Source: Microbacterium sp. (GTDB taxonomy: Bacteria > Actinomycetota > Actinomycetes > Actinomycetales > Microbacteriaceae). Taken from it: a stretch of 64,000 nt of DNA. Below are positions 1 to 64,000 of the stretch, in pieces. Positions within the stretch are counted from its first letter, which is position 1. Each line of letters begins with the position of its first letter. The position numbers were made by a program, and so were the translations under genes. The notes beneath the pieces were generated by a model. The model ran no database searches. It saw nothing but the letters and a program-made list of their open reading frames with translations, and was not told where the DNA came from. The stretch lies in assembly GCA_017306415.1 (NCBI GenBank), contig JAFKIL010000003.1, positions 248,001-312,000 of the forward strand. Direction: 5' to 3'.

Positions 1-679
1 CCGAGACGACGCTGTCGCCCAGCCATGAGCTCTGCTTGCCGTCGATCAACTCCTGCGCGATGCGCGTCGCGGCATTGGCGGTCGCGAACCAGCGGACATC
101 CGGGACGAGGTAGCGCCACGACGGGTCGAAGTACATGAGCGAGTACGGACGGAAGACGCTCGCGAACTGGTCCGCGCCGAGGACGACCCCGTTCGGGGCA
201 TCCGTGATCCGCCATTGGCCGCCGACTTTCGCGAGCGAGAACGACAGCGGCGTCGAACCGCCCTCCGACGGGGTGTAGCCACCGTGCTGGTCCACGGTGG
301 CCGTCGACGACACGGTGACCGTCATCCGGCCGTCGACGACCTTGCCGTATTGACGGTTGGATCGATCGTCGACGGTCACACCCGCGCCCGGCTTCCATTT
401 GTCGCGGAAGGAGGGGGCGAGGAAGAGCTGGGCGATGGCCCAGTTGTTCTCCGGCCCGTTGCCCGCATCCAGGAATCCCCGCACGATGTCCTCCGGTGAG
501 GCACCGTCCTGCGGCTTGAGCGGCACGAAAGAGAAGTCCGGCGGGGCCGCGTCCCCCGCGGCGAGACCGGCGTTGACCGGGCCGCTCGTCGCGAATCCGG
601 TGCAGCCGGTCAGCGTCAGCGCCACCACGGCGATCAGCGCGATCAGGCTGCCTCGCAGACGTCGGGGACGACGGATCAT
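1..679 (-). CDS. lpqB: Lipoprotein LpqB, 5' part (gene runs off the left edge)
   Basis: This is the first ~226 residues of the lipoprotein encoded after the MtrAB two-component system. The N-terminus has basic residues, a hydrophobic segment and a lipobox ending in LTGC at about residues 23-26, so the protein should be exported and lipid-anchored. The following part looks like the GerMN-type region of LpqB: it has the N-terminal 'SGPVN' stretch and then a long soluble sequence. The ATG overlaps the mtrB stop as ATGA (676-679), so the two are translationally coupled. In mycobacteria LpqB interacts with the extracytoplasmic part of MtrB and modulates MtrA signalling; the same role is inferred here from synteny. 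The beta-propeller C-terminal part lies outside the window. Confidence 0.88.
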   Translation of the reverse strand, partial: MIRRPRRLRGSLIALIAVVALTLTGCTGFATSGPVNAGLAAGDAAPPDFSFVPLKPQDGASPEDIVRGFLDAGNGPENNWAIAQLFLAPSFRDKWKPGAGVTVDDRSNRQYGKVVDGRMTVTVSSTATVDQHGGYTPSEGGSTPLSFSLAKVGGQWRITDAPNGVVLGADQFASVFRPYSLMYFDPSWRYLVPDVRWFATANAATRIAQELIDGKQSSWLGDSVVS

Positions 680-2373
680 GAGAAGCCCTTCGTCGTCGCG
701 GTGGCGCGAGGCAGCTCGATGGGCTGGGTCAGGCCCAGGTCGTCCAGGGGGCTCTCGTCGGCCGGATCCGTGGGGATCGGCGAGGGTCCCTCCAGTCGCT
801 GGGAACCGCGGGGAAGCGTCAGCACGAAGTTGGTCCCCCGACCGAGCTCCGACCACACGACCAGCGATCCGCCGTGCAGGCGAGCATCCCCGAGGGCGAT
901 CGACAGGCCGAGGCCCGTCCCGCCGATGGTGCGCTTGCGCGAGGGGTCCGCACGCCAGAAGCGGTCGAAGACCCGCTCAGCGTCGGACGCGCTCATCCCG
1001 AGGCCGTAGTCGCGCACGCCGATCGCGACCGCCTGCTGGTTGCTGTCGACGGTGACGACGATCGGCCGTCCCTCCCCGTGCTCGATCGCGTTGCCGAGCA
1101 GATTGCGCACGACGCGGCGCACGCGACGCGGGTCCATGTCCACGGGGGAATATCCTCCGGGTGCGACCAGGCGGACATCGGTCCCGTGCTGCTCGGCGAG
1201 CTGGTGCATCGACGCGATCACGTCCTCGGCGAGGTGGGCGAGGCTCGTCGGCTCGAGCTCGAGCTGCACCGAGCCGGCGTCGTAGCGGCTGATCTCCAGG
1301 AGATCGCCGAGCAGCACCTCGAAACGCTGCACCTGGGCGTGCAGGAGCTCGGCGGCGCGCGCCGTGGCGGGGTCGAAGTCGTCACGTCGATCGTTGATCA
1401 TGTCCGCTGCCAGCCGGATCGTGGTCAGCGGCGTCCGCAGCTCGTGGGAGACGTCGGACACGAACCGCTGCTGCACGAGCGACAGGGCGGCGAGCTCCTT
1501 GATCTGCGATTCGATGCTGTCGGCCATGGCGTTGAACGATCGCCCGAGGGTGGCGAGCTCGTCCTCGCCGTGCACGTCGAGCCGCACGGCGAGATCGCCG
1601 GCGGCCAGCTTCGCGCTGGTCTCCGCCGCCTGTCCGATGGGGGTCGTGACCGAGCGGAGTGTGAACCACGCGATTCCGCCGATGAGCACGACCAGCGCGA
1701 AGCCCACGGTCCACAGCGTCGTCTGCACGAAGCCCAGGATCTGGGAGGCATCGTCGAGGTCGTAGGCGAGGTAGAGCTCGTACGGTCCCACGTCGGGGAC
1801 GAAGATCTGCTGCCCGACCACGATCCCCGGCGCCTCGCCGCCGTCGGCCGTGGGCAGCGAGATCGACTGCCACCACTGGGTCTGGTTCTGGCCGGACGAC
1901 TGGACGCGCTTGCGCAGCTCGGGCGAGATCATGTCCACCTCGAGGCCCCCGGACTTGAAACCGGAGGGTGCGTTGAGCGACGGTGAGCGGTCGATGCGGA
2001 TCGCCGCGGTCATGTCTGTCGAGGACTGCTGCGCGAGCGACGTGCTCACGCTCGAGAGGAGATGCTGCAGCTGCACCACATCCCCCTGCACCTCCGCGTC
2101 GTCGAGGGTGGCCTGCGCGGTGTCGACCGCCCGTCGAGAGTCGACGAGCACCTGCTCCTTGCGCGATTCGAACAGATCGTTCTGGATGGCGAGCGCCATC
2201 CAGACGCAGGCGATGACGATCGTCACGACCGTCAGGGCGAGCGTGATGACCACCGTGCGGAACCGCAGGGAGCGCCGCCACAGCCCGCCTACGTTCTCGG
2301 GCCATGCCCGCCAGTCCCGCCACACGCGCCAGCGGGCGCGGGATGCCGCGACCGGGGTGCCGGCGGTGGTCAC
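676..2373 (-). CDS. mtrB: Sensor histidine kinase MtrB
   Basis: The protein has 565 residues, the usual MtrB size. It has a transmembrane helix at about 41-63, an extracytoplasmic sensor of about 155 residues, a second helix at about 218-238, a HAMP linker, a HisKA domain with VSHELRTPL (phospho-acceptor near His310) and a HATPase domain with a GTGLGLSIA nucleotide-binding box. The kinase should phosphorylate MtrA, the response regulator encoded 7 bp upstream. In actinobacteria MtrAB controls cell-wall metabolism, division and osmotic responses. The order mtrA-mtrB-lpqB with a 4-bp overlap into lpqB is the conserved actinobacterial operon. Confidence 0.95.
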   Translation of the reverse strand: MTTAGTPVAASRARWRVWRDWRAWPENVGGLWRRSLRFRTVVITLALTVVTIVIACVWMALAIQNDLFESRKEQVLVDSRRAVDTAQATLDDAEVQGDVVQLQHLLSSVSTSLAQQSSTDMTAAIRIDRSPSLNAPSGFKSGGLEVDMISPELRKRVQSSGQNQTQWWQSISLPTADGGEAPGIVVGQQIFVPDVGPYELYLAYDLDDASQILGFVQTTLWTVGFALVVLIGGIAWFTLRSVTTPIGQAAETSAKLAAGDLAVRLDVHGEDELATLGRSFNAMADSIESQIKELAALSLVQQRFVSDVSHELRTPLTTIRLAADMINDRRDDFDPATARAAELLHAQVQRFEVLLGDLLEISRYDAGSVQLELEPTSLAHLAEDVIASMHQLAEQHGTDVRLVAPGGYSPVDMDPRRVRRVVRNLLGNAIEHGEGRPIVVTVDSNQQAVAIGVRDYGLGMSASDAERVFDRFWRADPSRKRTIGGTGLGLSIALGDARLHGGSLVVWSELGRGTNFVLTLPRGSQRLEGPSPIPTDPADESPLDDLGLTQPIELPRATATTKGFS

Positions 2374-2380
2374 GGCGACC

Positions 2381-3061
2381 TCAGACGGCGGCGCCGGCGC
2401 GGTACCCCACGCCGCGCACGGTGGTCACGATCTTCGGATTGTCGGGGTCCTGCTCGACCTTCGCCCGCAGACGCTGGACGTGCACGTTCACCAGCCGGGT
2501 GTCCGCCTTGTAGTGGTAGCCCCACACCTGTTCGAGGAGCATCTCGCGGGAGAAGACCTGCTGCGGCTTGGAGGCGAGCGCCACCAGCAGCTCGAACTCG
2601 AGCGGCGTCAGCGCGATCGACCCGTCGCCCCTGCGGACCTCGTGCGCGACGACATCCACCGCGAGGTCCCCGATCCGGAGGATCTCCGCCGCGGTCTGCG
2701 CGCTCGGCCGCAGACGGGTCCGGATGCGTGCCACCAGCTCCTTCGGGTTGAACGGCTTGACCATGTAGTCGTCCGCTCCGGACTCGAGGCCCTTCACGAC
2801 GTCCGCCGTGTCCGTGCGCGCCGTGAGCATGATGATGGGCACACCCGACTCCGCACGGATCCGCGTACAGATCTCGATGCCGTCCACTCCGGGCAGCATC
2901 AGATCGAGCAGGACGAGGTCGGGGCGCTCCGTCCGCCAGATGTCGACGGCCTTCTCGCCGTCGGGGCAGAAGGCCGTCTCGAAGCCCTCGGTGCGCAGCA
3001 CGATGCCGATCATCTCGGCGAGGGCTGTGTCATCGTCGACAACCAGGATCCGTGAGGTCAT
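2381..3061 (-). CDS. mtrA: Response regulator MtrA
   Basis: This is a 226-residue OmpR-type regulator. The receiver domain has the acidic pocket at residues 9-11, the phosphorylatable Asp53 in DLVLLDLMLPG and a conserved Lys in VKPFNPKEL. The C-terminal winged helix includes PLEFELLVALASKP and a VNVHVQRLRAKVE recognition helix. I chose the ATG at 3061 because the protein then begins MTSRILVVDDD, as in relatives. An in-frame ATG at 3082 would add seven residues, and AAGGAC lies between the two. A possible -10 (TAGTCT, 3137-3142 read on the minus strand) would give a leader of about 70 nt. The target of regulation cannot be read from this window, but the neighbouring cell-wall genes fit the known regulon type. 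Confidence 0.95.
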   Translation of the reverse strand: MTSRILVVDDDTALAEMIGIVLRTEGFETAFCPDGEKAVDIWRTERPDLVLLDLMLPGVDGIEICTRIRAESGVPIIMLTARTDTADVVKGLESGADDYMVKPFNPKELVARIRTRLRPSAQTAAEILRIGDLAVDVVAHEVRRGDGSIALTPLEFELLVALASKPQQVFSREMLLEQVWGYHYKADTRLVNVHVQRLRAKVEQDPDNPKIVTTVRGVGYRAGAAV

Positions 3062-3228
3062 ATGAACGCGTTCGTCCTTCATCCGGCACGGTCGTCCCGC
3101 GGCGCGCTCGCGCGGCGCTCCCCGTGCGCTGGGGACAGACTAGCCGAGGCTGCTGGACACGCGCCGAGCACGCCGCGGCGGTGTGACACGATAGGGTCTC
3201 CGACTCGGTCGAGGGCGAGGAGACTGCA

Positions 3229-4521
3229 GTGACCGCGTACCCGGCCTGGACGCCGGCATCCCGCCCCGGGATCATCCCCCTCCATCCGCTGTCGTTCGGC
3301 ACGATCCTCGGCCGGTCCTTCTCTGCACTGCGCCAGAACCCGCGGGTGCTGCTGGGCTTCGCGCTCGTCGTCCAGACGCTGTCCTACCTCGTCGTGGTCG
3401 GCGCGGTCGTCGCGATCGGCGTCGCCTCCTTCTCCCGGCTGGACACCGTTCCCGAGGACTCCGACGCCTACGCGCAGATCTTCGCCGGGTCGGTGGCGAT
3501 CACGGTGATCACGGGCTTCGTGCTCGGCCTCGCCGCCGGAGCGATCGGGGTCGTCGTCCAGGGCGTCGTGGTCGCGGAGGTCGCCCACGCAGCGGTCGCG
3601 GAACAGCTGCCGCTCCGCGCGCTGTGGCGCCGCGTACGGCCGGTCGCGTGGCGGCTCATCGGCTACGCCCTGCTCCTCTCGGCGGCGCTCCTTGTGCTGT
3701 TCGCGGCCGTCGCCGGCGTCGTCGTCGCCCTGAGCTTCGCCGCGCCGATCGCCGGAATCGTGATGGGCGTGCTCGCCTTCCTCGGGGCGATCGTGCTGCT
3801 GCTGTGGCTCTCCCCGAAGCTGCTCCTCGCGCCGGCCGCCATCATCCTGGAGGGGGCGACGATCCGCGGGGCCGTGGCGCGGTCGTGGATCCTCACGCGC
3901 GGACGCTTCTGGTCCACGCTCGGCGTGATCGTCCTCATCCAGATGATCTTCGGCGCGCTCGCGCAGCTCATCGCCATCCCGTTCTCGATCGCCGGATCGC
4001 TCCTCGGCGGGATCCTCGCGCCGACCGGCGACACCGGCGTGACCGGCAGCATCGGGCTGATCGTGACGTCGGTGCTCGTGCAGATCATCTCCCTCCTCAT
4101 CCAGTCGGTCGCGCTGGTCGTGCAGTCGACCGCGACGACCCTCATCTACATCGACTGCCGCATGCGGCACGAGGGTCTCGACCTCGACCTCCTCACGTAC
4201 GTCGAACGGCGCGACGCGGGACACGCGGCTCTCCCCGACCCGTACCTCGAAGGCGTGGGCCGACGATTCGCACGCCCCCTGCCGCAGCCCCCCGTCGGCC
4301 CTCCGCCGGGGTACCCGTTCCCCCCGAGTCCCGCTCCCACCGGGGCGCCGCCGTTCGGCGGGTACGCCGCCCCGCAGCCGACCCCGGGCGGCTACGCTCC
4401 GCCCGCACCGTCCGCCGTCCCGCCGACGTCCCCTCCCTACCCGCGGGCCGTCCCCCCTGTTCCACCGGCGCCGACCGACTGGACGGCCCCGGGCGACCGC
4501 CCCGACCCCGACGCACCGTGA
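3229..4521 (+). CDS. Multi-pass membrane protein (glycerophosphodiesterase membrane-domain-like) with proline-rich tail
   Basis: This is a 430-residue protein with a short polar N-terminus, about six hydrophobic segments between residues 35 and 300 and a cytoplasmic-looking tail (about 350-430) very rich in Pro, Gly and Tyr. It resembles the actinobacterial family annotated as glycerophosphoryl diester phosphodiesterase membrane-domain proteins, which has no demonstrated reaction. The GTG start at 3229 is preceded by GAGGAG, and a TAGGGT -10 candidate lies at 3192-3197. The stop overlaps the DUF4129 start (GTGA, 4518-4521), so it is the first gene of the five-gene set ending in MoxR and DUF58. 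The opposite-strand reading frame here is a high-GC shadow. Confidence 0.8.
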   Translation: MTAYPAWTPASRPGIIPLHPLSFGTILGRSFSALRQNPRVLLGFALVVQTLSYLVVVGAVVAIGVASFSRLDTVPEDSDAYAQIFAGSVAITVITGFVLGLAAGAIGVVVQGVVVAEVAHAAVAEQLPLRALWRRVRPVAWRLIGYALLLSAALLVLFAAVAGVVVALSFAAPIAGIVMGVLAFLGAIVLLLWLSPKLLLAPAAIILEGATIRGAVARSWILTRGRFWSTLGVIVLIQMIFGALAQLIAIPFSIAGSLLGGILAPTGDTGVTGSIGLIVTSVLVQIISLLIQSVALVVQSTATTLIYIDCRMRHEGLDLDLLTYVERRDAGHAALPDPYLEGVGRRFARPLPQPPVGPPPGYPFPPSPAPTGAPPFGGYAAPQPTPGGYAPPAPSAVPPTSPPYPRAVPPVPPAPTDWTAPGDRPDPDAP

Positions 4522-5177
4522 TCCTGCCGTTCTCCGACTCGCAGCCTCCGCTCACCCCGGACGGCGATGAAGCCCGGCGATGGGCGCAGCAGGAACTCCA
4601 GAACCCTGCCTACGCCGCGGCCCGCCCCACCCCGCTGGACCGCGCCGCGCGGGCCGTGCAGGATTTCCTCGCACGGCTCTTCGACGCGCAGCCCGATGCG
4701 CGGTGGGGGCTGTGGATCGCCCTCGGCGTCGGTGTGATCGTCGTGCTGCTGATCGTCGCGGCGATCTTCATCTGGGGGCGCCCCCGAGCCGCTCCTCGGA
4801 GTGCGCGACCCGCGACCGAGCTCTTCGGTGACACCGAGACCCGGACCGCCGGGCAGCTGCGGAAGGCCGCCGCCGCAGCCGCGGCCTCGGGGTCCTGGGA
4901 CGCCGCGATCATCCTGCGGTTCCGCGCCGTGGCGCGCGGCCTCTCGGAGCGCGACATCGTCCACCCCGCCCCCGGCGCGACCGTGCACGCGTTCGCCAGG
5001 GCCGCGGCGCGCGCCTTCCCCGCGTCGTCCGCCGACCTCGACGCCGCCGCCGCGGCGTTCGACGACGTGCGGTACCTCCGCCGCCCCGGCGGCCCGGAGG
5101 CGTATGGTCGCGTCGCGCACACCGACGATGCGCTCCAGGCGGCGGAGCCGCGTGGCGCCACGGAGCTCGTCGGATGA
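4518..5177 (+). CDS. DUF4129 domain membrane protein
   Basis: This is a 219-residue protein with one clear transmembrane segment at about residues 70-92 and a C-terminal DUF4129 region. That region holds the helix AIILRFRAVARGLSERDI and the YLRRPGGPEAY segment. In other bacteria DUF4129 is often fused to transglutaminase-like or DUF4350-linked membrane proteins; its activity is unknown. The GTG start overlaps the upstream stop and the stop overlaps the next ATG (ATGA, 5174-5177). It is therefore tightly coupled in an operon with a DUF4350 protein and a MoxR ATPase. A role in assembling or modifying an envelope complex is inference from context only. Confidence 0.82.
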   Translation: MILPFSDSQPPLTPDGDEARRWAQQELQNPAYAAARPTPLDRAARAVQDFLARLFDAQPDARWGLWIALGVGVIVVLLIVAAIFIWGRPRAAPRSARPATELFGDTETRTAGQLRKAAAAAAASGSWDAAIILRFRAVARGLSERDIVHPAPGATVHAFARAAARAFPASSADLDAAAAAFDDVRYLRRPGGPEAYGRVAHTDDALQAAEPRGATELVG

Positions 5178-6393
5178 GCATCGTCGACATCGCGCGGCCG
5201 CTGTCGCCGTCGTCTGCAGAGCCCTCTCCTCCTCGACGCCGCCGCATCGGCGGATGGATCGCGATCGCGATCGTCCTCGTGGTGGTCGGTCTGCTCGGGG
5301 CGGCGCTCTCCGGCGTGGCGCAGTGGGACCGGCGCGACACGCTCGACCCGGACTCGGCGGGCCCGGACGGCGGCCGGGCACTCGCACACCTGCTCTCGGA
5401 CCGCGGAGTGACCGTGTCGGTGGTGCGGGACAGGGCGGCCGCCCTCGCCGCGGCACGTGCCGGCGGGGCCACGCTGCTCCTCCCCGACAGCCCTTACCTC
5501 TCCGACGCCGTGTTCGCCGAGCTGGCCGATGCCGCCGACGCCGTCGTCGTCGCACAGCCGCAATCGCGCGGCGTCCGCCTGCTCTTCCCCGGCGCGCGGG
5601 TCGCCGGCTACGGCGACGCGACGCCGGTCGCGCCCGCCTGCAGCCTGCCCGCGGCGCGGCGGTCGGGTGCGATCGTGGCCGGTGCGGTGTTCACGTCGAG
5701 GGGCGACGTCACGTCGTGCTACACGAGCGGCGACGGCGCCGCGCTCCTCCAGCGCCGGGACGGCGATCGCCGCATCACCGTGATCGACGCCTCGGAGCTC
5801 TTCACGAACGCGCATCTCGCCGAGCACGGAAACGCGGCCCTGGGCGTGAACCTCCTCGGGGCTCTGCGGACTGTCGTGTGGTACGTCCCGACGGCGGCGG
5901 ACAGCGACCGGACGGGCGCCGCCCCGAGCATCGGCGACCTGACGCCCGGCTGGGTGTCCCCGGCGATCGCGCTGCTCCTGATCGCGGGGCTCGTGGCCGG
6001 ACTCTGGCGCGGACGGCGGTTCGGCCCGCTCGTGTCCGAGACCCTTCCGGTCACGGTCCGCGCGGCCGAGACGACCGAGGGCCGGGCGCGCCTCTATGCG
6101 CGCTCGCGCGACGCCGTCCACGCCGCCGACCGGCTCCGCGTCGGTGCGCTGCGCCGCCTCGCACGCCTCCTGGCTCTCGGTCCCGCCGCGTCCGCCGACG
6201 AGATATCGGATGCCGTGGCCGACCGCGTCGCGACCCCGCGCGCCGTCGTCCGTGACATCCTCATCGATGGCGTGCCCCGATCCGATCGTGAGCTCGTCGC
6301 GCTGAGCGACCGGCTCCGCGACCTCGAAGCGGCCGTCCGCGCCGCCGTCCGCTCCCCCGGCGCCGCGCCGGCCGAATCCGAGAGGAACCGCCC

Positions 6394-6397
<4 letters not shown>
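5174..6397 (+). CDS. DUF4350 domain membrane protein
   Basis: This is a 407-residue protein. A transmembrane helix lies at about residues 26-48. It is followed by a soluble extracytoplasmic region with the DUF4350 signature of a Rossmann-like fold: GGRALAHLLSDRGV, then TLLLPDSPYLS. A second helix at about 258-278 leads into a cytoplasmic tail. DUF4350 proteins are consistently encoded beside MoxR AAA+ ATPases and DUF58 proteins, and no biochemical function is established. Start and stop both overlap neighbours by 4 bp (ATGA), so the gene is co-translated with the DUF4129 and MoxR genes. Confidence 0.85.
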
Positions 6398-7398
<1,001 letters not shown>

Positions 7399-7416
7399 GC
7401 CATCCCGAGGAGCGCT

Positions 7417-8724
7417 GTGTACATCACCGGACGCCTGCCCCTGCTCGTGGGCCTGGGTGTCGTGCCCGTCGTGCTGCTGTCGATCGGCGGGGTCGACGCA
7501 TGGCTGACGATGCTCGGCTGGCTGGTGCTGTGCGCGCTCCTCGCGGGCGCGGATGCCGCCGCCGCGCCGGATCCGCGACGCGTGCGGATCGATCGTCGCC
7601 TCCCCCGGCGGGCCCTCCTCGGAGAGCGGGCGGACGCGACGCTGGTCCTGCACAACATGGGCTCGCGCCGCGTCCGGGGACTGCTGCGCGATGCGTGGCA
7701 GCCCACCGCGGGCGCGCCCTCGCGACGGATCGCGTACGGCGTCGATCCCGGTGCGTCGCAGGAGCTCTCCGTTCCCCTTCTTCCGCGGCGCCGCGGTGAG
7801 CTGGCATCCGCGTTCGTCGTGCTGCGCTCCGCCGGCCCGATCGGCCTCGCCGGGCGGCAGACGCGCATCGCCTCGCGCGGCGCGATCCGCGTGCTGCCTC
7901 CGTTCACCGCCCGTCGTCATCTGCCGTCGCGTCTCGCGCGGCTGAAGGAGCTCGACGGCAACACGAGCGTGCAGGTGCGGGGGCAGGGCACCGAGTTCGA
8001 CAGCCTGCGCATCTACGTGCGCGGCGACGACGTCCGCTCGATCGACTGGCGCGCGACAGCCCGCGCAGGCACGACCATGCTGCGCACGTGGCGGCCGGAA
8101 CGGGATCGGCACGTCGTCATCCTGATCGACACCGGACGCACGTCGGCGGCGCGCGTGGGTGACGGGGCGCGGCTGGATGCCGAGATGGAGGCCGCCCTCC
8201 TGCTGAGCGCGCTCGCCACCAGGGCAGGCGACCACGTGCACCTGGTCATGTTCGACCGTGTCGTGCGGGCACGGGTGAGCCGCGTCGACGGAGCGGCGCT
8301 GCTTCCCGCCCTGGTCGACGCGATGGCTCCGGTGGAGCCGCAGCTGATCGACACCGACTGGGATGCCGCGTCCGCCCACATCCGGGCTCTCGGGGTCCGC
8401 CCGGCGCTGGTGGTGCTGCTCACGGCGCAGGACGAGCCCGAGGCCGCACGCGGGTTCCTCGGAGCGCTGACGGGACTCGCGCATCGCGCGCACGTGCTCG
8501 TGGGGACGGCGACGGACACCGGACTGGACATCCTGGCGCGCGAGCGTGCCTCGGCGGAGGACGTGTACCGCGCGGCGGCGGCCGAGCGCGCCCTGCAGGA
8601 CGCGGCACGCATCGCCGGCCTTGTCGCCCGGGCCGGCGGCGAGGCCATCGCGGACACCCCGGAGGCGCTGCCGCCCCGCATCGCCGATCGCTACCTCGAT
8701 CTGAAGGCCACCGGACGGCTCTGA
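7417..8724 (+). CDS. DUF58 protein (VWA-like partner of MoxR)
   Basis: This is a 435-residue protein with two hydrophobic helices near the N-terminus (about residues 5-45) and the diagnostic DUF58 block with RIYVRGDD followed by IDWRATAR. A VWA-like strand follows with VVILIDTGRTSA, which could form a metal site. It is the last gene of the MoxR operon. DUF58 proteins are thought to work with the MoxR ATPase, possibly as an adaptor at the membrane. The GTG start has an upstream GAGGA. A strong hairpin follows directly (8750-8787), closing the operon. Confidence 0.88.
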   Translation: MYITGRLPLLVGLGVVPVVLLSIGGVDAWLTMLGWLVLCALLAGADAAAAPDPRRVRIDRRLPRRALLGERADATLVLHNMGSRRVRGLLRDAWQPTAGAPSRRIAYGVDPGASQELSVPLLPRRRGELASAFVVLRSAGPIGLAGRQTRIASRGAIRVLPPFTARRHLPSRLARLKELDGNTSVQVRGQGTEFDSLRIYVRGDDVRSIDWRATARAGTTMLRTWRPERDRHVVILIDTGRTSAARVGDGARLDAEMEAALLLSALATRAGDHVHLVMFDRVVRARVSRVDGAALLPALVDAMAPVEPQLIDTDWDAASAHIRALGVRPALVVLLTAQDEPEAARGFLGALTGLAHRAHVLVGTATDTGLDILARERASAEDVYRAAAAERALQDAARIAGLVARAGGEAIADTPEALPPRIADRYLDLKATGRL

Positions 8725-8749
8725 GCCCGAGCGTCGACGTCCCGACACG

Positions 8750-8787
8750 CGCGAACGGCCGGGACGTCCGCGTCCCGGCCGTTCGCG
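8750..8787. terminator. Bidirectional hairpin terminator between convergent genes
   Basis: A perfect 17-bp inverted repeat (8750-8766 with 8771-8787) has a 4-nt loop (TCCG). It sits between the stop of the DUF58 gene and the stop of the convergent aquaporin gene. There is no T-tract on either side, which is common for actinobacterial terminators. It could serve both transcripts. Confidence 0.8.
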
Positions 8788-8793
8788 AGGGGT

Positions 8794-9459
8794 TCAGAGC
8801 GTCTCGGAGACCGCCTCCTCCTTGGCGGGCAGCTTGTCGTGCGTGTTCAGCGCACGGAAGATCAGAGCCGCGATCGCCGCACCCACGATCGGCGCGATGA
8901 AATACAGCCAGTAGGAACCCCAGGCGAAGTGTCCCGTGACGGCGAGCCCGAGCGCGATGGCGGGGTTGAACCCGCCGCCGGACACGGCCCCGACGGCCAC
9001 GGCGCCCACGAACACGGTCGAGCCGATGGCGAGGCCGTAGAAGGAGTTGTTCGGGTGGTCCTTCGATGTGGCGACGTTCAGGACGACATAGACGAGCACG
9101 AGCGTCCAGAGCGCTTCGACGAGGAACGCCGGCCCCGCGTCGATCTTCATCGGCTCCTTGCCCGCCGGCCAGACGACGAAGCTGAGTGCCGCGGCCAGGG
9201 CTGCGGCCACGAGCTGGGCCACGATGTACACGAGCGCGCCCGTCAGATTGATCGCGCCGCGCAGCCAGACGCCGACGGAGACGGCCGGGTTCAGGTGGGC
9301 GCCCGAGATGTGGCCGGTGGCGAACACCATGACCATGAGGACGAAGCCGATCGCCAGGGGGGTGAGCGGGCTGCCGCTGTTGACGGCGCCGACGACGGCG
9401 AAGGCGAAGATGAAGGTGCCGACGAATTCGGCGACAGCGTTACGGACCAGACTGGACAT
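8794..9459 (-). CDS. MIP-family channel (aquaporin-like) without the usual NPAR arginine
   Basis: This is a 221-residue, six-helix channel of the major intrinsic protein family. The first half has HLNPAVSVG (Asn57) and the second half has GFNPAIALG, so both NPA motifs are intact. In most aquaporins and glycerol facilitators the second NPA is followed by an Arg that forms the selectivity filter; here the residue is Ile. The solute is therefore uncertain. The ATG at 9459 has GAGGAGA five nt upstream, and a TAGCGT -10 candidate lies at 9507-9512 (minus strand). It is divergent from a second, canonical MIP gene. Confidence 0.9.
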   Translation of the reverse strand: MSSLVRNAVAEFVGTFIFAFAVVGAVNSGSPLTPLAIGFVLMVMVFATGHISGAHLNPAVSVGVWLRGAINLTGALVYIVAQLVAAALAAALSFVVWPAGKEPMKIDAGPAFLVEALWTLVLVYVVLNVATSKDHPNNSFYGLAIGSTVFVGAVAVGAVSGGGFNPAIALGLAVTGHFAWGSYWLYFIAPIVGAAIAALIFRALNTHDKLPAKEEAVSETL

Positions 9460-9666
9460 GGTGTTCTCCTCGATCAGAACGACGGCGGCGTTCGGCCGCG
9501 CACAGAACGCTATCGGATTCCCAGCCTTCTCTCAGAGACCGCCTCGCGAGGGATGGCGGATCCGCGCACGGGGCGGGGACCGTCGGCACCGGCCGACGCG
9601 GCGATGCCGTCGGATCGGATACCGTCGAGCCGGGGGCCGTACGCACGCCGATCGAAGGAGCATCCG

Positions 9667-10464
9667 ATGAGCGATCCCAAGCCCGAGAAGCCGGTTGCGC
9701 CGACCGCTCTCGACCACACGCCGGTCGCCGCGTCCCTCGGGGCGACGCTGGTCGCCGAAGCGTTCGGGACCCTCCTCCTGGTCCTGGGCGTCATCGGCAC
9801 GGCCCTCTTCGCCGCGGACTTCCCCGCCGGCAGCGACACCAACCCGCTTGGGGTGGGCTTCCTCGGGGTTTCGCTCGCCGTGGGCCTCACCGTCGTGGCC
9901 GGGGCATACGCGTTCGGTCCGATCTCGGGCGGTCACTTCAACCCGGCCGTGACGATCGGCCTGGCCGCCGCCGGCCGGTTCCCCTGGCGCGGCGTGCTGC
10001 CCTACATCGGCGCACAGGTGGTGGGCGGCCTGGTCGCGACGACCTGCATCGTGCTGATCGGCCTGTTCGGTCCGGACGGCTGGCTCAGCAAAGCGCAGGA
10101 CGGGGGGTTCGCGAGCAACGGATGGGGCAAGCTCTCCCCCGGAGGATTCGGGATCGGGGCCGCGATGATCGTCGAGCTCCTGTTCACCGGGCTCTTCGTC
10201 ATCGTCATCCTCGGCGTGACGCACGCGAGCCGCGGCACGCGGTTCGCGGGCCTCGCCATCGGCCTCACGCTGACTCTGATCCATCTCGCCACGATCCCCA
10301 TCGACAACACGTCGGTGAACCCGGCGCGCTCGATCGCGACCGCCGTGTACGGCGGCGTCGACGCCCTCAGCCAGCTGTGGGTGTTCATCGTCTTCCCGAT
10401 CCTCGGCGCGCTCCTCGCGGGGCTCGCGTACCGTGCCCTGTTCGACGGCACCAAGACCGGCTGA
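9667..10464 (+). CDS. Aquaporin (AqpZ-like MIP channel)
   Basis: This is a 265-residue MIP channel with HFNPAVTIG in the first half and SVNPARSIA in the second, including the selectivity-filter Arg. The short hydrophilic N-terminus (about 25 residues) precedes the first helix. The spacing of the helices and the NPAR-S sequence resemble water-specific AqpZ rather than GlpF, but selectivity is not proven by sequence. I chose the ATG at 9667 because AAGGAG lies just upstream; the open frame extends much further 5' but reads through the divergent gene's promoter. A TACCGT -10 candidate is at 9620-9625, and a small 7-bp hairpin lies at 9581-9598. Confidence 0.9.
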   Translation: MSDPKPEKPVAPTALDHTPVAASLGATLVAEAFGTLLLVLGVIGTALFAADFPAGSDTNPLGVGFLGVSLAVGLTVVAGAYAFGPISGGHFNPAVTIGLAAAGRFPWRGVLPYIGAQVVGGLVATTCIVLIGLFGPDGWLSKAQDGGFASNGWGKLSPGGFGIGAAMIVELLFTGLFVIVILGVTHASRGTRFAGLAIGLTLTLIHLATIPIDNTSVNPARSIATAVYGGVDALSQLWVFIVFPILGALLAGLAYRALFDGTKTG

Positions 10465-10485
10465 GGACGCCGCGAGACGGCCGGA

Positions 10486-11481
10486 TCAGCCGGCGACGAG
10501 GCGCGGAGTACCCGCCTCGTACTCCGTCAGATCGCCCGTCTGACCGGCGCGGAACGCCCGCCGCCCGACGACGAGCATGTACACCAGGAAGATCCCGAGG
10601 GCGAACGCGCCGATCGCCACCTTGACCGGCCACGGCCAGTTCTGCGGCGTGACGAAGCCTTCGACGGCGCCGGACAGCGCGAGGGAGAAGACCAGGCCCA
10701 CGGCCACGGTCGCCAACGAGCGCCCCGCAGCCGCCAATGCCTCGCCGCGGGTGCGGGGCCCCGGCGCGATCCACGCCCAGAACACGTGCAGGCCGGCCGC
10801 CGCCGCGACGAACACCGACGTGAGCTCGAGCAGTCCGTGCGGCGCGATGAACTGCAGGAACACGTCGCCGCGTCCGAACGAGATCATCACGGCCCCGGCG
10901 ATGCCCACGCCGATCGCATTCTGCACCACCACGTACACGGGCCAGATCCCGCTGACCCCGAACAGGACGCACTGCACGGCGATCCACGCGTTGTTCGTCC
11001 ACACGGTCCCGGCGAAGACGGCGGCCGGATTGTCCCGGTAGTAGTCCGTGAAGGAGTGCTCGGCGTAGTACTGGAGGTCGGCCCTCGAGCCGAGCGCGGC
11101 GAGCGCGGCAGGGTCGGTGGACACCCAGAAGGCGACGAGGCCGCCGACGACGACGAAGGCAGCCGCGATCGCCAGGGTCGTCCAGCGGAGTCGGTAGAGC
11201 GCGGCGGGAAGCTGCTGGACGAAGAATCGTCGCAGCTGCCGCAGCGGATCGTCCGACGTCCCCGTGAGCCGCAGTCGCGCGCGGGCGAGGAGTGTGGAGA
11301 CGTGGTCGCTCTGGGGTGTGCGCCCCGCCGCGGTCTTGATCTCGGCCAGGTCGGCCGAGGCGGCCCGGTAGCGCATGATCAGCTCGTCCACGTCGCGCCC
11401 CGACAGCGACCGGGAGCGGCCGAGCGCATCCAGACGCTCCCACTCGCCGCGTCGAGCGGCCGTGAGGGCGTCGAGGTCCAT
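10486..11481 (-). CDS. Stage II sporulation protein M family membrane protein
   Basis: This is a 331-residue protein of the SpoIIM/DUF95 family: a basic, helical N-terminal region of about 100 residues, then five or six transmembrane helices. This organism type does not sporulate, and in non-sporulating actinobacteria the family is always paired with an RDD-family gene, as here. The start MDLDALTAARRGEW is chosen because TAGATT lies exactly 7 nt upstream (11489-11494 on the plus strand), as expected for a leaderless mRNA. An ATG six codons further upstream is possible. Its function in these bacteria is unknown. Confidence 0.86.
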   Translation of the reverse strand: MDLDALTAARRGEWERLDALGRSRSLSGRDVDELIMRYRAASADLAEIKTAAGRTPQSDHVSTLLARARLRLTGTSDDPLRQLRRFFVQQLPAALYRLRWTTLAIAAAFVVVGGLVAFWVSTDPAALAALGSRADLQYYAEHSFTDYYRDNPAAVFAGTVWTNNAWIAVQCVLFGVSGIWPVYVVVQNAIGVGIAGAVMISFGRGDVFLQFIAPHGLLELTSVFVAAAAGLHVFWAWIAPGPRTRGEALAAAGRSLATVAVGLVFSLALSGAVEGFVTPQNWPWPVKVAIGAFALGIFLVYMLVVGRRAFRAGQTGDLTEYEAGTPRLVAG

Positions 11482-11488
11482 GTGCTTC

Positions 11489-11494
11489 AATCTA
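11489..11494 (-). promoter_or_regulatory. -10 box TAGATT for a leaderless SpoIIM-family mRNA
   Basis: Read on the minus strand, TAGATT is followed by seven nt and then the ATG at 11481, placing transcription start at or next to the start codon. A second, weaker box for the opposite gene (TTCAAT, 11486-11491) lies over the same bases. Confidence 0.45.
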
Positions 11495-11497
11495 CCC

Positions 11498-12385
11498 ATG
11501 CCCGCCTCCCCCGACGCCGTCAGGAACGCGACGGATCCGGGGCCTGCTCGCACCGTCCGCCCGATCGTGGTCCAGCAGGACGAGGTGCTCACCGGCGAAG
11601 CTGTCGCCCTCGACGTGCAGCCCCTGGGGTTCTTCCTCCGAGGCCTCGGCACCCTCATCGACGTCCTGGCCGCCGTGGCCCTGTATTTCGCCCTTGCTCT
11701 CGCCGGCAGCTGGCTGCTCGGTCAGAGCGTGGTCGGGAGCGACGTCTCCGGCATCCTGTCCGTCGTGGTGGCCGTGCTGGTGATGGTGGTGCTCCCGACG
11801 GTCGTCGAGACACTGTCGCACGGGCGCAGTCTCGGGCGGCTCGCGGTGGGCGGGCGGATCGTCCGCCTCGACGGCGGGGCCGCCGGGTTCCGGCAGGCGT
11901 TCATCCGCGCGATCGCGGGCGTGCTGGAGATCTGGATGACGGTCGGCGCGGTCGCGGCCCTGGTGGGCGCGTTCACCCCGCGCTCGCAGCGACTCGGCGA
12001 CCTGCTGGCCGGCACCTACTGCGAGCGGACGCGCACGCCGCGACTCCCGGTCGGCGTGGCGCCGCTTCCCGCCGTCCTGGTCGAGTGGGCCGGCGTCGCC
12101 GATGTCGGTCGCCTCCCGGATCGGCTCGCCCGCCGCTGCGCGCAGTTCGTGCGTCAGGCCGACCGCATGGAGCCGTCGGCACGACATCGCCTCGCGACAT
12201 CGCTCGCCGCGGAGGCCGCATCCCATGTCGCGCCGCTGCCGGCGGTCGACCCGGAGACCTTCGTCCGCGGAGTCGTCGCGGTCCGTCGTGATCGCGAGCT
12301 CGCGGCCCTCGTCCTCGAGGACCGGCACCTCGCGCAGCTCGCGGCGGGCGTGTCCGGCGAGCCGCGCGGCTTCCCCTCACGCTGA
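11498..12385 (+). CDS. RDD-family membrane protein
   Basis: This is a 295-residue protein. The RDD domain (about residues 30-180) has the family's two to three transmembrane helices and the signatures FFLRGLGTLIDVLAA and GRSLGRLAVGGRIVRLDGG. The C-terminal third is soluble and Arg/Ala-rich. RDD proteins are predicted transporters or lipid/protein partners of unclear role. The start ATG lies 16 bp from the start of the divergent SpoIIM-family gene, so both genes share a very small control region. I rejected the upstream extension of the frame because it covers that neighbour's coding sequence. Confidence 0.85.
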   Translation: MPASPDAVRNATDPGPARTVRPIVVQQDEVLTGEAVALDVQPLGFFLRGLGTLIDVLAAVALYFALALAGSWLLGQSVVGSDVSGILSVVVAVLVMVVLPTVVETLSHGRSLGRLAVGGRIVRLDGGAAGFRQAFIRAIAGVLEIWMTVGAVAALVGAFTPRSQRLGDLLAGTYCERTRTPRLPVGVAPLPAVLVEWAGVADVGRLPDRLARRCAQFVRQADRMEPSARHRLATSLAAEAASHVAPLPAVDPETFVRGVVAVRRDRELAALVLEDRHLAQLAAGVSGEPRGFPSR

Positions 12386-12420
12386 GCCGGCCTCCCCGCC
12401 GCTGGACGGGAACCGGGCGA

Positions 12421-13896
<1,476 letters not shown>

Positions 13897-13937
13897 TCCC
13901 CCATTCTCCCACGGGGGCCGAGGACGATCCCCGGGGC

Positions 13938-14144
13938 TCAGACGCGCAGCGTCTCGTGGCGCACCACCAGCCACCCGCGCGGCACCGAGAGCCGGTCGGT
14001 GTGGATGGCGCACAGATCGTGCGCGTGCGGATCGCCCTCCCGGCCGAGAGGGCCGACGGCGGCCATCTGGTCGCCGTAGTCGTACGTGAGGGTGGAGACC
14101 GCCTCGCGGGCGCATCCCACCTTGGAGCAGAGTCTGGCGCGCAT
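13938..14144 (-). CDS. DUF3499 family small protein
   Basis: This is a 68-residue protein with four conserved residues suited to metal binding: Cys6 and Cys11 (CSKVGC) near the N-terminus, and Cys45 and His48 (LCAIHTD) later. This is the DUF3499 pattern, known from many actinobacteria beside the metallopeptidase-like and DUF5719 genes. The function is unknown; a small zinc-ribbon-like fold is inferred. The start [11 protein letters not shown] is supported by TAGCGT 7 nt upstream (14152-14157, minus strand), implying a leaderless mRNA. It is divergent from the metallopeptidase-like gene. Confidence 0.85.
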
Positions 14145-14151
14145 CGCGTCC

Positions 14152-14157
14152 ACGCTA
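14152..14157 (-). promoter_or_regulatory. -10 box TAGCGT for a leaderless DUF3499 mRNA
   Basis: TAGCGT on the minus strand is separated by 7 nt from the ATG at 14144. No convincing -35 is visible. Confidence 0.45.
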
Positions 14158-14221
14158 TCGAGGGGATCGGACAGCACGGGGATGCCGCGCCGACGAGCGG
14201 CCGTCGCCGGCCGCCCCCGCC

Positions 14222-14227
14222 TAGGAT
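14222..14227 (+). promoter_or_regulatory. -10 box TAGGAT for a leaderless mRNA
   Basis: TAGGAT is followed by 7 nt and the ATG at 14235. The AGGA inside it could also act as a ribosome binding site if transcription starts further upstream. Confidence 0.45.
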
Positions 14228-14234
14228 GGACCCC

Positions 14235-14672
14235 ATGATGCGGCGGAAGACCCGAGCCGGCCGGAACGCTCCCCGGCCCGCGCGCCACGGGCGTCACGGC
14301 CGCGAGGGCCGCAGCCCCGTCGTCCGCCCCCCGCTCCCTCCCTTGGACACCCGGCTCGACAGGTTCGACCTCGCCGTGGGCACGGCGGCGGAATTCCTCC
14401 GCTCCGCCTGGGAGGACCTCCGCGACGTCTCGTTCGAAGTCGCGGACATGCCCGCACAGGCGACCGTGGAGGGCATCCCGCGATGGCGTGTGGATCGCGC
14501 CGCGAAGCGCATCGTGCTGTTCCGCATCCCCATCGAGCGCCTCAGCCACCTGCACCGCGACGACGACCTGCATCGGCGCATCCTCGTCGAGGGATCGGTG
14601 TTCCGCGCGGCCGCCGAGTATCTCGATCGCGACCCGTGGGATCTCGGCCCGGAGCGCTTCCGCTACTTCTGA
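14235..14672 (+). CDS. Metallopeptidase-family-like protein lacking HExxH
   Basis: This is a 145-residue protein of the actinobacterial family encoded divergently from DUF3499, often annotated as metallopeptidase. The N-terminus is very basic (Arg/His-rich, about 35 residues). The middle contains FDLAVGTAAEFLRSAWEDL and the segment DVSFEVADMP that aligns with zincin-like relatives. The C-terminal helix where relatives carry HExxH reads LVEGSVFRAAAEYLDRDPWDL, with no zinc-ligand His pair. Peptidase activity is therefore unlikely. Start candidates are the ATGs at 14226, 14235 and 14238; 14235 fits both the AGGA spacing and the -10 box. Confidence 0.75.
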   Translation: MMRRKTRAGRNAPRPARHGRHGREGRSPVVRPPLPPLDTRLDRFDLAVGTAAEFLRSAWEDLRDVSFEVADMPAQATVEGIPRWRVDRAAKRIVLFRIPIERLSHLHRDDDLHRRILVEGSVFRAAAEYLDRDPWDLGPERFRYF

Positions 14673-14682
14673 GGCCTGGGCG

Positions 14683-16086
14683 TCAGGGGTAGACGCGGAT
14701 CGGTGCGGACGTGCCGAGCGCCGGCCAGATCGAGAACGCCGCGAGCGCCCCCTGAGCGGCGAAGGAGACGGACGCCGTGACCGGCGTCTTCCCGGGATCC
14801 AGCCGGTACGTGGCCCCGGCCGTGACACTCGCCGTCACGGTCTCACCCGGGTCGACCAGGATGCGCCGTGACGAACCGCCGTCGACCGGCTCGAGAGTGA
14901 CGGTCGCGGCATCCGCGCCGGTGTTCGCGACGGCGATCTGGGGCGAGGGGCCCGACGGCACCGCGACGAGCGTCGCCGCCGAGAGCGCGGGCGCGGCGGT
15001 GAACCAGGCGAAGTCGGAGCCGGCACCGGAACCCGTCGCCTGCCACACGGCGGCGACCAGGGGCGCACCCGCCGTCGCGGTGACCGAATAGACGCCACGC
15101 GGGAGGGCATCCAGCTCCACCTCCGCCGGAGCGCCGGCCGTCAGCGGCACCTGGCGTGTCATGACCTCCTTGCCGCCCGCATCGGTGACGGTGAGGGTGG
15201 CGGTGGTGGATGCCGCGGGAGCGAGGAGGCGGGCGACGGTGGTGGGCTCGTTACCGCCGGGCGCGACGGTCACCCGCACGCCGGGGACGACCTGGCTCCG
15301 CGCGCTGCCGACGATCGCGCCTTCCTGGTCGACGCCGCCGGTCACCAGCGTCCGGGTGATGCTCGACTGCAGGGCCGCTTGGACAGGGGCGCCGGATGCG
15401 GTGACCCGGACGACGGGAGCCTCCTCCCCGAGGACGAGGCCCGCGAGGGGGACGACCCGCTGCGTCCCGGCGGGGACGACGATGCCGCTCCCCCCGGGGG
15501 GAACCTGCCTTCCCTGTGCGCCGTACACGGTGAGGTCGACGGTGGCGGCCACGGTCCCCGGATTGGCGAGCAGGACGAGGTCGGCGGAGCCCGTCGTCGT
15601 GGCGCCCCCCACGAGCCACGACTCGGTGAGGCCCGGCGCGCACGCGGAGGCGGCGAACCCGCGGAGATCCTCGGCGGCGACCGTGGCCGACGTCGCACCG
15701 GCGATGTCAGCCCGCGAGCGACCCTTCGGCGCGGCCGTGAGACGGGTCGCGCCGGGCGAGGCGTCGACGCCCGTCGTCGTCACCGCATCCTCGCGCGGGG
15801 CAGGGCCGCCGGGGGCCACCCCCACGGTCACGTCGGCATCCGCCGCGACGGAGAGCTGGGACGCCGCAGCCGAGTCCCGGCCGAGGGCGAGCAGCGGGCC
15901 CGCGCACGTGAGGACGGTGGCCGCCGGAGCGGGTGCGACGGTGACGCTCACCGGCGACGGTGCGTGCCCTGGCCAGCCGAACGCGACGCCGGCCACCGTC
16001 GCCGCCACGGCGACGACGGCGACGACGGCTCCGCCGAGCAGGCGGGCGCCGGTCCCCGCGATGCGGAAAGCGCGGTTGTCGCTCAC
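14683..16086 (-). CDS. DUF5719 family membrane-anchored protein
   Basis: This is a 467-residue protein with one N-terminal transmembrane helix (about residues 15-36) and a large extracytoplasmic part. That part is rich in Val, Thr, Ala and Gly and consists of repeated beta-sandwich-like segments, e.g. TVDLTVYGAQGRQVPPGG and the following 'VVPAGTQRVVPLAGL' region. This matches the DUF5719 family, whose function is unknown. The GTG start overlaps the stop of the upstream giant glycosyltransferase (GTGA, 16083-16086), so the two are coupled. This suggests an extracytoplasmic partner for that enzyme, an inference from gene order that is conserved in actinobacteria. Confidence 0.85.
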   Translation of the reverse strand: MSDNRAFRIAGTGARLLGGAVVAVVAVAATVAGVAFGWPGHAPSPVSVTVAPAPAATVLTCAGPLLALGRDSAAASQLSVAADADVTVGVAPGGPAPREDAVTTTGVDASPGATRLTAAPKGRSRADIAGATSATVAAEDLRGFAASACAPGLTESWLVGGATTTGSADLVLLANPGTVAATVDLTVYGAQGRQVPPGGSGIVVPAGTQRVVPLAGLVLGEEAPVVRVTASGAPVQAALQSSITRTLVTGGVDQEGAIVGSARSQVVPGVRVTVAPGGNEPTTVARLLAPAASTTATLTVTDAGGKEVMTRQVPLTAGAPAEVELDALPRGVYSVTATAGAPLVAAVWQATGSGAGSDFAWFTAAPALSAATLVAVPSGPSPQIAVANTGADAATVTLEPVDGGSSRRILVDPGETVTASVTAGATYRLDPGKTPVTASVSFAAQGALAAFSIWPALGTSAPIRVYP

Positions 16087-18962
16087 GTCACCTCCTGAGC
16101 CGGGCGCCCCACGACACGCGAGAGCCGTCGGGCGCGTCTCCGTGACGCGCCGGTGGGAACCGCCAGCAGCAGCGCCGCCGCGACGACGGCGATCTCGGCG
16201 ATGGCGATGCCACGCGCGAGCGCCTGCGTCTCCGCACTCTCCCCCGCCCTCGGCACCAGCTTCTCCGTGACGCGCCAGAGCGTGCCCTTGCTGGTGTCGC
16301 CGACGGCGTCCAGACCGCTGCGCTGGTCGAGCGCGGTCTCTGCGCTGATCCGCAGCGCGCGGGCGGTGTCGTCCTGCTCGTCGACCGGCGCCAGCATGAC
16401 GAATCCGATGCCCGCGGACGCCAGGCGCGACACGACGTCCGTCGAGCTCGAGGTGATGAGGTCCGCGGCGAGCGCGGCGACCCGGTCGTCCGCCGCCGTC
16501 GGCCGGCTGCGCGTCGCGCGGATCGTGGACTGCCCGCCCAGTGTCTCGCTCTCACCCCACACCACGACCGCGGCGACGCCGCCGGATGCCAGCGGGGTGA
16601 GCGCGATCGTGCCGGTGTCGGGGTGACCACGCCCCTCCGCGGCGACATAGGCGGGGAGCGTCGACGCCGGACCGTCGGTGAGAAGCGCGGCGCCGCGCAC
16701 GTTCGCCGTCAGAGCGGGGACCGAGAGCCCGATCAGCGCGAGCATGACGATGCCCGACGCGATGCCCCGCACGAGGCCGCCGTGACGGCGTCCCCCGGCG
16801 CGGAGGAGATCGCTGTCGAGCGCGACGACCGCGCCGCCGACGCCGCCGATCCAGGCGAGACTGAGGGCCGCCCCCGGCCACAGCGCGATCGCCTGCCCCG
16901 TCGCGGAGGACACCGAGATCCCGACCGCGGCGAACGCGGTCCCCAGCCCGAGCAGGGTCACTGCGAGCAGCAGCACGGCCACGAGCCAGCGCGGGGTGAG
17001 CACAGCGATCAGAGCGAGCACCGCGACCGGCGCCACGAGGAGCGGCACCCACCAGGTCGGCGACGCGAGGTGGAGGGACGCGAGGAAGCTCCCCCATCCG
17101 CCCGGATCGGCGGTCGGGAATCCGGATGCCAGCGCCGCGCGCCCTGTCACGTCTGCCGCCACCTGCGGACCCGCCCAGGGGACGCCGGGATCCGCGAGGA
17201 GCCCCCACGGATTGCGCTCGTGAACCTGCCGGAGGACGGTGGGCACGGCGAAGACCACGGCCGGGACGATCACCCAGGCGACACGGGCCGCTCCGACACC
17301 GCGTCGGACGGTGAGGGTGAGGACCAGCGCGAGGAGCCAGAGAGCCACGAGGGCGGGCGCGAGCGACGGTGCGCACGCGACGACCGCGATCATCACGAGC
17401 GACGCCATCCCGGCGGGCACCCACGATCGGTGCGCGACCGATCCGGCGTAGAAGAGCCACGGCAGCAGGAGGTGCACGAGCACGCCGGTCGGGCGACCCT
17501 GGGTGAGTGCGGCGAGGAAGGTGGGGGCCAGCGCCCACGCGACGGCGCCCGTGATCCTCAGCACCGGTCGGTCCGTGAGGCGGGTCGTCGCGAACCAGCC
17601 GCCGAGGACAGCAAGTGGCAGCGCCAGGATCCAGAGCAGGACGAGAGCGCGGGACGGATCCCCGGGCCACAGGGATCCGAGGAGCGCGACCACGGACGCG
17701 AAGGGATCCGCGGGCGCCACCGTCTCGAGTCCCGTCGCGCGCAGGCCGTACGCCGCGTCCGCCCAGAGCTGACCCAGCGTCGAGCGCAATGGCTCGAGGG
17801 CTCCTCCGCCGATCACGGGCCAGGCGAGGAGAGCGGGGAAGGCGGCGACGGAGACGACGAGCGCCGCGAGGACGATCCACGCTCCGCCGCCGCTGAAGAA
17901 TCCGAGGTCGCCGCGCACGGGGCGGGCGGCGGCATCCGCGGCGTCGACATCGGGGCGGAGTGCGTTGCGCAGCTCGGACCGACTGATCCGGAGGGGCGCG
18001 AGCTGGCCCCATGAGACCGTCCGGGTCCGGTGGATGCGAGACCGCGCCTGGGCGAGGGCGCCCACGCGCACCACCGCGACGAATGCCGCGCCCCACTCGG
18101 GGAGGATGCGCCCCGGCGACTTCGCGACCAGTTGCTGCACGGTCCGCCACACCGCCGTCGGGAGGATGGCGAGCCACAGGAAGAACACAGCGGGCGCCGG
18201 CGCGTAGACGAGCCGCCGATGGAGCTGCGCCACCCGCGTCGCGTACGCGGCGCCCGGCGGACGTACGCCGTCCCGCGCATCGGGGAGCCCGGCGACACCG
18301 TCGCCGTATACGCCGAGACGCGCCCCGGGAACGACACTGACGCGTCCGCCGGCGAGCCGCGCGCGGACGCCGAGGTCGAGTCCCTCGTCCGCACCGGAGA
18401 GCGCGGGGTCGAGACCCTCGAGCGCGCGCCACGCATCGGCGCGGACCAGGATGCCCCGGACATCCGAGCCGAGCACATCGTCGGTGGTGTCGTGCTGCCC
18501 CTGGTCGAACTGGCCGTCCGCGAGGCCGATGGTCGCTCCGAAGCGCGTCATGCTCACGCCGAGGGAGACGATCTCGGTGCGATCGTCCCAGCGCACCAGC
18601 TTGGGCGCTGCGATCGCGACCGACGGCGCGAGCTCGAGCGCTCCGGCGAGCCGCTCCAGCGCCTCCGGCTCAGGCACCGTGTCCTGGGCGAGAAGCCAGA
18701 CCGCGTCGCCGTCCAGCCGGGGCGTCGCCATGCGCACAGCCTCGGCGTACCGGGTGGTGCGCGGAGCCGTGATCACACCTTCGGCGCCCGACGCGCGCGC
18801 GAGCTGCGTGAGCTCCTCGTCCGGGCCGCACAGCACCACGGTGAGCACGTCGACGCGGCGCGTCAGGCCGGCGAGCGCTTGGAGCGTCCGCTGGAGACGG
18901 CGCGCCGCAGGGGCGTGGCCGTCGGGGCGCACGACGAGCAGGGCGTGGACACGGGCGGGCAT
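16083..18962 (-). CDS. Large membrane glycosyltransferase (GT2 domain plus multi-pass region)
   Basis: This is a 959-residue protein. The N-terminal ~280 residues form a GT-A/GT2 domain (MPARVHALLVVRPDG, a VWLLAQD metal-site region, and ALSGADEGLDLGVRARLAGG). The rest has about 12-14 hydrophobic helices and extracytoplasmic loops. Comparable proteins in actinobacteria are annotated as glycosyltransferase family 2 and lie next to DUF5719 and whiB; donor and acceptor are unknown. Dual GT2 plus polytopic architecture suggests transfer onto a lipid-linked or exported glycan. TAGGCT lies 10 nt before the ATG (18973-18978, minus strand), so the mRNA is nearly leaderless. It is downstream of whiB in the same orientation. 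Confidence 0.87.
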   Translation of the reverse strand: MPARVHALLVVRPDGHAPAARRLQRTLQALAGLTRRVDVLTVVLCGPDEELTQLARASGAEGVITAPRTTRYAEAVRMATPRLDGDAVWLLAQDTVPEPEALERLAGALELAPSVAIAAPKLVRWDDRTEIVSLGVSMTRFGATIGLADGQFDQGQHDTTDDVLGSDVRGILVRADAWRALEGLDPALSGADEGLDLGVRARLAGGRVSVVPGARLGVYGDGVAGLPDARDGVRPPGAAYATRVAQLHRRLVYAPAPAVFFLWLAILPTAVWRTVQQLVAKSPGRILPEWGAAFVAVVRVGALAQARSRIHRTRTVSWGQLAPLRISRSELRNALRPDVDAADAAARPVRGDLGFFSGGGAWIVLAALVVSVAAFPALLAWPVIGGGALEPLRSTLGQLWADAAYGLRATGLETVAPADPFASVVALLGSLWPGDPSRALVLLWILALPLAVLGGWFATTRLTDRPVLRITGAVAWALAPTFLAALTQGRPTGVLVHLLLPWLFYAGSVAHRSWVPAGMASLVMIAVVACAPSLAPALVALWLLALVLTLTVRRGVGAARVAWVIVPAVVFAVPTVLRQVHERNPWGLLADPGVPWAGPQVAADVTGRAALASGFPTADPGGWGSFLASLHLASPTWWVPLLVAPVAVLALIAVLTPRWLVAVLLLAVTLLGLGTAFAAVGISVSSATGQAIALWPGAALSLAWIGGVGGAVVALDSDLLRAGGRRHGGLVRGIASGIVMLALIGLSVPALTANVRGAALLTDGPASTLPAYVAAEGRGHPDTGTIALTPLASGGVAAVVVWGESETLGGQSTIRATRSRPTAADDRVAALAADLITSSSTDVVSRLASAGIGFVMLAPVDEQDDTARALRISAETALDQRSGLDAVGDTSKGTLWRVTEKLVPRAGESAETQALARGIAIAEIAVVAAALLLAVPTGASRRRARRLSRVVGRPAQEVT

Positions 18963-19034
18963 GGCGTGGGCCAGCCTAGGCGCGTGGACCGGCGGGTCGC
19001 GTCTGCACGCGCCGGGCGCGCCGGATCGGTTCGA

Positions 19035-19361
19035 TCAGCCGGCGCGACGCTTGAGCTTCCGACGCTCGCGCTCGCTCAGGCCACCCCAGATGCCGAAGCG
19101 CTCGTCGTTCTGCAGCGCGTACTCGAGGCATTGCGCCCGGACGTCGCACGTGGTGCAGATCCGCTTGGCATCTCGTGTGGAGCCGCCCTTCTCGGGGAAG
19201 AACGCCTCGGGGTCGGTCTGCGCGCACAACGCGTCGGTCTGCCACGCGAGTGCGTGGTCCTGGTCCGCTTCGAGCGGCCTGCGAACCCCCGGAACGCCGA
19301 GGTCGACCGGATCGACGAACCAGTTCTCGGGAACGCCTGAGCGGTACGATGCGCCCGTCAT
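19035..19361 (-). CDS. WhiB-family iron-sulfur transcriptional regulator (WhiB2/WhmD-like)
   Basis: This is a 108-residue WhiB protein. The four cluster-binding cysteines are in ALCAQTDPEAFF, then RICTTCDVRAQC (Cys-x2-Cys-x5-Cys). The G(I/V)WGG turn is present as FGIWGGLSERERRKL, followed by a basic C-terminus for DNA contact. Synteny with the ahcY/DUF3499 region and the sequence type suggest WhiB2 (WhmD/WhiB), which regulates division and septation; the exact subclass is an inference. The ATG at 19361 has GAGGAGA five nt upstream; the GTG at 19382 would remove that site. A good promoter lies about 50-75 bp upstream. Confidence 0.92.
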   Translation of the reverse strand: MTGASYRSGVPENWFVDPVDLGVPGVRRPLEADQDHALAWQTDALCAQTDPEAFFPEKGGSTRDAKRICTTCDVRAQCLEYALQNDERFGIWGGLSERERRKLKRRAG

Positions 19362-19409
19362 ATCGTTCTCCTCGCTGCTCACCCCCGCGCGTTGTCGCGC
19401 CTGCAGCTA

Positions 19410-19438
19410 ATTACACCGGTGTCATTCGCTCCGGTCAA
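19410..19438 (-). promoter_or_regulatory. whiB promoter with palindrome over the spacer and -10
   Basis: Read on the minus strand, TTGACC (-35, 19433-19438) and TGTAAT (-10, 19410-19415) are separated by exactly 17 bp. A perfect 10-bp palindrome ACACCGGTGT (19413-19422) covers part of the spacer and the -10, a position where a dimeric regulator could block or assist RNA polymerase. The 5' leader would be about 40 nt and include the GAGGAGA site. Confidence 0.65.
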
Positions 19439-19568
19439 GTCGCAGATACTAAAACCTCATCCCCAGGTTGAAGCTTTGCGACGCGCCGTGGCCGCCCCGT
19501 GTTCGGGTAACGGTGAGGCAACGATCCGGGCGGGAGGTGCCGGGCGTGCGCGATACCCTGTTCCCACC

Positions 19569-20972
19569 ATGGCCGTCTTCTCGAAGCATCCCGTGTCGCC
19601 ACCGCCCGCGGCGCCGGTGCGCGAGAAGACGGGGCATCTGATGCTGCGCGGCTGGTGCATCTTCGTACTGTTCCTCGCGTTGTCCGGAGTGGCGTGGGTC
19701 AACGCGATCGGGACTGTCGCCGCCTGCGCCCTCCTCGGCGCGTCCGCTCTCGTATCGGTGGCGCTGTGGATCGTCCTCCGCCCGCCCGTGCAGTGGCGAC
19801 GCCTGCCGTGGTTCCCGCTCGCCTACGCGCTGTGGGCCGGACTGTCCCTGCTGTGGTCGCAGTGGCCCGGCGCGTCCGCGCTGACCTGGCTGATGCTCCT
19901 GATCACCACGACCCAGGGCCTCTTCGTCGCGGCGGCGCTGACGTGGCACGAGCTGGTCCGTGGGATCGCCTCGGCGCTCAAGTGGTGCCTGGGGCTGTCG
20001 CTCGTCTTCGAGCTGTGGGTGTCGGTCGTGGTGCGCGGTCCGATCCTTCCCGAGTTCCAGCGGCCCACCCACTCCGTGAACCCGATCGTCTACTGGTCGC
20101 GGGACAACCTCTTCGACGGCGGCCGCATCCAGGGGATCTGGGGCAACGCGAACCTCCTCGCCGCCGTGTGCCTGGTGGCGATCATCGTGTTCGCGATCCG
20201 GATCGCGGCGCGCGCGCCCCGCCGGACGCTGCTGTGGGTCTGGATGGCGCTGGCAGCCTTCCTGCTGTACCGCGCCGATTCGGCGACCGTGTACGTCTCG
20301 GCCGTCATGGCCGCCGTCGTGCTCGCCACCGTCCTCCTCATGCGCACGGCCCGCACGCCGGGGGCGCGCACGCTGCTCTACTCCCTGTACGCCGTGATCG
20401 GGCTCGGCGGCGCGCTGGCGGTATGGCTCCTGCGTGACATCGTCTTCGCGCTCCTCGGCCGCTCCGCCAACCTCACCGGTCGTCAGAGCATCTGGGCGCA
20501 CGTCCTGGAGCGCGCGGTGCAGCGCCCGGTGGCCGGCTGGGGCTTCGCCACCCCGTGGATCGCGACCGACTCTCACTTCGACGGCTGGATCACCGACCAC
20601 GGGCAGACGGTCATGCAGGCCCACAACGTCTGGATCGACGTGTTCCTGCAGCTCGGCGCAGTGGGGGTCGTGCTCCTCGCCCTCACGTACCTCGCCTTCC
20701 TCTGGCGCTCGTGGTTCTTCGCGGTAGACCGCCCGCGCTGGGATCTTCGAGCGGACCGCCCCTACTCGGCGCTGACCCTGCTGCCGACCCTCGTCGGGAC
20801 CGTGCTGATCGTCCAGGGTGTCTCCGAATCCGAGCCGCTCCTGCTCTGGGGCTGGATGTTCGTGGTCATGCTGGGCTTCAAGATCAAGCAGGCGCCGCTG
20901 GTCGGTGTCGGTCCGGCGGAGCAGTCGCTGGCCATCGAGCGCGGCGAGCTCAACCCCGAGCGAGCGCCGTGA
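19569..20972 (+). CDS. O-antigen ligase/polymerase family membrane protein (first of two)
   Basis: This is a 467-residue polytopic protein with about 11 hydrophobic segments and the large extracytoplasmic loop of the Wzy_C/O-antigen ligase family, including GRQSIWAHVLERAVQRPVAG and the HNVWIDVFLQLGAVG segment. Such proteins join lipid-linked glycans to each other (polymerase) or to a surface acceptor (ligase). The ATG at 19569 follows the TACCCT box at 19556-19561 by nine nt. The gene overlaps its paralogue by GTGA (20969-20972). It opens the glycan locus and faces away from whiB. Confidence 0.85.
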   Translation: MAVFSKHPVSPPPAAPVREKTGHLMLRGWCIFVLFLALSGVAWVNAIGTVAACALLGASALVSVALWIVLRPPVQWRRLPWFPLAYALWAGLSLLWSQWPGASALTWLMLLITTTQGLFVAAALTWHELVRGIASALKWCLGLSLVFELWVSVVVRGPILPEFQRPTHSVNPIVYWSRDNLFDGGRIQGIWGNANLLAAVCLVAIIVFAIRIAARAPRRTLLWVWMALAAFLLYRADSATVYVSAVMAAVVLATVLLMRTARTPGARTLLYSLYAVIGLGGALAVWLLRDIVFALLGRSANLTGRQSIWAHVLERAVQRPVAGWGFATPWIATDSHFDGWITDHGQTVMQAHNVWIDVFLQLGAVGVVLLALTYLAFLWRSWFFAVDRPRWDLRADRPYSALTLLPTLVGTVLIVQGVSESEPLLLWGWMFVVMLGFKIKQAPLVGVGPAEQSLAIERGELNPERAP

Positions 20973-22300
20973 GTCCCCGGACCGCCGGCCGGTTCCACGG
21001 GCTCGCGGAGCTGCTGCGCTCCGCATCGATGGCGCGGGCGTACACCCTCACGACCTTCGGCGCGGTCCTCGGGTCTTCCGCCATCGAGTGGCTGGCCGGA
21101 CTGGTGACCTATGCGACGGTGGTCGCCGGGCTCTGCGTGATCGGAGCCGCGATGCTCGTCGCGCGCCGCCGTGAGATCCGGTTCCTGCGGCTCGTTCCGG
21201 TGACCCTCCTGGTGTTCGCGGCGTGGGCGGGGGCCAGCATCTTCTGGACGACCTCCCGCTCGCACACCGCGCTCAGCTGGCTCTCGCTCGTGGCCGTCGC
21301 GTTCCTCGCGATCGTCGTCGGTCACGTGCGCGACACCCTGCAGACCGCACGCGCGCTGGGAGACGTGATGCGGTGGCTGCTGTCGATCTCACTGGGCCTG
21401 GAGATCGTCATCGGCATCCTGCTGCAGTCGCCCCTGTCGCTGCTGGGCATCCAGGGCAACATCGCCCGCTTCGGCCCTGTCCAGGGGATCTTCGGCACCA
21501 GGAACCTGTTGGGGCTGGTGGCCGTCCTCGCCCTCATCACGTTCGTCGTCGAGTGGCGCACGAACTCCGTGCGCCCCGGGCTCGCCCTGTACTCCGTCGC
21601 GGTCGGCGGCACTCTCGCGGTGCTCTCCGACTCCCCCACCGTCCTGGTGCTCGCCGCGGCCGTCGGGCTCGCCACCGCGGTGCTGGCGCTCGTGCGACAC
21701 GCCCGTCCCCAGAACCGCAACGCGCTGCAGTGGGCGCTGGCGGCGGTCGTGGCGATCGGCATCACCGTCGGGTACCTGATGCGTCATCAGCTGATTGCGT
21801 GGATCGGTGCGGGCACGGACTTCTCGATCCGGACGGATCTGTGGCGCGAGCTCTCGTACTACGTCCGCTTCTATCCGGTACAGGGATTCGGGTTCGTAGG
21901 GCCGTGGCCGCAGGACGTCTTCCCGTTCGCCGGGGTGAACATCGCCCTCGACGATCACTACACCTCGGCGCTCAACGCCTACGCCGATCTGGTGCTGCAG
22001 GTGGGCTGGGTCGGGCTCATCCTGTTCGCCGCGATGGTGGGGATCGCGATGGTCCGCTCCTGGCTGGTCGCCGGTGAACGGCGGTCGGTCGTGTATGCGT
22101 GGACGCCGCTCATCCTCGTCGCGCTCCTCGTGGACGCGCTGTTCGAGAGTTTCGCCCTCTTCGGGCTGGGATGGCTGCTGCTCGTGGTCTGCCTGGTCCG
22201 CGCCGGCCAGTCGCGCTCGTGGCGGGAGCGGATGGACACGATCTCGTCGGCGCCGGTACTCCCGCCGGCCACGGGCGCGCGCACCGACCCCGCGTCGTGA
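20969..22300 (+). CDS. O-antigen ligase/polymerase family membrane protein (second of two)
   Basis: This is a 443-residue protein with the same layout as its upstream neighbour: about ten to eleven hydrophobic helices and the loop motif FSIRTDLWRELSYYVRFYP before ALNAYADLVLQVGWVG. It is clearly a paralogue, most similar in the C-terminal ligase region. The GTG start overlaps the first gene's stop, and the rest of the open frame upstream is a shadow. Two polymerase/ligase genes in tandem may serve two different surface glycans or one heteropolymer; the sequence does not decide. A weak hairpin follows at 22306. Confidence 0.85.
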   Translation: MSPRTAGRFHGLAELLRSASMARAYTLTTFGAVLGSSAIEWLAGLVTYATVVAGLCVIGAAMLVARRREIRFLRLVPVTLLVFAAWAGASIFWTTSRSHTALSWLSLVAVAFLAIVVGHVRDTLQTARALGDVMRWLLSISLGLEIVIGILLQSPLSLLGIQGNIARFGPVQGIFGTRNLLGLVAVLALITFVVEWRTNSVRPGLALYSVAVGGTLAVLSDSPTVLVLAAAVGLATAVLALVRHARPQNRNALQWALAAVVAIGITVGYLMRHQLIAWIGAGTDFSIRTDLWRELSYYVRFYPVQGFGFVGPWPQDVFPFAGVNIALDDHYTSALNAYADLVLQVGWVGLILFAAMVGIAMVRSWLVAGERRSVVYAWTPLILVALLVDALFESFALFGLGWLLLVVCLVRAGQSRSWRERMDTISSAPVLPPATGARTDPAS

Positions 22301-22305
22301 GGGGC

Positions 22306-22327
22306 ACCCCTAGAACTGGGGGTTTTC
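22306..22327 (+). terminator. Possible weak terminator after the O-antigen ligase pair
   Basis: ACCCC (22306-22310) can pair with GGGGT (22319-22323) across an 8-nt loop, and the stem runs into TTTT (22323-22326). The stem is short, so termination may be partial. Confidence 0.3.
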
Positions 22328-22350
22328 GCCAGAGGCAAAGGTTGTCGGAA

Positions 22351-22356
22351 TACAAT
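22351..22356 (+). promoter_or_regulatory. Possible -10 box TACAAT before the tandem phosphotransferase gene
   Basis: TACAAT matches the consensus well and would place transcription start near 22363, about 30 nt before the GTG at 22393. No good -35 at 16-18 bp was seen. Confidence 0.4.
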
Positions 22357-22392
22357 GAACGCTCGACTTCCCCTAGCCCAAGTGAGTGAACT

Positions 22393-24762
22393 GTGCGTGA
22401 ACGGCTCCGCTCGATCCGTGTCCTGCGCAGTCTTCGGTTCCTCCCCTATTCGCTGCCGTACCGCGCCTGGTCCCTGATCCGACCGATCCGGCCGCACCGC
22501 ATCCTGTTCCTCTCGGACTCCCATCTGGGGTTCACCGGGAACTTCGGGTTCCTCCGCGCGGAGATCCATCGTCAGCAGCCTGACGCCGAGGTCGTCGGGA
22601 TCTTCAAGGACGGGCTTGGGAGGCGACGCTCCCTTCGCGACCTGCTCCGGCTTCCGTATCTCCTTGCGACGAGCGCCGTCGTCGTCCTCGACGACTTCTA
22701 TCCGCTCGTCTATCCCCTGCGCCTCCGGCGGCGCACGCGCCTCGTGCAGGTATGGCACGCAGCGGGGGCCTTCAAGCGCGTGGGCCACAGCAGGGCGGGA
22801 CTGCCGGGAGGGCCCACGCCCGGCAGCGACATCCATCGCAACTACACCCATGCCACGGTCAGTTCCGAAGGGATCCGGGACGATTACGCCGAGGCGTACG
22901 GCATTCCGCGCGAGCGCATCCGCGCGCTCGGAGTGCCGCGGTCGGACTTCTTCTTCGACGAGCCGCTCGTCACGGCGGCGCGCGATCGCGTCCGCGCGCG
23001 CCTCGGCGTCCCCGCATCCGTCCGCCTCGCCGTCTACGCCCCCACCTTCCGCGGGAACGGACAGCTCACGGCTTACGCAGACGAGAGCGCCGATTGGGGG
23101 CGGGTGGCGGATGCGCTGGGCGGAGACTGGCGGGTGGCCGTGCGCCGCCACCCCTTCACCACTCGGGGTGCGCGCCCCCTCCCCGCCGGGGTGATCGACG
23201 CGTCCGCCGACGTGGAGATGAACGACCTGCTGGCCGCGGCCGACGTCCTGATCACCGACTACTCGTCGGCCGTGTTCGAATTCGCTTTGCTGCGTCGCCC
23301 CGTCGTGTTCTTCACCCCCGATCTCGACCGTTACGCCGCCACCCGGTCCTTCTACCGCCCCTTCGAGGACTACGCGATCGGCCCCGTGGTCCGATCGAGC
23401 GAGCAGCTGGCCCCGGCGATCTCGTCCGCGCAGGTCGACAGCGCCCGATTCGATCGGTTCCTCTCCGACTTCTGCGGAGCCCTCGACGGCCGGTCGTCCG
23501 AGCGGATCGTCCGAGAGGTGCTGCTCGCGGCCCCGCGTCGCTCCCATCCGCGACGGACCGACTCCGCTTCGGCACGTCTCCTGCGTCGAGCCGGCCTGGA
23601 CCTGACAACGGCGCGCGTGGCACGCGTCTCGCTGACGGTGATGAGCAGTCTGATGCAGGTGCTCCCGAGCAGACGCAAGGTCACGATGCTCACACGCGAG
23701 CACAACCGCCCTCCGGTCGACTTCGTGCTGCTGCGCGATGCGCTCCGGCGGCGCGACCCGTCGATGCAGGTGACGATCATCTCCCGAATGGTGCCAGGCG
23801 GCGTCCTGCCCAAGGTGGGCTACGCGTTCCACATCCTCGTCGAGCTGTACCACGTCGCAACGTCGCGCGTCCTCGTCGTCGACGGCTATTCCTTCGTCGC
23901 ATCAGCCGCACGCCACGACGACGAGCTCACCATCGTGCAGATGTGGCACGCACTGGGGGCGTTGAAGAAGTTCGGCCTCAGCATCCTCGGGCGGCCCGAG
24001 GGACGCGACCCGCGCCTCGCGCGGGCCATGCGCATGCATCGCAACTACGACATCGTGATCACGAGCGCCGAGCGCTGCCGCCCCGCCTACGCGGAGGCGT
24101 TCGGCACCGACGCGGCGAAGGTCGTCGTCGCTCCACTCCCCCGCGTGGACCGGCTGCGCGACCCGATCGCCCGCGAGCGCGCGCGCTCGCGGTTCGCAAA
24201 GCTGTATCCCGAGCTGGGCGCCACGCCGGTCGTCCTGTACGCCCCCACCTTCCGCACAAGGCGCGGCTCCGGCCATCCGGTCGACCCCGTCGAGCTCACC
24301 CGCGCCCTGGGCGGAGCCGGATACGCCGTCATCACGAAGCTGCACCCGCTCGTCGCGCCGCCGCGCCACGCCGAGCTGCGCACGGCACCCGGGATGTCCA
24401 CCCAGGACCTCATGCTGGTCGCCGACCACTTCGTCACCGACTACTCGTCTGCCGTCTTCGAGGCCGCCGTGGCCGGCATTCCCTCCTACCTGCTCGCCCC
24501 GGACCTGGACGACTACGTGCAGTCCCGCGATTTCTACCTCACCTACCCTGAAGACCTCGGGCTGCCCCTGACGCAATCGGTGGCCGGACTGGTCGATCTC
24601 CTCCGGGCGGGTGCCGCCACGCCGGAGCAGGTGGTCAGGCTCGCCGAGGCCTTCGTCGAGACGGCCGACGACGATCGCACCGGCGCGGCCGATCGGCTCG
24701 CGGAGCTGCTCATCGAGGCGGCCGGGTCGCGCGGGCGGTCCCGCTCGCGTCGTCGACCCTGA
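22393..24762 (+). CDS. Tandem-domain CDP-glycerol/ribitol phosphotransferase (TagF/TarL-like)
   Basis: This is a 789-residue protein made of two complete Glyphos_transf domains. Domain 1 (about 35-385) has VWHAAGAFK at 120-128 and TDYSSAVFE near residues 288-296. Domain 2 (about 420-775) has MWHALGALK near 517-525 and TDYSSAVFE near 682-690. These are the family's His-containing and DYSS motifs for binding the CDP-alditol and transfer of alditol phosphate to a growing teichoic-acid chain on the inner face of the membrane. Known TagF/TarL enzymes usually have one such domain. No transmembrane helix is visible; the basic N-terminus could bind the membrane. Its 3' end overlaps the convergent gene by 53 bp. 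Confidence 0.9.
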   Translation: MRERLRSIRVLRSLRFLPYSLPYRAWSLIRPIRPHRILFLSDSHLGFTGNFGFLRAEIHRQQPDAEVVGIFKDGLGRRRSLRDLLRLPYLLATSAVVVLDDFYPLVYPLRLRRRTRLVQVWHAAGAFKRVGHSRAGLPGGPTPGSDIHRNYTHATVSSEGIRDDYAEAYGIPRERIRALGVPRSDFFFDEPLVTAARDRVRARLGVPASVRLAVYAPTFRGNGQLTAYADESADWGRVADALGGDWRVAVRRHPFTTRGARPLPAGVIDASADVEMNDLLAAADVLITDYSSAVFEFALLRRPVVFFTPDLDRYAATRSFYRPFEDYAIGPVVRSSEQLAPAISSAQVDSARFDRFLSDFCGALDGRSSERIVREVLLAAPRRSHPRRTDSASARLLRRAGLDLTTARVARVSLTVMSSLMQVLPSRRKVTMLTREHNRPPVDFVLLRDALRRRDPSMQVTIISRMVPGGVLPKVGYAFHILVELYHVATSRVLVVDGYSFVASAARHDDELTIVQMWHALGALKKFGLSILGRPEGRDPRLARAMRMHRNYDIVITSAERCRPAYAEAFGTDAAKVVVAPLPRVDRLRDPIARERARSRFAKLYPELGATPVVLYAPTFRTRRGSGHPVDPVELTRALGGAGYAVITKLHPLVAPPRHAELRTAPGMSTQDLMLVADHFVTDYSSAVFEAAVAGIPSYLLAPDLDDYVQSRDFYLTYPEDLGLPLTQSVAGLVDLLRAGAATPEQVVRLAEAFVETADDDRTGAADRLAELLIEAAGSRGRSRSRRRP

Positions 24763-26659
24763 CCACGGCGCGGGCGACCGCATCCGCCAGGCTTCCCGCT
24801 GGAACACTGTCTGCGCTCACCGTCAGGATGCGATCGCGGACGAGGAGGCCCGGACTCACCGGGTCGGCGAGCGACGCGGCCGCAGAGGCGGTCTCGGCGA
24901 CCACCAGCACGGGGTCGGCGCCGACCAGCGCCCGCAGTGCGTCGGGTTCGAGCTCCCGCCGCGCGGTCATGATCCAGAGCGGCCCGTTCGGGCGATACAG
25001 CCTCCTGCGGACGCGCGCGATGTCGAGCGGGTCCGGACCGATCACACCGCGGCATTGCTCCAGCGCCAGCCGGTGGGCCAGCGACCCGCGTCCGAGAGCG
25101 CCGGAACTCCCCCCGAGGACCACGGATGCGACGCCCTGGGCTCGCAGCGCCTCGACGAGCGCCCGCGCCTGGCTCCGTTCCGGCTCTGCCACAACCCAGG
25201 TGCGTCGGAAACGTCGACCGAATCCGGCACGCGCCGCGAGATGGACGAGGAACGCGCCGCTGACCACGCTCCTGCGCGCTCGTCGCCACAGCACGGTGGC
25301 GGCCTCGCGAGTCCACGCCAGCGGGTGGGCGCCGAGGGATGTCCGCACCCGCACGACTGACACGTCGCCCTCGCGCGGGATCACCGCCAGACGAACCTGG
25401 CCATAGGCGTCGCGCCGTTCCACCTCACGGCGGCGCACCACGCTCGCGCCGCGTGGAGGGCCGTCGTCGGCACTCGCCGGCCCGACATACCAGGCGATCC
25501 TCTCGACGAGCTCCGTGCGGCCGAAGAGCACCACCTGACGATCGCGGATCTCCGGCGAGTCCGCCGTGTGATCGCCGCCGGGCGAGCCGATGAGGTAGCG
25601 ACGCGTCCGCCGGCCGCCTGGAATGGATTCGCACAGCTCGCGCTCCCAACCGGGAAGGGGGCTCCCGCGGAGGGCGAGCAGGGCGAAGCGCACCTCGACG
25701 GGCAGCGCTGTCGCGTCATAGGCGAGGATCCGGTCGTCCGACAGGAAACGCGCGCACGCGGTCCACGCACCGAGCGCCGCAGCGTCATCCTCGGCGCTGA
25801 GCTGCGGTCGCCGCGCCAGCGGGGCGGTGATTCCGGGGAGGATCCACTGGGCCTCGTAGAGCAGCATCGACTGCAGCCATCCCGGCACGGGGCCGCGCGC
25901 CGCGGCCTCATGCAAGAGGGGCAGGTAGCCGTCGGCGAAGCGGTCCACGTACGCCGCCCGCGACCGGTGGTATCCGTCGACCGCCGAGTCCCCCGCCGCG
26001 CGCTTGCGGTACAGGTAGACGGCCCGGCGGGCGATGCCCATGCGGGCCGTCCCGTGTCGCAGCAGGAAGGTCGCCGTGAAGAGGGCGTCCTCCGATGCCG
26101 CCACTCCGCCCGGGAAGCGCGCGCCGGTCGCGACGAGGTCCTGCCGGCGGAAGAAGCTGGTGGTCACCTGCAGCTGGAAGAAGTCGGGGCGCTCCGCCAT
26201 GTCGACGACGCGATCGCCACCGGTGAACCGGAAGCGCAGGGGATGTCTGTCGCGGATGACTCCGTCCGCCTCGTCGAGCCGAAGGACCCTCGTGACCACG
26301 AAGGAGACCTCCCGCCCGCGTGCGCGGATGACCTCCCACGCGCCCCGCAGGTATCCGTCGTCGAGCACGTCGTCCGGATCGGGGAAGGTGACCCAGGTCC
26401 CGCGCGCCCTGTCCAGCCCGGCGTTCCTGGCCGCGCTGACGCCCGCGTTCGCCTGGCGGACGAGGATGCCGCGTACACGGGCGGATGCGAGCCAGTCCGA
26501 GACGATGCTCGCGGATGCGTCAGGGCTGCCGTCGTCGATGAACAAGACCTCCCAGCTGCCGTCGAACGTCCGCTGGGCACTGAGCGAAGCGAGGAACTCC
26601 GGGAGATAGCGCTCGACGCCGTGGAGGGGGACGATCAGGCTGATGTCCGGATCCGACAC
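24710..26659 (-). CDS. Glycosyltransferase GT2 with a truncated, degenerate phosphotransferase-like C-terminus
   Basis: This is a 649-residue protein. The N-terminal GT2 domain has ISLIVPLHG and the metal-binding DPDD at about 94-97. Residues from about 330 to the end parallel the neighbour at 30973-33702. The segment RTWVVAEPERSQARAL followed by VVLGGSSGALG aligns by eye with that neighbour's DAWVFIDRD and VAHGSTAHTL. The equivalent of its catalytic QHG reads MTARRE, and the DYSS half is missing. Glycosyl transfer is plausible; alditol-phosphate transfer is not. The GTG at 26659 is preceded by TTAGGT six nt upstream; ATG and GTG codons further 5' up to 26716 are alternatives. The C-terminus overlaps the convergent gene. 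Confidence 0.82.
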   Translation of the reverse strand: MSDPDISLIVPLHGVERYLPEFLASLSAQRTFDGSWEVLFIDDGSPDASASIVSDWLASARVRGILVRQANAGVSAARNAGLDRARGTWVTFPDPDDVLDDGYLRGAWEVIRARGREVSFVVTRVLRLDEADGVIRDRHPLRFRFTGGDRVVDMAERPDFFQLQVTTSFFRRQDLVATGARFPGGVAASEDALFTATFLLRHGTARMGIARRAVYLYRKRAAGDSAVDGYHRSRAAYVDRFADGYLPLLHEAAARGPVPGWLQSMLLYEAQWILPGITAPLARRPQLSAEDDAAALGAWTACARFLSDDRILAYDATALPVEVRFALLALRGSPLPGWERELCESIPGGRRTRRYLIGSPGGDHTADSPEIRDRQVVLFGRTELVERIAWYVGPASADDGPPRGASVVRRREVERRDAYGQVRLAVIPREGDVSVVRVRTSLGAHPLAWTREAATVLWRRARRSVVSGAFLVHLAARAGFGRRFRRTWVVAEPERSQARALVEALRAQGVASVVLGGSSGALGRGSLAHRLALEQCRGVIGPDPLDIARVRRRLYRPNGPLWIMTARRELEPDALRALVGADPVLVVAETASAAASLADPVSPGLLVRDRILTVSADSVPAGSLADAVARAVVRVDDASGTARATRPPR

Positions 26660-26739
26660 GGGGTGACCTAACGTTGAACCACGGATGAACGCCCGACGAC
26701 ATGCGCCGGCCCCCACCAGCTAACCAGAAAGACCGTCAC

Positions 26740-28131
26740 ATGCCCCCTCGCACCGTCGCCGTCATCCTGGCCGGCGGGATCGGCTCGCGCGTCGGCCTCG
26801 GCATCCCGAAGCAGCTCATCAAGATCGCCGGAAAGGCGATCGTCGAGCACACGCTCGAGGTCCTCGACGCGAACCCGTTGATCGACGACATCGTGATCGT
26901 CATGAACGCGGCATCGATCGGCGAGCTCGACGGCCTGAAGGATCCCCTGCGCTTCCCGAAGCTGTCGCGCATCATCGCCGGGGGCGCGACGCGGAACGAC
27001 TCGACGAGGGCGGCACTGGCCGTTCTCGGCGACGATCCGGACACGAAGGTGCTGTTCCACGACGCCGTCCGGCCGTTCATCGACGACAGGATCATCGCCG
27101 ACTGCATCGTGGCCCTGGACACCTACGACGCCGTCGACACGGCGATCCCGTCGGCCGACACCATCGTGGAGGTCGACTCCGCTTCGCTCATCACCGACAT
27201 CCCGGACCGCTCCCGGCTGCGCCGCGGCCAGACCCCGCAGGCCTTCCGGCTGGGGACCATCCGCCGCGCCTACCGACTCGCGGAGGACGACGAGTCGTTC
27301 CAGGCGACGGACGACTGCGGCGTGGTCTTCCACTACCTCCCCGACGTGCCGATCCACGTGGTCGAGGGCACGCCGGAGAACATGAAGGTGACCGAGCCGA
27401 TCGATGTGCACATCGCCGACAAGCTGTTCCAACTCCAATCCGAGAGCCTGTCGGCGGATGACGGCGACCTGCCCGATCTCTCCGGCCGGACGGTCGTGGT
27501 GTTCGGCGGCAGCTACGGAATCGGGCGGAGCATCGTGGATCTCGCGCTCCGGGCGGGTGCGGACGTGCATCAGTTCAGCCGGTCGACGACGGGCACCGAC
27601 GTCCGCTCGCGCGTGCTGGTGAAACGCGCGCTCAGCGCCGTGTACGAGCAGACGGGGCGGATCGACGCGGTCGTGCTGACCGCGGGCGTGCTGCAGGTAG
27701 GTCCCCTGTCCGAGACGAAGGTGCGCCGGCTGGAGGCCGTGATCGAGACGAACTTCGTCGCCCCGGTCATCGTTTCGCGCGCGGCTTTCAAGTACCTCCG
27801 CGAGTCGCGCGGGCAGCTGCTGTTGTTCACCTCGAGCTCCTACACGCGCGGCCGGGCGAATTACGGCGTCTACTCGGCCAGCAAGGCGGCGGTCGTGAAC
27901 CTCACCCAGGCGCTGGCCGAGGAGTGGGCACCCGACGCGGTCGCCGTCAACTGCATCAATCCCCAGCGCACCCGCACCCCGATGCGCACGGCCGCGTTCG
28001 GAGAAGAGCCGCCCACGACGCTCCTCGAACCGGAGCACGTCGCTCAGGTGAGTCTCCGTGTCCTCGCGTCCGACCTGACGGGGCAGGTCGTGACCGTCCG
28101 CGTGGAGCAGCCGGGCGCTCCGCGCGCCTAG
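26740..28131 (+). CDS. Bifunctional ribitol-5-phosphate cytidylyltransferase / SDR reductase (Bcs1-type CDP-ribitol synthase)
   Basis: This is a 463-residue fusion. Residues 1-235 form an IspD/TarI-type cytidylyltransferase with VILAGGIGSR and a conserved Lys in IPKQ, plus HDAVRPF and TPQAF. Residues from about 250 form a short-chain dehydrogenase with a FGGSYGIG nucleotide-binding motif, catalytic SSSY and YSASK (Tyr378, Lys382). The same domain order in Haemophilus Bcs1/Acs1 reduces ribulose-5-phosphate to ribitol-5-phosphate and makes CDP-ribitol. The same reaction is inferred here and fits the neighbouring phosphotransferases. I chose the ATG at 26740 for the canonical N-terminus. The stop shares a CTAG palindrome with the convergent galE. 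Confidence 0.88.
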   Translation: MPPRTVAVILAGGIGSRVGLGIPKQLIKIAGKAIVEHTLEVLDANPLIDDIVIVMNAASIGELDGLKDPLRFPKLSRIIAGGATRNDSTRAALAVLGDDPDTKVLFHDAVRPFIDDRIIADCIVALDTYDAVDTAIPSADTIVEVDSASLITDIPDRSRLRRGQTPQAFRLGTIRRAYRLAEDDESFQATDDCGVVFHYLPDVPIHVVEGTPENMKVTEPIDVHIADKLFQLQSESLSADDGDLPDLSGRTVVVFGGSYGIGRSIVDLALRAGADVHQFSRSTTGTDVRSRVLVKRALSAVYEQTGRIDAVVLTAGVLQVGPLSETKVRRLEAVIETNFVAPVIVSRAAFKYLRESRGQLLLFTSSSYTRGRANYGVYSASKAAVVNLTQALAEEWAPDAVAVNCINPQRTRTPMRTAAFGEEPPTTLLEPEHVAQVSLRVLASDLTGQVVTVRVEQPGAPRA

Positions 28132-29132
28132 CGGGCCGCGTCGAGGTCCATCGCCGCGAAGCGATCGGACCACGCCAGCGAGTCGCGGATCCCCTGCGCG
28201 ACATCCAACTCCGCGCGCCACCCCAGGAGGGTCCATGCGGCGTCGACGACGGCGTATCCGCCGGCCGAATCCCCCGGGCGGCGCGGCCCGTCGACGACCT
28301 GGGGCGCCTCGCCGACGACGGCGGCGAACGCGGCCACCAGCTCGCGGACCGTGGTGCCTGTGCCTGCCCCGACGTTGATGGCCCGATAGGGATGCCCGTC
28401 GCCCGTGACGACGTCGAAGCGCCGGATGGCGTCCACGTGGGCACGAGCGAGATCCCAGACATGGATGAAGTCACGCAGGCCGCTCCCGTCGCGGGTGGGC
28501 CAGTCCGTGCCCGTGACGGTGAACGGCTCGCCGCTGCGCCACGCGGAGATGAGCCGCCCGAGGACGTGAGAGGGGGTGTGCGTCTGAAGGCCGGTGCGCA
28601 TGCGCGGCTCCGCGCCGATCGGGTTGAAGTAGCGGAGTGCGATCGCCCGGAGCTGACCGGCGTGCGCGGCATCCGCCAGGATCCGCTCGACCATGGCCTT
28701 CGTCGCCGCATACGGACTGCCCGGGACGATCGGCGCGGACTCGTCGACCCCGGACCCGTCCTCGGCCAGGTAGATCGAGGCGGACGAGCTGAACACCACC
28801 CGCACCGCCCCCCGCCCGCGCAGGTGCCGCACCATGGCTATCGTCTTCGCGACGTTGTTGTCGTAGTAGCCGAGCGGATCCGCGACCGAGTCGGGGACGA
28901 CGATGTCGGCCGCGCAGTGCACGACGACGCTGATGTCGGGGTGCTCGTCGTAGATGCGGTCGAGCAGCCGGGTGTCGGCGAAGTCGCCCTCGTAGAACGC
29001 GTCGCCGAGGGCGAACTCCCGGTGCCCCGTGGCGAGGCTGTCGAGGACGACCACGTCGATCCCGCTGTCGAGACACGCCGCAGCGACCGTGCTGCCGATG
29101 TACCCCGCGCCGCCCGTGATGAGTGCTCTCAC
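28128..29132 (-). CDS. galE: UDP-glucose 4-epimerase
   Basis: This is a 334-residue extended SDR epimerase interconverting UDP-glucose and UDP-galactose. It has the NAD-binding GGAGYIG at residues 7-13, the substrate region SSSASIY, and the catalytic Tyr-x3-Lys in PYAATK. The GTG start is preceded by GAGGGGGAG. It supplies UDP-galactopyranose for the Glf mutase encoded about 9 kb away, and so for the galactofuranan enzymes. The relation to UDP-GalNAc or other sugars cannot be excluded from sequence. It converges with the CDP-ribitol synthase gene, sharing four bases at the stops. Confidence 0.92.
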   Translation of the reverse strand: MRALITGGAGYIGSTVAAACLDSGIDVVVLDSLATGHREFALGDAFYEGDFADTRLLDRIYDEHPDISVVVHCAADIVVPDSVADPLGYYDNNVAKTIAMVRHLRGRGAVRVVFSSSASIYLAEDGSGVDESAPIVPGSPYAATKAMVERILADAAHAGQLRAIALRYFNPIGAEPRMRTGLQTHTPSHVLGRLISAWRSGEPFTVTGTDWPTRDGSGLRDFIHVWDLARAHVDAIRRFDVVTGDGHPYRAINVGAGTGTTVRELVAAFAAVVGEAPQVVDGPRRPGDSAGGYAVVDAAWTLLGWRAELDVAQGIRDSLAWSDRFAAMDLDAAR

Positions 29133-29294
29133 CGACTCCCCCTCGCCCACTTGACTCCATCCTTCCACGAGGCACATCAGAGGCCGGGCGGTGGCCGGTG
29201 CGGGGGGCGGCCGGGCGCGCCCGTCCCCTAGACTCGTTCCCTGATCGAACACCTCCCGCCGCGCAGGTGCCGGGGACGACGGAACGGAACAGCG

Positions 29295-30863
29295 ATGCGA
29301 GCCGTCCTGATCGGGGACGTGGGCTGGGAGCACCAGTACCATCTCGGCGACGAGGCGATGACCGAGGCGGCCGTCGCCGCCCTGCGGGCCCGCGGGGTCG
29401 CGGATATCACGCTGATCGCCGGGGATCCGGCGGTGTCGTCGCCCTTCTACGGCATCCCCGCCATCCGGAGGTTCGGCTTCCACACGCCGTGGAGCCGCGC
29501 CGAGCACGAGCGGACGCTCCAGCGGGTGGATGAGGCGCTCGCCCACGGCGAGCCCTTCGACGACCGGTCGCGCGCGATCTTCGACGCCGTGCGCGACAGC
29601 GATGCCGTCGTCATCGCCGGAGGCGGCAACCTGAACTCCCGTCATGTCCACCACCTGTTCGAGCGGCTGGCGCTCGTGCGGGTCGCGCGCCATTTCGGGA
29701 AGACCGTGCTCGTCTCGAGCCAGACCGTGGGGCCCGATCTCGACGACGTCGACGAGCCGCTCGTCAGCGAGATCCTCGTCGCCGCCACGATGGTGGGGGC
29801 GCGCGAGCAGGCGACCTACGAGCTGCTGCGCCGCCTCGCGGCGGACCCCGAACGGATCCGCCTGACGACCGACGACGCGATCCTGCTGCGGCCCGACGCC
29901 GACGACCGCGCCTTCGCGGACGATCTCCTGACGGACGTCAGCGAGCGGTACGTCGTGGGCAGCTTCACGATGCACCCGGGGACTTCGCTCGTGCCGACCG
30001 CGGAGTACCACCGCGTCGTCGGCGCATCGCTGCGGAGCCTGTCGCAGCAGCTCGACGCCGACATCGTGCTCGTGCCCCACGTGAGTTCGCTCCACGCCGA
30101 CGTGCGCCAAGCCGACGAGCTCGCCCACGACGCGATCGCGGCCGCCGCGGACAGCGACCGCGTGCGGGTCCTGCCGATGATGACGGCGCGGCGCGCGATC
30201 GCCGTCATGAACGGCGCGACGCTCGCCATCTCCGAGCGCTACCATCCGATCGTGTTCGCGCCGGCGACGCGAACGCCCGTTATCTCGCTGGTGACGAGCC
30301 GGTATTCGTCGATCCGGATGGGTGGGGTGCTCGAGTCCTACGGCCTCGGAGCGTATGCCATCCCGACCGAGTGCTGGTCGGAGGGGGTCGTGGGCGCCGC
30401 CGCCGCCGAGCTGACGCGGCCAGAGGTGGCGGCCCACCTCCAGCGCGTCGACGAGATCCGGTCGCGGGAGCAGAACGCGTGGTGGGACGCCCTCATCGCC
30501 GCCATCGGATCCGGACGACCGCAGCCGGCGGAGACGCCGCTGCCGATCGCGCCGCCGCTCCAGGCGCCGTGGCACGACACCGTCCGCGCCGTGCGCCGCG
30601 TCACAGATGCGGTCGACGGGCTGCAACGTCAGAACGGTACCCTGACCGCGCGTGTGGATCGGGCGATCCGCGACGCCGACCGGGCGATCGGCGCTCTGCA
30701 GGAGCGCAACGCGGAGCTCGCCGGCGAAGCCCGCGCCGCCCGGAAGAGGGAGGCCGCGACGCGCGCTCAGCTCGAGCGGCTGCGGAAACGACGCGCCGTG
30801 CGTCTCTCCGACGCCGTGGCACGCACCCGCAGGCGGCTCTCCGCGCTGTTCCGCCGCGCGTGA
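29295..30863 (+). CDS. Polysaccharide pyruvyltransferase family protein with C-terminal coiled coil
   Basis: This is a 522-residue protein. The first ~390 residues match the polysaccharide pyruvyltransferase/CsaB family, with a N-terminal GDVGWEHQYHLGDEAM segment, the central AGGGNLNSRH loop and the C-terminal SERYHPIVFA segment. Family members add ketal-linked pyruvate to sugars of surface polymers, using phosphoenolpyruvate. The last ~90 residues are highly charged, with heptad-like Leu/Ala spacing (AIGALQERNAELAGEARAAR), which predicts a coiled coil and may direct oligomerisation. A TAGACT -10 candidate lies at 29229-29234. It diverges from galE. Confidence 0.85.
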   Translation: MRAVLIGDVGWEHQYHLGDEAMTEAAVAALRARGVADITLIAGDPAVSSPFYGIPAIRRFGFHTPWSRAEHERTLQRVDEALAHGEPFDDRSRAIFDAVRDSDAVVIAGGGNLNSRHVHHLFERLALVRVARHFGKTVLVSSQTVGPDLDDVDEPLVSEILVAATMVGAREQATYELLRRLAADPERIRLTTDDAILLRPDADDRAFADDLLTDVSERYVVGSFTMHPGTSLVPTAEYHRVVGASLRSLSQQLDADIVLVPHVSSLHADVRQADELAHDAIAAAADSDRVRVLPMMTARRAIAVMNGATLAISERYHPIVFAPATRTPVISLVTSRYSSIRMGGVLESYGLGAYAIPTECWSEGVVGAAAAELTRPEVAAHLQRVDEIRSREQNAWWDALIAAIGSGRPQPAETPLPIAPPLQAPWHDTVRAVRRVTDAVDGLQRQNGTLTARVDRAIRDADRAIGALQERNAELAGEARAARKREAATRAQLERLRKRRAVRLSDAVARTRRRLSALFRRA

Positions 30864-30972
30864 CGGCGGCCGCTGCCCTCTGGCCTAAGATCGGGTGAGC
30901 TCTTCTCGGGCGTCCGCCCCGGTCGCCCCGTCGCAGCCGTGACGCCAGCAGACCTCGAAAGCCTGAGCCGCC

Positions 30973-33702
30973 TTGGACCATTCGCCTTCCTCTCGCACGC
31001 CCGCGGATGCCGCGGATCCGCTCATCTCGCTCGTCGTCCCGATGTTCGGCGTCGGTGCGTATCTGCCGAGCTTCCTGCGCAGTCTCGATGATCAGGGCGA
31101 CGCGATCGAGCGCGTCGAGATCATCTTCGTGAACGACGGATCGCCGGACGATTCCCGCGACCTCGCCGCGGCGTGGGTGGCACGTTCGGGCGCGCGCGCA
31201 CGGGTGGTGAGTCAGCCCAACGCCGGACTCAGCGCGGCACGGAACACCGGCATGTCGATCGCGCGTGGCGAATGGGTGAGCTTCCCCGACCCTGATGACA
31301 TGCTCGCCACCGGATACCTCACGGCGGTGCTCGACGCCGTCGACTCGGCGGGCGCCCAGGATATCCCCGTCGTCGCGACGAACATCGTGTACTTCTACGA
31401 GGCGTCCTCGCGGTTCGAGGACAGCCATCCCCTCCGCGGCGCGTTCGCGGACGGTCGCCGCATCGTCGACCTCGAGCGCGAGCCGCAGTCGATCAAGCTC
31501 CAGGCCGCCACCACGTTCTTCCGACTGGCCGAGATACGCCGACACGATCTCCGGTTCGACCCGCGCGTGCGCCCGAACTTCGAGGACGGGGCGTTCCACA
31601 TCGGCTATCTGTCCCGGTTCGAGCGACCGATGATGGCCGTCGTCCCGGACGCGGTGTACCACTATCGTCGCCGCGCGGACGAGTCGTCGCTCGTCGCGAC
31701 CAGTTGGCTGAAGCCCGAGAAGTACATCGAGATCCCGCGGTTCGGCTGGCTCGAGGCGCTGCGCGGCGTCCGCGAGCGGACGGGACGCGTGCCCGCGTGG
31801 GCCCAGTTCATCGTCTTCTACGACATGCAGTGGTACTTCCAGTACGACTCCCGCATCCACACGCCGACCAAGGGCCAGGATGCGGCGGTCAAGGGCGAGT
31901 TCATGCGGATCGTGCGCGAGGTCCTGGAGCTGATCGACGCGGAGACCGTCGTCGGCTACCGGATCACCGGCCTCAGCCGCCTCATCCGCCTCGCGCTGGT
32001 CTGTCTCAAGGGCGAGGATCCGCCGCTCTCCCCCGTGGCCGTATGGCGGCTCGATCGCTCCCGGAACGCGGTCCAGCTGAGGTACGTCTTCCGCGGCGAT
32101 CCGCCCGTCGAGGAGTTCCGTGCGGACGGCGGGACGCTCGAGCCGATCGCGGCGAAAACCCGCGACGTGCAGTACTTCGGCGAGACGATCGCCCATGAGC
32201 GCATCGTCTGGCTCAGCGCCGACCGACCGCTCGCCGTCTGGCTCAACGGCACGCGGTCGGAGATCTCATACGGCGTCCCGGCCACCCCGAACTGGCTCGT
32301 CTCGGACAGCGGCGCCTGGACGAACATCGCCCGCAGAGACGCGCCCCGCACCGCGGCGACCGACCTCGGCGATGAACGAGGTGCACCGGCCGAGCCCCTC
32401 GTCGCGCGAGCGCGCCGGCAGCTCGACGCCCAGACGTCGCTCCGCCGGGAGCAATGGGGGCGCATCGTGCACGGACGCAGCGTCAAGGCGCTCCGTCCGA
32501 TCGACCGGGTGACCGCGCGCGTCAGCAGGTCGCGCCGGATCTCGGACAGGTTCGGCGATGCGTGGGTGTTCATCGACCGCGACGTGCAGGCACAGGACAA
32601 CGCCGAGCACCTCTATCGCTGGGTGCGGACGCACCGGCCCGACGTCAACGCGTGGTTCGTCCTCAACCGCGATTCCGTCGACTGGGACCGTCTGGCGGTC
32701 GAGGGGTTCCGTCTGGTCGCGCACGGGTCCACGGCGCACACGCTGCTCATGCTCAACGCGCGGCACCTGATCTCGTCGCACATCGACCACTACATCGTCT
32801 CGCCCTACGACCGGAGACGGTTCCCGGCCGGGGGCTGGCAGTTCACCTTCCTGCAGCACGGCGTGACGATCAACGACATCTCGCGCTGGATCAACTCGAA
32901 GCCGATCGCGCTGATGATCACCGCGACGGCCGACGAGCAGCGCTGGCTCGCCGGGGACGGGAGCCCGTTCGCGCTCACGGAGCGGGAGACGGTCCTCACG
33001 GGCTTCCCACGGCACGACGCGCTCCTCGACAAGGCGGCCCGGCTCGCGGACGCTGAGCGGGACGCCATCGTGATCATGCCCACGTGGCGCGAATACCTGA
33101 TGGGCCCTCCGAGCGGCACGGGCAATCGCCGCGAGCTGGTCGACGGGTTCTTCGATTCCGACTATGTGCGCAGCTGGTTCTCCCTGGTCGGCGATCCCCG
33201 GCTGGCGGCCGCCGCCGCAGCCGCGGAGCGGCGGATCGTCTTCGTGCCGCACCCGAACCTCGAGGGGCACATCCGCGCGACGGACGTGCCGTCGGGTGTC
33301 GAGCTCCGCGGCTACGCGGACGGGGACATCCAGGATGTGATCGCCCGGGCATGCGTTCTCGTCACCGACTACTCGTCCCTGGCGTTCGAAGCGGGGATCC
33401 TGGAGACCCCGGTCGTCTACTACCAGTTCGACGAGGACGACTTCTTCGCGAGCCATCCGCATCGTCCCGGCTATTTCGACGCCCGCCGCGATGGATTCGG
33501 TCCCGTCGTGGTGGACCACGACGGGGCCGTCGGTGCGATCGAGACCATGCTCGATCGGGACGCCTACCGCGCGTCGGATGCCGCACTCCGCGCGCGGGAC
33601 ACGTTCGCGTTCCGGGACGGGCTGTCGTCCCTGCGCGTGTTCGAGGCGATCGACGCCCTGTCGCCCGCGCCGGCGAACGACCCGGGGCGAGCGTCCAGCT
33701 AG
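30973..33702 (+). CDS. GT2 glycosyltransferase fused to CDP-glycerol/ribitol phosphotransferase
   Basis: This is a 909-residue fusion. The N-terminal GT2 domain (about 15-330) has LISLVVPMFG and DPDD at 106-109. A linker follows, then a Glyphos_transf domain (about 530-890) with LQHGVT (His629) and TDYSSLAFE (Asp799). The protein can therefore both add a sugar and transfer alditol phosphates, as expected for glycosylated teichoic-acid chains with alternating sugar and alditol phosphate; this is an inference. The TTG start at 30973 precedes a sequence like that of its relative at 24710-26659. A TAAGAT -10 candidate is at 30886-30891. Confidence 0.9.
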   Translation: MDHSPSSRTPADAADPLISLVVPMFGVGAYLPSFLRSLDDQGDAIERVEIIFVNDGSPDDSRDLAAAWVARSGARARVVSQPNAGLSAARNTGMSIARGEWVSFPDPDDMLATGYLTAVLDAVDSAGAQDIPVVATNIVYFYEASSRFEDSHPLRGAFADGRRIVDLEREPQSIKLQAATTFFRLAEIRRHDLRFDPRVRPNFEDGAFHIGYLSRFERPMMAVVPDAVYHYRRRADESSLVATSWLKPEKYIEIPRFGWLEALRGVRERTGRVPAWAQFIVFYDMQWYFQYDSRIHTPTKGQDAAVKGEFMRIVREVLELIDAETVVGYRITGLSRLIRLALVCLKGEDPPLSPVAVWRLDRSRNAVQLRYVFRGDPPVEEFRADGGTLEPIAAKTRDVQYFGETIAHERIVWLSADRPLAVWLNGTRSEISYGVPATPNWLVSDSGAWTNIARRDAPRTAATDLGDERGAPAEPLVARARRQLDAQTSLRREQWGRIVHGRSVKALRPIDRVTARVSRSRRISDRFGDAWVFIDRDVQAQDNAEHLYRWVRTHRPDVNAWFVLNRDSVDWDRLAVEGFRLVAHGSTAHTLLMLNARHLISSHIDHYIVSPYDRRRFPAGGWQFTFLQHGVTINDISRWINSKPIALMITATADEQRWLAGDGSPFALTERETVLTGFPRHDALLDKAARLADAERDAIVIMPTWREYLMGPPSGTGNRRELVDGFFDSDYVRSWFSLVGDPRLAAAAAAAERRIVFVPHPNLEGHIRATDVPSGVELRGYADGDIQDVIARACVLVTDYSSLAFEAGILETPVVYYQFDEDDFFASHPHRPGYFDARRDGFGPVVVDHDGAVGAIETMLDRDAYRASDAALRARDTFAFRDGLSSLRVFEAIDALSPAPANDPGRASS

Positions 33703-33779
33703 CTCCGGTCCGGCCGGGGTAGTCTTTTCTCTCGGTCCGCCGCCTCGGCGCCCTGCATCGCCTCTGGAGATCCTTCCCT

Positions 33780-35690
33780 GTGACCTACGTCCTGCAGAAC
33801 GTCGTCTTCCCGCTCGACCGAGACCCCGACCTCCTGCCCCTGTACGTCGACCCCGAGACGTGGTCGACGATCGCCGACGAACCGGTGCGGGTGTCCAGCC
33901 GTGCGCAGATCGGAAACATCCTCGACCGGAGACGGGCCCGCATCGTGGCCGGCCGGCGCGTCTCGTTCGGGACGTACTTCAACGCGTTCCCGGCGTCGTA
34001 CTGGCAGCACTGGACGGCGGTGCGCGACGTGCGGCTGCGGATCCGGACCACGGGGCCCGCGACGATCCTCGTGTACCGCTCGACGGGGACGGGCGCCCGG
34101 CAGCGGATCGACACGCATGAGGTCGACGGCGCGGCCGAGTCGGTGTTCGACCTCGTCCTCGACCAGTACAGCGACGGCGGATGGATCTGGTTCGACATCG
34201 TCGCCGACGAGAAGAACGCCGTCTTCGAGGGCGCGGAGTGGACGACCGAGCAGGAGCCGGCGCGCACGGGCAAGGCGTCGATCGGGATCACGACCTACAA
34301 CAAGCCCGACTACTGCATCTGGACGCTCCTCAACCTCGCCGAGGCAGACGACGTGCTCGAACTCGTCGACCGGATCTACGTCGTCGACCAGGGCGACCAG
34401 CGCGTCGATCAGCAGCCCGAGTACGCACAGGTGGCGGCCGCCCTCGGCGAGACGCTCGAGATCCTCACGCAGCCGAACCTCGGCGGGTCCGGTGGCTTCG
34501 CCCGCGCCATGGCCGAGACACTCCGCCGACCGGAGAGCGGCTTCGTCCAGCTCCTCGACGACGACGTGCGCATCGAGCCGGAGTCCGTCCGCCGTTCGAT
34601 CGTGTTCGGGCGTTTCGCCTCCGTCCCCACCATCGTGGGGGCGCACATGTTCGACCTGCTGAACCGCCCGAAGCTCCATGCCTGGGCCGAGGTGGTCGAC
34701 GAGGCGCCGTTCATGTGGCGGACGCTCAACCAGCATCAGATGCCGCATGACTTCAGCGTCTCGAACCTCCGTCAGACCGCGATGCTGCACTCGCGACTCG
34801 ACGCGGACTACAACGGCTGGTGGATGTGCCTCATCCCCGTCGAGGCCATCCGCGAGGTCGGGATGCCGCTGCCGGCCTTCATCAAGTGGGACGACGCCGA
34901 GTTCTGCCTCCGCGCCGGTCGCGCCGGGTTCCCGACGGTCTCCGTCCCGGGAGTGGCACTGTGGCACGTCTCCTGGGTCGGCAAGGACGACTCGATCGAC
35001 TGGCAGGCCTACTTCCACGCACGCAATCGCATCGTCGCGGGGCTCCTGCACTCCCCGGCTCCGCACGGCGGCACGCTGATCCGCCACAGCCGCCGCATGG
35101 ACCTCAAGCACCTCATGATGATGCAGTACTACCCGGTCGCCCTCCGGCACCGTGCGCTGCGCGACATCCTGACCGGGCCGGCACACATGCGCGGGAATCT
35201 CGCGACGGCCATGCCCGCCGCGCGCGCCCTCGCCGCCGACTTCCCGGAGACCACGGTGTACAAGGACACCGGCGTCCCCCTGCGCTCCCGGCTCGGGCGC
35301 CAGGTCTTCAAGCAGGTTCGGCCCGAGAAGCTGGACAACCCCACAGGGCTTCGCCTGCGGTGGTTCACCTTCTCGACCCTGGTCGCGCACTGGTTCCACG
35401 CTCCTCGGCCGGAGAACGTCGACCGCCCGGAGGTGGAGTTCGGCAAGGGCGACGCGCACTGGTGGCGCCTTCCGCACTACGACAGCGCGCTGGTGAGCGC
35501 CGCCGACGGCTCGGGGACGAACATCTACACGCGCGACCGCGCGAAGTATCGTCGGATGCTCATCGAGTCGGTCCGTCTGCACCGCGCGCTCAAGCGGCGC
35601 TGGCCCGCGCTGAGCGCGGAGTATCGCCGCGCCCTGCCCGAGCTCACGTCGCTCGAGGCGTGGGACCGCACCTTCGGAGGGTCCGCATGA
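33780..35690 (+). CDS. glfT2: Galactofuranosyltransferase GlfT2-like polymerase
   Basis: This is a 636-residue protein, almost the exact length of mycobacterial GlfT2. It has an N-terminal beta-sandwich and a GT-A core with LLDDDV (Asp260-Asp262) and KWDDAEF (Asp371-Asp372). His396 in ALWHVSW and the helical C-terminal region are also present. These match the metal-binding and catalytic residues of GlfT2, which builds an alternating beta-(1-5)/beta-(1-6) galactofuranan on a lipid-linked acceptor using UDP-Galf. The GTG at 33780 gives a standard start; TAGTCT at 33720-33725 is a -10 candidate. It overlaps the next gene by ATGA and is encoded with wzt, wzm and glf. Confidence 0.93.
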   Translation: MTYVLQNVVFPLDRDPDLLPLYVDPETWSTIADEPVRVSSRAQIGNILDRRRARIVAGRRVSFGTYFNAFPASYWQHWTAVRDVRLRIRTTGPATILVYRSTGTGARQRIDTHEVDGAAESVFDLVLDQYSDGGWIWFDIVADEKNAVFEGAEWTTEQEPARTGKASIGITTYNKPDYCIWTLLNLAEADDVLELVDRIYVVDQGDQRVDQQPEYAQVAAALGETLEILTQPNLGGSGGFARAMAETLRRPESGFVQLLDDDVRIEPESVRRSIVFGRFASVPTIVGAHMFDLLNRPKLHAWAEVVDEAPFMWRTLNQHQMPHDFSVSNLRQTAMLHSRLDADYNGWWMCLIPVEAIREVGMPLPAFIKWDDAEFCLRAGRAGFPTVSVPGVALWHVSWVGKDDSIDWQAYFHARNRIVAGLLHSPAPHGGTLIRHSRRMDLKHLMMMQYYPVALRHRALRDILTGPAHMRGNLATAMPAARALAADFPETTVYKDTGVPLRSRLGRQVFKQVRPEKLDNPTGLRLRWFTFSTLVAHWFHAPRPENVDRPEVEFGKGDAHWWRLPHYDSALVSAADGSGTNIYTRDRAKYRRMLIESVRLHRALKRRWPALSAEYRRALPELTSLEAWDRTFGGSA

Positions 35691-36658
35691 CGCCCGCGGC
35701 CTTCGATCCGGCGAGCACGACGATCACGATCGTGACGTACAACCGGTCGGGTCTGCTCACACGCCTGCTGCAGAGCATCGCGGAGATGGACCCGAAGCCC
35801 GGCCACGTGGTCGTCGTCGACAACGCCTCCGTCGACGACACGACCGCGGTCGTCGAGTCGTTCCGCCCGCGCCTGGGCACCGAGATCGTCTACCGCCGTC
35901 TCGACGAGAACACGGGCGGCTCCGGCGGCTTCAGCGAGGGCATGCGGGTCGCATACGAGCTCGGGTCGGAGTGGATCTGGCTCATGGACGACGACGTCGA
36001 AGTGGTCCCGGACGGCCTCGCCCGGATGGGGGCATGGGCGCCGCGGTTCAAGAGCATCCAGGGACGGCGCTACGACTACGACGGCAGTGAGTTCTACTGG
36101 CAGTACCGCCTGTCGATCCCGTTCGGCATCCCGATCCCGTTCGCCCCAGCGGGCTTCGACGACTCCGGCTTCCGGCAGATGAACTCCGGATGCTTCGAGG
36201 GCATGTTCATCCATCGCGACATCGTGCAGGAGATCGGTCTGCCCGACCCGCGGTTCTTCATCTATTGGGACGACTCGGTCTACGGCTGGCTCGCATCGCG
36301 CAAGACCGCCGCCGTGATCGTCAACGAGTTCGTGCTGCGGCGCACGCGCGAGATCCGCCAGTGGGACATGGGCATCCGCCATCTGAACGCGTCGAGCGAT
36401 GCGTACCGCTACTACATCATGCGCAACCGCGGGTTCATGAAGCACTACTTCCGCGAGCACGGTGCCTACCGACCGGTGCGCTTCGCCCTGGGATCGTTCC
36501 TCACCTTCGCGAAGGAGCTCATCCGGCTCGTCTTCGTGGAACGGAAGGTCCGTGGCACGAGCAACCTGTTCCGCGGCATCCGCGACGGCCGCCGGATCGC
36601 GACCGACCGGCAGTGGACGCCGATGCCGCCGCTGGAGCCGGTTCAGCCGCCGTTGTAG
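35687..36658 (+). CDS. GlfT1-like galactofuranosyltransferase (GT2)
   Basis: This is a 323-residue GT2 protein with TITIVTYNRSG and GGSGGF, then LMDDDVE (Asp101-Asp103) and a later FFIYWDDSVYGW. These features are shared with mycobacterial GlfT1, which adds the first galactofuranose residues to the lipid-linked primer before GlfT2 polymerises. The ATG overlaps the GlfT2 stop. Opposite-strand wzt and wzm resemble the exporter next to GlfT1 in mycobacteria. GlfT1 identity is inferred from length, motifs and neighbours. The 3' end overlaps wzt by 16 bp, tail to tail. Confidence 0.85.
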   Translation: MTPAAFDPASTTITIVTYNRSGLLTRLLQSIAEMDPKPGHVVVVDNASVDDTTAVVESFRPRLGTEIVYRRLDENTGGSGGFSEGMRVAYELGSEWIWLMDDDVEVVPDGLARMGAWAPRFKSIQGRRYDYDGSEFYWQYRLSIPFGIPIPFAPAGFDDSGFRQMNSGCFEGMFIHRDIVQEIGLPDPRFFIYWDDSVYGWLASRKTAAVIVNEFVLRRTREIRQWDMGIRHLNASSDAYRYYIMRNRGFMKHYFREHGAYRPVRFALGSFLTFAKELIRLVFVERKVRGTSNLFRGIRDGRRIATDRQWTPMPPLEPVQPPL

Positions 36659-37389
36659 TCGGCGTTGTACCGGTCGAGCACTTCGCCGAGGGGTGCGTCC
36701 AGCACGAGACGCCCCTTGTCGAGGTAGAGTCCGCGCGTGCAGAAGCGGCGCAGATCCTTCTCGCTGTGGGAGACGAAGAACAGCGTGCGCCCCTCGGCGA
36801 GCAGCTCGTCGATGCGCTGGTAGCACTTCTCGCGGAACCCCTTGTCACCCACCGCGAGCACCTCGTCGACGACGAGGACGGGCTCTTCGAGCTGTGACAC
36901 GACCGAGAACGCGAGTCGCACCTTCATCCCGCTGCTGAGGTGCTTGTAGGGCGTGTCGACGAAGTCCGCGAGCTCCGCGAACGCGATGATGCCGTCGAAG
37001 CGGCGCGCGATCTCCGCCTTCGACATGCCGTGGAGACCCGCGGCGAGCTTCACGTTCTCGCGCACGGACAGGTCGCCGACGAAGCCGCCGGTGATCTCGA
37101 TGAGCGGCGCCACGCCGCCGCGCACGTCGACGGTGCCCTCGTCCTGGATCATCACGCCGGCGACCAGCTTCAGCAGGGTCGACTTGCCCTGGCCGTTGCG
37201 GCCGACGACTCCGATCGCCTCGCCGGGACGCACGTCGAACGTGACGTCCTTGAGCGCCCAGAATTCGTCCGGGCGCGACCTCCGCGTGCTTCCGCCGAAG
37301 AGGTCCTTCAGGCTGCGGCGGCCGCGGCGGTTGCGGCGGAAGCGTACGCCCAGGTCTCGCACGCGGATCGCGACATCGTCCGGCACCAT
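36643..37389 (-). CDS. wzt: ABC transporter ATP-binding protein (Wzt/TagH/RfbE type)
   Basis: This is a 248-residue polysaccharide-exporting ATPase. It has Walker A GRNGQGKST (63-71), a LSSGMKVRLAFSV signature and Walker B PVLVVDEVLAVGD, a pattern typical of the Wzt/TagH subfamily. There is no C-terminal glycan-binding extension, as in TagH or RfbE-type members rather than E. coli O9a Wzt. It should energise export of the lipid-linked galactan, or another polymer, through the permease encoded upstream. The ATG shares one base with the wzm stop, and an AAGGAG site lies within the wzm end. Confidence 0.92.
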   Translation of the reverse strand: MVPDDVAIRVRDLGVRFRRNRRGRRSLKDLFGGSTRRSRPDEFWALKDVTFDVRPGEAIGVVGRNGQGKSTLLKLVAGVMIQDEGTVDVRGGVAPLIEITGGFVGDLSVRENVKLAAGLHGMSKAEIARRFDGIIAFAELADFVDTPYKHLSSGMKVRLAFSVVSQLEEPVLVVDEVLAVGDKGFREKCYQRIDELLAEGRTLFFVSHSEKDLRRFCTRGLYLDKGRLVLDAPLGEVLDRYNADYNGG

Positions 37390-38180
37390 CACAGCTCCTT
37401 CAGGACGGCGCGCTCGAACCGCCGGAACGACAGGAGCCCGATGCCGAGGAGGACGACACTGATCGCGGCGCCGATGAGGACCGTGCGGGTGTTCCACTGG
37501 TCGGGGAAGAAGCCGACGCGGTACAGGGTGAACACCGCGGACAGCGGATTGAGGTCGGCGATGTGCCGGAAGAGCGACGGCAGATCCGATACGCCGTAGA
37601 TGATCGGCGAGACGTAGAACATCGCGCGCAGCACGAGTCCCGTGGTGCGCTCGAGATCGGTGTAGAGCACGCACAGCGGCGCGATGATGAGCCCGATGCC
37701 GACCAGGAGCACGACCTGGAGGAGGATCCCGACCGGGAACCACAGGATGCCCCAGCCGACGTGGGCCCCCGCGAAGACGGCGAAGACGATGAGGACGGGG
37801 ATCGAGAACACGAACTCGAGTCCCTTGCTGAGCACCACGCGGTAGACCCAGATCGTCCGCGGGATCGCCGTCGAGCGCACGAGGCGCGCGTCCTTGTTGA
37901 ACGCGCGCGTGAAGTCGTTGACCGAGGAGTTGAACCACACCCATGCGAGCAGCACCGAGATGAGGAACACGATGTACGGCTCCTCACCTGCCTTGCGGTG
38001 GAAGACCACGGTGAAGACGAACCAGTAGATGAGGCTCATCACGAGCGGGTCGAGCACGGACCAGAGGTAGCCGAGCGCGCTCGTCGTGTAGCGCACGCGC
38101 AGGTCGCGTGCCGACAGCAGCCACAGCGAGTGGAGATAGCGCCGGAGCGATCCGGGGGTGCCGACGGCAGCGGTGGTCAC
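37389..38180 (-). CDS. wzm: ABC transporter permease (Wzm/TagG/RfbD type)
   Basis: This is a 263-residue permease of the ABC-2 polysaccharide export family. It has a cytoplasmic amphipathic N-terminus (YLHSLWLLSARDLRVRYT), about six hydrophobic helices and the PLVMSLIYWFVFTVVF and LNPLSAVFTLYR segments. With Wzt it forms the translocator of undecaprenyl-linked glycan. The GTG at 38180 follows TAGACT by six nt (38187-38192), so this mRNA may be leaderless even though glf lies upstream in the same direction. Coupling with wzt is through a one-base overlap. Confidence 0.92.
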   Translation of the reverse strand: MTTAAVGTPGSLRRYLHSLWLLSARDLRVRYTTSALGYLWSVLDPLVMSLIYWFVFTVVFHRKAGEEPYIVFLISVLLAWVWFNSSVNDFTRAFNKDARLVRSTAIPRTIWVYRVVLSKGLEFVFSIPVLIVFAVFAGAHVGWGILWFPVGILLQVVLLVGIGLIIAPLCVLYTDLERTTGLVLRAMFYVSPIIYGVSDLPSLFRHIADLNPLSAVFTLYRVGFFPDQWNTRTVLIGAAISVVLLGIGLLSFRRFERAVLKEL

Positions 38181-38186
38181 GGGACG

Positions 38187-38192
38187 AGTCTA
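38187..38192 (-). promoter_or_regulatory. -10 box TAGACT for a leaderless wzm-wzt mRNA
   Basis: Minus-strand TAGACT is followed by six nt and the GTG at 38180. It lies in the 22-bp gap after the glf stop. Confidence 0.45.
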
Positions 38193-38202
38193 GGGTCGGG
38201 CA

Positions 38203-39477
<1,275 letters not shown>

Positions 39478-39618
39478 CTAGCACACGACGTGGAAATTCG
39501 ATGTATGCGTGCGGCGTGTTTTGTGGGTATCTTCGTATCACCATCCACAAGGTCCCCACCAACAACACCAATAACACCGTCCCCACTCCACCGCATGCTC
39601 CATCCCCAGGGAGGCATG

Positions 39619-41253
39619 ATGCGGCGTCGCCTTGCCATTGGCACCGTCCTCACCGTTCTCATCGGCACGCTCTTCTCGGTCGCCGCGGCGTCACCCGCGC
39701 CTGCGACAGCAGCCACGGGAAACGCCGGGAGCGTCTTCACGCTCACCAACCAGCAGCGCACGAACGCGGGCCTGCGGGCCCTCGCGACGGACGCCGCGCT
39801 CGATGCGGCCGCGCAGGCATGGGCCCAGCACCTCGCCAGCACGTGCACCTTCGAGCACAGCACGAGCTCGTGGCGCTCCAGCCAGACCTCGTCGGCGGGC
39901 TGGGTCGCGACCGGGGAGAACATCGCGGCGGGCTACTCGACGCCGGGCGACGTCGTGACGGCGTGGATGAACTCCGCCGGCCACCGCGCGAACATCCTCG
40001 ACTCGCGCTACACCGGCCTGGGCGTCGGCTACGCGATCGGACCCTGCTACGGCACGTACTGGGTGCAGATCTTCGGCATCGGGCTCCCGCCGATCCCGAA
40101 GATCGGCACGGTGTCCGTCACCGGCACCGCGGCCGTGGGCGGCACACTGCGGGCGACGACGACGGGCTGGTCGAGCGGCGTGTCGCTCGCATGGCAGTGG
40201 CTGTCCGACGGCAAGGCGATCCCTGGCGCGACATCGACGTCCTACACGCCGACGATCGCCGACGGAGGCAACCGCATCCAGGCGCGGGTGACCGCACGGC
40301 TGTCGGGATACTTCCCCGCGAACGTGAACTCCGCCGCAACGGCGGCCGTCACCGGGGCGCCACCGACCGATCGGGTGTGGGGCGACTCGCGCTACGGGAC
40401 GTCGGCGGCCATCGCGACGCGCGCCTTCCCCAACGGCGCGGACATCGCGTACATCGCTTCCGGGTCGACGTTCCCGGACTCGCTCAGTGCCGCACCTGCC
40501 GCCGCCTTCGGCTCGGGCCCCCTCCTGCTCACCGCGCCGGATCAACTGCCCGACGCCGTGAGGACGAGCCTCATCTCGCTGGCGCCCCACCGCATCGTCA
40601 TCGTCGGCGGCGACGGCGCGGTCTCCGCTGCCGTCGAGGATCAGCTCGACGCCATCGCCCCGACGACCCGCATCGGGGGCACCGACCGCTACGAGACGTC
40701 GCGCAACCTCGTCGCGTCCGCCTTCACGTCCGCCTCCGTGGTCTACCTGGCCACGGGTGCGACGTTCCCCGACGCGCTCACCGCCGGAGCGGCCGCCGGT
40801 GCGCAGCACGTCCCGGTCATCCTCGTGCCCGGCGGCGCGAAGGCCGTCGACTCCCAGACGCTCGCGCTGATCTCGCAGCTCGGTGCGACCACCGTCCGGA
40901 TCGCGGGCGGGACCGGAGCCGTGAGCGCGGGCATCGAGTCGTCGCTGAAGGCCAAGGGCTTCACGACGCAGCGCCTGCAGGGCGCGGACCGCTACGCCAC
41001 CGCGGTCGCGATCAACCGGCAGGCGTTCTCGTCCGCCGACGTGGCGTTCCTCTCCAGCGGCACGACCTTCCCGGACGCGCTGTCCGGATCGGCGGCCGCC
41101 GGCGCACTCGGCCAGCCCCTGTACACCACACCGTCCACGTGCCTGTCGAGCGCGATCGACAAGGGGCTGACCGCGATGGACCCGTCGCGGATCACCCTGC
41201 TGGGCGGAACGGGCGCGCTCACGAGCTCGGTCGCCACGCTCTCGCGCTGCTGA
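39619..41253 (+). CDS. Secreted CAP-domain protein with cell-wall-binding repeats
   Basis: This is a 544-residue exported protein. It has a signal peptide (basic start, hydrophobic core, AATA cleavage region near residue 30). A CAP/SCP domain follows (about 35-160) with GENIAAGYS and WMNSAGHRANIL. An Ig-like repeat (about 165-245) comes next, and then three cell-wall-binding-2 repeats, recognised by DRYETS, DRYATA and the segments ATFPDALTAGA and TTFPDALSGSA. Such repeats anchor proteins non-covalently to wall polymers in several Gram-positive bacteria. The adjacent GtrA and glycan genes suggest an envelope role; the CAP domain may be catalytic or adhesive. Either ATG, 39616 or 39619, is possible; GGGAGG fits 39619 better. 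Confidence 0.9.
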   Translation: MRRRLAIGTVLTVLIGTLFSVAAASPAPATAATGNAGSVFTLTNQQRTNAGLRALATDAALDAAAQAWAQHLASTCTFEHSTSSWRSSQTSSAGWVATGENIAAGYSTPGDVVTAWMNSAGHRANILDSRYTGLGVGYAIGPCYGTYWVQIFGIGLPPIPKIGTVSVTGTAAVGGTLRATTTGWSSGVSLAWQWLSDGKAIPGATSTSYTPTIADGGNRIQARVTARLSGYFPANVNSAATAAVTGAPPTDRVWGDSRYGTSAAIATRAFPNGADIAYIASGSTFPDSLSAAPAAAFGSGPLLLTAPDQLPDAVRTSLISLAPHRIVIVGGDGAVSAAVEDQLDAIAPTTRIGGTDRYETSRNLVASAFTSASVVYLATGATFPDALTAGAAAGAQHVPVILVPGGAKAVDSQTLALISQLGATTVRIAGGTGAVSAGIESSLKAKGFTTQRLQGADRYATAVAINRQAFSSADVAFLSSGTTFPDALSGSAAAGALGQPLYTTPSTCLSSAIDKGLTAMDPSRITLLGGTGALTSSVATLSRC

Positions 41254-41289
41254 CCCGATCGTCGCGGGGCGTGCCGACGCCGGGCGGAG

Positions 41290-41784
41290 TCACCCGACGG
41301 GAGGAACGTCCTCGTCGTCCGGGTCACGCTCCACACCGACCATCCCGGCGGGCTCGGCAGTGGCCGAGCGGAACGAGAACGTGCGGTGCAGCACGTAGGT
41401 CACCACGACCAGGATCACGGTGATCACGAGCTGGCTCACGAGCTTCTCGACCGCGCCGTCCAGACCCAGGAACTCCACCGCCGCCGCGCTGAGGGCAAGA
41501 TTGGCGATGAAGGAGCCGAATGTCACTGAGCTGAACTTCACGAACTCACGGAACGGGTGACCGGTGCCGTGGAACACGAAACGGCGCTGCAGCACGAACG
41601 AGGTGACATTCGAGACGATCCAGCTGAACGTGATGGCGATCGCGTAGTCGCCCGGAACCCGCCACGCGTGCAGAACGAGCAGAGCGACCGTGTACAGGCC
41701 GTACGAGAACGCGGTGTTCACGCCGCCGAACACGAGATACCGCACCTCCGGGCGCCGGGAGGCCGCCGCGATCAGACGCCGCAT
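41290..41784 (-). CDS. GtrA-family membrane protein (glycosyl-lipid flippase candidate)
   Basis: This is a 164-residue protein with four predicted transmembrane helices and the family features YLVFGGVNTAFSYGLY and FVLQRRFVFHG. GtrA proteins are thought to move polyprenyl-phosphate-linked sugars to the outer face of the membrane, where another enzyme uses them. The ATG at 41784 follows TAGTGT by 7 nt (41792-41797), which supports this start over the open-frame extension to 41979. It is divergent from two GT2 genes, including a GtrB-like one. Confidence 0.85.
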   Translation of the reverse strand: MRRLIAAASRRPEVRYLVFGGVNTAFSYGLYTVALLVLHAWRVPGDYAIAITFSWIVSNVTSFVLQRRFVFHGTGHPFREFVKFSSVTFGSFIANLALSAAAVEFLGLDGAVEKLVSQLVITVILVVVTYVLHRTFSFRSATAEPAGMVGVERDPDDEDVPPVG

Positions 41785-41791
41785 CGCGCTT

Positions 41792-41797
41792 ACACTA
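41792..41797 (-). promoter_or_regulatory. -10 box TAGTGT for a leaderless gtrA-like mRNA
   Basis: Minus-strand TAGTGT lies 7 nt before the ATG at 41784. Confidence 0.45.
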
Positions 41798-41947
41798 CAC
41801 CGCGCCGGTGCGCTCTCCCCCGCGTCCGCGGCCTCCCGCGGGGCTGCGGTAGAGTTGACCGCCGATCGCGGCTCCGGCCGGCGATCGACCCGGCCGGCAT
41901 CCTGATCCGGCTGTCCGGAAGGAGCCCCCGCCATCGTCACCTCCCCC

Positions 41948-42766
41948 GTGCTGAGCGTGGTCGTGCCCGCCTTCGACAACGGCGGAACGCTGGCCGAGAC
42001 GCTCGACTCGGTGCTCGCCCAGGAGGGCGTCGACTTCGAGCTGATCGTGGCCGATCACTCCTCGACCGACGACACGCGCGCGGTGATGGAGCGATACGCC
42101 GACGACCCGCGCGTGCGACTGATGACGACGGAGGCCGGCGGAGGCGCCGGCCGCAATTGGAATGCCGTGACCGCCGCGGCATCCGGCGAGCTGATCAAGC
42201 TGGTGTGCGGGGACGACGTCCTCAGGCCCGGTGTGCTCGCGCGCCAGGCGGAGCTGCTCGGACCCCCGGGCACCGTACTGACCGCCTGCCGTCGCGACAT
42301 CGTCGACGCCGACGGCGCGACGGTCATGCGCGGGTGGGGCCTGCGCGGACTCGGGCGACGGATGCCGGGGAGCGAGGCGGTGCGTCGTGCCGTTCGAGCC
42401 GGGTCCAATCTGTTCGGCGAGCCCGCGTCCGTGATGATGCGGCGCGACGTGCTCGAGGCCGTCGGAGGCTGGTTCGACCGATTCCCCTATCTGATCGACC
42501 AGGCCACCTACTCCCGCGTGCTCCTGCGCGGCGACTTCGTCCCCGATCCCGAGGTCGGCGCGACGTTCCGGATGAGCGCGAGCCAGTGGAGCGTCGCGCT
42601 GGTGCGGGATCAGTCGGCGCAGGCTCGAGCGTTCCACGCCTGGCTGCGCGCGGAGCATCCCGACGTCCTCGGCGAGGGCGACCGCCGCACCGGAGACGTG
42701 CGGGCGGCGCTCATGGCCCGGACCCGGAGATTGTCCTACCGTGTGCTGAAGAGGAGGATGCGATGA
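41948..42766 (+). CDS. Glycosyltransferase family 2
   Basis: This is a 272-residue cytosolic GT2 enzyme. It has LSVVVPAFDNG at the start, GAGRNWN, the metal-site-like KLVCGDDVL and the acceptor-region segment WFDRFPYLIDQ. Substrates are unknown. The listed GTG start has no Shine-Dalgarno sequence at normal distance. A strong one (GGAAGGAG, 41917-41924) is placed 8 nt before an in-frame ATC at 41933, which would add five residues (see findings). A TAGAGT -10 candidate is at 41850-41855. The stop overlaps the next gene by ATGA. Confidence 0.83.
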   Translation: MLSVVVPAFDNGGTLAETLDSVLAQEGVDFELIVADHSSTDDTRAVMERYADDPRVRLMTTEAGGGAGRNWNAVTAAASGELIKLVCGDDVLRPGVLARQAELLGPPGTVLTACRRDIVDADGATVMRGWGLRGLGRRMPGSEAVRRAVRAGSNLFGEPASVMMRRDVLEAVGGWFDRFPYLIDQATYSRVLLRGDFVPDPEVGATFRMSASQWSVALVRDQSAQARAFHAWLRAEHPDVLGEGDRRTGDVRAALMARTRRLSYRVLKRRMR

Positions 42767-43791
42767 CCGAGGACGAATCCGCCCCGTACGTGCACCGCAT
42801 CAGTGTGGTGATTCCGGTGTACCAGGGCGAGCGGACCCTGCGCGCCGTCATCGCCGAGGTCGCCCCCCTGACCGAAGGCTTCGTGACGGCGCTCGGCGTG
42901 CACGCGCGCGTGGACGAGGTCGTGCTCGCCTACGACCGCGGGCCGGACCGCTCGGATCGCGTCATCCGCGGACTCGCCGAGGAGCATGCCTGGATCAAGC
43001 CGGTCTGGCTGAGCCGGAACTTCGGCCAGCACGCCGCGACCCTCGCCGGCATGGCCAGCTCGGGCGGCGAGTGGATCGTGACGCTCGATGAGGACGGCCA
43101 GCACGATCCCGCGGACATGGCGAACCTCCTCGACGCGGCCGTCACCGAGCGCGCAGACCTCGTCTACGCCGCACCCGTGAACCGCCCGCCGCACGGCTTC
43201 GTCCGCAACACCGCCTCCAAGGCGTCCAAACGCGTGCTGGAGACGCTGTTCCGCGGCGGCCGCGCGACCTCGTTCAACAGCTACCGGCTCGTGCTCGGCG
43301 AGATCGGCCGAAGCGTCGCGGCCTATGCCGGCACGGGTGTCTATCTGGACGTCGCCCTCGGCTGGGTCGCGGCCCGCATCACGACGGCCCCGGTCACGCT
43401 GCGCGAGGAGGGCGACCGGCGGTCCGGCTACTCGTACACCCGCCTGCTCGGCCACTTCTGGCGCATGGTGCTCACCTCCGGGACGCGCGGCCTTCGCCTG
43501 GTCACCGCCACGGGGGTGGTGTTCTTCATCGGCGGCGTCGTCTTCGCCCTGTACCTGGTGATCGCGCGGTTCGTCGCCGGCGACATCCCCGAAGGCTGGA
43601 CGTCGCAGATGGTGCTGACGGCGCTCGGCACGGGGGTCATCCTCGTGTCGCTCGGCATCATCGCGGAGTACCTGGGCGTCGCCGTCAGCACCGCGCTCGG
43701 CAAGCCGGCCTACCTCATCGTGCGCGACCCGGGCGCAGGACCGCTGGGCCGCGGCGAGCCCCCCGAGCTGCGCACGACCGATCGCCCGTGA
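42763..43791 (+). CDS. GtrB/DPM1-like polyprenyl-phosphate glycosyltransferase
   Basis: This is a 342-residue GT2 of the dolichol-phosphate-mannose synthase type. It has ISVVIPVYQGE and LSRNFGQHAATLAGM, then LDEDGQHDPAD (metal site) and two transmembrane helices in the last third (about 240-265 and 280-310). Members load a sugar onto polyprenyl phosphate at the cytosolic face. It is coupled by ATGA/GTGA overlaps to the GT2 gene before and the SDR gene after. With the divergent GtrA gene it could form the first two steps of an extracytoplasmic side-chain addition system. Confidence 0.9.
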   Translation: MTEDESAPYVHRISVVIPVYQGERTLRAVIAEVAPLTEGFVTALGVHARVDEVVLAYDRGPDRSDRVIRGLAEEHAWIKPVWLSRNFGQHAATLAGMASSGGEWIVTLDEDGQHDPADMANLLDAAVTERADLVYAAPVNRPPHGFVRNTASKASKRVLETLFRGGRATSFNSYRLVLGEIGRSVAAYAGTGVYLDVALGWVAARITTAPVTLREEGDRRSGYSYTRLLGHFWRMVLTSGTRGLRLVTATGVVFFIGGVVFALYLVIARFVAGDIPEGWTSQMVLTALGTGVILVSLGIIAEYLGVAVSTALGKPAYLIVRDPGAGPLGRGEPPELRTTDRP

Positions 43792-44711
43792 CGGAGACGA
43801 CGCGCCTGATCGTCGGCCGGGGGCTGCTCGGCCGGTCGATCGAGCGCGTCCGCAGCACGCCGCAGGTGCGGGTGCGCGTCCCCTGGGACGACCCCCAGGG
43901 GTCGGTGCTGGCGCTTCGGGCCGGCGTAGCCGAGCTGGCCGCGCACGACGGTGACCTGGAGCTGTACTGGAGCGCGGGCCGCGGCGTGACCTCGACGCCG
44001 GCCGCGCAGCTCGAGATCGAGGGCGACGTCTTCGCGCGGACGATCGCAGCGCTCTCCGACCTTCCTGCCGCGGTGCGCGGGCGGCTGACCGTGTTCCTCG
44101 CATCATCGGTGGGTGGGGCGTACGCGGGTTCCGCCCGCCCGCCCTTCAGCGAGTCCACGGCGACCGCCGCGACCTCCGCATACGGGGAGACCAAGCTGCG
44201 GATGGAGCACACCCTGAGGGACGCCACGACGACGGGAGACTGGCGGTCCTTCATCGCGCGCATCACGAACGTGTACGGAGCCGGACAGGACCTCGCCAAG
44301 CCGCAGGGACTGATCTCCGCCCTGGTCCGCGGACATCTCAGCCAGCAGCCGATCGCGGTCTACGTCCCGCTCGACACGCTGCGGGACTACATCTACGAGG
44401 ACGACTGCGCAGCGGTCGTTGATGCCGCGATGCGGCGCCTTCGTGAAGAACCCACCGGATCGACGGTCGTCAAGGTCGTGGGCAGCATGCGCGCCGTCTC
44501 GATCGGGGCTCTCCTGTCCGAGCTCACCCGCCTGCGCCGCCGCCGCGGCCCGATCGTGCTGGGTGGAGGCGACGCGACGGGTCAGTCGCTCGACCTCCGA
44601 GTGCGCTCCGAGGTGTGGAGCGACCTCGACGCCCTGGCCCGCACGACGCTCCCCGAGGGACTCAGTCGTGTGTATCAGGCGCAGTTGACGGGCCGGACGA
44701 ACCCTCGCTGA
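43788..44711 (+). CDS. NAD-dependent epimerase/dehydratase family protein (extended SDR)
   Basis: This is a 307-residue SDR with a nucleotide-binding motif GRGLLG near the N-terminus, SSVGGAYAG, and the catalytic Tyr-x3-Lys in AYGETK. The C-terminal part has the substrate region with VYVPLDTLRDYIYEDD. The exact nucleotide sugar is not clear. Coupling to the GtrB-like gene suggests that it modifies the sugar that enzyme uses. The GTG overlaps the upstream stop (43788-43791), and the 3' end overlaps the convergent membrane-protein gene by 50 bp. Confidence 0.85.
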   Translation: MTETTRLIVGRGLLGRSIERVRSTPQVRVRVPWDDPQGSVLALRAGVAELAAHDGDLELYWSAGRGVTSTPAAQLEIEGDVFARTIAALSDLPAAVRGRLTVFLASSVGGAYAGSARPPFSESTATAATSAYGETKLRMEHTLRDATTTGDWRSFIARITNVYGAGQDLAKPQGLISALVRGHLSQQPIAVYVPLDTLRDYIYEDDCAAVVDAAMRRLREEPTGSTVVKVVGSMRAVSIGALLSELTRLRRRRGPIVLGGGDATGQSLDLRVRSEVWSDLDALARTTLPEGLSRVYQAQLTGRTNPR

Positions 44712-46872
44712 TCCGCTCCCGTCGTCGGGCCCGGCGTCGCAGCAGCGGCCAGCCGACGAGGAGCATCGCGCTGAGGACGAGTGCGCCCACCATGATCGCG
44801 AAGCCCGGCGGCCGGAACGACACGACCACGGTCGACCCGGGGCGGGTGTGCGACAGATCAGCGGTGAGCAGCCAGCCCCGCACCGGAGACGCCTTCACGG
44901 CCCCGGCGATCGAGTAGCCCGGATAGTCGAGTCTGCTGAGCACGACCCTGGGGTCCGACCCCACGGCATCCACCCGGAGGGTCACGGACGTGTCGTCCTG
45001 GTGGAGGACGGACACGCGGGTCCCGGCGCCCGTCCACGCCACGCCGCCGGCCGCCGGGAGCGGCGCGTCCCGCTGGAGGAGCCAGGTGAACTCTCCGGAT
45101 GACGTCACCGACCATCCCGCCGGGGCGGCGGGCTCTGTGGGATAGGACGCCTTCATGGCGACGATGGCACTCACCCCCATGAGGTCGGCGACGGGACGCT
45201 CCGTGGTGGGGTCGACGCTCCACAGCGTCGACAGCGCACGCGGGCAGGTCGAACCCTTCAGATCGATGCAGAGGTCCTTCGAGAACGTCGTATAGGGCAG
45301 GACGGTGTAGAGACTGCTCACGGACGCCCGGCTCAGGTACCAGAGGTTGCCCATCAGCCGCTCGTCGAAGCTGCGCGTGATCCCGCCCCCGGCGTAGAGA
45401 TCGCCGACGACGATGGCATCGCCGTGGACGTCGGCGAGGACCCGCGACATCCGGCTCACACTCTCGGGAGCGCCGAACTTGGGGAGGGGCGTCGCCGGGA
45501 ACACGGCCAGCTGCGGGATCAGGAGCAGGCCGGAGACCAGGATCGCACCTCCCGAGACGAGGATTGTTCGCGCGCGCGGCGTCCAGTCCGGCCTCCCGCG
45601 GGCCGCGACCCACGCGGCGGCCAGCACGAACACGGACTGGACGACGGCGGTGAGTCCGATGCCCTTCCACTCGTTCGGGGTGCTCGCGAAGGCCAGTCCC
45701 GTGGACAGGACGATGAGCCCGAAGGACCAGAGGATGCCGCGCCGCGCCACTCGGCGGGGGAAGCCGTCGGAGGCGGCCACGGCGAACAGGACCACCGCCA
45801 CGATCACGAGGTACGGCATGAACCGCACCGGCCAGCGGATCGGACCGACCTGGCTGGGACCGATGACGGCGAGCAGGGCCACCGCTCCGACGACCAGGAG
45901 CGGGATGCAGCGCCGGACGGCGTCGCGCGTCATCGGGAGCACGAGCGGAAAGAGCGGCAGGATCCAGGCCGCGTAGACCAGCGGAGCCGCGGTCTCGGGC
46001 CCCCACCACGATCCGATCGTGGCCGTCGCCGTCGGGGAGGCGGCGGAGAAGAGGTCGCTGAGATCGGCATTGAGGAAGCCGGTGTTCGAGATGCCGAGCC
46101 CGGCACGCTCGGTGACGGGCGCCGTGAGCACGCCCGGCAGGTAGACGACGATCGTGAGCAGGCCGCCCCACACGGAAGCGACGAGCACGCGCAGGGCTCG
46201 GGCGCGATCGCGCTGCACGAGGGCGCGGACGAGGGACTCCAGCAGCACGACGACCAGCACCATCACGCCGAACACGTAGCCGAACGTGATGAGGACGTAG
46301 CTGGAGACGACGTATGCCCATATCGATCTGTCGCCTTCGACCATCCGCCGAAGACCCCACCAGACCCAGGGCAGCAGGGCGGCGTTCAGCAGTCCCGTCG
46401 CCCAGGACGGGGCATCCATGTAGACGGTGAACCCGCCCAGCGGCGCCAGGACCCCGGCGAGCGCCGCCCATGGTGCCGACGCGCCGAAGCTCCGCGCCAG
46501 GAGGTAGACCCCGAGGCACATGGCGACGAAGAACGCGATCTTCACGATCGCCATCAGTGCGGCCGGATTCTCGCTCGCCCTGGCCCCCAGCGCGATGAGC
46601 CACGTGACGGGATTGAGCAGCCCCCACTGCCCTTCGGCGAAGTAGTTCCCCGCTTCCCAGGCGCGCGGGTTCAGCACCGGGATGCCTCCCGACAGCAGGG
46701 AGTCGCCCAGCTTCCACCACTGCCCGAAGGCGCCGATCTCCGAGTCGTCCGCGAAGTAGAACCGGCCGTTCACGAGCAGGCGCGCGGCCCCGAAGATCGC
46801 CGTCGCGAGCATCGCAGCGAGCGGCCAGATGAGCCGCACGGCGGTACCGCGCGGTGGGGCGGTGAGAGTCAC
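44662..46872 (-). CDS. Large polytopic membrane protein, probable GT-C/YfhO-like glycosyltransferase
   Basis: This is a 736-residue protein with about 12-13 hydrophobic helices and extracytoplasmic loops. The first loop has FYFADDSEIGAFGQWW and the later WGLLNPVTWLIAL segment, which recall YfhO and related GT-C enzymes where an acidic pair (here Asp-Asp) acts in catalysis. The C-terminal ~180 residues form a soluble domain. GT-C enzymes use polyprenyl-phosphate sugars outside the cell, which fits the adjacent GtrA and GtrB-like genes; the assignment is provisional. The GTG at 46872 has GGGCAGGA upstream, and TAGCAT at 46905-46910 is a -10 candidate. Confidence 0.78.
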   Translation of the reverse strand: MTLTAPPRGTAVRLIWPLAAMLATAIFGAARLLVNGRFYFADDSEIGAFGQWWKLGDSLLSGGIPVLNPRAWEAGNYFAEGQWGLLNPVTWLIALGARASENPAALMAIVKIAFFVAMCLGVYLLARSFGASAPWAALAGVLAPLGGFTVYMDAPSWATGLLNAALLPWVWWGLRRMVEGDRSIWAYVVSSYVLITFGYVFGVMVLVVVLLESLVRALVQRDRARALRVLVASVWGGLLTIVVYLPGVLTAPVTERAGLGISNTGFLNADLSDLFSAASPTATATIGSWWGPETAAPLVYAAWILPLFPLVLPMTRDAVRRCIPLLVVGAVALLAVIGPSQVGPIRWPVRFMPYLVIVAVVLFAVAASDGFPRRVARRGILWSFGLIVLSTGLAFASTPNEWKGIGLTAVVQSVFVLAAAWVAARGRPDWTPRARTILVSGGAILVSGLLLIPQLAVFPATPLPKFGAPESVSRMSRVLADVHGDAIVVGDLYAGGGITRSFDERLMGNLWYLSRASVSSLYTVLPYTTFSKDLCIDLKGSTCPRALSTLWSVDPTTERPVADLMGVSAIVAMKASYPTEPAAPAGWSVTSSGEFTWLLQRDAPLPAAGGVAWTGAGTRVSVLHQDDTSVTLRVDAVGSDPRVVLSRLDYPGYSIAGAVKASPVRGWLLTADLSHTRPGSTVVVSFRPPGFAIMVGALVLSAMLLVGWPLLRRRARRRERISEGSSGPSTAPDTHD

Positions 46873-46956
46873 GTGTCCTGCCCTGAACTCGGAGGGGTCA
46901 GCACATGCTAGCCCAGGATGCGGAGCCGCCCCTTGCGCGACGCCCGGGGAGGCCGG

Positions 46957-48249
46957 CTATGCCGCACCCACCACGATCCGGGGGGTTCCGGCCCAGGTCG
47001 CGGGGTCGGTCGCGTTGCGCCCGTCGACGAGGAGCCGGATGCCTGGGAGGTCCGCCGGGGCCAGCGCGCGGTAGTCCGCGTGGTCGGTCTGCAGCACAGC
47101 GACATCGGCGGCGTCGCCGAGTGCGTAGGGGTCGAAACCGAGCGCCCGCAACTCGTCGTCGTCGTACAGCGGGTCGTGGACGCGGACGCGGGCGCCCCGC
47201 GCCGTCAGCGCCGCCACGGTAGGAAAGACGCCGGAGAACGCGGTCTCCTTGACGCCCCCGCGATAGGAGGCGCCGAGCACGACAGCCTCCAGCCCCGTGA
47301 GGTCACCGAGGATCCCGGCCGCCTGCGCCACCAGTCGCTCGGGCATGGACGCGTTCAGCAGTCGTGCGGTGCGCACGATGTCGGCATCGGGATCCGTCGA
47401 GAGATAGAGCCTCGGATACACCGGGATGCAGTGCCCCCCGACGGCGATGCCCGGACGATGGATGTGGCTGTACGGCTGCGAGTTGCACGCCTCGATGACC
47501 TGGTAGACGTCGATGCCGTGCTGCGCCGCGAACAGCCCGAACTGGTTGGCGAGCCCGATGTTGACGTCACGGTAGGTGGTCTCGGCGAGCTTGGCCATCT
47601 CGGCGGCCTCAGCCGTGCCGAGGTCCCATACGCCGTTCGGGCGGGCGAGATCGGCCCGCTCGTCGAACTGCAGCACCGCCTCGTAGAACTCGCGTGCTCG
47701 GCGCGCACCCTCCGGCGACAGTCCGCCGATGAGCTTGGGGTACTTGCGCAGATCGGCGAAGACCCGGCCGGTCAGGACGCGCTCCGGCGAGAACACGAGG
47801 TGGAAGTCGGTGCCCTCGACGAGCCCCGAACCCTCCTCGATCATCGGCTTCCAGCGCCCGCGCGTCGTCCCCACCGGCAGGGTGGTCTCGTACGAGACGA
47901 GTGTGCCGGGGGTGAGGTGCGCGGCGAGGGACCTGGTCGCGGCGTCCATCCACGCGAAGTCGGGCTCCCACGTGGTGTCGTTCACGAAGAGCGGCACGAC
48001 GAGCACGACCGCGTCGGCGCCGGGGATCGCCTCGGCGTAGTCGGTGGTCGCGCGCAGCCGCCCGGCGGGCACGAGCGCGCTCAGCTTCTCCTGCAGGCCG
48101 GCCTCGCCCGGGAACGGCTCGCGCGCCTCGTTGACAGCCGTGACCGCCCGCGCGTCGACGTCCACGCCGATGACGTCGTGACCCGAATCGGCGAACTGGA
48201 CGGCGAGGGGAAGCCCGATCTTTCCGAGGGCGACGACGGCGATGCGCAT
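46957..48249 (-). CDS. Nucleotide-sugar 6-dehydrogenase (UDP-GlcNAc or UDP-ManNAc type)
   Basis: This is a 430-residue UDP-glucose/GDP-mannose dehydrogenase-family enzyme that oxidises a hexose C6 to a carboxylate in two steps. It has the nucleotide-binding LGKIGLPLA, LVVPLFVND, SPERVLTG and the catalytic Cys in GGHCIPVYP. This subgroup includes WecC (UDP-ManNAcA) and WbpA (UDP-GlcNAcA). With the UDP-GlcNAc 2-epimerase at 51036 it can yield UDP-ManNAcA; with the Gfo/Idh/MocA and aminotransferase genes it fits a WbpA role. The ATG at 48249 follows TAGACT by 7 nt. Confidence 0.88.
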   Translation of the reverse strand: MRIAVVALGKIGLPLAVQFADSGHDVIGVDVDARAVTAVNEAREPFPGEAGLQEKLSALVPAGRLRATTDYAEAIPGADAVVLVVPLFVNDTTWEPDFAWMDAATRSLAAHLTPGTLVSYETTLPVGTTRGRWKPMIEEGSGLVEGTDFHLVFSPERVLTGRVFADLRKYPKLIGGLSPEGARRAREFYEAVLQFDERADLARPNGVWDLGTAEAAEMAKLAETTYRDVNIGLANQFGLFAAQHGIDVYQVIEACNSQPYSHIHRPGIAVGGHCIPVYPRLYLSTDPDADIVRTARLLNASMPERLVAQAAGILGDLTGLEAVVLGASYRGGVKETAFSGVFPTVAALTARGARVRVHDPLYDDDELRALGFDPYALGDAADVAVLQTDHADYRALAPADLPGIRLLVDGRNATDPATWAGTPRIVVGAA

Positions 48250-48256
48250 GGATTCC

Positions 48257-48262
48257 AGTCTA
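48257..48262 (-). promoter_or_regulatory. -10 box TAGACT for a leaderless nucleotide-sugar dehydrogenase mRNA
   Basis: Minus-strand TAGACT is followed by 7 nt and the ATG at 48249. Confidence 0.5.
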
Positions 48263-48291
48263 GGCGGCGGCACGACGGCACTCGGCGCGCA

Positions 48292-48322
48292 GACGGCCCC
48301 GGCCATGCGGGCCGGGGCCGTC
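48292..48322 (-). terminator. Hairpin terminator after the cell-wall-binding-repeat gene
   Basis: There is a perfect 13-bp inverted repeat (48292-48304 and 48310-48322) with a 5-nt loop, 15 bp past the stop of the gene ending at 48338. It has no T-tract. It separates that gene from the dehydrogenase, which has its own -10 box. Confidence 0.65.
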
Positions 48323-48337
48323 GTCACGCGGAGTGGG

Positions 48338-49750
48338 TCAGCCGCACACGAACAACTGCTCGACGTCGGTCGACAGCGCTCCCTGGCCACCCAGGAGTAG
48401 CACGCCGTTCGAGCGCTGGTCGGTGATGCCGGATGCCGCGCCCTGGGTGATGCAGCGCGGGTCCGTGAGGAACAGCGGCGCGCCGAGGGAGCCGGCGAGC
48501 GGCGCTCCCGCGAGCGCGTCGGGGAAGTTCGCCCCGCTCGCGAGCAGCGAGAAGTCCGTCACCGGGAACGTGTTCGCGTTGATCTCAGCGGCCGTGTCGT
48601 AGCGGGAGGCGCCGGCGAGGCGGACGACGTGGTCTGCGCCGAACGCGCTCTTCAGCCCGTTCTCGATGCCGGTCGACACCGCACCGGTGCCCCCGGCGAT
48701 GATGACGAGCGTGACACCGAGGTCGGTCAGCAGCTTCTTCGTCGCCGCGGGGAGCGTGGTGGAGTTCCCATCGGTCAGGATGACCGGGCCGCCCATGTAG
48801 CCCGCCGCAGGACCGGCAGCCAGGGCGTCGGGGTAGTTGCGGCCCGTGGCGACGATCGCGACGCTCTGGCCGCCGGACGTGAAGGCGTCGCGGACGATCT
48901 TCTCGCCGGTCTCGTAGCGGCTGGCGCCGCCGAGACGGGTGACGACTACGCCGGCGTTGCCCTTCTGTGCGGCCTTCTTCGCCGCCGCGAGCACGGCGTC
49001 GGAGACGGCGCCGGTGCCGCCGGCGACGACGATGCGAGCCGGAGCGAGGCGCGTGAGTTCCGCCGCGGTGGCGGCCGGCAGGCTCGTCGCCGCCGTCGTC
49101 AGGAGGACGCCGCCGTGCTTGATCGCGGCCGGGCCCGCAGCGAGCGCGTCGGGATAGTTCATCCCGTTCGCGAGATAGACGACGTCGGGGCTCCCGCTCG
49201 GGTACATCGACTGCGACACCTCGACGGCCGTCCCGAACCGGTCGGCCCCGGCCACGCGGCCGACGTCGAAGGCGTGCGGGTGCAACGTCACGATGTTGAG
49301 GGGTGTGACGGTCGCACCCGTGAGCACGATGTCGTTGGACTCCGCGAAGTAGCGCTTGTCCTGCCACCACTCGACGCCGATCGACTTCGCGTCGGCCTGG
49401 AACCGGATCGTGTAGGTGCCGGCCTCCAGGACGGGCGACGTCCAGACGTTGCCGGTCGGGCCCGTCCACGTGCGCGAGTCCTCGACGAGGTCGTAGTAGC
49501 CGGTGTCGGGGTCGAGCTTCCAGAACTCGACGGTGACCTCGGAGTTCGGCGACAGCGTCTGCGGCCCGCCGGACGACGGCTGATACTGGATCGTCGCGCT
49601 GACCTGCGCCTCGGTGGAGGAGAGCGCGGCGGCGACGACGTGGGCGGGAGGCGCCGCGGCGGCGACGGGCGCGGCATGCGCGGCGGAGGCGCCGAACACC
49701 CCGATCCCGAGCGCGACGACGGTGGTGAGGGCGATGTGACGAGCGCTCAT
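48338..49750 (-). CDS. Secreted protein with three cell-wall-binding-2 repeats
   Basis: This is a 470-residue exported protein. The N-terminal signal peptide has the AHA-A cleavage site near residue 27. A domain of about 110 residues with a carboxypeptidase-regulatory/Ig-like look (SGGPQTLSPNSEVTVEFW) follows. Three CW-binding-2 repeats come next, marked by DRFGTAVEV, SRYETGEKI and SRYDTAAEI, with NYPDALAAGPAA or NFPDALAGAPLA. It has no evident enzymatic domain, so it may be a structural or binding protein on the wall. A TACGAT -10 candidate at 49791-49796 and GGAGA nine nt before the ATG support the start. A hairpin terminator follows. Confidence 0.9.
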   Translation of the reverse strand: MSARHIALTTVVALGIGVFGASAAHAAPVAAAAPPAHVVAAALSSTEAQVSATIQYQPSSGGPQTLSPNSEVTVEFWKLDPDTGYYDLVEDSRTWTGPTGNVWTSPVLEAGTYTIRFQADAKSIGVEWWQDKRYFAESNDIVLTGATVTPLNIVTLHPHAFDVGRVAGADRFGTAVEVSQSMYPSGSPDVVYLANGMNYPDALAAGPAAIKHGGVLLTTAATSLPAATAAELTRLAPARIVVAGGTGAVSDAVLAAAKKAAQKGNAGVVVTRLGGASRYETGEKIVRDAFTSGGQSVAIVATGRNYPDALAAGPAAGYMGGPVILTDGNSTTLPAATKKLLTDLGVTLVIIAGGTGAVSTGIENGLKSAFGADHVVRLAGASRYDTAAEINANTFPVTDFSLLASGANFPDALAGAPLAGSLGAPLFLTDPRCITQGAASGITDQRSNGVLLLGGQGALSTDVEQLFVCG

Positions 49751-49868
49751 TCCGAGCGTTCTCCGTTCTGCGGGAGGGATGGGTCGCGTGATCGTAACAC
49801 CCCCAGGAGATTCTAAGAAGTCGCACATGCAACTCCCATCCGGGACGTCCGGGCTCGGCGCCGTCCGA

Positions 49869-50966
49869 TCAGCGCGCCCGGGACCGCGCGTGCGCGACAG
49901 CGTCGGCATAGACCCGCGCGTAACCGCGCCGACGGCTTTCGTCGGTGAAGCGCGCGCGGACGGCTGCCGCGATCTCGGCGGCCGTGCGCGTCGCGTTCAG
50001 GTCGATCACGCGCTCCACGGCCCCCGCGAACGCCGCCGCCGTCCGGCCGTCGACGAGGACGCCGTCTGGCTCGTGCACGAACTCGGCCTGACCCCCGTTC
50101 GCGCCGACCACGACAGGCCGTCCGCTCGCGAGCGCCTCGGCGATCGACACGCCGAAGGTCTCCCCCGCGGTCGGAAGGAGGAACACGTCGGCAGCCGCCA
50201 GCTCCTCGAGCACCCGCTCGGTGGGCAGCGTGCCGACCAGCGCGATGCGGTCGGAGATGCGCAGGCGGAGGGCGAGCGCCTCCACCTCGTCGCGCATCGG
50301 ACCCGACCCGATCCACCGCAGCGAGACATCCATGCCCCGCCGCGCGAGCTCGGCGGTCGTCTCCACCGCGATGTCGGGGCCCTTGCGCGGAACGAGGCCC
50401 CCGACGGCGACGAGGGACACCCTCCCGGCCGTCAACGAACGACGCTCCGGCACCTGGGCGAGATGCTCCACCGCGTTGGGGACGATCTCGACCGCACCCG
50501 CACGGGACCGGCGGATCGCGTCGGCCAGGCGGTCCCCCACCGCGACGACGACGTCCGGGCGCCGCATCAGCCGCAGGGTGGCCGGGAGCGCGAGCCGCAC
50601 CGGGAGGGGCAGGGTCTCGGGCGCGAGGATGCCCGACAGATGCTCGGTGTGCACCCAGGGTGTCGCCGAGCGGAGGCGCCGGAACGGAAGGAGGGCGGAC
50701 GCGGCCATCGTGTGCAGGAGGTCGAACCGCTCGACCATCGGAGCGAGGCGGCGCGCGGCGGATCGGACGCTGAGCGGATTCGACGCGGACATCGCGATCG
50801 TCTCCACACCCCACGCCCGCTCGGCGGAGGGCGCGGGCGCCGACGACAGGTGGACCACGTGCACCTCGTGGTCCCGCGCGAGCAGGTCGATGTCCCGCTC
50901 GATGAACACGCCCGTGGCCGGCGACGACGGCGTGGGGAGCCAGGTCGTCACGATGAGAACGCGCAC
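49869..50966 (-). CDS. Glycosyltransferase family 4 (GT-B)
   Basis: This is a 365-residue GT-B enzyme of the GT4 family. The N-terminal domain starts with MRVLIVTTWLPTP and contains TGVFIERDI; the C-terminal donor domain has the GGLVPRKGPD motif and the EX7E-type region FGVSIAEALASGRPVVVG. It probably transfers a sugar from a nucleotide donor to an undecaprenyl-linked acceptor at the membrane. The GTG at 50966 follows TACGGT by six nt (50973-50978), so the mRNA appears leaderless. It is divergent from wecB with 69 bp between starts. Confidence 0.9.
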   Translation of the reverse strand: MRVLIVTTWLPTPSSPATGVFIERDIDLLARDHEVHVVHLSSAPAPSAERAWGVETIAMSASNPLSVRSAARRLAPMVERFDLLHTMAASALLPFRRLRSATPWVHTEHLSGILAPETLPLPVRLALPATLRLMRRPDVVVAVGDRLADAIRRSRAGAVEIVPNAVEHLAQVPERRSLTAGRVSLVAVGGLVPRKGPDIAVETTAELARRGMDVSLRWIGSGPMRDEVEALALRLRISDRIALVGTLPTERVLEELAAADVFLLPTAGETFGVSIAEALASGRPVVVGANGGQAEFVHEPDGVLVDGRTAAAFAGAVERVIDLNATRTAAEIAAAVRARFTDESRRRGYARVYADAVAHARSRAR

Positions 50967-50972
50967 GGCTCG

Positions 50973-50978
50973 ACCGTA
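50973..50978 (-). promoter_or_regulatory. -10 box TACGGT for a leaderless GT4 mRNA
   Basis: Minus-strand TACGGT lies six nt before the GTG at 50966, opposite the wecB promoter. Confidence 0.45.
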
Positions 50979-51021
50979 TCAGCGGCACTCGGCGATCAGC
51001 GGCCCGCGTGCGCCGATCACC

Positions 51022-51027
51022 TAGGCT
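51022..51027 (+). promoter_or_regulatory. -10 box TAGGCT for a leaderless wecB mRNA
   Basis: TAGGCT lies eight nt before the GTG at 51036. Confidence 0.45.
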
Positions 51028-51035
51028 GGTGGCCC

Positions 51036-52106
51036 GTGAAGGTCATCAGCGTCGTCGGAGCACGCCCGCAGTTCGTGAAGCTCGCCCCCATCGCCCACGC
51101 GGCGGCCGACGCCGGGATCGAGCACGTCATCGTGCACACCGGGCAGCACTACGACCCGATGCTCTCCGACGTCTTCTTCGAGGACCTCGGGATACCTGCA
51201 CCGGACGTCCACCTCGGGGTGGGATCAGCCGGTCACGGCGTGCAGACCGGCGCGATGCTGGGTGCTCTCGACGGCGTGTTCGACGAGCACCGCCCCGACT
51301 GGGTGCTCGTCTACGGTGACACCAACTCCACGATCGCCGCCGCGCTATCGGCCGTGAAGCTCCACCTTCCGGTCGCGCATCTCGAGGCGGGGCTGCGCTC
51401 GTTCAACCGGCGGATGCCGGAAGAGCACAACCGCGTCCTGACCGACCATGCCGCGGACCTGCTGCTGGCCCCGACGGACGGGGCTGCCGCGCACCTGACC
51501 GACGAGGGCCTCGCCGCGCGCACCGTCGTGGTGGGCGACGTCATGACGGATGTGCTGTTCCAGGTGCGCGACCGGGTGGCCGGGGCGCCGTCCCGGCTGG
51601 TCGAGGAGCTCGGACTCACCCCGGGCTCCTTCTCCGTCGCCACGATCCACCGCGCGGAGAACACCGACGATCCGGAGCGTCTGGCCGACATCGTCGCCGG
51701 TCTCTCGTCGCTCGACCACCGTGTCGTGCTCCTCGCTCACCCCCGCCTGGCCTCGCGCGCGGCCACGGCGGGGATCCCGCTCACGACCGGCTCGCTGGTC
51801 TCGCACCCGCCCCTCGCCTACCCCGACCTGATCGCGGCGGTCCTCGCGAGCCGGGCCGTCGTCACCGACTCCGGGGGTCTCCAGAAGGAGGCGTTCCTGC
51901 TCCGCGTGCCCGCCACGACGGTGCGCACCGAGACCGAGTGGGTCGAGACGATCGCCCTCGGCTGGAACGTCCTCGCGAACACCGCCGACGAGATCGCTGC
52001 GGCGGTCGGCCGCCCACGGCCGGCGGACACGGATGCCGCGCCCTACGGCGACGGGCATGCCGCCGACCGCGTCGTGCGCGCGCTGCTCTCCCGCGCGGGC
52101 GCCTGA
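51036..52106 (+). CDS. wecB: UDP-N-acetylglucosamine 2-epimerase (non-hydrolysing)
   Basis: This is a 356-residue enzyme interconverting UDP-GlcNAc and UDP-ManNAc, or the WbpI-type reaction on a diacetamido uronate. It has GARPQFVK and HTGQHYDP, then GDTNST, HLEAGLRS, PEEHNR and DSGGLQKEA, all signature segments of the family. The GTG at 51036 follows a TAGGCT box, and upstream in-frame sequence is a shadow of the GT4 gene. A GT2 gene follows after 18 bp. The sequence alone does not tell WecB from WbpI. Confidence 0.9.
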   Translation: MKVISVVGARPQFVKLAPIAHAAADAGIEHVIVHTGQHYDPMLSDVFFEDLGIPAPDVHLGVGSAGHGVQTGAMLGALDGVFDEHRPDWVLVYGDTNSTIAAALSAVKLHLPVAHLEAGLRSFNRRMPEEHNRVLTDHAADLLLAPTDGAAAHLTDEGLAARTVVVGDVMTDVLFQVRDRVAGAPSRLVEELGLTPGSFSVATIHRAENTDDPERLADIVAGLSSLDHRVVLLAHPRLASRAATAGIPLTTGSLVSHPPLAYPDLIAAVLASRAVVTDSGGLQKEAFLLRVPATTVRTETEWVETIALGWNVLANTADEIAAAVGRPRPADTDAAPYGDGHAADRVVRALLSRAGA

Positions 52107-52124
52107 CCGACGGGAGATGAGCGG

Positions 52125-53201
52125 ATGCCGTATCTCGTCGATTTCGTCATCGCCGTACATGATGCCCGGCGACCGATCGCCCGCGCCGTGGCGTCCGTGC
52201 TCGCCGCCGGGCTCGACAGCGAGCGGCTGCGCGTCACGGTGGTCTGCCACAACATCGACCGGGAGCAGATCGCGGCAGCGCTCGGACCGGAGCTCGCCGG
52301 CCGTGTGCGGCTCCTCGAGCTGAAAGATGGCATCCACAGCCCCGCCGGCCCGTTCACCCACGGGATCGAGGCCGCCGACGCGCGGTTCGTGTCGATCATG
52401 GGCTCCGACGACTACCTCGAGCCGGGCGCCCTGGGAGCGTGGGCCGAGCTGGCCGCCCAGCGCGGACTGGACGTGGTCATCCCGGTGCAGCGGCATCCCT
52501 CCCGCGCCGTCATCCGGAACCCCGTGGTGCGATTCCGCCGGGTCTCACCCCTCGATCCCCTGAAGGACCGCCTCGTCTACCGCACCTCGCCGATCGGCTT
52601 GATCAGCACGGCCCTCGTCCGCCGGGCAGGTCTGCGTCTGACCGCGGGAGTGCCCACAGGCGAGGACCAGGAGTTCAGCATCCGCCTCGCTCTGTCCGGC
52701 GCCGCGATCGGCTATGCGTGGGGCCGCCCGGCGTACATCCTGGGTGACGACGCAGCCGATCGCACCACCCAGGCACGTCGACCGGTGGACGCCGAGTTCG
52801 ACGCCCTGCTCCGGATGCTCCGCGAATCGTGGTTCGCGCAGTTCCCGCTCGACGACCGGCGGGCGGTCGCCGTCAAGTACGTGCGCATCCACCTTCTCGC
52901 CTTCGTCCGGCGCCGGCTCGACGCGGACGACTGGACGGAGGCCGTCCGGGTCGACCTCGCCGCACTCGTCGCGCGGCTGGACGAGGCCGCGCCCGGCTTC
53001 CGGGGCCACCTGTCCATCGCGGACGTGCGCGCCCTGCGCGCGCTCGCCGAAGGGGTGCCGCCGGCCGAGCTGCACGCACGGGTCATCGCGCGCAGCCGCT
53101 TCGGGACGCCGTCGACCGTCCTGCCGTCGCGCATCGGCGCCTTCTTCGCGGCGGATGCACCGCCCCGGTTCATAGCGGCGTCCGTGCTCATGTCGCGATG
53201 A
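52125..53201 (+). CDS. Glycosyltransferase family 2 (stand-alone relative of a fused domain)
   Basis: This is a 358-residue GT2-type enzyme. It has VDFVIAVHDARRPIARAVASVL, SPAGPFTHGI, the metal site MGSDDYLEPG and TGEDQEFSIRLALSG. The C-terminal ~110 residues are helical. It is closely related to the first ~330 residues of the fused protein at 55482-57863, which has the same VVIANHDLRRP, SPAGPMNAGI and LGSDDYLEPG segments. Function is sugar transfer, with substrates unknown. It lies downstream of wecB in the same direction. Confidence 0.85.
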   Translation: MPYLVDFVIAVHDARRPIARAVASVLAAGLDSERLRVTVVCHNIDREQIAAALGPELAGRVRLLELKDGIHSPAGPFTHGIEAADARFVSIMGSDDYLEPGALGAWAELAAQRGLDVVIPVQRHPSRAVIRNPVVRFRRVSPLDPLKDRLVYRTSPIGLISTALVRRAGLRLTAGVPTGEDQEFSIRLALSGAAIGYAWGRPAYILGDDAADRTTQARRPVDAEFDALLRMLRESWFAQFPLDDRRAVAVKYVRIHLLAFVRRRLDADDWTEAVRVDLAALVARLDEAAPGFRGHLSIADVRALRALAEGVPPAELHARVIARSRFGTPSTVLPSRIGAFFAADAPPRFIAASVLMSR

Positions 53202-53209
53202 GTCGCCGT

Positions 53210-54346
53210 TCAGCCGTGCGAGCGTGACCTGCTCGTCGCCGCGGTGAGGACCGATGCCACGCGCTCCTGCTGCGCCCGGGTGAGGTGCGGGAACATCGGG
53301 AGCGAGAGGATGCGCGCGGCCGCGCGCTCGGCGACCGGGAACTGGCCGCGGCGGTAGCCGAGCCCGGCGTAGGCGTCGGTCAGGTGCAGCGGAGTCGGAT
53401 AGTGGATCGCCGCCCCGACACCGGCGGCGGCGAGATCGGCCAGCACGCGGTCGCGCTCCTCGACGCGCACGACGTACAGGTGCCAGACGTCGCGGTTGCC
53501 GCTACGGGTGCCGGGGAGGCGGACGCCGGGGGATGCGGCGAGGAGGTCGGCGTAGCGGTCGGCTGCCGCGGCTCGCGCGGCGTTCCAGTCGTCCAGCCGG
53601 CGCAGCTTCGCCGACAGCGCGACCGACTGGACCGCGTCCATGCGGGAGTTGCGTCCGACGCGATCGTGGACGTACTTGACCGAGCTGCCGTGCGCCCCGA
53701 GGTTGCGGACGACGTCGGCGAGGGCGGCGTCATCGGTCATCACGGCACCCGCGTCGCCCGCGGCGCCCAGGTTCTTTCCGGGGTAGAAGCTCGTGGCGGC
53801 GATCGTCCCCAGCGCGCCGGCACGGCCCGCGGCGGACACCGCCCCCTGGGACTGCGCGGCGTCCTCGACGATGGCGATCCCGCGTCGCGCGGCGAGCGGC
53901 GCGAGCGCCTCGACCGGCGCGGTCTGTCCGAACAGGTGCACCGGCACGATGGCACGCGTGCGCTCCGTGATCGCGGACTCCGCCGCGGCGGGGTCGATGA
54001 GCAGCGTCTCGTCGTCGACGTCGACGAAGACGGGCGTGGCGCCGACCGCGGTGACCGCCTCCGCGGTCGCGATGAACGTGTTCACCGGGAGGATGACCTC
54101 GTCGCCCGCCTGGATGCCGAGCGCGCGGTACGCGAGCTCCAGCGCATCCGTCCCGTTCGCGACCCCGACGACGTGCTCCACGCCGATGTACGCGGCGAAC
54201 TCCCGCTCGAAAGCGGCCACGTCCGGGCCGCCGACGAAGTGCGCAGCCCGGAGCAGGCGCTCCCACGCGGCGAGGACCTCGTCGGCCACCTCTGCCTGCT
54301 GCGAGACGAGGTCCAGGAACGGGACTGCGGGCGCTCCGTCGGCCAT
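53210..54346 (-). CDS. DegT/DnrJ/EryC1 aminotransferase (WbpE-like)
   Basis: This is a 378-residue PLP enzyme that aminates a keto nucleotide sugar. It has VANGTDALELAYRALG, VEDAAQSQGA, and the catalytic Lys in SFYPGKNLGAAGDAGA. The sequence type is close to WbpE/WlbC, which makes the 3-amino group of UDP-2,3-diamino uronates, and the adjacent oxidoreductase matches the required partner. The ATG at 54346 has AAGGAG eight nt upstream; the GTG at 54355 would sit on top of that site and is rejected. The 3' end faces the GT2 gene with 8 bp between stops. Confidence 0.88.
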   Translation of the reverse strand: MADGAPAVPFLDLVSQQAEVADEVLAAWERLLRAAHFVGGPDVAAFEREFAAYIGVEHVVGVANGTDALELAYRALGIQAGDEVILPVNTFIATAEAVTAVGATPVFVDVDDETLLIDPAAAESAITERTRAIVPVHLFGQTAPVEALAPLAARRGIAIVEDAAQSQGAVSAAGRAGALGTIAATSFYPGKNLGAAGDAGAVMTDDAALADVVRNLGAHGSSVKYVHDRVGRNSRMDAVQSVALSAKLRRLDDWNAARAAAADRYADLLAASPGVRLPGTRSGNRDVWHLYVVRVEERDRVLADLAAAGVGAAIHYPTPLHLTDAYAGLGYRRGQFPVAERAAARILSLPMFPHLTRAQQERVASVLTAATSRSRSHG

Positions 54347-54410
54347 CGCGGTCACTCCTTCGATTCGGGCGCCGCGTGCGGGCGGCGGCAGGTTCGTGGT
54401 GGCGACGCGC

Positions 54411-55448
54411 TCAGGCGACGCCGGACGGGGCGGCCGAGGCGAGCTCGAGGTCCCGGCTCGCCGCCTCCAGGACGTTCAGCACGCGCAGGCCGGATGCGCC
54501 GTCCGTGCGCGCGGGCCGGCCCTCGCGGATGGCGGCGGCGAACTCCTCGACCATCGCCGACAGCGCCTCCCGCTCGGCCAGCGCGGGAGCCCACGTATCG
54601 CCGAGCCGGTACGACACCATCGCCGCGATGCGGTCCTGCCCGACACCCGTCTGGTGCGGGAGATCGATCCCACGGTCATACATGCTCAGCCGCTGCTGCG
54701 GATTGAGGTCGTCCCAGACGAGCGTGCGGCGGGAGCCGGCGATCACCATCTGCCGGATCTTCGTCGGGCTCATCCAGTTGACGTGGACGTGGACCATGCC
54801 CCCGTTGGGGAGCGGCGTCATGAGATGTCCTACGCACGCCTTCCCGGCCCCGAGAGGGTCGGCCCCGTAGGCGGAGACCTCCGTGGGGACGAGACCACCC
54901 GGGAGGATGAAGTCGATGATCGACAGGTCGTGCGGCGCGAGATCCCAGAAGACGTCGACGTCCGGCTGCACGAGCCCGAGGTTGATGCGGGTCGAATCGA
55001 CGTAGAGGATGTCGCCGAGCGCCCCCTCCGCGATGAGCTCGCGGATCTTCTGGACCGCCGTCGTGTAGCAGTAGGTGTGATCGGTCATGAGGACCAGACC
55101 CCGGCGATGGGCCTCGTCGTTCATCTCCCGCGCGCGCTCGCTCGACTCCGCCATCGGCTTCTCCACGACGACGTGCTTGCCCGCCGCGAACGCCTTCATC
55201 GCGAGCGGGTGGTGGGTGCGCGCCGGGGTGGCGATCGCGACGGCGTCGATCGAGGGGTCCGCAAGGACGTCGTCGATGTCGGTGAAGACGGGGACGCCGC
55301 CGACGGAGGATGCCACCTGCTGCGCCCTCGCGGCATCCAGGTCGACGATCGCCGCGAGCTCCCAGAACGGGGAGGAGGTGAAGTTGCGTGCGAGGTTCGG
55401 ACCCCAGTAGCCGGCGCCGATCACGGCGACGCGGAGGTGTTCAGGCAT
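54411..55448 (-). CDS. Gfo/Idh/MocA family oxidoreductase (WbpB/WlbA-like)
   Basis: This is a 345-residue NAD-dependent enzyme. It has GAGYWGPNLARNF for NAD binding and VEKPMAESS with the conserved Lys, then FWDLAPHDLSIIDF. The WbpB/WlbA type oxidises C3 of UDP-GlcNAcA so that an aminotransferase can add nitrogen. The aminotransferase gene is 64 bp downstream in the same direction. The ATG at 55448 follows TACCGT by 7 nt (55456-55461); a GTG three codons earlier is possible. Confidence 0.88.
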   Translation of the reverse strand: MPEHLRVAVIGAGYWGPNLARNFTSSPFWELAAIVDLDAARAQQVASSVGGVPVFTDIDDVLADPSIDAVAIATPARTHHPLAMKAFAAGKHVVVEKPMAESSERAREMNDEAHRRGLVLMTDHTYCYTTAVQKIRELIAEGALGDILYVDSTRINLGLVQPDVDVFWDLAPHDLSIIDFILPGGLVPTEVSAYGADPLGAGKACVGHLMTPLPNGGMVHVHVNWMSPTKIRQMVIAGSRRTLVWDDLNPQQRLSMYDRGIDLPHQTGVGQDRIAAMVSYRLGDTWAPALAEREALSAMVEEFAAAIREGRPARTDGASGLRVLNVLEAASRDLELASAAPSGVA

Positions 55449-55455
55449 ATGGGCC

Positions 55456-55461
55456 ACGGTA
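55456..55461 (-). promoter_or_regulatory. -10 box TACCGT for a leaderless oxidoreductase mRNA
   Basis: Minus-strand TACCGT is followed by 7 nt and the ATG at 55448. Confidence 0.45.
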
Positions 55462-55481
55462 TCAGCAGTTCCCGAGAGGGA

Positions 55482-57863
55482 TCAGGCGCGGATCCACTGC
55501 TCGCGTAGGACGGCCGCGCTGATCCGCCCATCGTGGACCGTCGCGACGAAGGCCGCTCCGTCGATCCCGAGGCGCGCGCGTCGCTCCGGATCCGTGGCGA
55601 GCCCGAGGACGACCCCCTCGATCGTGTCGGGATCGGCCTCGACGAGGGGCAGCGCCATGCCGGACACCTGCTCCACGGTCCGCCGGACGTCCTCCAGGAC
55701 GTGACCGACCACGACCGCGCCCGCGGCCATGGCCTCGCACGCGGCGACGCCGTACGACCCCAGCCGGAACTGGTCGAGCACGATGTCGGCATCCGCCCAC
55801 GTCGCCGGCATCTGCGCGGAGGGCACCCCCGCGGTGATCTCGCGGTACTCGATCACGCCGCGATCGTGCAGACGGCGGAGAGCGGGCCGGATCAGGTCCG
55901 TCCCCTTGATCCAGGGGTTCGTCGGGAGGTGCGCGACCACGGGCACCGCACGGGCCGGAGGGCGGTCCGGTGCGCGCCAGCGGTCCACGTCGACTACCAC
56001 GGGGCACCAGTGAGCGAACGGGAGGTCGGCGAGCAGATCGGGCGTCGAGACGAAGGTGGGCCGGCCGAGGCGCGTGAGCAGCGCGATGTTGCGCTCCGCC
56101 TCGATCTCGTGCCGCGCGAGATAGATGTCGGTGTCGAGGTAGGGCGACCACACGGTGCGGGTCGCGTGACGGCTCGGCAGGCGGACGTCCGTCCCATGGG
56201 CCATGTAGGCGGTCGACACGCCCGCCGCCGTCAGGATGTCGGCCTCACGGGCGACGTCGCGCAGGAACAGGCGCCCGAACAGGGGCTTCTCGGCCTCCAC
56301 GAGAACGTGAGTGAAGCCCCGGACGGCGTCCAGCTGCGCCCGCTGCCACGTGCGCGACCTCTGGTAGACCGCGACGGGCACCTCCGTGTCGGCGCGGAAC
56401 GCGTAGCCGCCCGGACTCACGACGCTCATGTTGCGGCACTGCAGCCGCGGATCCGCGGACTCGAGGGCGCGCGCCCACGCGTAGCCCTGCTCGGAGTAGT
56501 TGACCGGCCCGATGTACACGCGCACCGCTGCGTCGGGTACCGCGGTGGGCGGCGGAACGTCCTGCGGGCGCACGCGCCCGAAGCGCAGGGCGGCGATCCT
56601 CCCCGGGATGCTGGCGGGATGGTCGGCGACGTACTCGATCACGCGATTCGCCCACGACGGCAGCCGCCCGCGGGAGCGCGCCGCCGCGGTGCCTCGCTGC
56701 GTCGGAGTCAGGGGGCCGTCCGGACCCGGTGCGACGCCGGGACCAGCAGCACTCGGACGGTCGCCCGGAGCCGGCCGCAGGAGGATCGCCGCCCGGCGGA
56801 GCGGGCTGTCGACGGCGAACACGGCGAGCGGGGACGCGGTGATCGCCCGCGTCAACCGCGGGCTGCGGTGATGCCGCTCGGCGGCGGCGACGAGCGCGTG
56901 GGAGTCCCGGGCCGACGCGGCGGCGAGCACGCGGCGGTCCGCGATGGAGAGGCTGGCCAGGCCGCGGGGGTCGAGCGCGGAGAGCCACGCGGCCACGTCC
57001 GCGACCGCGTCAGCGTCCGTCGCGGACCACTCCTCGGGATCGGGACGCCGCAGCACCGCCGGGACGAGGATGAACCGCGCCATCATCACGGCCACGGCGG
57101 TGCGGGCGGCCGGTTCGAGTGCGGCGATCCACGGGCGTTCCCGGAGACGCGTGAGCGCCTCGAGATCGCGCGAGGCCGGGCGCGATGTCGTCGTGACGCG
57201 TTCCTCCTCCTCGTCGCTCAGCACGTAGCCGGGCAGCGACGGATCGTAGGACACCACGCCACCGCGCGTCACGAGGGCCAGCGACAGCTCGATGTCCTCC
57301 CCGGTCGCGACCCCCTCGCTCAGCGTGACGCCCAGCCGGTCCAGGTATTCGCGCCGGATGAGCCCGAACAGGGCGAGGCGGTAGGCGAGCCGATCCCGAC
57401 CGGCGTCGAGCGCGGTGAGCCGCCCGCGCCGCGTGAGCGGGTCGCGCAGCGCGCGGCCGCGGAGGTCTCGCTGGGGGCCGATGAGGTAGTCCGACCCGAA
57501 CGCGCGCGCCGCCTCGACCCAGCGGTCGATCGTGCCCGGCTCGAGATAGTCGTCGGAGCCGAGCAGCATCACGTACGGCGCCGATCCGGCGCGGATCCCG
57601 GCGTTCATCGGCCCGGCCGGTGAAGGGACGCCGTCGGAGAACTCGAGTACGCGGACGCGCGGATCGTCGCCGACAGCGCCGAGCGCCGCCCGCATGTCGT
57701 CAGCCGAGAGGTGGTGGGCGACCACCGTCACGCGCACGGCTGCGCGGCCCGCGAGCGCGGATGCGACCGCCCGCGTCACGGGCCGGCGCAGATCGTGGTT
57801 CGCGATCACGACGTCGACGACCGGCGCATCCGCCCCGTGAGTCACGTCTTCCGGACCCGTCAT
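55482..57863 (-). CDS. Fused glycosyltransferase: GT2 domain plus GT-B-like domain
   Basis: This is a 793-residue protein. Residues about 15-330 are a GT2 domain with VVIANHDLRRPVTRAVA, LGSDDYLEPG and TGEDIELSLAL. After a Pro/Gly-rich linker (about 390-430), residues about 450-790 form a GT-B-like domain with VYIGPVNYSEQG and FVSTPDLLADLP. The WIKGTDLIRP and ADADIVLDQFRLGSYG motifs follow. The two halves correspond to the stand-alone proteins at 52125-53201 and 60844-62070. It overlaps the upstream GT4 gene by ATGA (57860-57863). It could add two sugars in succession to the same acceptor. Confidence 0.88.
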   Translation of the reverse strand: MTGPEDVTHGADAPVVDVVIANHDLRRPVTRAVASALAGRAAVRVTVVAHHLSADDMRAALGAVGDDPRVRVLEFSDGVPSPAGPMNAGIRAGSAPYVMLLGSDDYLEPGTIDRWVEAARAFGSDYLIGPQRDLRGRALRDPLTRRGRLTALDAGRDRLAYRLALFGLIRREYLDRLGVTLSEGVATGEDIELSLALVTRGGVVSYDPSLPGYVLSDEEEERVTTTSRPASRDLEALTRLRERPWIAALEPAARTAVAVMMARFILVPAVLRRPDPEEWSATDADAVADVAAWLSALDPRGLASLSIADRRVLAAASARDSHALVAAAERHHRSPRLTRAITASPLAVFAVDSPLRRAAILLRPAPGDRPSAAGPGVAPGPDGPLTPTQRGTAAARSRGRLPSWANRVIEYVADHPASIPGRIAALRFGRVRPQDVPPPTAVPDAAVRVYIGPVNYSEQGYAWARALESADPRLQCRNMSVVSPGGYAFRADTEVPVAVYQRSRTWQRAQLDAVRGFTHVLVEAEKPLFGRLFLRDVAREADILTAAGVSTAYMAHGTDVRLPSRHATRTVWSPYLDTDIYLARHEIEAERNIALLTRLGRPTFVSTPDLLADLPFAHWCPVVVDVDRWRAPDRPPARAVPVVAHLPTNPWIKGTDLIRPALRRLHDRGVIEYREITAGVPSAQMPATWADADIVLDQFRLGSYGVAACEAMAAGAVVVGHVLEDVRRTVEQVSGMALPLVEADPDTIEGVVLGLATDPERRARLGIDGAAFVATVHDGRISAAVLREQWIRA

Positions 57864-59008
57864 CGGCGCGGCGACTCCGGCTGCACCGCGATCGCGTCGA
57901 TCGCGCGCTCCCATCCGACGACCTGCGCGTCCGCGGACAGCTCGCGCGCTGCGGCATCCGATGCGGCAGCGAAGCCCGCGACCGCGTCGGGCGTCAACAT
58001 GTCGAGGGCGACGGCGAGCGCATCCGCGGTGAAGTCGGACGTCACGACCCCGAGCCCGCGCGTCTCGACGGTGCCGGCCATCTCCGGCGACGGCCCGACG
58101 ATGAGCCCCAGCCGCGCCTGAACGTAGTCGAAGAACTTGTTCGGGAGCGCCCAGCGGTTGTTGAAGTTCCCCGGGGGAAGGACGTGCACGCCCATGTCAT
58201 AGGCGGTGAGGGTGGGGATGAGCCGGTCGTAGGGCACCGGGTCGAGGACGCGCACGCGTCCGCTCGTCGTCTCGGCCATCGCCTTCAGCTCGGCCAGGTG
58301 GTCTGGTTCGTGGGGCATGAGATACATGTCGAGCTCGACCTCGGCCCTCGACCGCGCCACCCCGTCGATCAGCAGGGTCAGATCGCGGTTGCGCAACGCC
58401 GCTCCGCTGTGCACCAGCCGGATCGGGCTGCCGACGGCGTGGGGGCGGATGTCGCGGAACGGCGTGGCGTTCGTGACCACACCCGGACGGAACCCGAACT
58501 CCTTCTCGTACTCCTCCGCAAGCCCTCGGCCCACCGTGGTCGTCGACGCGACGCGCGCCACGAACCGGCGGCACAGCCAGCGGGCGTAAGGCGCCCGCCA
58601 GAACACCCAGGCCGGCACGTCGTCGTGCAGACGCGGGTAGTACTCGTGGAGATCGACGTGGATCCGCGACGCGGGCGCGAGCTCCAGCGCGATCGGCGCG
58701 GTCTCCGCCTCGTTCGCGAGCACGACGTCGAACGTCCTCCCCCGCAGGAGCCGTCGCGCCTCCTGCACGGCGCTCGTCGACGAGTACGCGGCCCGGTACT
58801 GGCGAGCCGCGATGAGACGGAAGTCGGTGTCGAGCGCCCCGTACTCGGCGCCGATCTCGAGGTGCTCCGCCGCCCCGTCCGGCGCCGGGCCGTAGCCGCA
58901 CGTCGTGACGCGGTAGCGATCGGCGAACGCGCGTACCTGCTTGAGCACCCGCGCGTCGTCCACGATCGGCGAGAACGAGATGATCAGCAGCGAGGGGCGT
59001 TCAGGCAC
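57860..59008 (-). CDS. Glycosyltransferase (GT4-like, GT-B fold)
   Basis: This is a 382-residue enzyme. The N-terminal domain has LLIISFSPIVDDARVLKQV and DLHEYYPRLHDD. The donor domain has RLVHSGAALRNRDL, LPPGNFNNRWALPNKFFDYVQARL and the C-terminal Glu-containing region. The GTG at 59008 lies inside the end of the ABC exporter gene (8-bp overlap), and the stop overlaps the fused glycosyltransferase gene. All three should be one transcript. Confidence 0.88.
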   Translation of the reverse strand: MPERPSLLIISFSPIVDDARVLKQVRAFADRYRVTTCGYGPAPDGAAEHLEIGAEYGALDTDFRLIAARQYRAAYSSTSAVQEARRLLRGRTFDVVLANEAETAPIALELAPASRIHVDLHEYYPRLHDDVPAWVFWRAPYARWLCRRFVARVASTTTVGRGLAEEYEKEFGFRPGVVTNATPFRDIRPHAVGSPIRLVHSGAALRNRDLTLLIDGVARSRAEVELDMYLMPHEPDHLAELKAMAETTSGRVRVLDPVPYDRLIPTLTAYDMGVHVLPPGNFNNRWALPNKFFDYVQARLGLIVGPSPEMAGTVETRGLGVVTSDFTADALAVALDMLTPDAVAGFAAASDAAARELSADAQVVGWERAIDAIAVQPESPRR

Positions 59009-60791
59009 CGGCGACCTCGAGGCCGGCCAGCCGCGCCTGCTCCCGGAAGTCGGGCACGATCCGCTGGAGGTCGTCGAAGCTGCCCGTGGCGACGACGCGG
59101 CCGCCGTCCAGGTAGGCGATCGTGTCGAAGTGTCGGATCGTCGCCAGGCGATGGGCGACCGCGATGACCGTCACGTCGCCCTCGAGCGCGCGGATGGCGT
59201 CCGCGACCGCCTCCTCGGTGCGGCCGTCCAGCGCGCTCGTGGCCTCGTCGAGGACGAGCACGAGCGGGTCCGAATACAGCGCACGCGCGATACCGAGTCG
59301 CTGGCGCTGGCCTCCGGACAGGTTCGAGCCCCGCTCGGTCAGCATGGCGTCGATGCCCTCCGCGCGCGCGTTCACGACGTCGTCGAGCTGCGCGCGATGC
59401 AGCGCGTGCCGCACGCGGTCCGGATCGTAGTCGTCGCCCCACGTGAGCGCGACGTTCTGGGCGATGGTCGCCGAGAAGATCCCGACCGACTGCGGGACGT
59501 ACGCCACGCGGCCGCGCCAGCTGCGCCGGGCGGCGTCGATGGGCACGCCGTCGACGGTGACGGTACCGGAGGTCGGGCTGGACAGCCCCAGCAGGATGTC
59601 GACGAGTGTCGACTTGCCCGCACCCGTGGGTCCGGCGATGCCGAGCGAACTGCCGAACGGGATGCGGAGGTCGACGTCGTGGAGGACCTCGGCGCCGCCG
59701 CTGGTGTACCGGAACCCGACGTCCGCGAGGACGAGCTCGCGGGGCCGCGCCGGCAGCGTCATGGTGTCGGCGAGCTCGGCCTCGCTGACCGCCGTCTCGG
59801 CGCTGACGATGTCGGCGACCACGTTCTTGGCGTGGATCTCGTTGGCGGACGCCTGGGAGAGGCTGCCCTGGACGGTGTTGATGGCCGGCAGCATCCGGAA
59901 GCCGGTGATCGTGAAGAGGGCGATGGCGACGATCGCCTGCTGGAAGCCGCTGGTCGCCAGGGCCACGCCGCCCACGATGAGGAGCCCGACCATCAACGCG
60001 GACTCCATCGCGTAGCGCGGCACGATCGTGAGGAAGGAGATGTTCGCCCGCGCACGCGCCGCGTGGACCCGGATCTCGCGCACGTGCTGCCGTACCGCAC
60101 CCAGGCGGTCACGCAGCGTGAACTCCTTCAGCGCCTCCACGAGCTCGGTCAGCACGCCTGCGGCGCGATAGGCGAAGGTCCGGTTGACCCGGCCCGCCTG
60201 GGCGACCTTCTTCGAGAGCACCATCGACATGAGCAGCGCCACCCCGATCAGGTACGCCATCACCGCGAGAGCGCTGAGCGGCTGCGCGACGAGCAGCACG
60301 ATCGCGACGGACAGGAAGGAGACCACGTTGGGCGGGATGCTCGAGAGCGGGATCAGGAAGCCCATGATCGTGTTGGCGATCCCGGTGTCGGCGACGCGCG
60401 TGATGTCGGACGTCTTGCGGCGCGACCGCTCCTCCCACGTGAGCTGGGTGTACGCGCCGAACAGGCGGTCACCGATCTCCAGCTCGTACACCGCCAGACG
60501 GCGGGTCGCCCACCACTGCATCAGGACGGTGGACCCGCCCTTGAGCATGATGAGTCCGCACGCGAGGGCGATGAGCCAGGGCGTGGAGGACACCGGGATC
60601 GTGCCGATGACCGGGAGCCTGACGGGCGTTCCCGTCAGGGCCGGCGACATCACGAGCGCGATGATCCCCATCGAGACGATGTCGAGGAGCGCGAGGAGGC
60701 TCGAGAACACGACGAAACGCACGTAGAAGCGCTCCGCCTTCCCCGGCAGGATGCGGAGGACCTGGCGAAGCGTGAGGTACAGCGATCGCAC
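59001..60791 (-). CDS. ABC exporter with fused membrane and ATPase domains (PglK/MsbA-like)
   Basis: This is a 596-residue half-transporter. It has six transmembrane helices (about residues 20-310) and an ATPase domain with Walker A GPTGAGKST (near 385-393), Q-loop VPQSVGIF, signature LSGGQRQRLGIARAL and Walker B VLVLDEATSALD. Homodimers of this type flip lipid-linked oligosaccharides (PglK) or lipids (MsbA). Coupling to a GT4 and the fused glycosyltransferase argues for glycan flipping. The GTG at 60791 has AGGAGA upstream; a TAAACT -10 candidate is at 60841-60846 (minus strand). Confidence 0.9.
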   Translation of the reverse strand: MRSLYLTLRQVLRILPGKAERFYVRFVVFSSLLALLDIVSMGIIALVMSPALTGTPVRLPVIGTIPVSSTPWLIALACGLIMLKGGSTVLMQWWATRRLAVYELEIGDRLFGAYTQLTWEERSRRKTSDITRVADTGIANTIMGFLIPLSSIPPNVVSFLSVAIVLLVAQPLSALAVMAYLIGVALLMSMVLSKKVAQAGRVNRTFAYRAAGVLTELVEALKEFTLRDRLGAVRQHVREIRVHAARARANISFLTIVPRYAMESALMVGLLIVGGVALATSGFQQAIVAIALFTITGFRMLPAINTVQGSLSQASANEIHAKNVVADIVSAETAVSEAELADTMTLPARPRELVLADVGFRYTSGGAEVLHDVDLRIPFGSSLGIAGPTGAGKSTLVDILLGLSSPTSGTVTVDGVPIDAARRSWRGRVAYVPQSVGIFSATIAQNVALTWGDDYDPDRVRHALHRAQLDDVVNARAEGIDAMLTERGSNLSGGQRQRLGIARALYSDPLVLVLDEATSALDGRTEEAVADAIRALEGDVTVIAVAHRLATIRHFDTIAYLDGGRVVATGSFDDLQRIVPDFREQARLAGLEVAGA

Positions 60792-60843
60792 GCGTCTCCT
60801 GTCGTCGTGACGTGTGTCGTCGTGATGGTGGATCGTGAGAAGT

Positions 60844-62070
60844 TTAGCCGTCGTTGCTGTCAAGGAACCGTGACAGGGCCGCCGCCGACGCGCGCCCGTC
60901 GTGAAGGCTCCGCACGAAGCGCGGGCCGATCGCCGCGGTCTCCCTCGCCGCCTCCCGATCGGCGAGGACCCCCAGCAGGACCTCGCGCAGCGTGTCTCCT
61001 GTCGCCTCGAGGACGGGCAGATCGATGCGGGCGGCGGACGCGGCGGCCGCCCGCGACTGCTCGGCGACGTGCGAGACGACGACGCGTCCGGCGGCGAGCG
61101 CCTCGCACGTCGCGACACCGTAGATGCCGAGACGGAACTGATCGAGCACGATGTCAGCGTCGCCGTAGAGGGCGCGCATGCCCGCACGGTCGAGTCCCCG
61201 TGCGGCCCGGTACTCGATGCGGCCCTCGGCGGCCAGAGCGTCCAGCACGGGCTCCACGAGGTCCGTGCCCTTGATCGTCGCCCGGCTGGGAGCGTGCACG
61301 ACGACCGGAACCGGCCTCCGGAGCGGCTCGTCCGCTCCCGACCACTCGTCGACGTCGATGACGACGGGCAGCCACGTCGCCCACGGCACGTCGATCAGGA
61401 GGTCGGGTGTCGAGACGAACGCCGGGATGCCGCCGGCGCGCAGCTCCGTCAGGAGGGACCGGTTGCGCCGCACCAGCTCCTCGAGCTGACCCTGACCCGG
61501 ATAGTCCCCGTCACGGAACGGCGACCACCGGTCGCGGCGCGCGTGCTCCGACGGCAACCGGATGTCGCTGCCGTGGCACAGCGTACCCACGCGGATCCCG
61601 TGACGGCGCAGCATCGCGATCTCCTCCGCGACGCCCTCCCCGGGTCGCGGCAGAAGAGCGAGCTCCGCCTCGATGAGCACGTGGGTGAACCGCTCGATCG
61701 CCGCGCGCTGGCGACGCTGCCACGGTAAGGAGGCGACGACCGTCTTCGGCACGACACGGTCGGCGGGGAAGCCGAAACCGCCCGATACGGCCAGGTTCCG
61801 CGCCCCCGCATCGGGACGGTGCGCCTCCACGGCGCGCGCCCACGCCCACGCCTGGCCGGCATAGTTCGCCGGACCGATGAACAGTCGCACGGGCGCGTCC
61901 GGCGGCTCGACCGGAGGGGGCGGCGGTACGTACGGACGTCTGGCCACGAGGGCTCGGACGCGTTCGGTCAGGCCGGTGGGGAGTGCGTGCACGAGCCCGA
62001 CGACCGCACGTCGGACCGGCGCCGGAAGCATCTGCACCACCCGTGCGATCACAACGGTGGCACGGCTCAT
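60844..62070 (-). CDS. Glycosyltransferase (stand-alone GT-B-like relative of a fused domain)
   Basis: This is a 408-residue protein. A short N-terminal helix-rich part with a Pro-rich stretch (about 53-65) precedes a domain with VRLFIGPANYAGQAWAWARA and CHGSDIRLPSEHARRDRWSP. FVSTPDLLIDVPWATW, IKGTDLVEPVL and ADIVLDQFRLGIYGVATCEA follow. It is strongly similar to the second half of the fused protein at 55482-57863. GT-B type sugar transfer is inferred. The ATG at 62070 lacks a clear ribosome binding site; TAGGAT near 62111-62116 (minus strand) may be the -10. Confidence 0.83.
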   Translation of the reverse strand: MSRATVVIARVVQMLPAPVRRAVVGLVHALPTGLTERVRALVARRPYVPPPPPVEPPDAPVRLFIGPANYAGQAWAWARAVEAHRPDAGARNLAVSGGFGFPADRVVPKTVVASLPWQRRQRAAIERFTHVLIEAELALLPRPGEGVAEEIAMLRRHGIRVGTLCHGSDIRLPSEHARRDRWSPFRDGDYPGQGQLEELVRRNRSLLTELRAGGIPAFVSTPDLLIDVPWATWLPVVIDVDEWSGADEPLRRPVPVVVHAPSRATIKGTDLVEPVLDALAAEGRIEYRAARGLDRAGMRALYGDADIVLDQFRLGIYGVATCEALAAGRVVVSHVAEQSRAAAASAARIDLPVLEATGDTLREVLLGVLADREAARETAAIGPRFVRSLHDGRASAAALSRFLDSNDG

Positions 62071-62161
62071 GGCCGGCCGTCCGTCGCTTGCAGATCCATA
62101 GGGCACAGATCCTATCCGCGCGATCCGGGTGTGCGTCGGCGCAGGTGCTTGAATTGACGGC

Positions 62162-63301
62162 ATGACATCTCCGGACCCCGCGTTCACCGAGCCGTTGCAC
62201 GTCGGGAGACCGAACATCGGCGATCCGGAGGAGTTCCTCCGTCTGGTGCAGGGTGCCCTCGACCGCCGATGGCTGTCCAACGACGGACCGCTCGTGCGCG
62301 AGCTCGAGACCCGGATCGCCGAGCGCCTCGGGGTGGCGCACTGCGTCGCGACGACGAACGGCACGATCGCGCTCGAGATCGCGATCCGCGCGCTCGGCAT
62401 GACCGGCGAGGTCATCGTGCCGTCGTTCACCTTCGTCGCGACCCCGCACTCGCTGAGCTGGCAGGGCATCACGCCCGTCTTCGCCGACATCGACCCCGAC
62501 ACCCACTGCCTCGACCCCGCGTCCGTCCGCCGCCTGATCACCCCGCGCACGACGGGGATCATCGGCGTCCACCTCTGGGGGCGGCCCGCTCCGGTGACCG
62601 AGCTCGAAGAGATCGCAGAGGAGCACGGTCTCCAGCTGATGTTCGATGCCGCCCATGCGTTCGGCGTGTCGCTGGGCGACCGGATGGTGGGCTCCTTCGG
62701 CCGCGCGGAGGTGCTGAGCTTCCACGCCACGAAGTTCTTCAACTCGGTCGAGGGCGGCGCGATCGTCACCGACGACGCCGACATCGCGCGCACCGCCCGC
62801 CTCATGCGCAACTTCGGATTCGCGGGCGAGGACGACGTGGTCTACGAGGGCACGAACGGCAAGATGACCGAGGTGTGCGCGGCCATGGGCCTCGCCAACC
62901 TGGGCGCCCTCGACGAGGTCGTCACGACGAACCGGCGCAACTACGACGCGTACGTCCGGGAGCTCCACGGGATCGAGGGAGTGTCCGTGCTGCCGATCGG
63001 CGAGCAGGGTCGCAGCAACTACCAGTACGTCGTGATGCTGATAGACGAGGCCTGCGCCGCCACCCGCGAGGAGGTGCTGGCCGCCCTCCGCGATAACAAC
63101 GTGCTCGCACGGCGCTACTTCTGGCCCGGGTGCCACCGCATGGAGCCGTACCGGACGATGTTCCCGGAGGCCGGTGCGAACCTCCCCGAGACGGAGCGCG
63201 TCGCGGAGCGGGTGATCGTGATGCCCACCGGCACGAGCGTGGACGAGCAGGCCGTGGCGGCGATCGCCCGGATCGTCCGGGCACGGGTGGAGGCCGCGTG
63301 A
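62162..63301 (+). CDS. DegT/DnrJ/EryC1 aminotransferase (4-amino-sugar type, VioA/PglE-like)
   Basis: This is a 379-residue PLP enzyme. It has ATTNGTIALEIAIRALG, VPSFTFVATPHSL, FDAAHAFGV and the catalytic Lys in SFHATKFFNSVEGGAI. This branch resembles enzymes making 4-amino-4,6-dideoxy sugars, and the next gene is a NeuD/PglD-type acetyltransferase that typically acetylates that amine. The required 4,6-dehydratase is not in this window. The ATG at 62162 is a good start; the stop overlaps the acetyltransferase GTG (63298-63301). Confidence 0.87.
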   Translation: MTSPDPAFTEPLHVGRPNIGDPEEFLRLVQGALDRRWLSNDGPLVRELETRIAERLGVAHCVATTNGTIALEIAIRALGMTGEVIVPSFTFVATPHSLSWQGITPVFADIDPDTHCLDPASVRRLITPRTTGIIGVHLWGRPAPVTELEEIAEEHGLQLMFDAAHAFGVSLGDRMVGSFGRAEVLSFHATKFFNSVEGGAIVTDDADIARTARLMRNFGFAGEDDVVYEGTNGKMTEVCAAMGLANLGALDEVVTTNRRNYDAYVRELHGIEGVSVLPIGEQGRSNYQYVVMLIDEACAATREEVLAALRDNNVLARRYFWPGCHRMEPYRTMFPEAGANLPETERVAERVIVMPTGTSVDEQAVAAIARIVRARVEAA

Positions 63302-63960
63302 CGGCCGGGCCGCTGCGCACGCTGTACGTGTTCGGCGCCGGCGGTCACGGACGCGAGGTGGCCTGGATCGCACGCGCCGTGCATCCGTCCGTGCGGATCG
63401 TGCACCTCGTGGACGACGAGCGGTACGCGGGCGAGCCGGTGAACGGCGCGCCGGTCGCCCATGTGTCGCGCGTCGTATCCGGTGACGACGCCGCATTCGT
63501 CACCGCGGTGGGCGATGCCGATCTGCGGCGGGCGGCCGCGGCCACGCTCATCGCGGCGGGGCTGACGCCGCTCGCCCTCGTCCACCCGTCCGCAGAGGTG
63601 ACCCCGACCGCCCGCATCGGCGCCGGAGCGGTGATCTTCCCCGGCGCCTTCCTCAGCGATGCGGTGCGCGTGGGCGCGCACGCCGTGGTCAACGTGGGCG
63701 GCAGCCTCTCGCACGATGTGGTCGTGGGCGACTTCGCGACCCTCTCACCGGGAGTCAGGGTCGCGGGGAACGTCAGCATCGGCGAGGGCGTGTTCCTCGG
63801 CATCGGCGCCAGCGTGGTGAACGGTCGCGTCGGCGCGCCCCTGACGATCGGGCCAGGCGCCGTCGTCGGGGCGGGCGCGACGGTCATCGCCGACATCGCG
63901 CCCGGGACTGTCGTCGGCGGCGTGCCCGCCCGTCCGCTGCACCGGGACGACACCCGATGA
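63298..63960 (+). CDS. Sugar O/N-acetyltransferase (NeuD/PglD-like, left-handed beta-helix)
   Basis: This is a 220-residue protein. The N-terminal Rossmann-like part has VFGAGGHGREVAW. From about residue 100 it has hexapeptide repeats (IGAGAVIFPGAF, then VNVGGSLSHDVVVGDF, VAGNVSIGEG and IGPGAVVGAGATV) forming a beta-helix with the catalytic His in LSHD. It should use acetyl-CoA to acetylate a nucleotide amino sugar made by the preceding aminotransferase. The GTG overlaps that gene's stop, and its own stop overlaps the next ATG. Confidence 0.9.
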   Translation: MTAGPLRTLYVFGAGGHGREVAWIARAVHPSVRIVHLVDDERYAGEPVNGAPVAHVSRVVSGDDAAFVTAVGDADLRRAAAATLIAAGLTPLALVHPSAEVTPTARIGAGAVIFPGAFLSDAVRVGAHAVVNVGGSLSHDVVVGDFATLSPGVRVAGNVSIGEGVFLGIGASVVNGRVGAPLTIGPGAVVGAGATVIADIAPGTVVGGVPARPLHRDDTR

Positions 63961-64000
63961 GCCTGCGGATCGCCCACCTCTTCCCGGACTCGCCGTTCCT
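63957..64000 (+). CDS. Start of a further gene, probably a glycosyltransferase (cut by the right edge)
   Basis: The frame begins ATGAGCCTG at 63957, sharing ATGA with the acetyltransferase stop, and reads MSLRIAHLFPDSPF before the window ends. The beginning resembles GT-B glycosyltransferases, but 14 residues do not prove this. The overlap indicates an operon that continues to the right. Confidence 0.55.
   Translation, partial: MSLRIAHLFPDSPF

Follow-up and report, generated by a model that had tools for sequence, protein, structure and literature searches.

The described proteins closest to the one reported here are glycosyltransferases (GTs) of two kinds. The wall-teichoic-acid transferases TarS, TarP and RmlT combine a GT-A catalytic domain with a helical C-terminal part. 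In TarS, D93 and D94 are metal ligands, D178 is the base, and a non-catalytic C-terminal module mediates trimerisation and has a possible role in processivity (PMC5156392). The GT4 retaining transferases PimA, MshA, BshA and PglA have a GT-B fold with a C-terminal nucleotide-binding half. Joined GTs are a kind already known, since in the Klebsiella/E. coli O-antigen polymerases WbdA, WbbB and O7 ORF6 a single glycan pathway has two or more GT modules that are variably split or fused, and protein contacts have been shown (PMC11231755). TagF-like capsule polymerases likewise carry a glycosyltransferase and a second transferase in one chain, the partner being a polyol- or hexose-phosphate transferase (PMC5974469). 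The protein described here joins a GT2 domain to a GT-B domain. It shares with the O-antigen polymerases the split or fused GT modules, but those systems are Gram-negative and have coiled-coil ruler proteins and chain terminators, whereas our protein has a different set of GT domains and an adjoining MsbA/PglK-like exporter. It also differs from the TagF-like polymerases in its partner domain, although another protein of that general kind is encoded nearby (30973-33702). A literature search over titles and abstract openings, with most subscription papers outside its reach, returned no description of this GT pair in fused form.

The window, a 64,000-nucleotide stretch of a Microbacterium sp. 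genome, looks like a wall-glycopolymer locus from its gene content (Table 1). Microbacteriaceae have cell-wall glycopolymers of diverse chemistry, and, to our knowledge, few of the transferases that build them have been assigned. The window also encodes a pyruvyl transferase, a GlfT2-like protein, GLF, an ABC-2 permease, a Wzy_C protein, two DegT aminotransferases and a NeuD-type acetyltransferase. Pathway knowledge suggests that the WecB, UDP-ManNAc-dehydrogenase-like, Gfo/Idh/MocA, DegT and NeuD-type proteins together would supply UDP-ManNAcA and an amino sugar. There are two PF04464 proteins, one of them fused to a GT2 domain; one also matches NCBIfam TarL below cut-off. The NCBIfam matches of the IspD+SDR protein include D-ribitol-5-phosphate cytidylyltransferase, just below cut-off. 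A LytR-CpsA-Psr (LCP) gene, one of four matches in the genome, lies about 14 kb past the window end (G000:C4:326066-326647). Two further proteins of the window (39490-41253, plus strand; 48338-49909, minus strand) each have three CWB2 cell-wall-binding stretches, and one also has a CAP domain. In clostridia, CWB2 proteins attach to secondary wall polymers, and the polymer of this locus could be the ligand of these two.

Table 1. Features of the fused gene and its surroundings (window positions). GT2w and GTBw denote the GT2 and GT-B families to which the N-half and the C-half belong, and also their stand-alone members in the window.
Feature	Position	Strand	Basis
Fused GT2 - GT-B glycosyltransferase, 793 aa	55482..57863	-	Single open frame
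N-half, TarS/TarP/RmlT-like GT2 domain, residues 1-364	56772..57863	-	Pfam PF13641/PF00535 above cut-off, TarS profile match, fold
Pro/Gly/Ala-rich linker, 35 aa, residues 365-399	56667..56771	-	Comparison with four unfused relatives; codon-position GC
C-half, GT4-like GT-B domain, residues 400-793	55485..56666	-	Predicted model, Foldseek, profile vs PDB GT4 enzymes
GT2w, stand-alone paralogue of N-half, 358 aa	52125..53201	+	BLASTP, GT2 tree
GTBw, stand-alone paralogue of C-half, 408 aa	60844..62070	-	BLASTP, GT-B tree
GT4n, GT4-type glycosyltransferase, directly upstream of fused gene	57860..59008	-	Pfam PF13579/PF13439 just below cut-off; recurrent neighbour
ABC exporter, MsbA/PglK type, start approximate	59001..60698	-	Pfam ABC_tran above cut-off; NCBIfam MsbA-related and PglK below theirs
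Gfo/Idh/MocA oxidoreductase, UDP-sugar 3-dehydrogenase-like	54411..55457	-	Pfam PF01408; best NCBIfam match UDP-GlcNAc 3-dehydrogenase, below cut-off
DegT/DnrJ sugar aminotransferase	53210..54355	-	Pfam PF01041, E 2.8e-111
WecB, non-hydrolysing UDP-GlcNAc 2-epimerase	51030..52106	+	NCBIfam TIGR00236 above cut-off
Nucleotide-sugar dehydrogenase, UDP-ManNAc dehydrogenase-like, start uncertain	46957..48390	-	NCBIfam TIGR03026 above cut-off; UDP-ManNAc dehydrogenase models next, below theirs
GT4b, GT4 glycosyltransferase, partner in other module fusions	49869..50966	-	Pfam PF00534
GT2 domain joined to PF04464 polyol-phosphate transferase, TagF-like polymerase architecture	30973-33702	+	Domain match
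IspD-type cytidylyltransferase joined to SDR dehydrogenase, TarI/TarJ-like (CDP-ribitol) pair in one chain	26701-28131	+	NCBIfam matches below cut-off

A preliminary description had recognised a fused glycosyltransferase at 55482-57863. The open reading frame is real, but its strand needs correcting: it runs on the minus strand from an ATG at 57863 to a stop at 55482-55484, and the plus-strand translation of the same stretch contains stops. Its start codon shares the sequence ATGA with the stop codon of the transferase gene just upstream (59008-57860). The domain scan and the models of the two halves, which were aligned and modelled separately, place two GT domains in one chain; no second ORF with this GT2 - GT-B architecture was found among the loci domain-scanned. 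Both halves have a relative in the window, as the preliminary description had it for the first ~330 residues and the second half. The N-half matches GT2w at 41% identity over 356 columns (BLASTP, E 2e-59) and the C-half matches GTBw at 49% over 344 columns (E 3e-88), nearly full length in each case. SDD and GED motifs are generic for GT2; the likeness of the N-half to GT2w goes further, since it runs through the whole family-specific sequence and seven further residues (H23, R27, R31, H50, D157, R162 and R222) are invariant in 22/22 aligned members. In a search of the genome itself, the strong relatives were these two stand-alone proteins, and one weak GT2 match lay near 41.9 kb. Each family has two strong members in this genome, one alone and one fused. 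The three genes span 9.9 kb, within the 11 kb first proposed.

The N-half resembles the wall-teichoic-acid transferases in both sequence and predicted fold. Searched against solved structures, the GT2w profile found TarS first (E 3.4e-13; profile positions 6-326 against TarS 5-327) and then TarP (1.5e-12). A Foldseek search with the predicted structure of residues 1-360 (pLDDT 87.5) gave TarS, TarP and RmlT as its 45 best matches (TM 0.62-0.73 on the query), and the match takes in the GT-A catalytic domain and the helical C-terminal part. D104, D105 and D190 align with the metal-binding and catalytic acids D93, D94 and D178 of TarS and are invariant in 22/22 members and in 100% of a wider set of 62; E189, aligned with TarS E177, is invariant in the 22 and falls below 90% in the 62. 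Identity to TarS, TarP and RmlT is 12-17%, and TarS D91 and R75 are not kept in the N-half, where the aligned positions hold Gly and a non-Arg residue; these are details of TarS that are not known to define the whole TarS/TarP/RmlT group. A further difference is that TarS has its trimerisation module where the fused protein has the GT-B domain.

The GT-B branch, which the preliminary description could not place, is GT4-like by profile and predicted fold. In Foldseek with the model of residues 396-793 (pLDDT 94.1), the GT4 transferases PimA, MshA and BshA matched best (TM 0.37-0.58 on the query over the best 50 matches, which also include some other GT-B enzymes and a UDP-GlcNAc 2-epimerase), and the GTBw profile matches PDB GT4 enzymes. 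Model and profile thus agree on a GT-B fold with a GT4-type C-terminal half, at 10-17% identity to PimA, MshA, BshA and PglA. No curated GT4 family model exceeded its cut-off for the fused protein (PF13692, 17.5 bits vs 27); 35/56 GTBw members match PF13692 at E<=0.01. The E-X7-E motif of GT4 is incomplete in GTBw: with the register of the alignment set by eye, the first position is Gly in 99% of 120 sequences and the second is Glu in 90%. We therefore describe the C-half as GT4-like without assigning it to GT4; as the first Glu is missing, its catalytic activity is not assured. This substitution, together with the precedent of the non-catalytic C-terminal module of TarS, would suit a C-half that is no longer an active transferase and instead binds the acceptor or acts as a scaffold for the GT2 domain. 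We consider such a role improbable, since the GTBw family consists mostly of stand-alone genes and conserves polar residues in the manner of an enzyme (R166, D298 and D302 throughout, H161 and K258 in at least 90% of 56 members), and loci hold up to four GTBw ORFs.

The origin of the fusion was examined in trees of the domains from fetched loci (80 GT2w and 137 GTBw rows after removal of duplicates; quick method with SH-aLRT support). In the GT2 tree, the N-half falls in a clade of five with GT2w genes of the genomes G448, G079, G025 and G102 (support 100). In the GT-B tree, the C-half groups with GTBw genes of the same four genomes, again as a clade of five (SH-aLRT 89, below the program's star at 95). 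All four have GT2w directly upstream of GTBw on the same strand as separate genes, and each of these loci has a second GT2w and further GTBw genes. Since both halves group with adjacent separate genes of the same four genomes, the fused protein is best read as a derived join of a pre-existing adjacent GT2w>GTBw pair. The stand-alone GT2w and GTBw of the window fall in other clades in both trees and are best read as older paralogues of the fused halves. The preliminary description had equated the fusion with these two neighbours joined together; both trees rule out that origin. It had also raised the question of whether fusion or split came first, and the trees make it most likely that the genes were separate first and fused later. 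The reverse, a fusion that later split, is not favoured, because the four closest genomes have the separate pair and no other fused case appears among the matches listed for 299 family and 198 same-genus genomes.

The junction is consistent with this polarity. In the four relatives, the GT2w stop is followed after 17-60 nt by an ATG in a different frame, which we took as the GTBw start; in G084, outside the clade, the adjacent pair shares one frame with a single TAG between. In the fused protein, GT2 homology continues up to the stop position and is followed by 35 Pro/Gly/Ala-rich residues; the GT-B homology begins again at RLPSWANRVIEYVADHP, a position some 20 residues into the GTBw of the relatives. 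By comparison with these four, the linker replaces the GT2 stop, the intergenic DNA and the first ~20 residues of GTBw. GC content at the three codon positions is.86/.81/.77 over residues 358-400 and.79/.55/.91 and.75/.50/.92 in the coding flanks, as expected if non-coding or frame-shifted DNA had been drawn into frame. The fused frame is known from one assembly. At residue 385 of the linker, directly behind a stretch of five C, another frame contains a TGA; a small indel could therefore end GT2 there, and the cell would make two proteins. We regard an assembly or sequencing artefact of this sort as highly improbable: between residues 364 and 412 there is no ATG in any frame, only three GTG codons and no SD-ATG like that of the four relatives, and both flanks of the linker have strong coding composition in the same frame.

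A profile search of 299 family genomes (GTBw called at E<=1e-30; up to 6 or 7 candidates per genome scored) found GTBw in 36, GT2w in 31 and both in 26, with 5 holding only GT2w and 10 only GTBw (Fisher 1.9e-24, genomes counted as independent). The two genes lie within 10 kb of each other in 24/26 genomes and within 500 bp in 13/26; in the remaining two they are on different contigs or 88 kb apart. This co-occurrence supports the proposal that the separate GT2 and GT-B proteins work in the same pathway. A match over both halves in one frame was found only in the genome itself among the matches listed for the 299 family genomes and 198 genomes of the same genus, two overlapping samples in which the best 3 to 5 candidates per genome were scored, so misses are possible. 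With one genome only, selection for this exact fusion cannot be claimed. A scan of a genome collection with the stand-alone GT-B protein gave 36 loci: 35 strong, all from Actinomycetes, and one weak, from Flavobacteriales.

Taken with the gene neighbourhood, we think it reasonably probable that the fused protein is a derived GT2w-GTBw fusion acting as a two-step cytoplasmic transferase in the synthesis of a secondary wall glycopolymer, and that the stand-alone GT2 and GT-B proteins are paralogues serving other residues. The homology, the tree grouping, the lost start and stop codons and the intact GT2 metal-binding and base acids are read from sequence, and from them we infer the function. The N-terminal inverting GT2 domain would add one beta-linked sugar, and the tethered GT4-like domain would place a second sugar on the same growing oligosaccharide. 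The lipid-linked form of the glycopolymer may then be moved out by the neighbouring MsbA/PglK-type exporter, relatives of which are present in 46/49 loci with GT2w. Tethering would hold together two consecutive enzymes of a multi-transferase assembly, while other residues, of this polymer or of a sister polymer, would be added by the stand-alone GT2 and GT-B.

The resemblance to TarS, TarP and RmlT raises another reading, in which the GT2 half, like these enzymes, glycosylates poly-ribitol-phosphate wall teichoic acid and the GT-B half lengthens the side chain into a disaccharide. Transferases of ribitol-phosphate teichoic acid are indeed what the GT2 half matches best in fold and profile, and the window has its two PF04464 proteins (one TarL-like below cut-off) and the IspD+SDR protein. 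Strong PF04464 matches (best E below 1e-12, a cut chosen on seeing the list) are also commoner in GT2w genomes, with 22/31 vs 132/299 overall (p 0.002, genomes counted as independent). However, 9/31 GT2w genomes have no strong match, including G079 and G102, two of those with the unfused pair; G025 has one, and G448 is outside the sample. A need for poly-ribitol phosphate would imply PF04464, so these nine genomes speak for another acceptor in at least part of the GT2w family, and G079 and G102 favour an oligosaccharide. In addition, the regular export neighbour is of the MsbA/PglK type and not the ABC-2 type of teichoic acid systems, and the ABC-2 permease gene of the window is 17 kb away. 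The teichoic acid reading therefore seems rather unlikely to us; the PF04464 and IspD+SDR genes of the locus, together with G025 and G448, keep it under consideration.

Fusions of other members of the module were found by domain scan (~ denotes domains in one ORF, in order). GT4b~GT2w occurs in six ORFs at five non-duplicate loci (L010 and L125 are on the same contig), GT4b~GTBw in one (L127) and GTBw~GTBw in two. Both orders, GT4n~GT2w and GT2w~GT4n, occur in one genome (L104), and L123:11208-14669 is a triple fusion, GT2w~GT2w~GT4n. GTBw precedes another GT4 domain in seven Kribbella/Jiangella ORFs by scan, with an eighth, L019, by length only, and follows one in six ORFs of Janibacter/Knoellia/Ornithinimicrobium and kin. 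The GT4 partner in both groups matches GT4n weakly (41-86 bits) and is treated as another GT4 branch; Pfam GT4 domains were present in both scanned partner cases (L014 and L034). Long ORFs with unaccounted stretches (nine with GTBw, nine with GT2w) were left out of the fusion counts, except that L019 is named beside its Kribbella kin and labelled fused in the state-change count below. At L085:4903-7284 (G091), GT4n similarity is divided among four ORF pieces that overlap, which looks like two copies with a frameshift in each.

We counted neighbouring domain pairs on one strand, no more than 400 nt apart, in 81 loci picked for holding these GTs and searched for ten gene families: 19/148 GT-GT pairs shared one frame, compared with 0/92 GT-nonGT and 0/59 nonGT-nonGT pairs (Kribbella type left out). 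The excess has p 8e-7 when pairs are counted as independent, and several loci supply two of the 19. The GT2w tree requires at least 7 state changes, or 6 when just fused against single is scored, and the GTBw tree at least 6 (five Yinghuangia rows left out), so changes between single and fused forms happened several times. We tentatively propose, as a possibility suggested by these sequences, that GT2w, GTBw, GT4n and GT4b form a wall-glycopolymer module of Actinomycetes that works as a physical multi-enzyme assembly line, its members having fused repeatedly in varied pairs and orders and, in the loci examined, not with the adjoining sugar-nucleotide or export genes.

The single GT2w~GTBw fusion is by itself a modest finding, and more interest lies in the recurrent network of GT-GT fusions. 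With a TarS-like family that often has a GT4-like partner and whose members fuse repeatedly, the joined pairs become candidates for consecutive enzymes, and the GT module may serve as a set of markers for this type of wall polymer. If the assembly-line reading is true, transferases that act one after the other would be recognisable by their fusions, which could be used to deduce the order of sugars in an unknown wall polymer.
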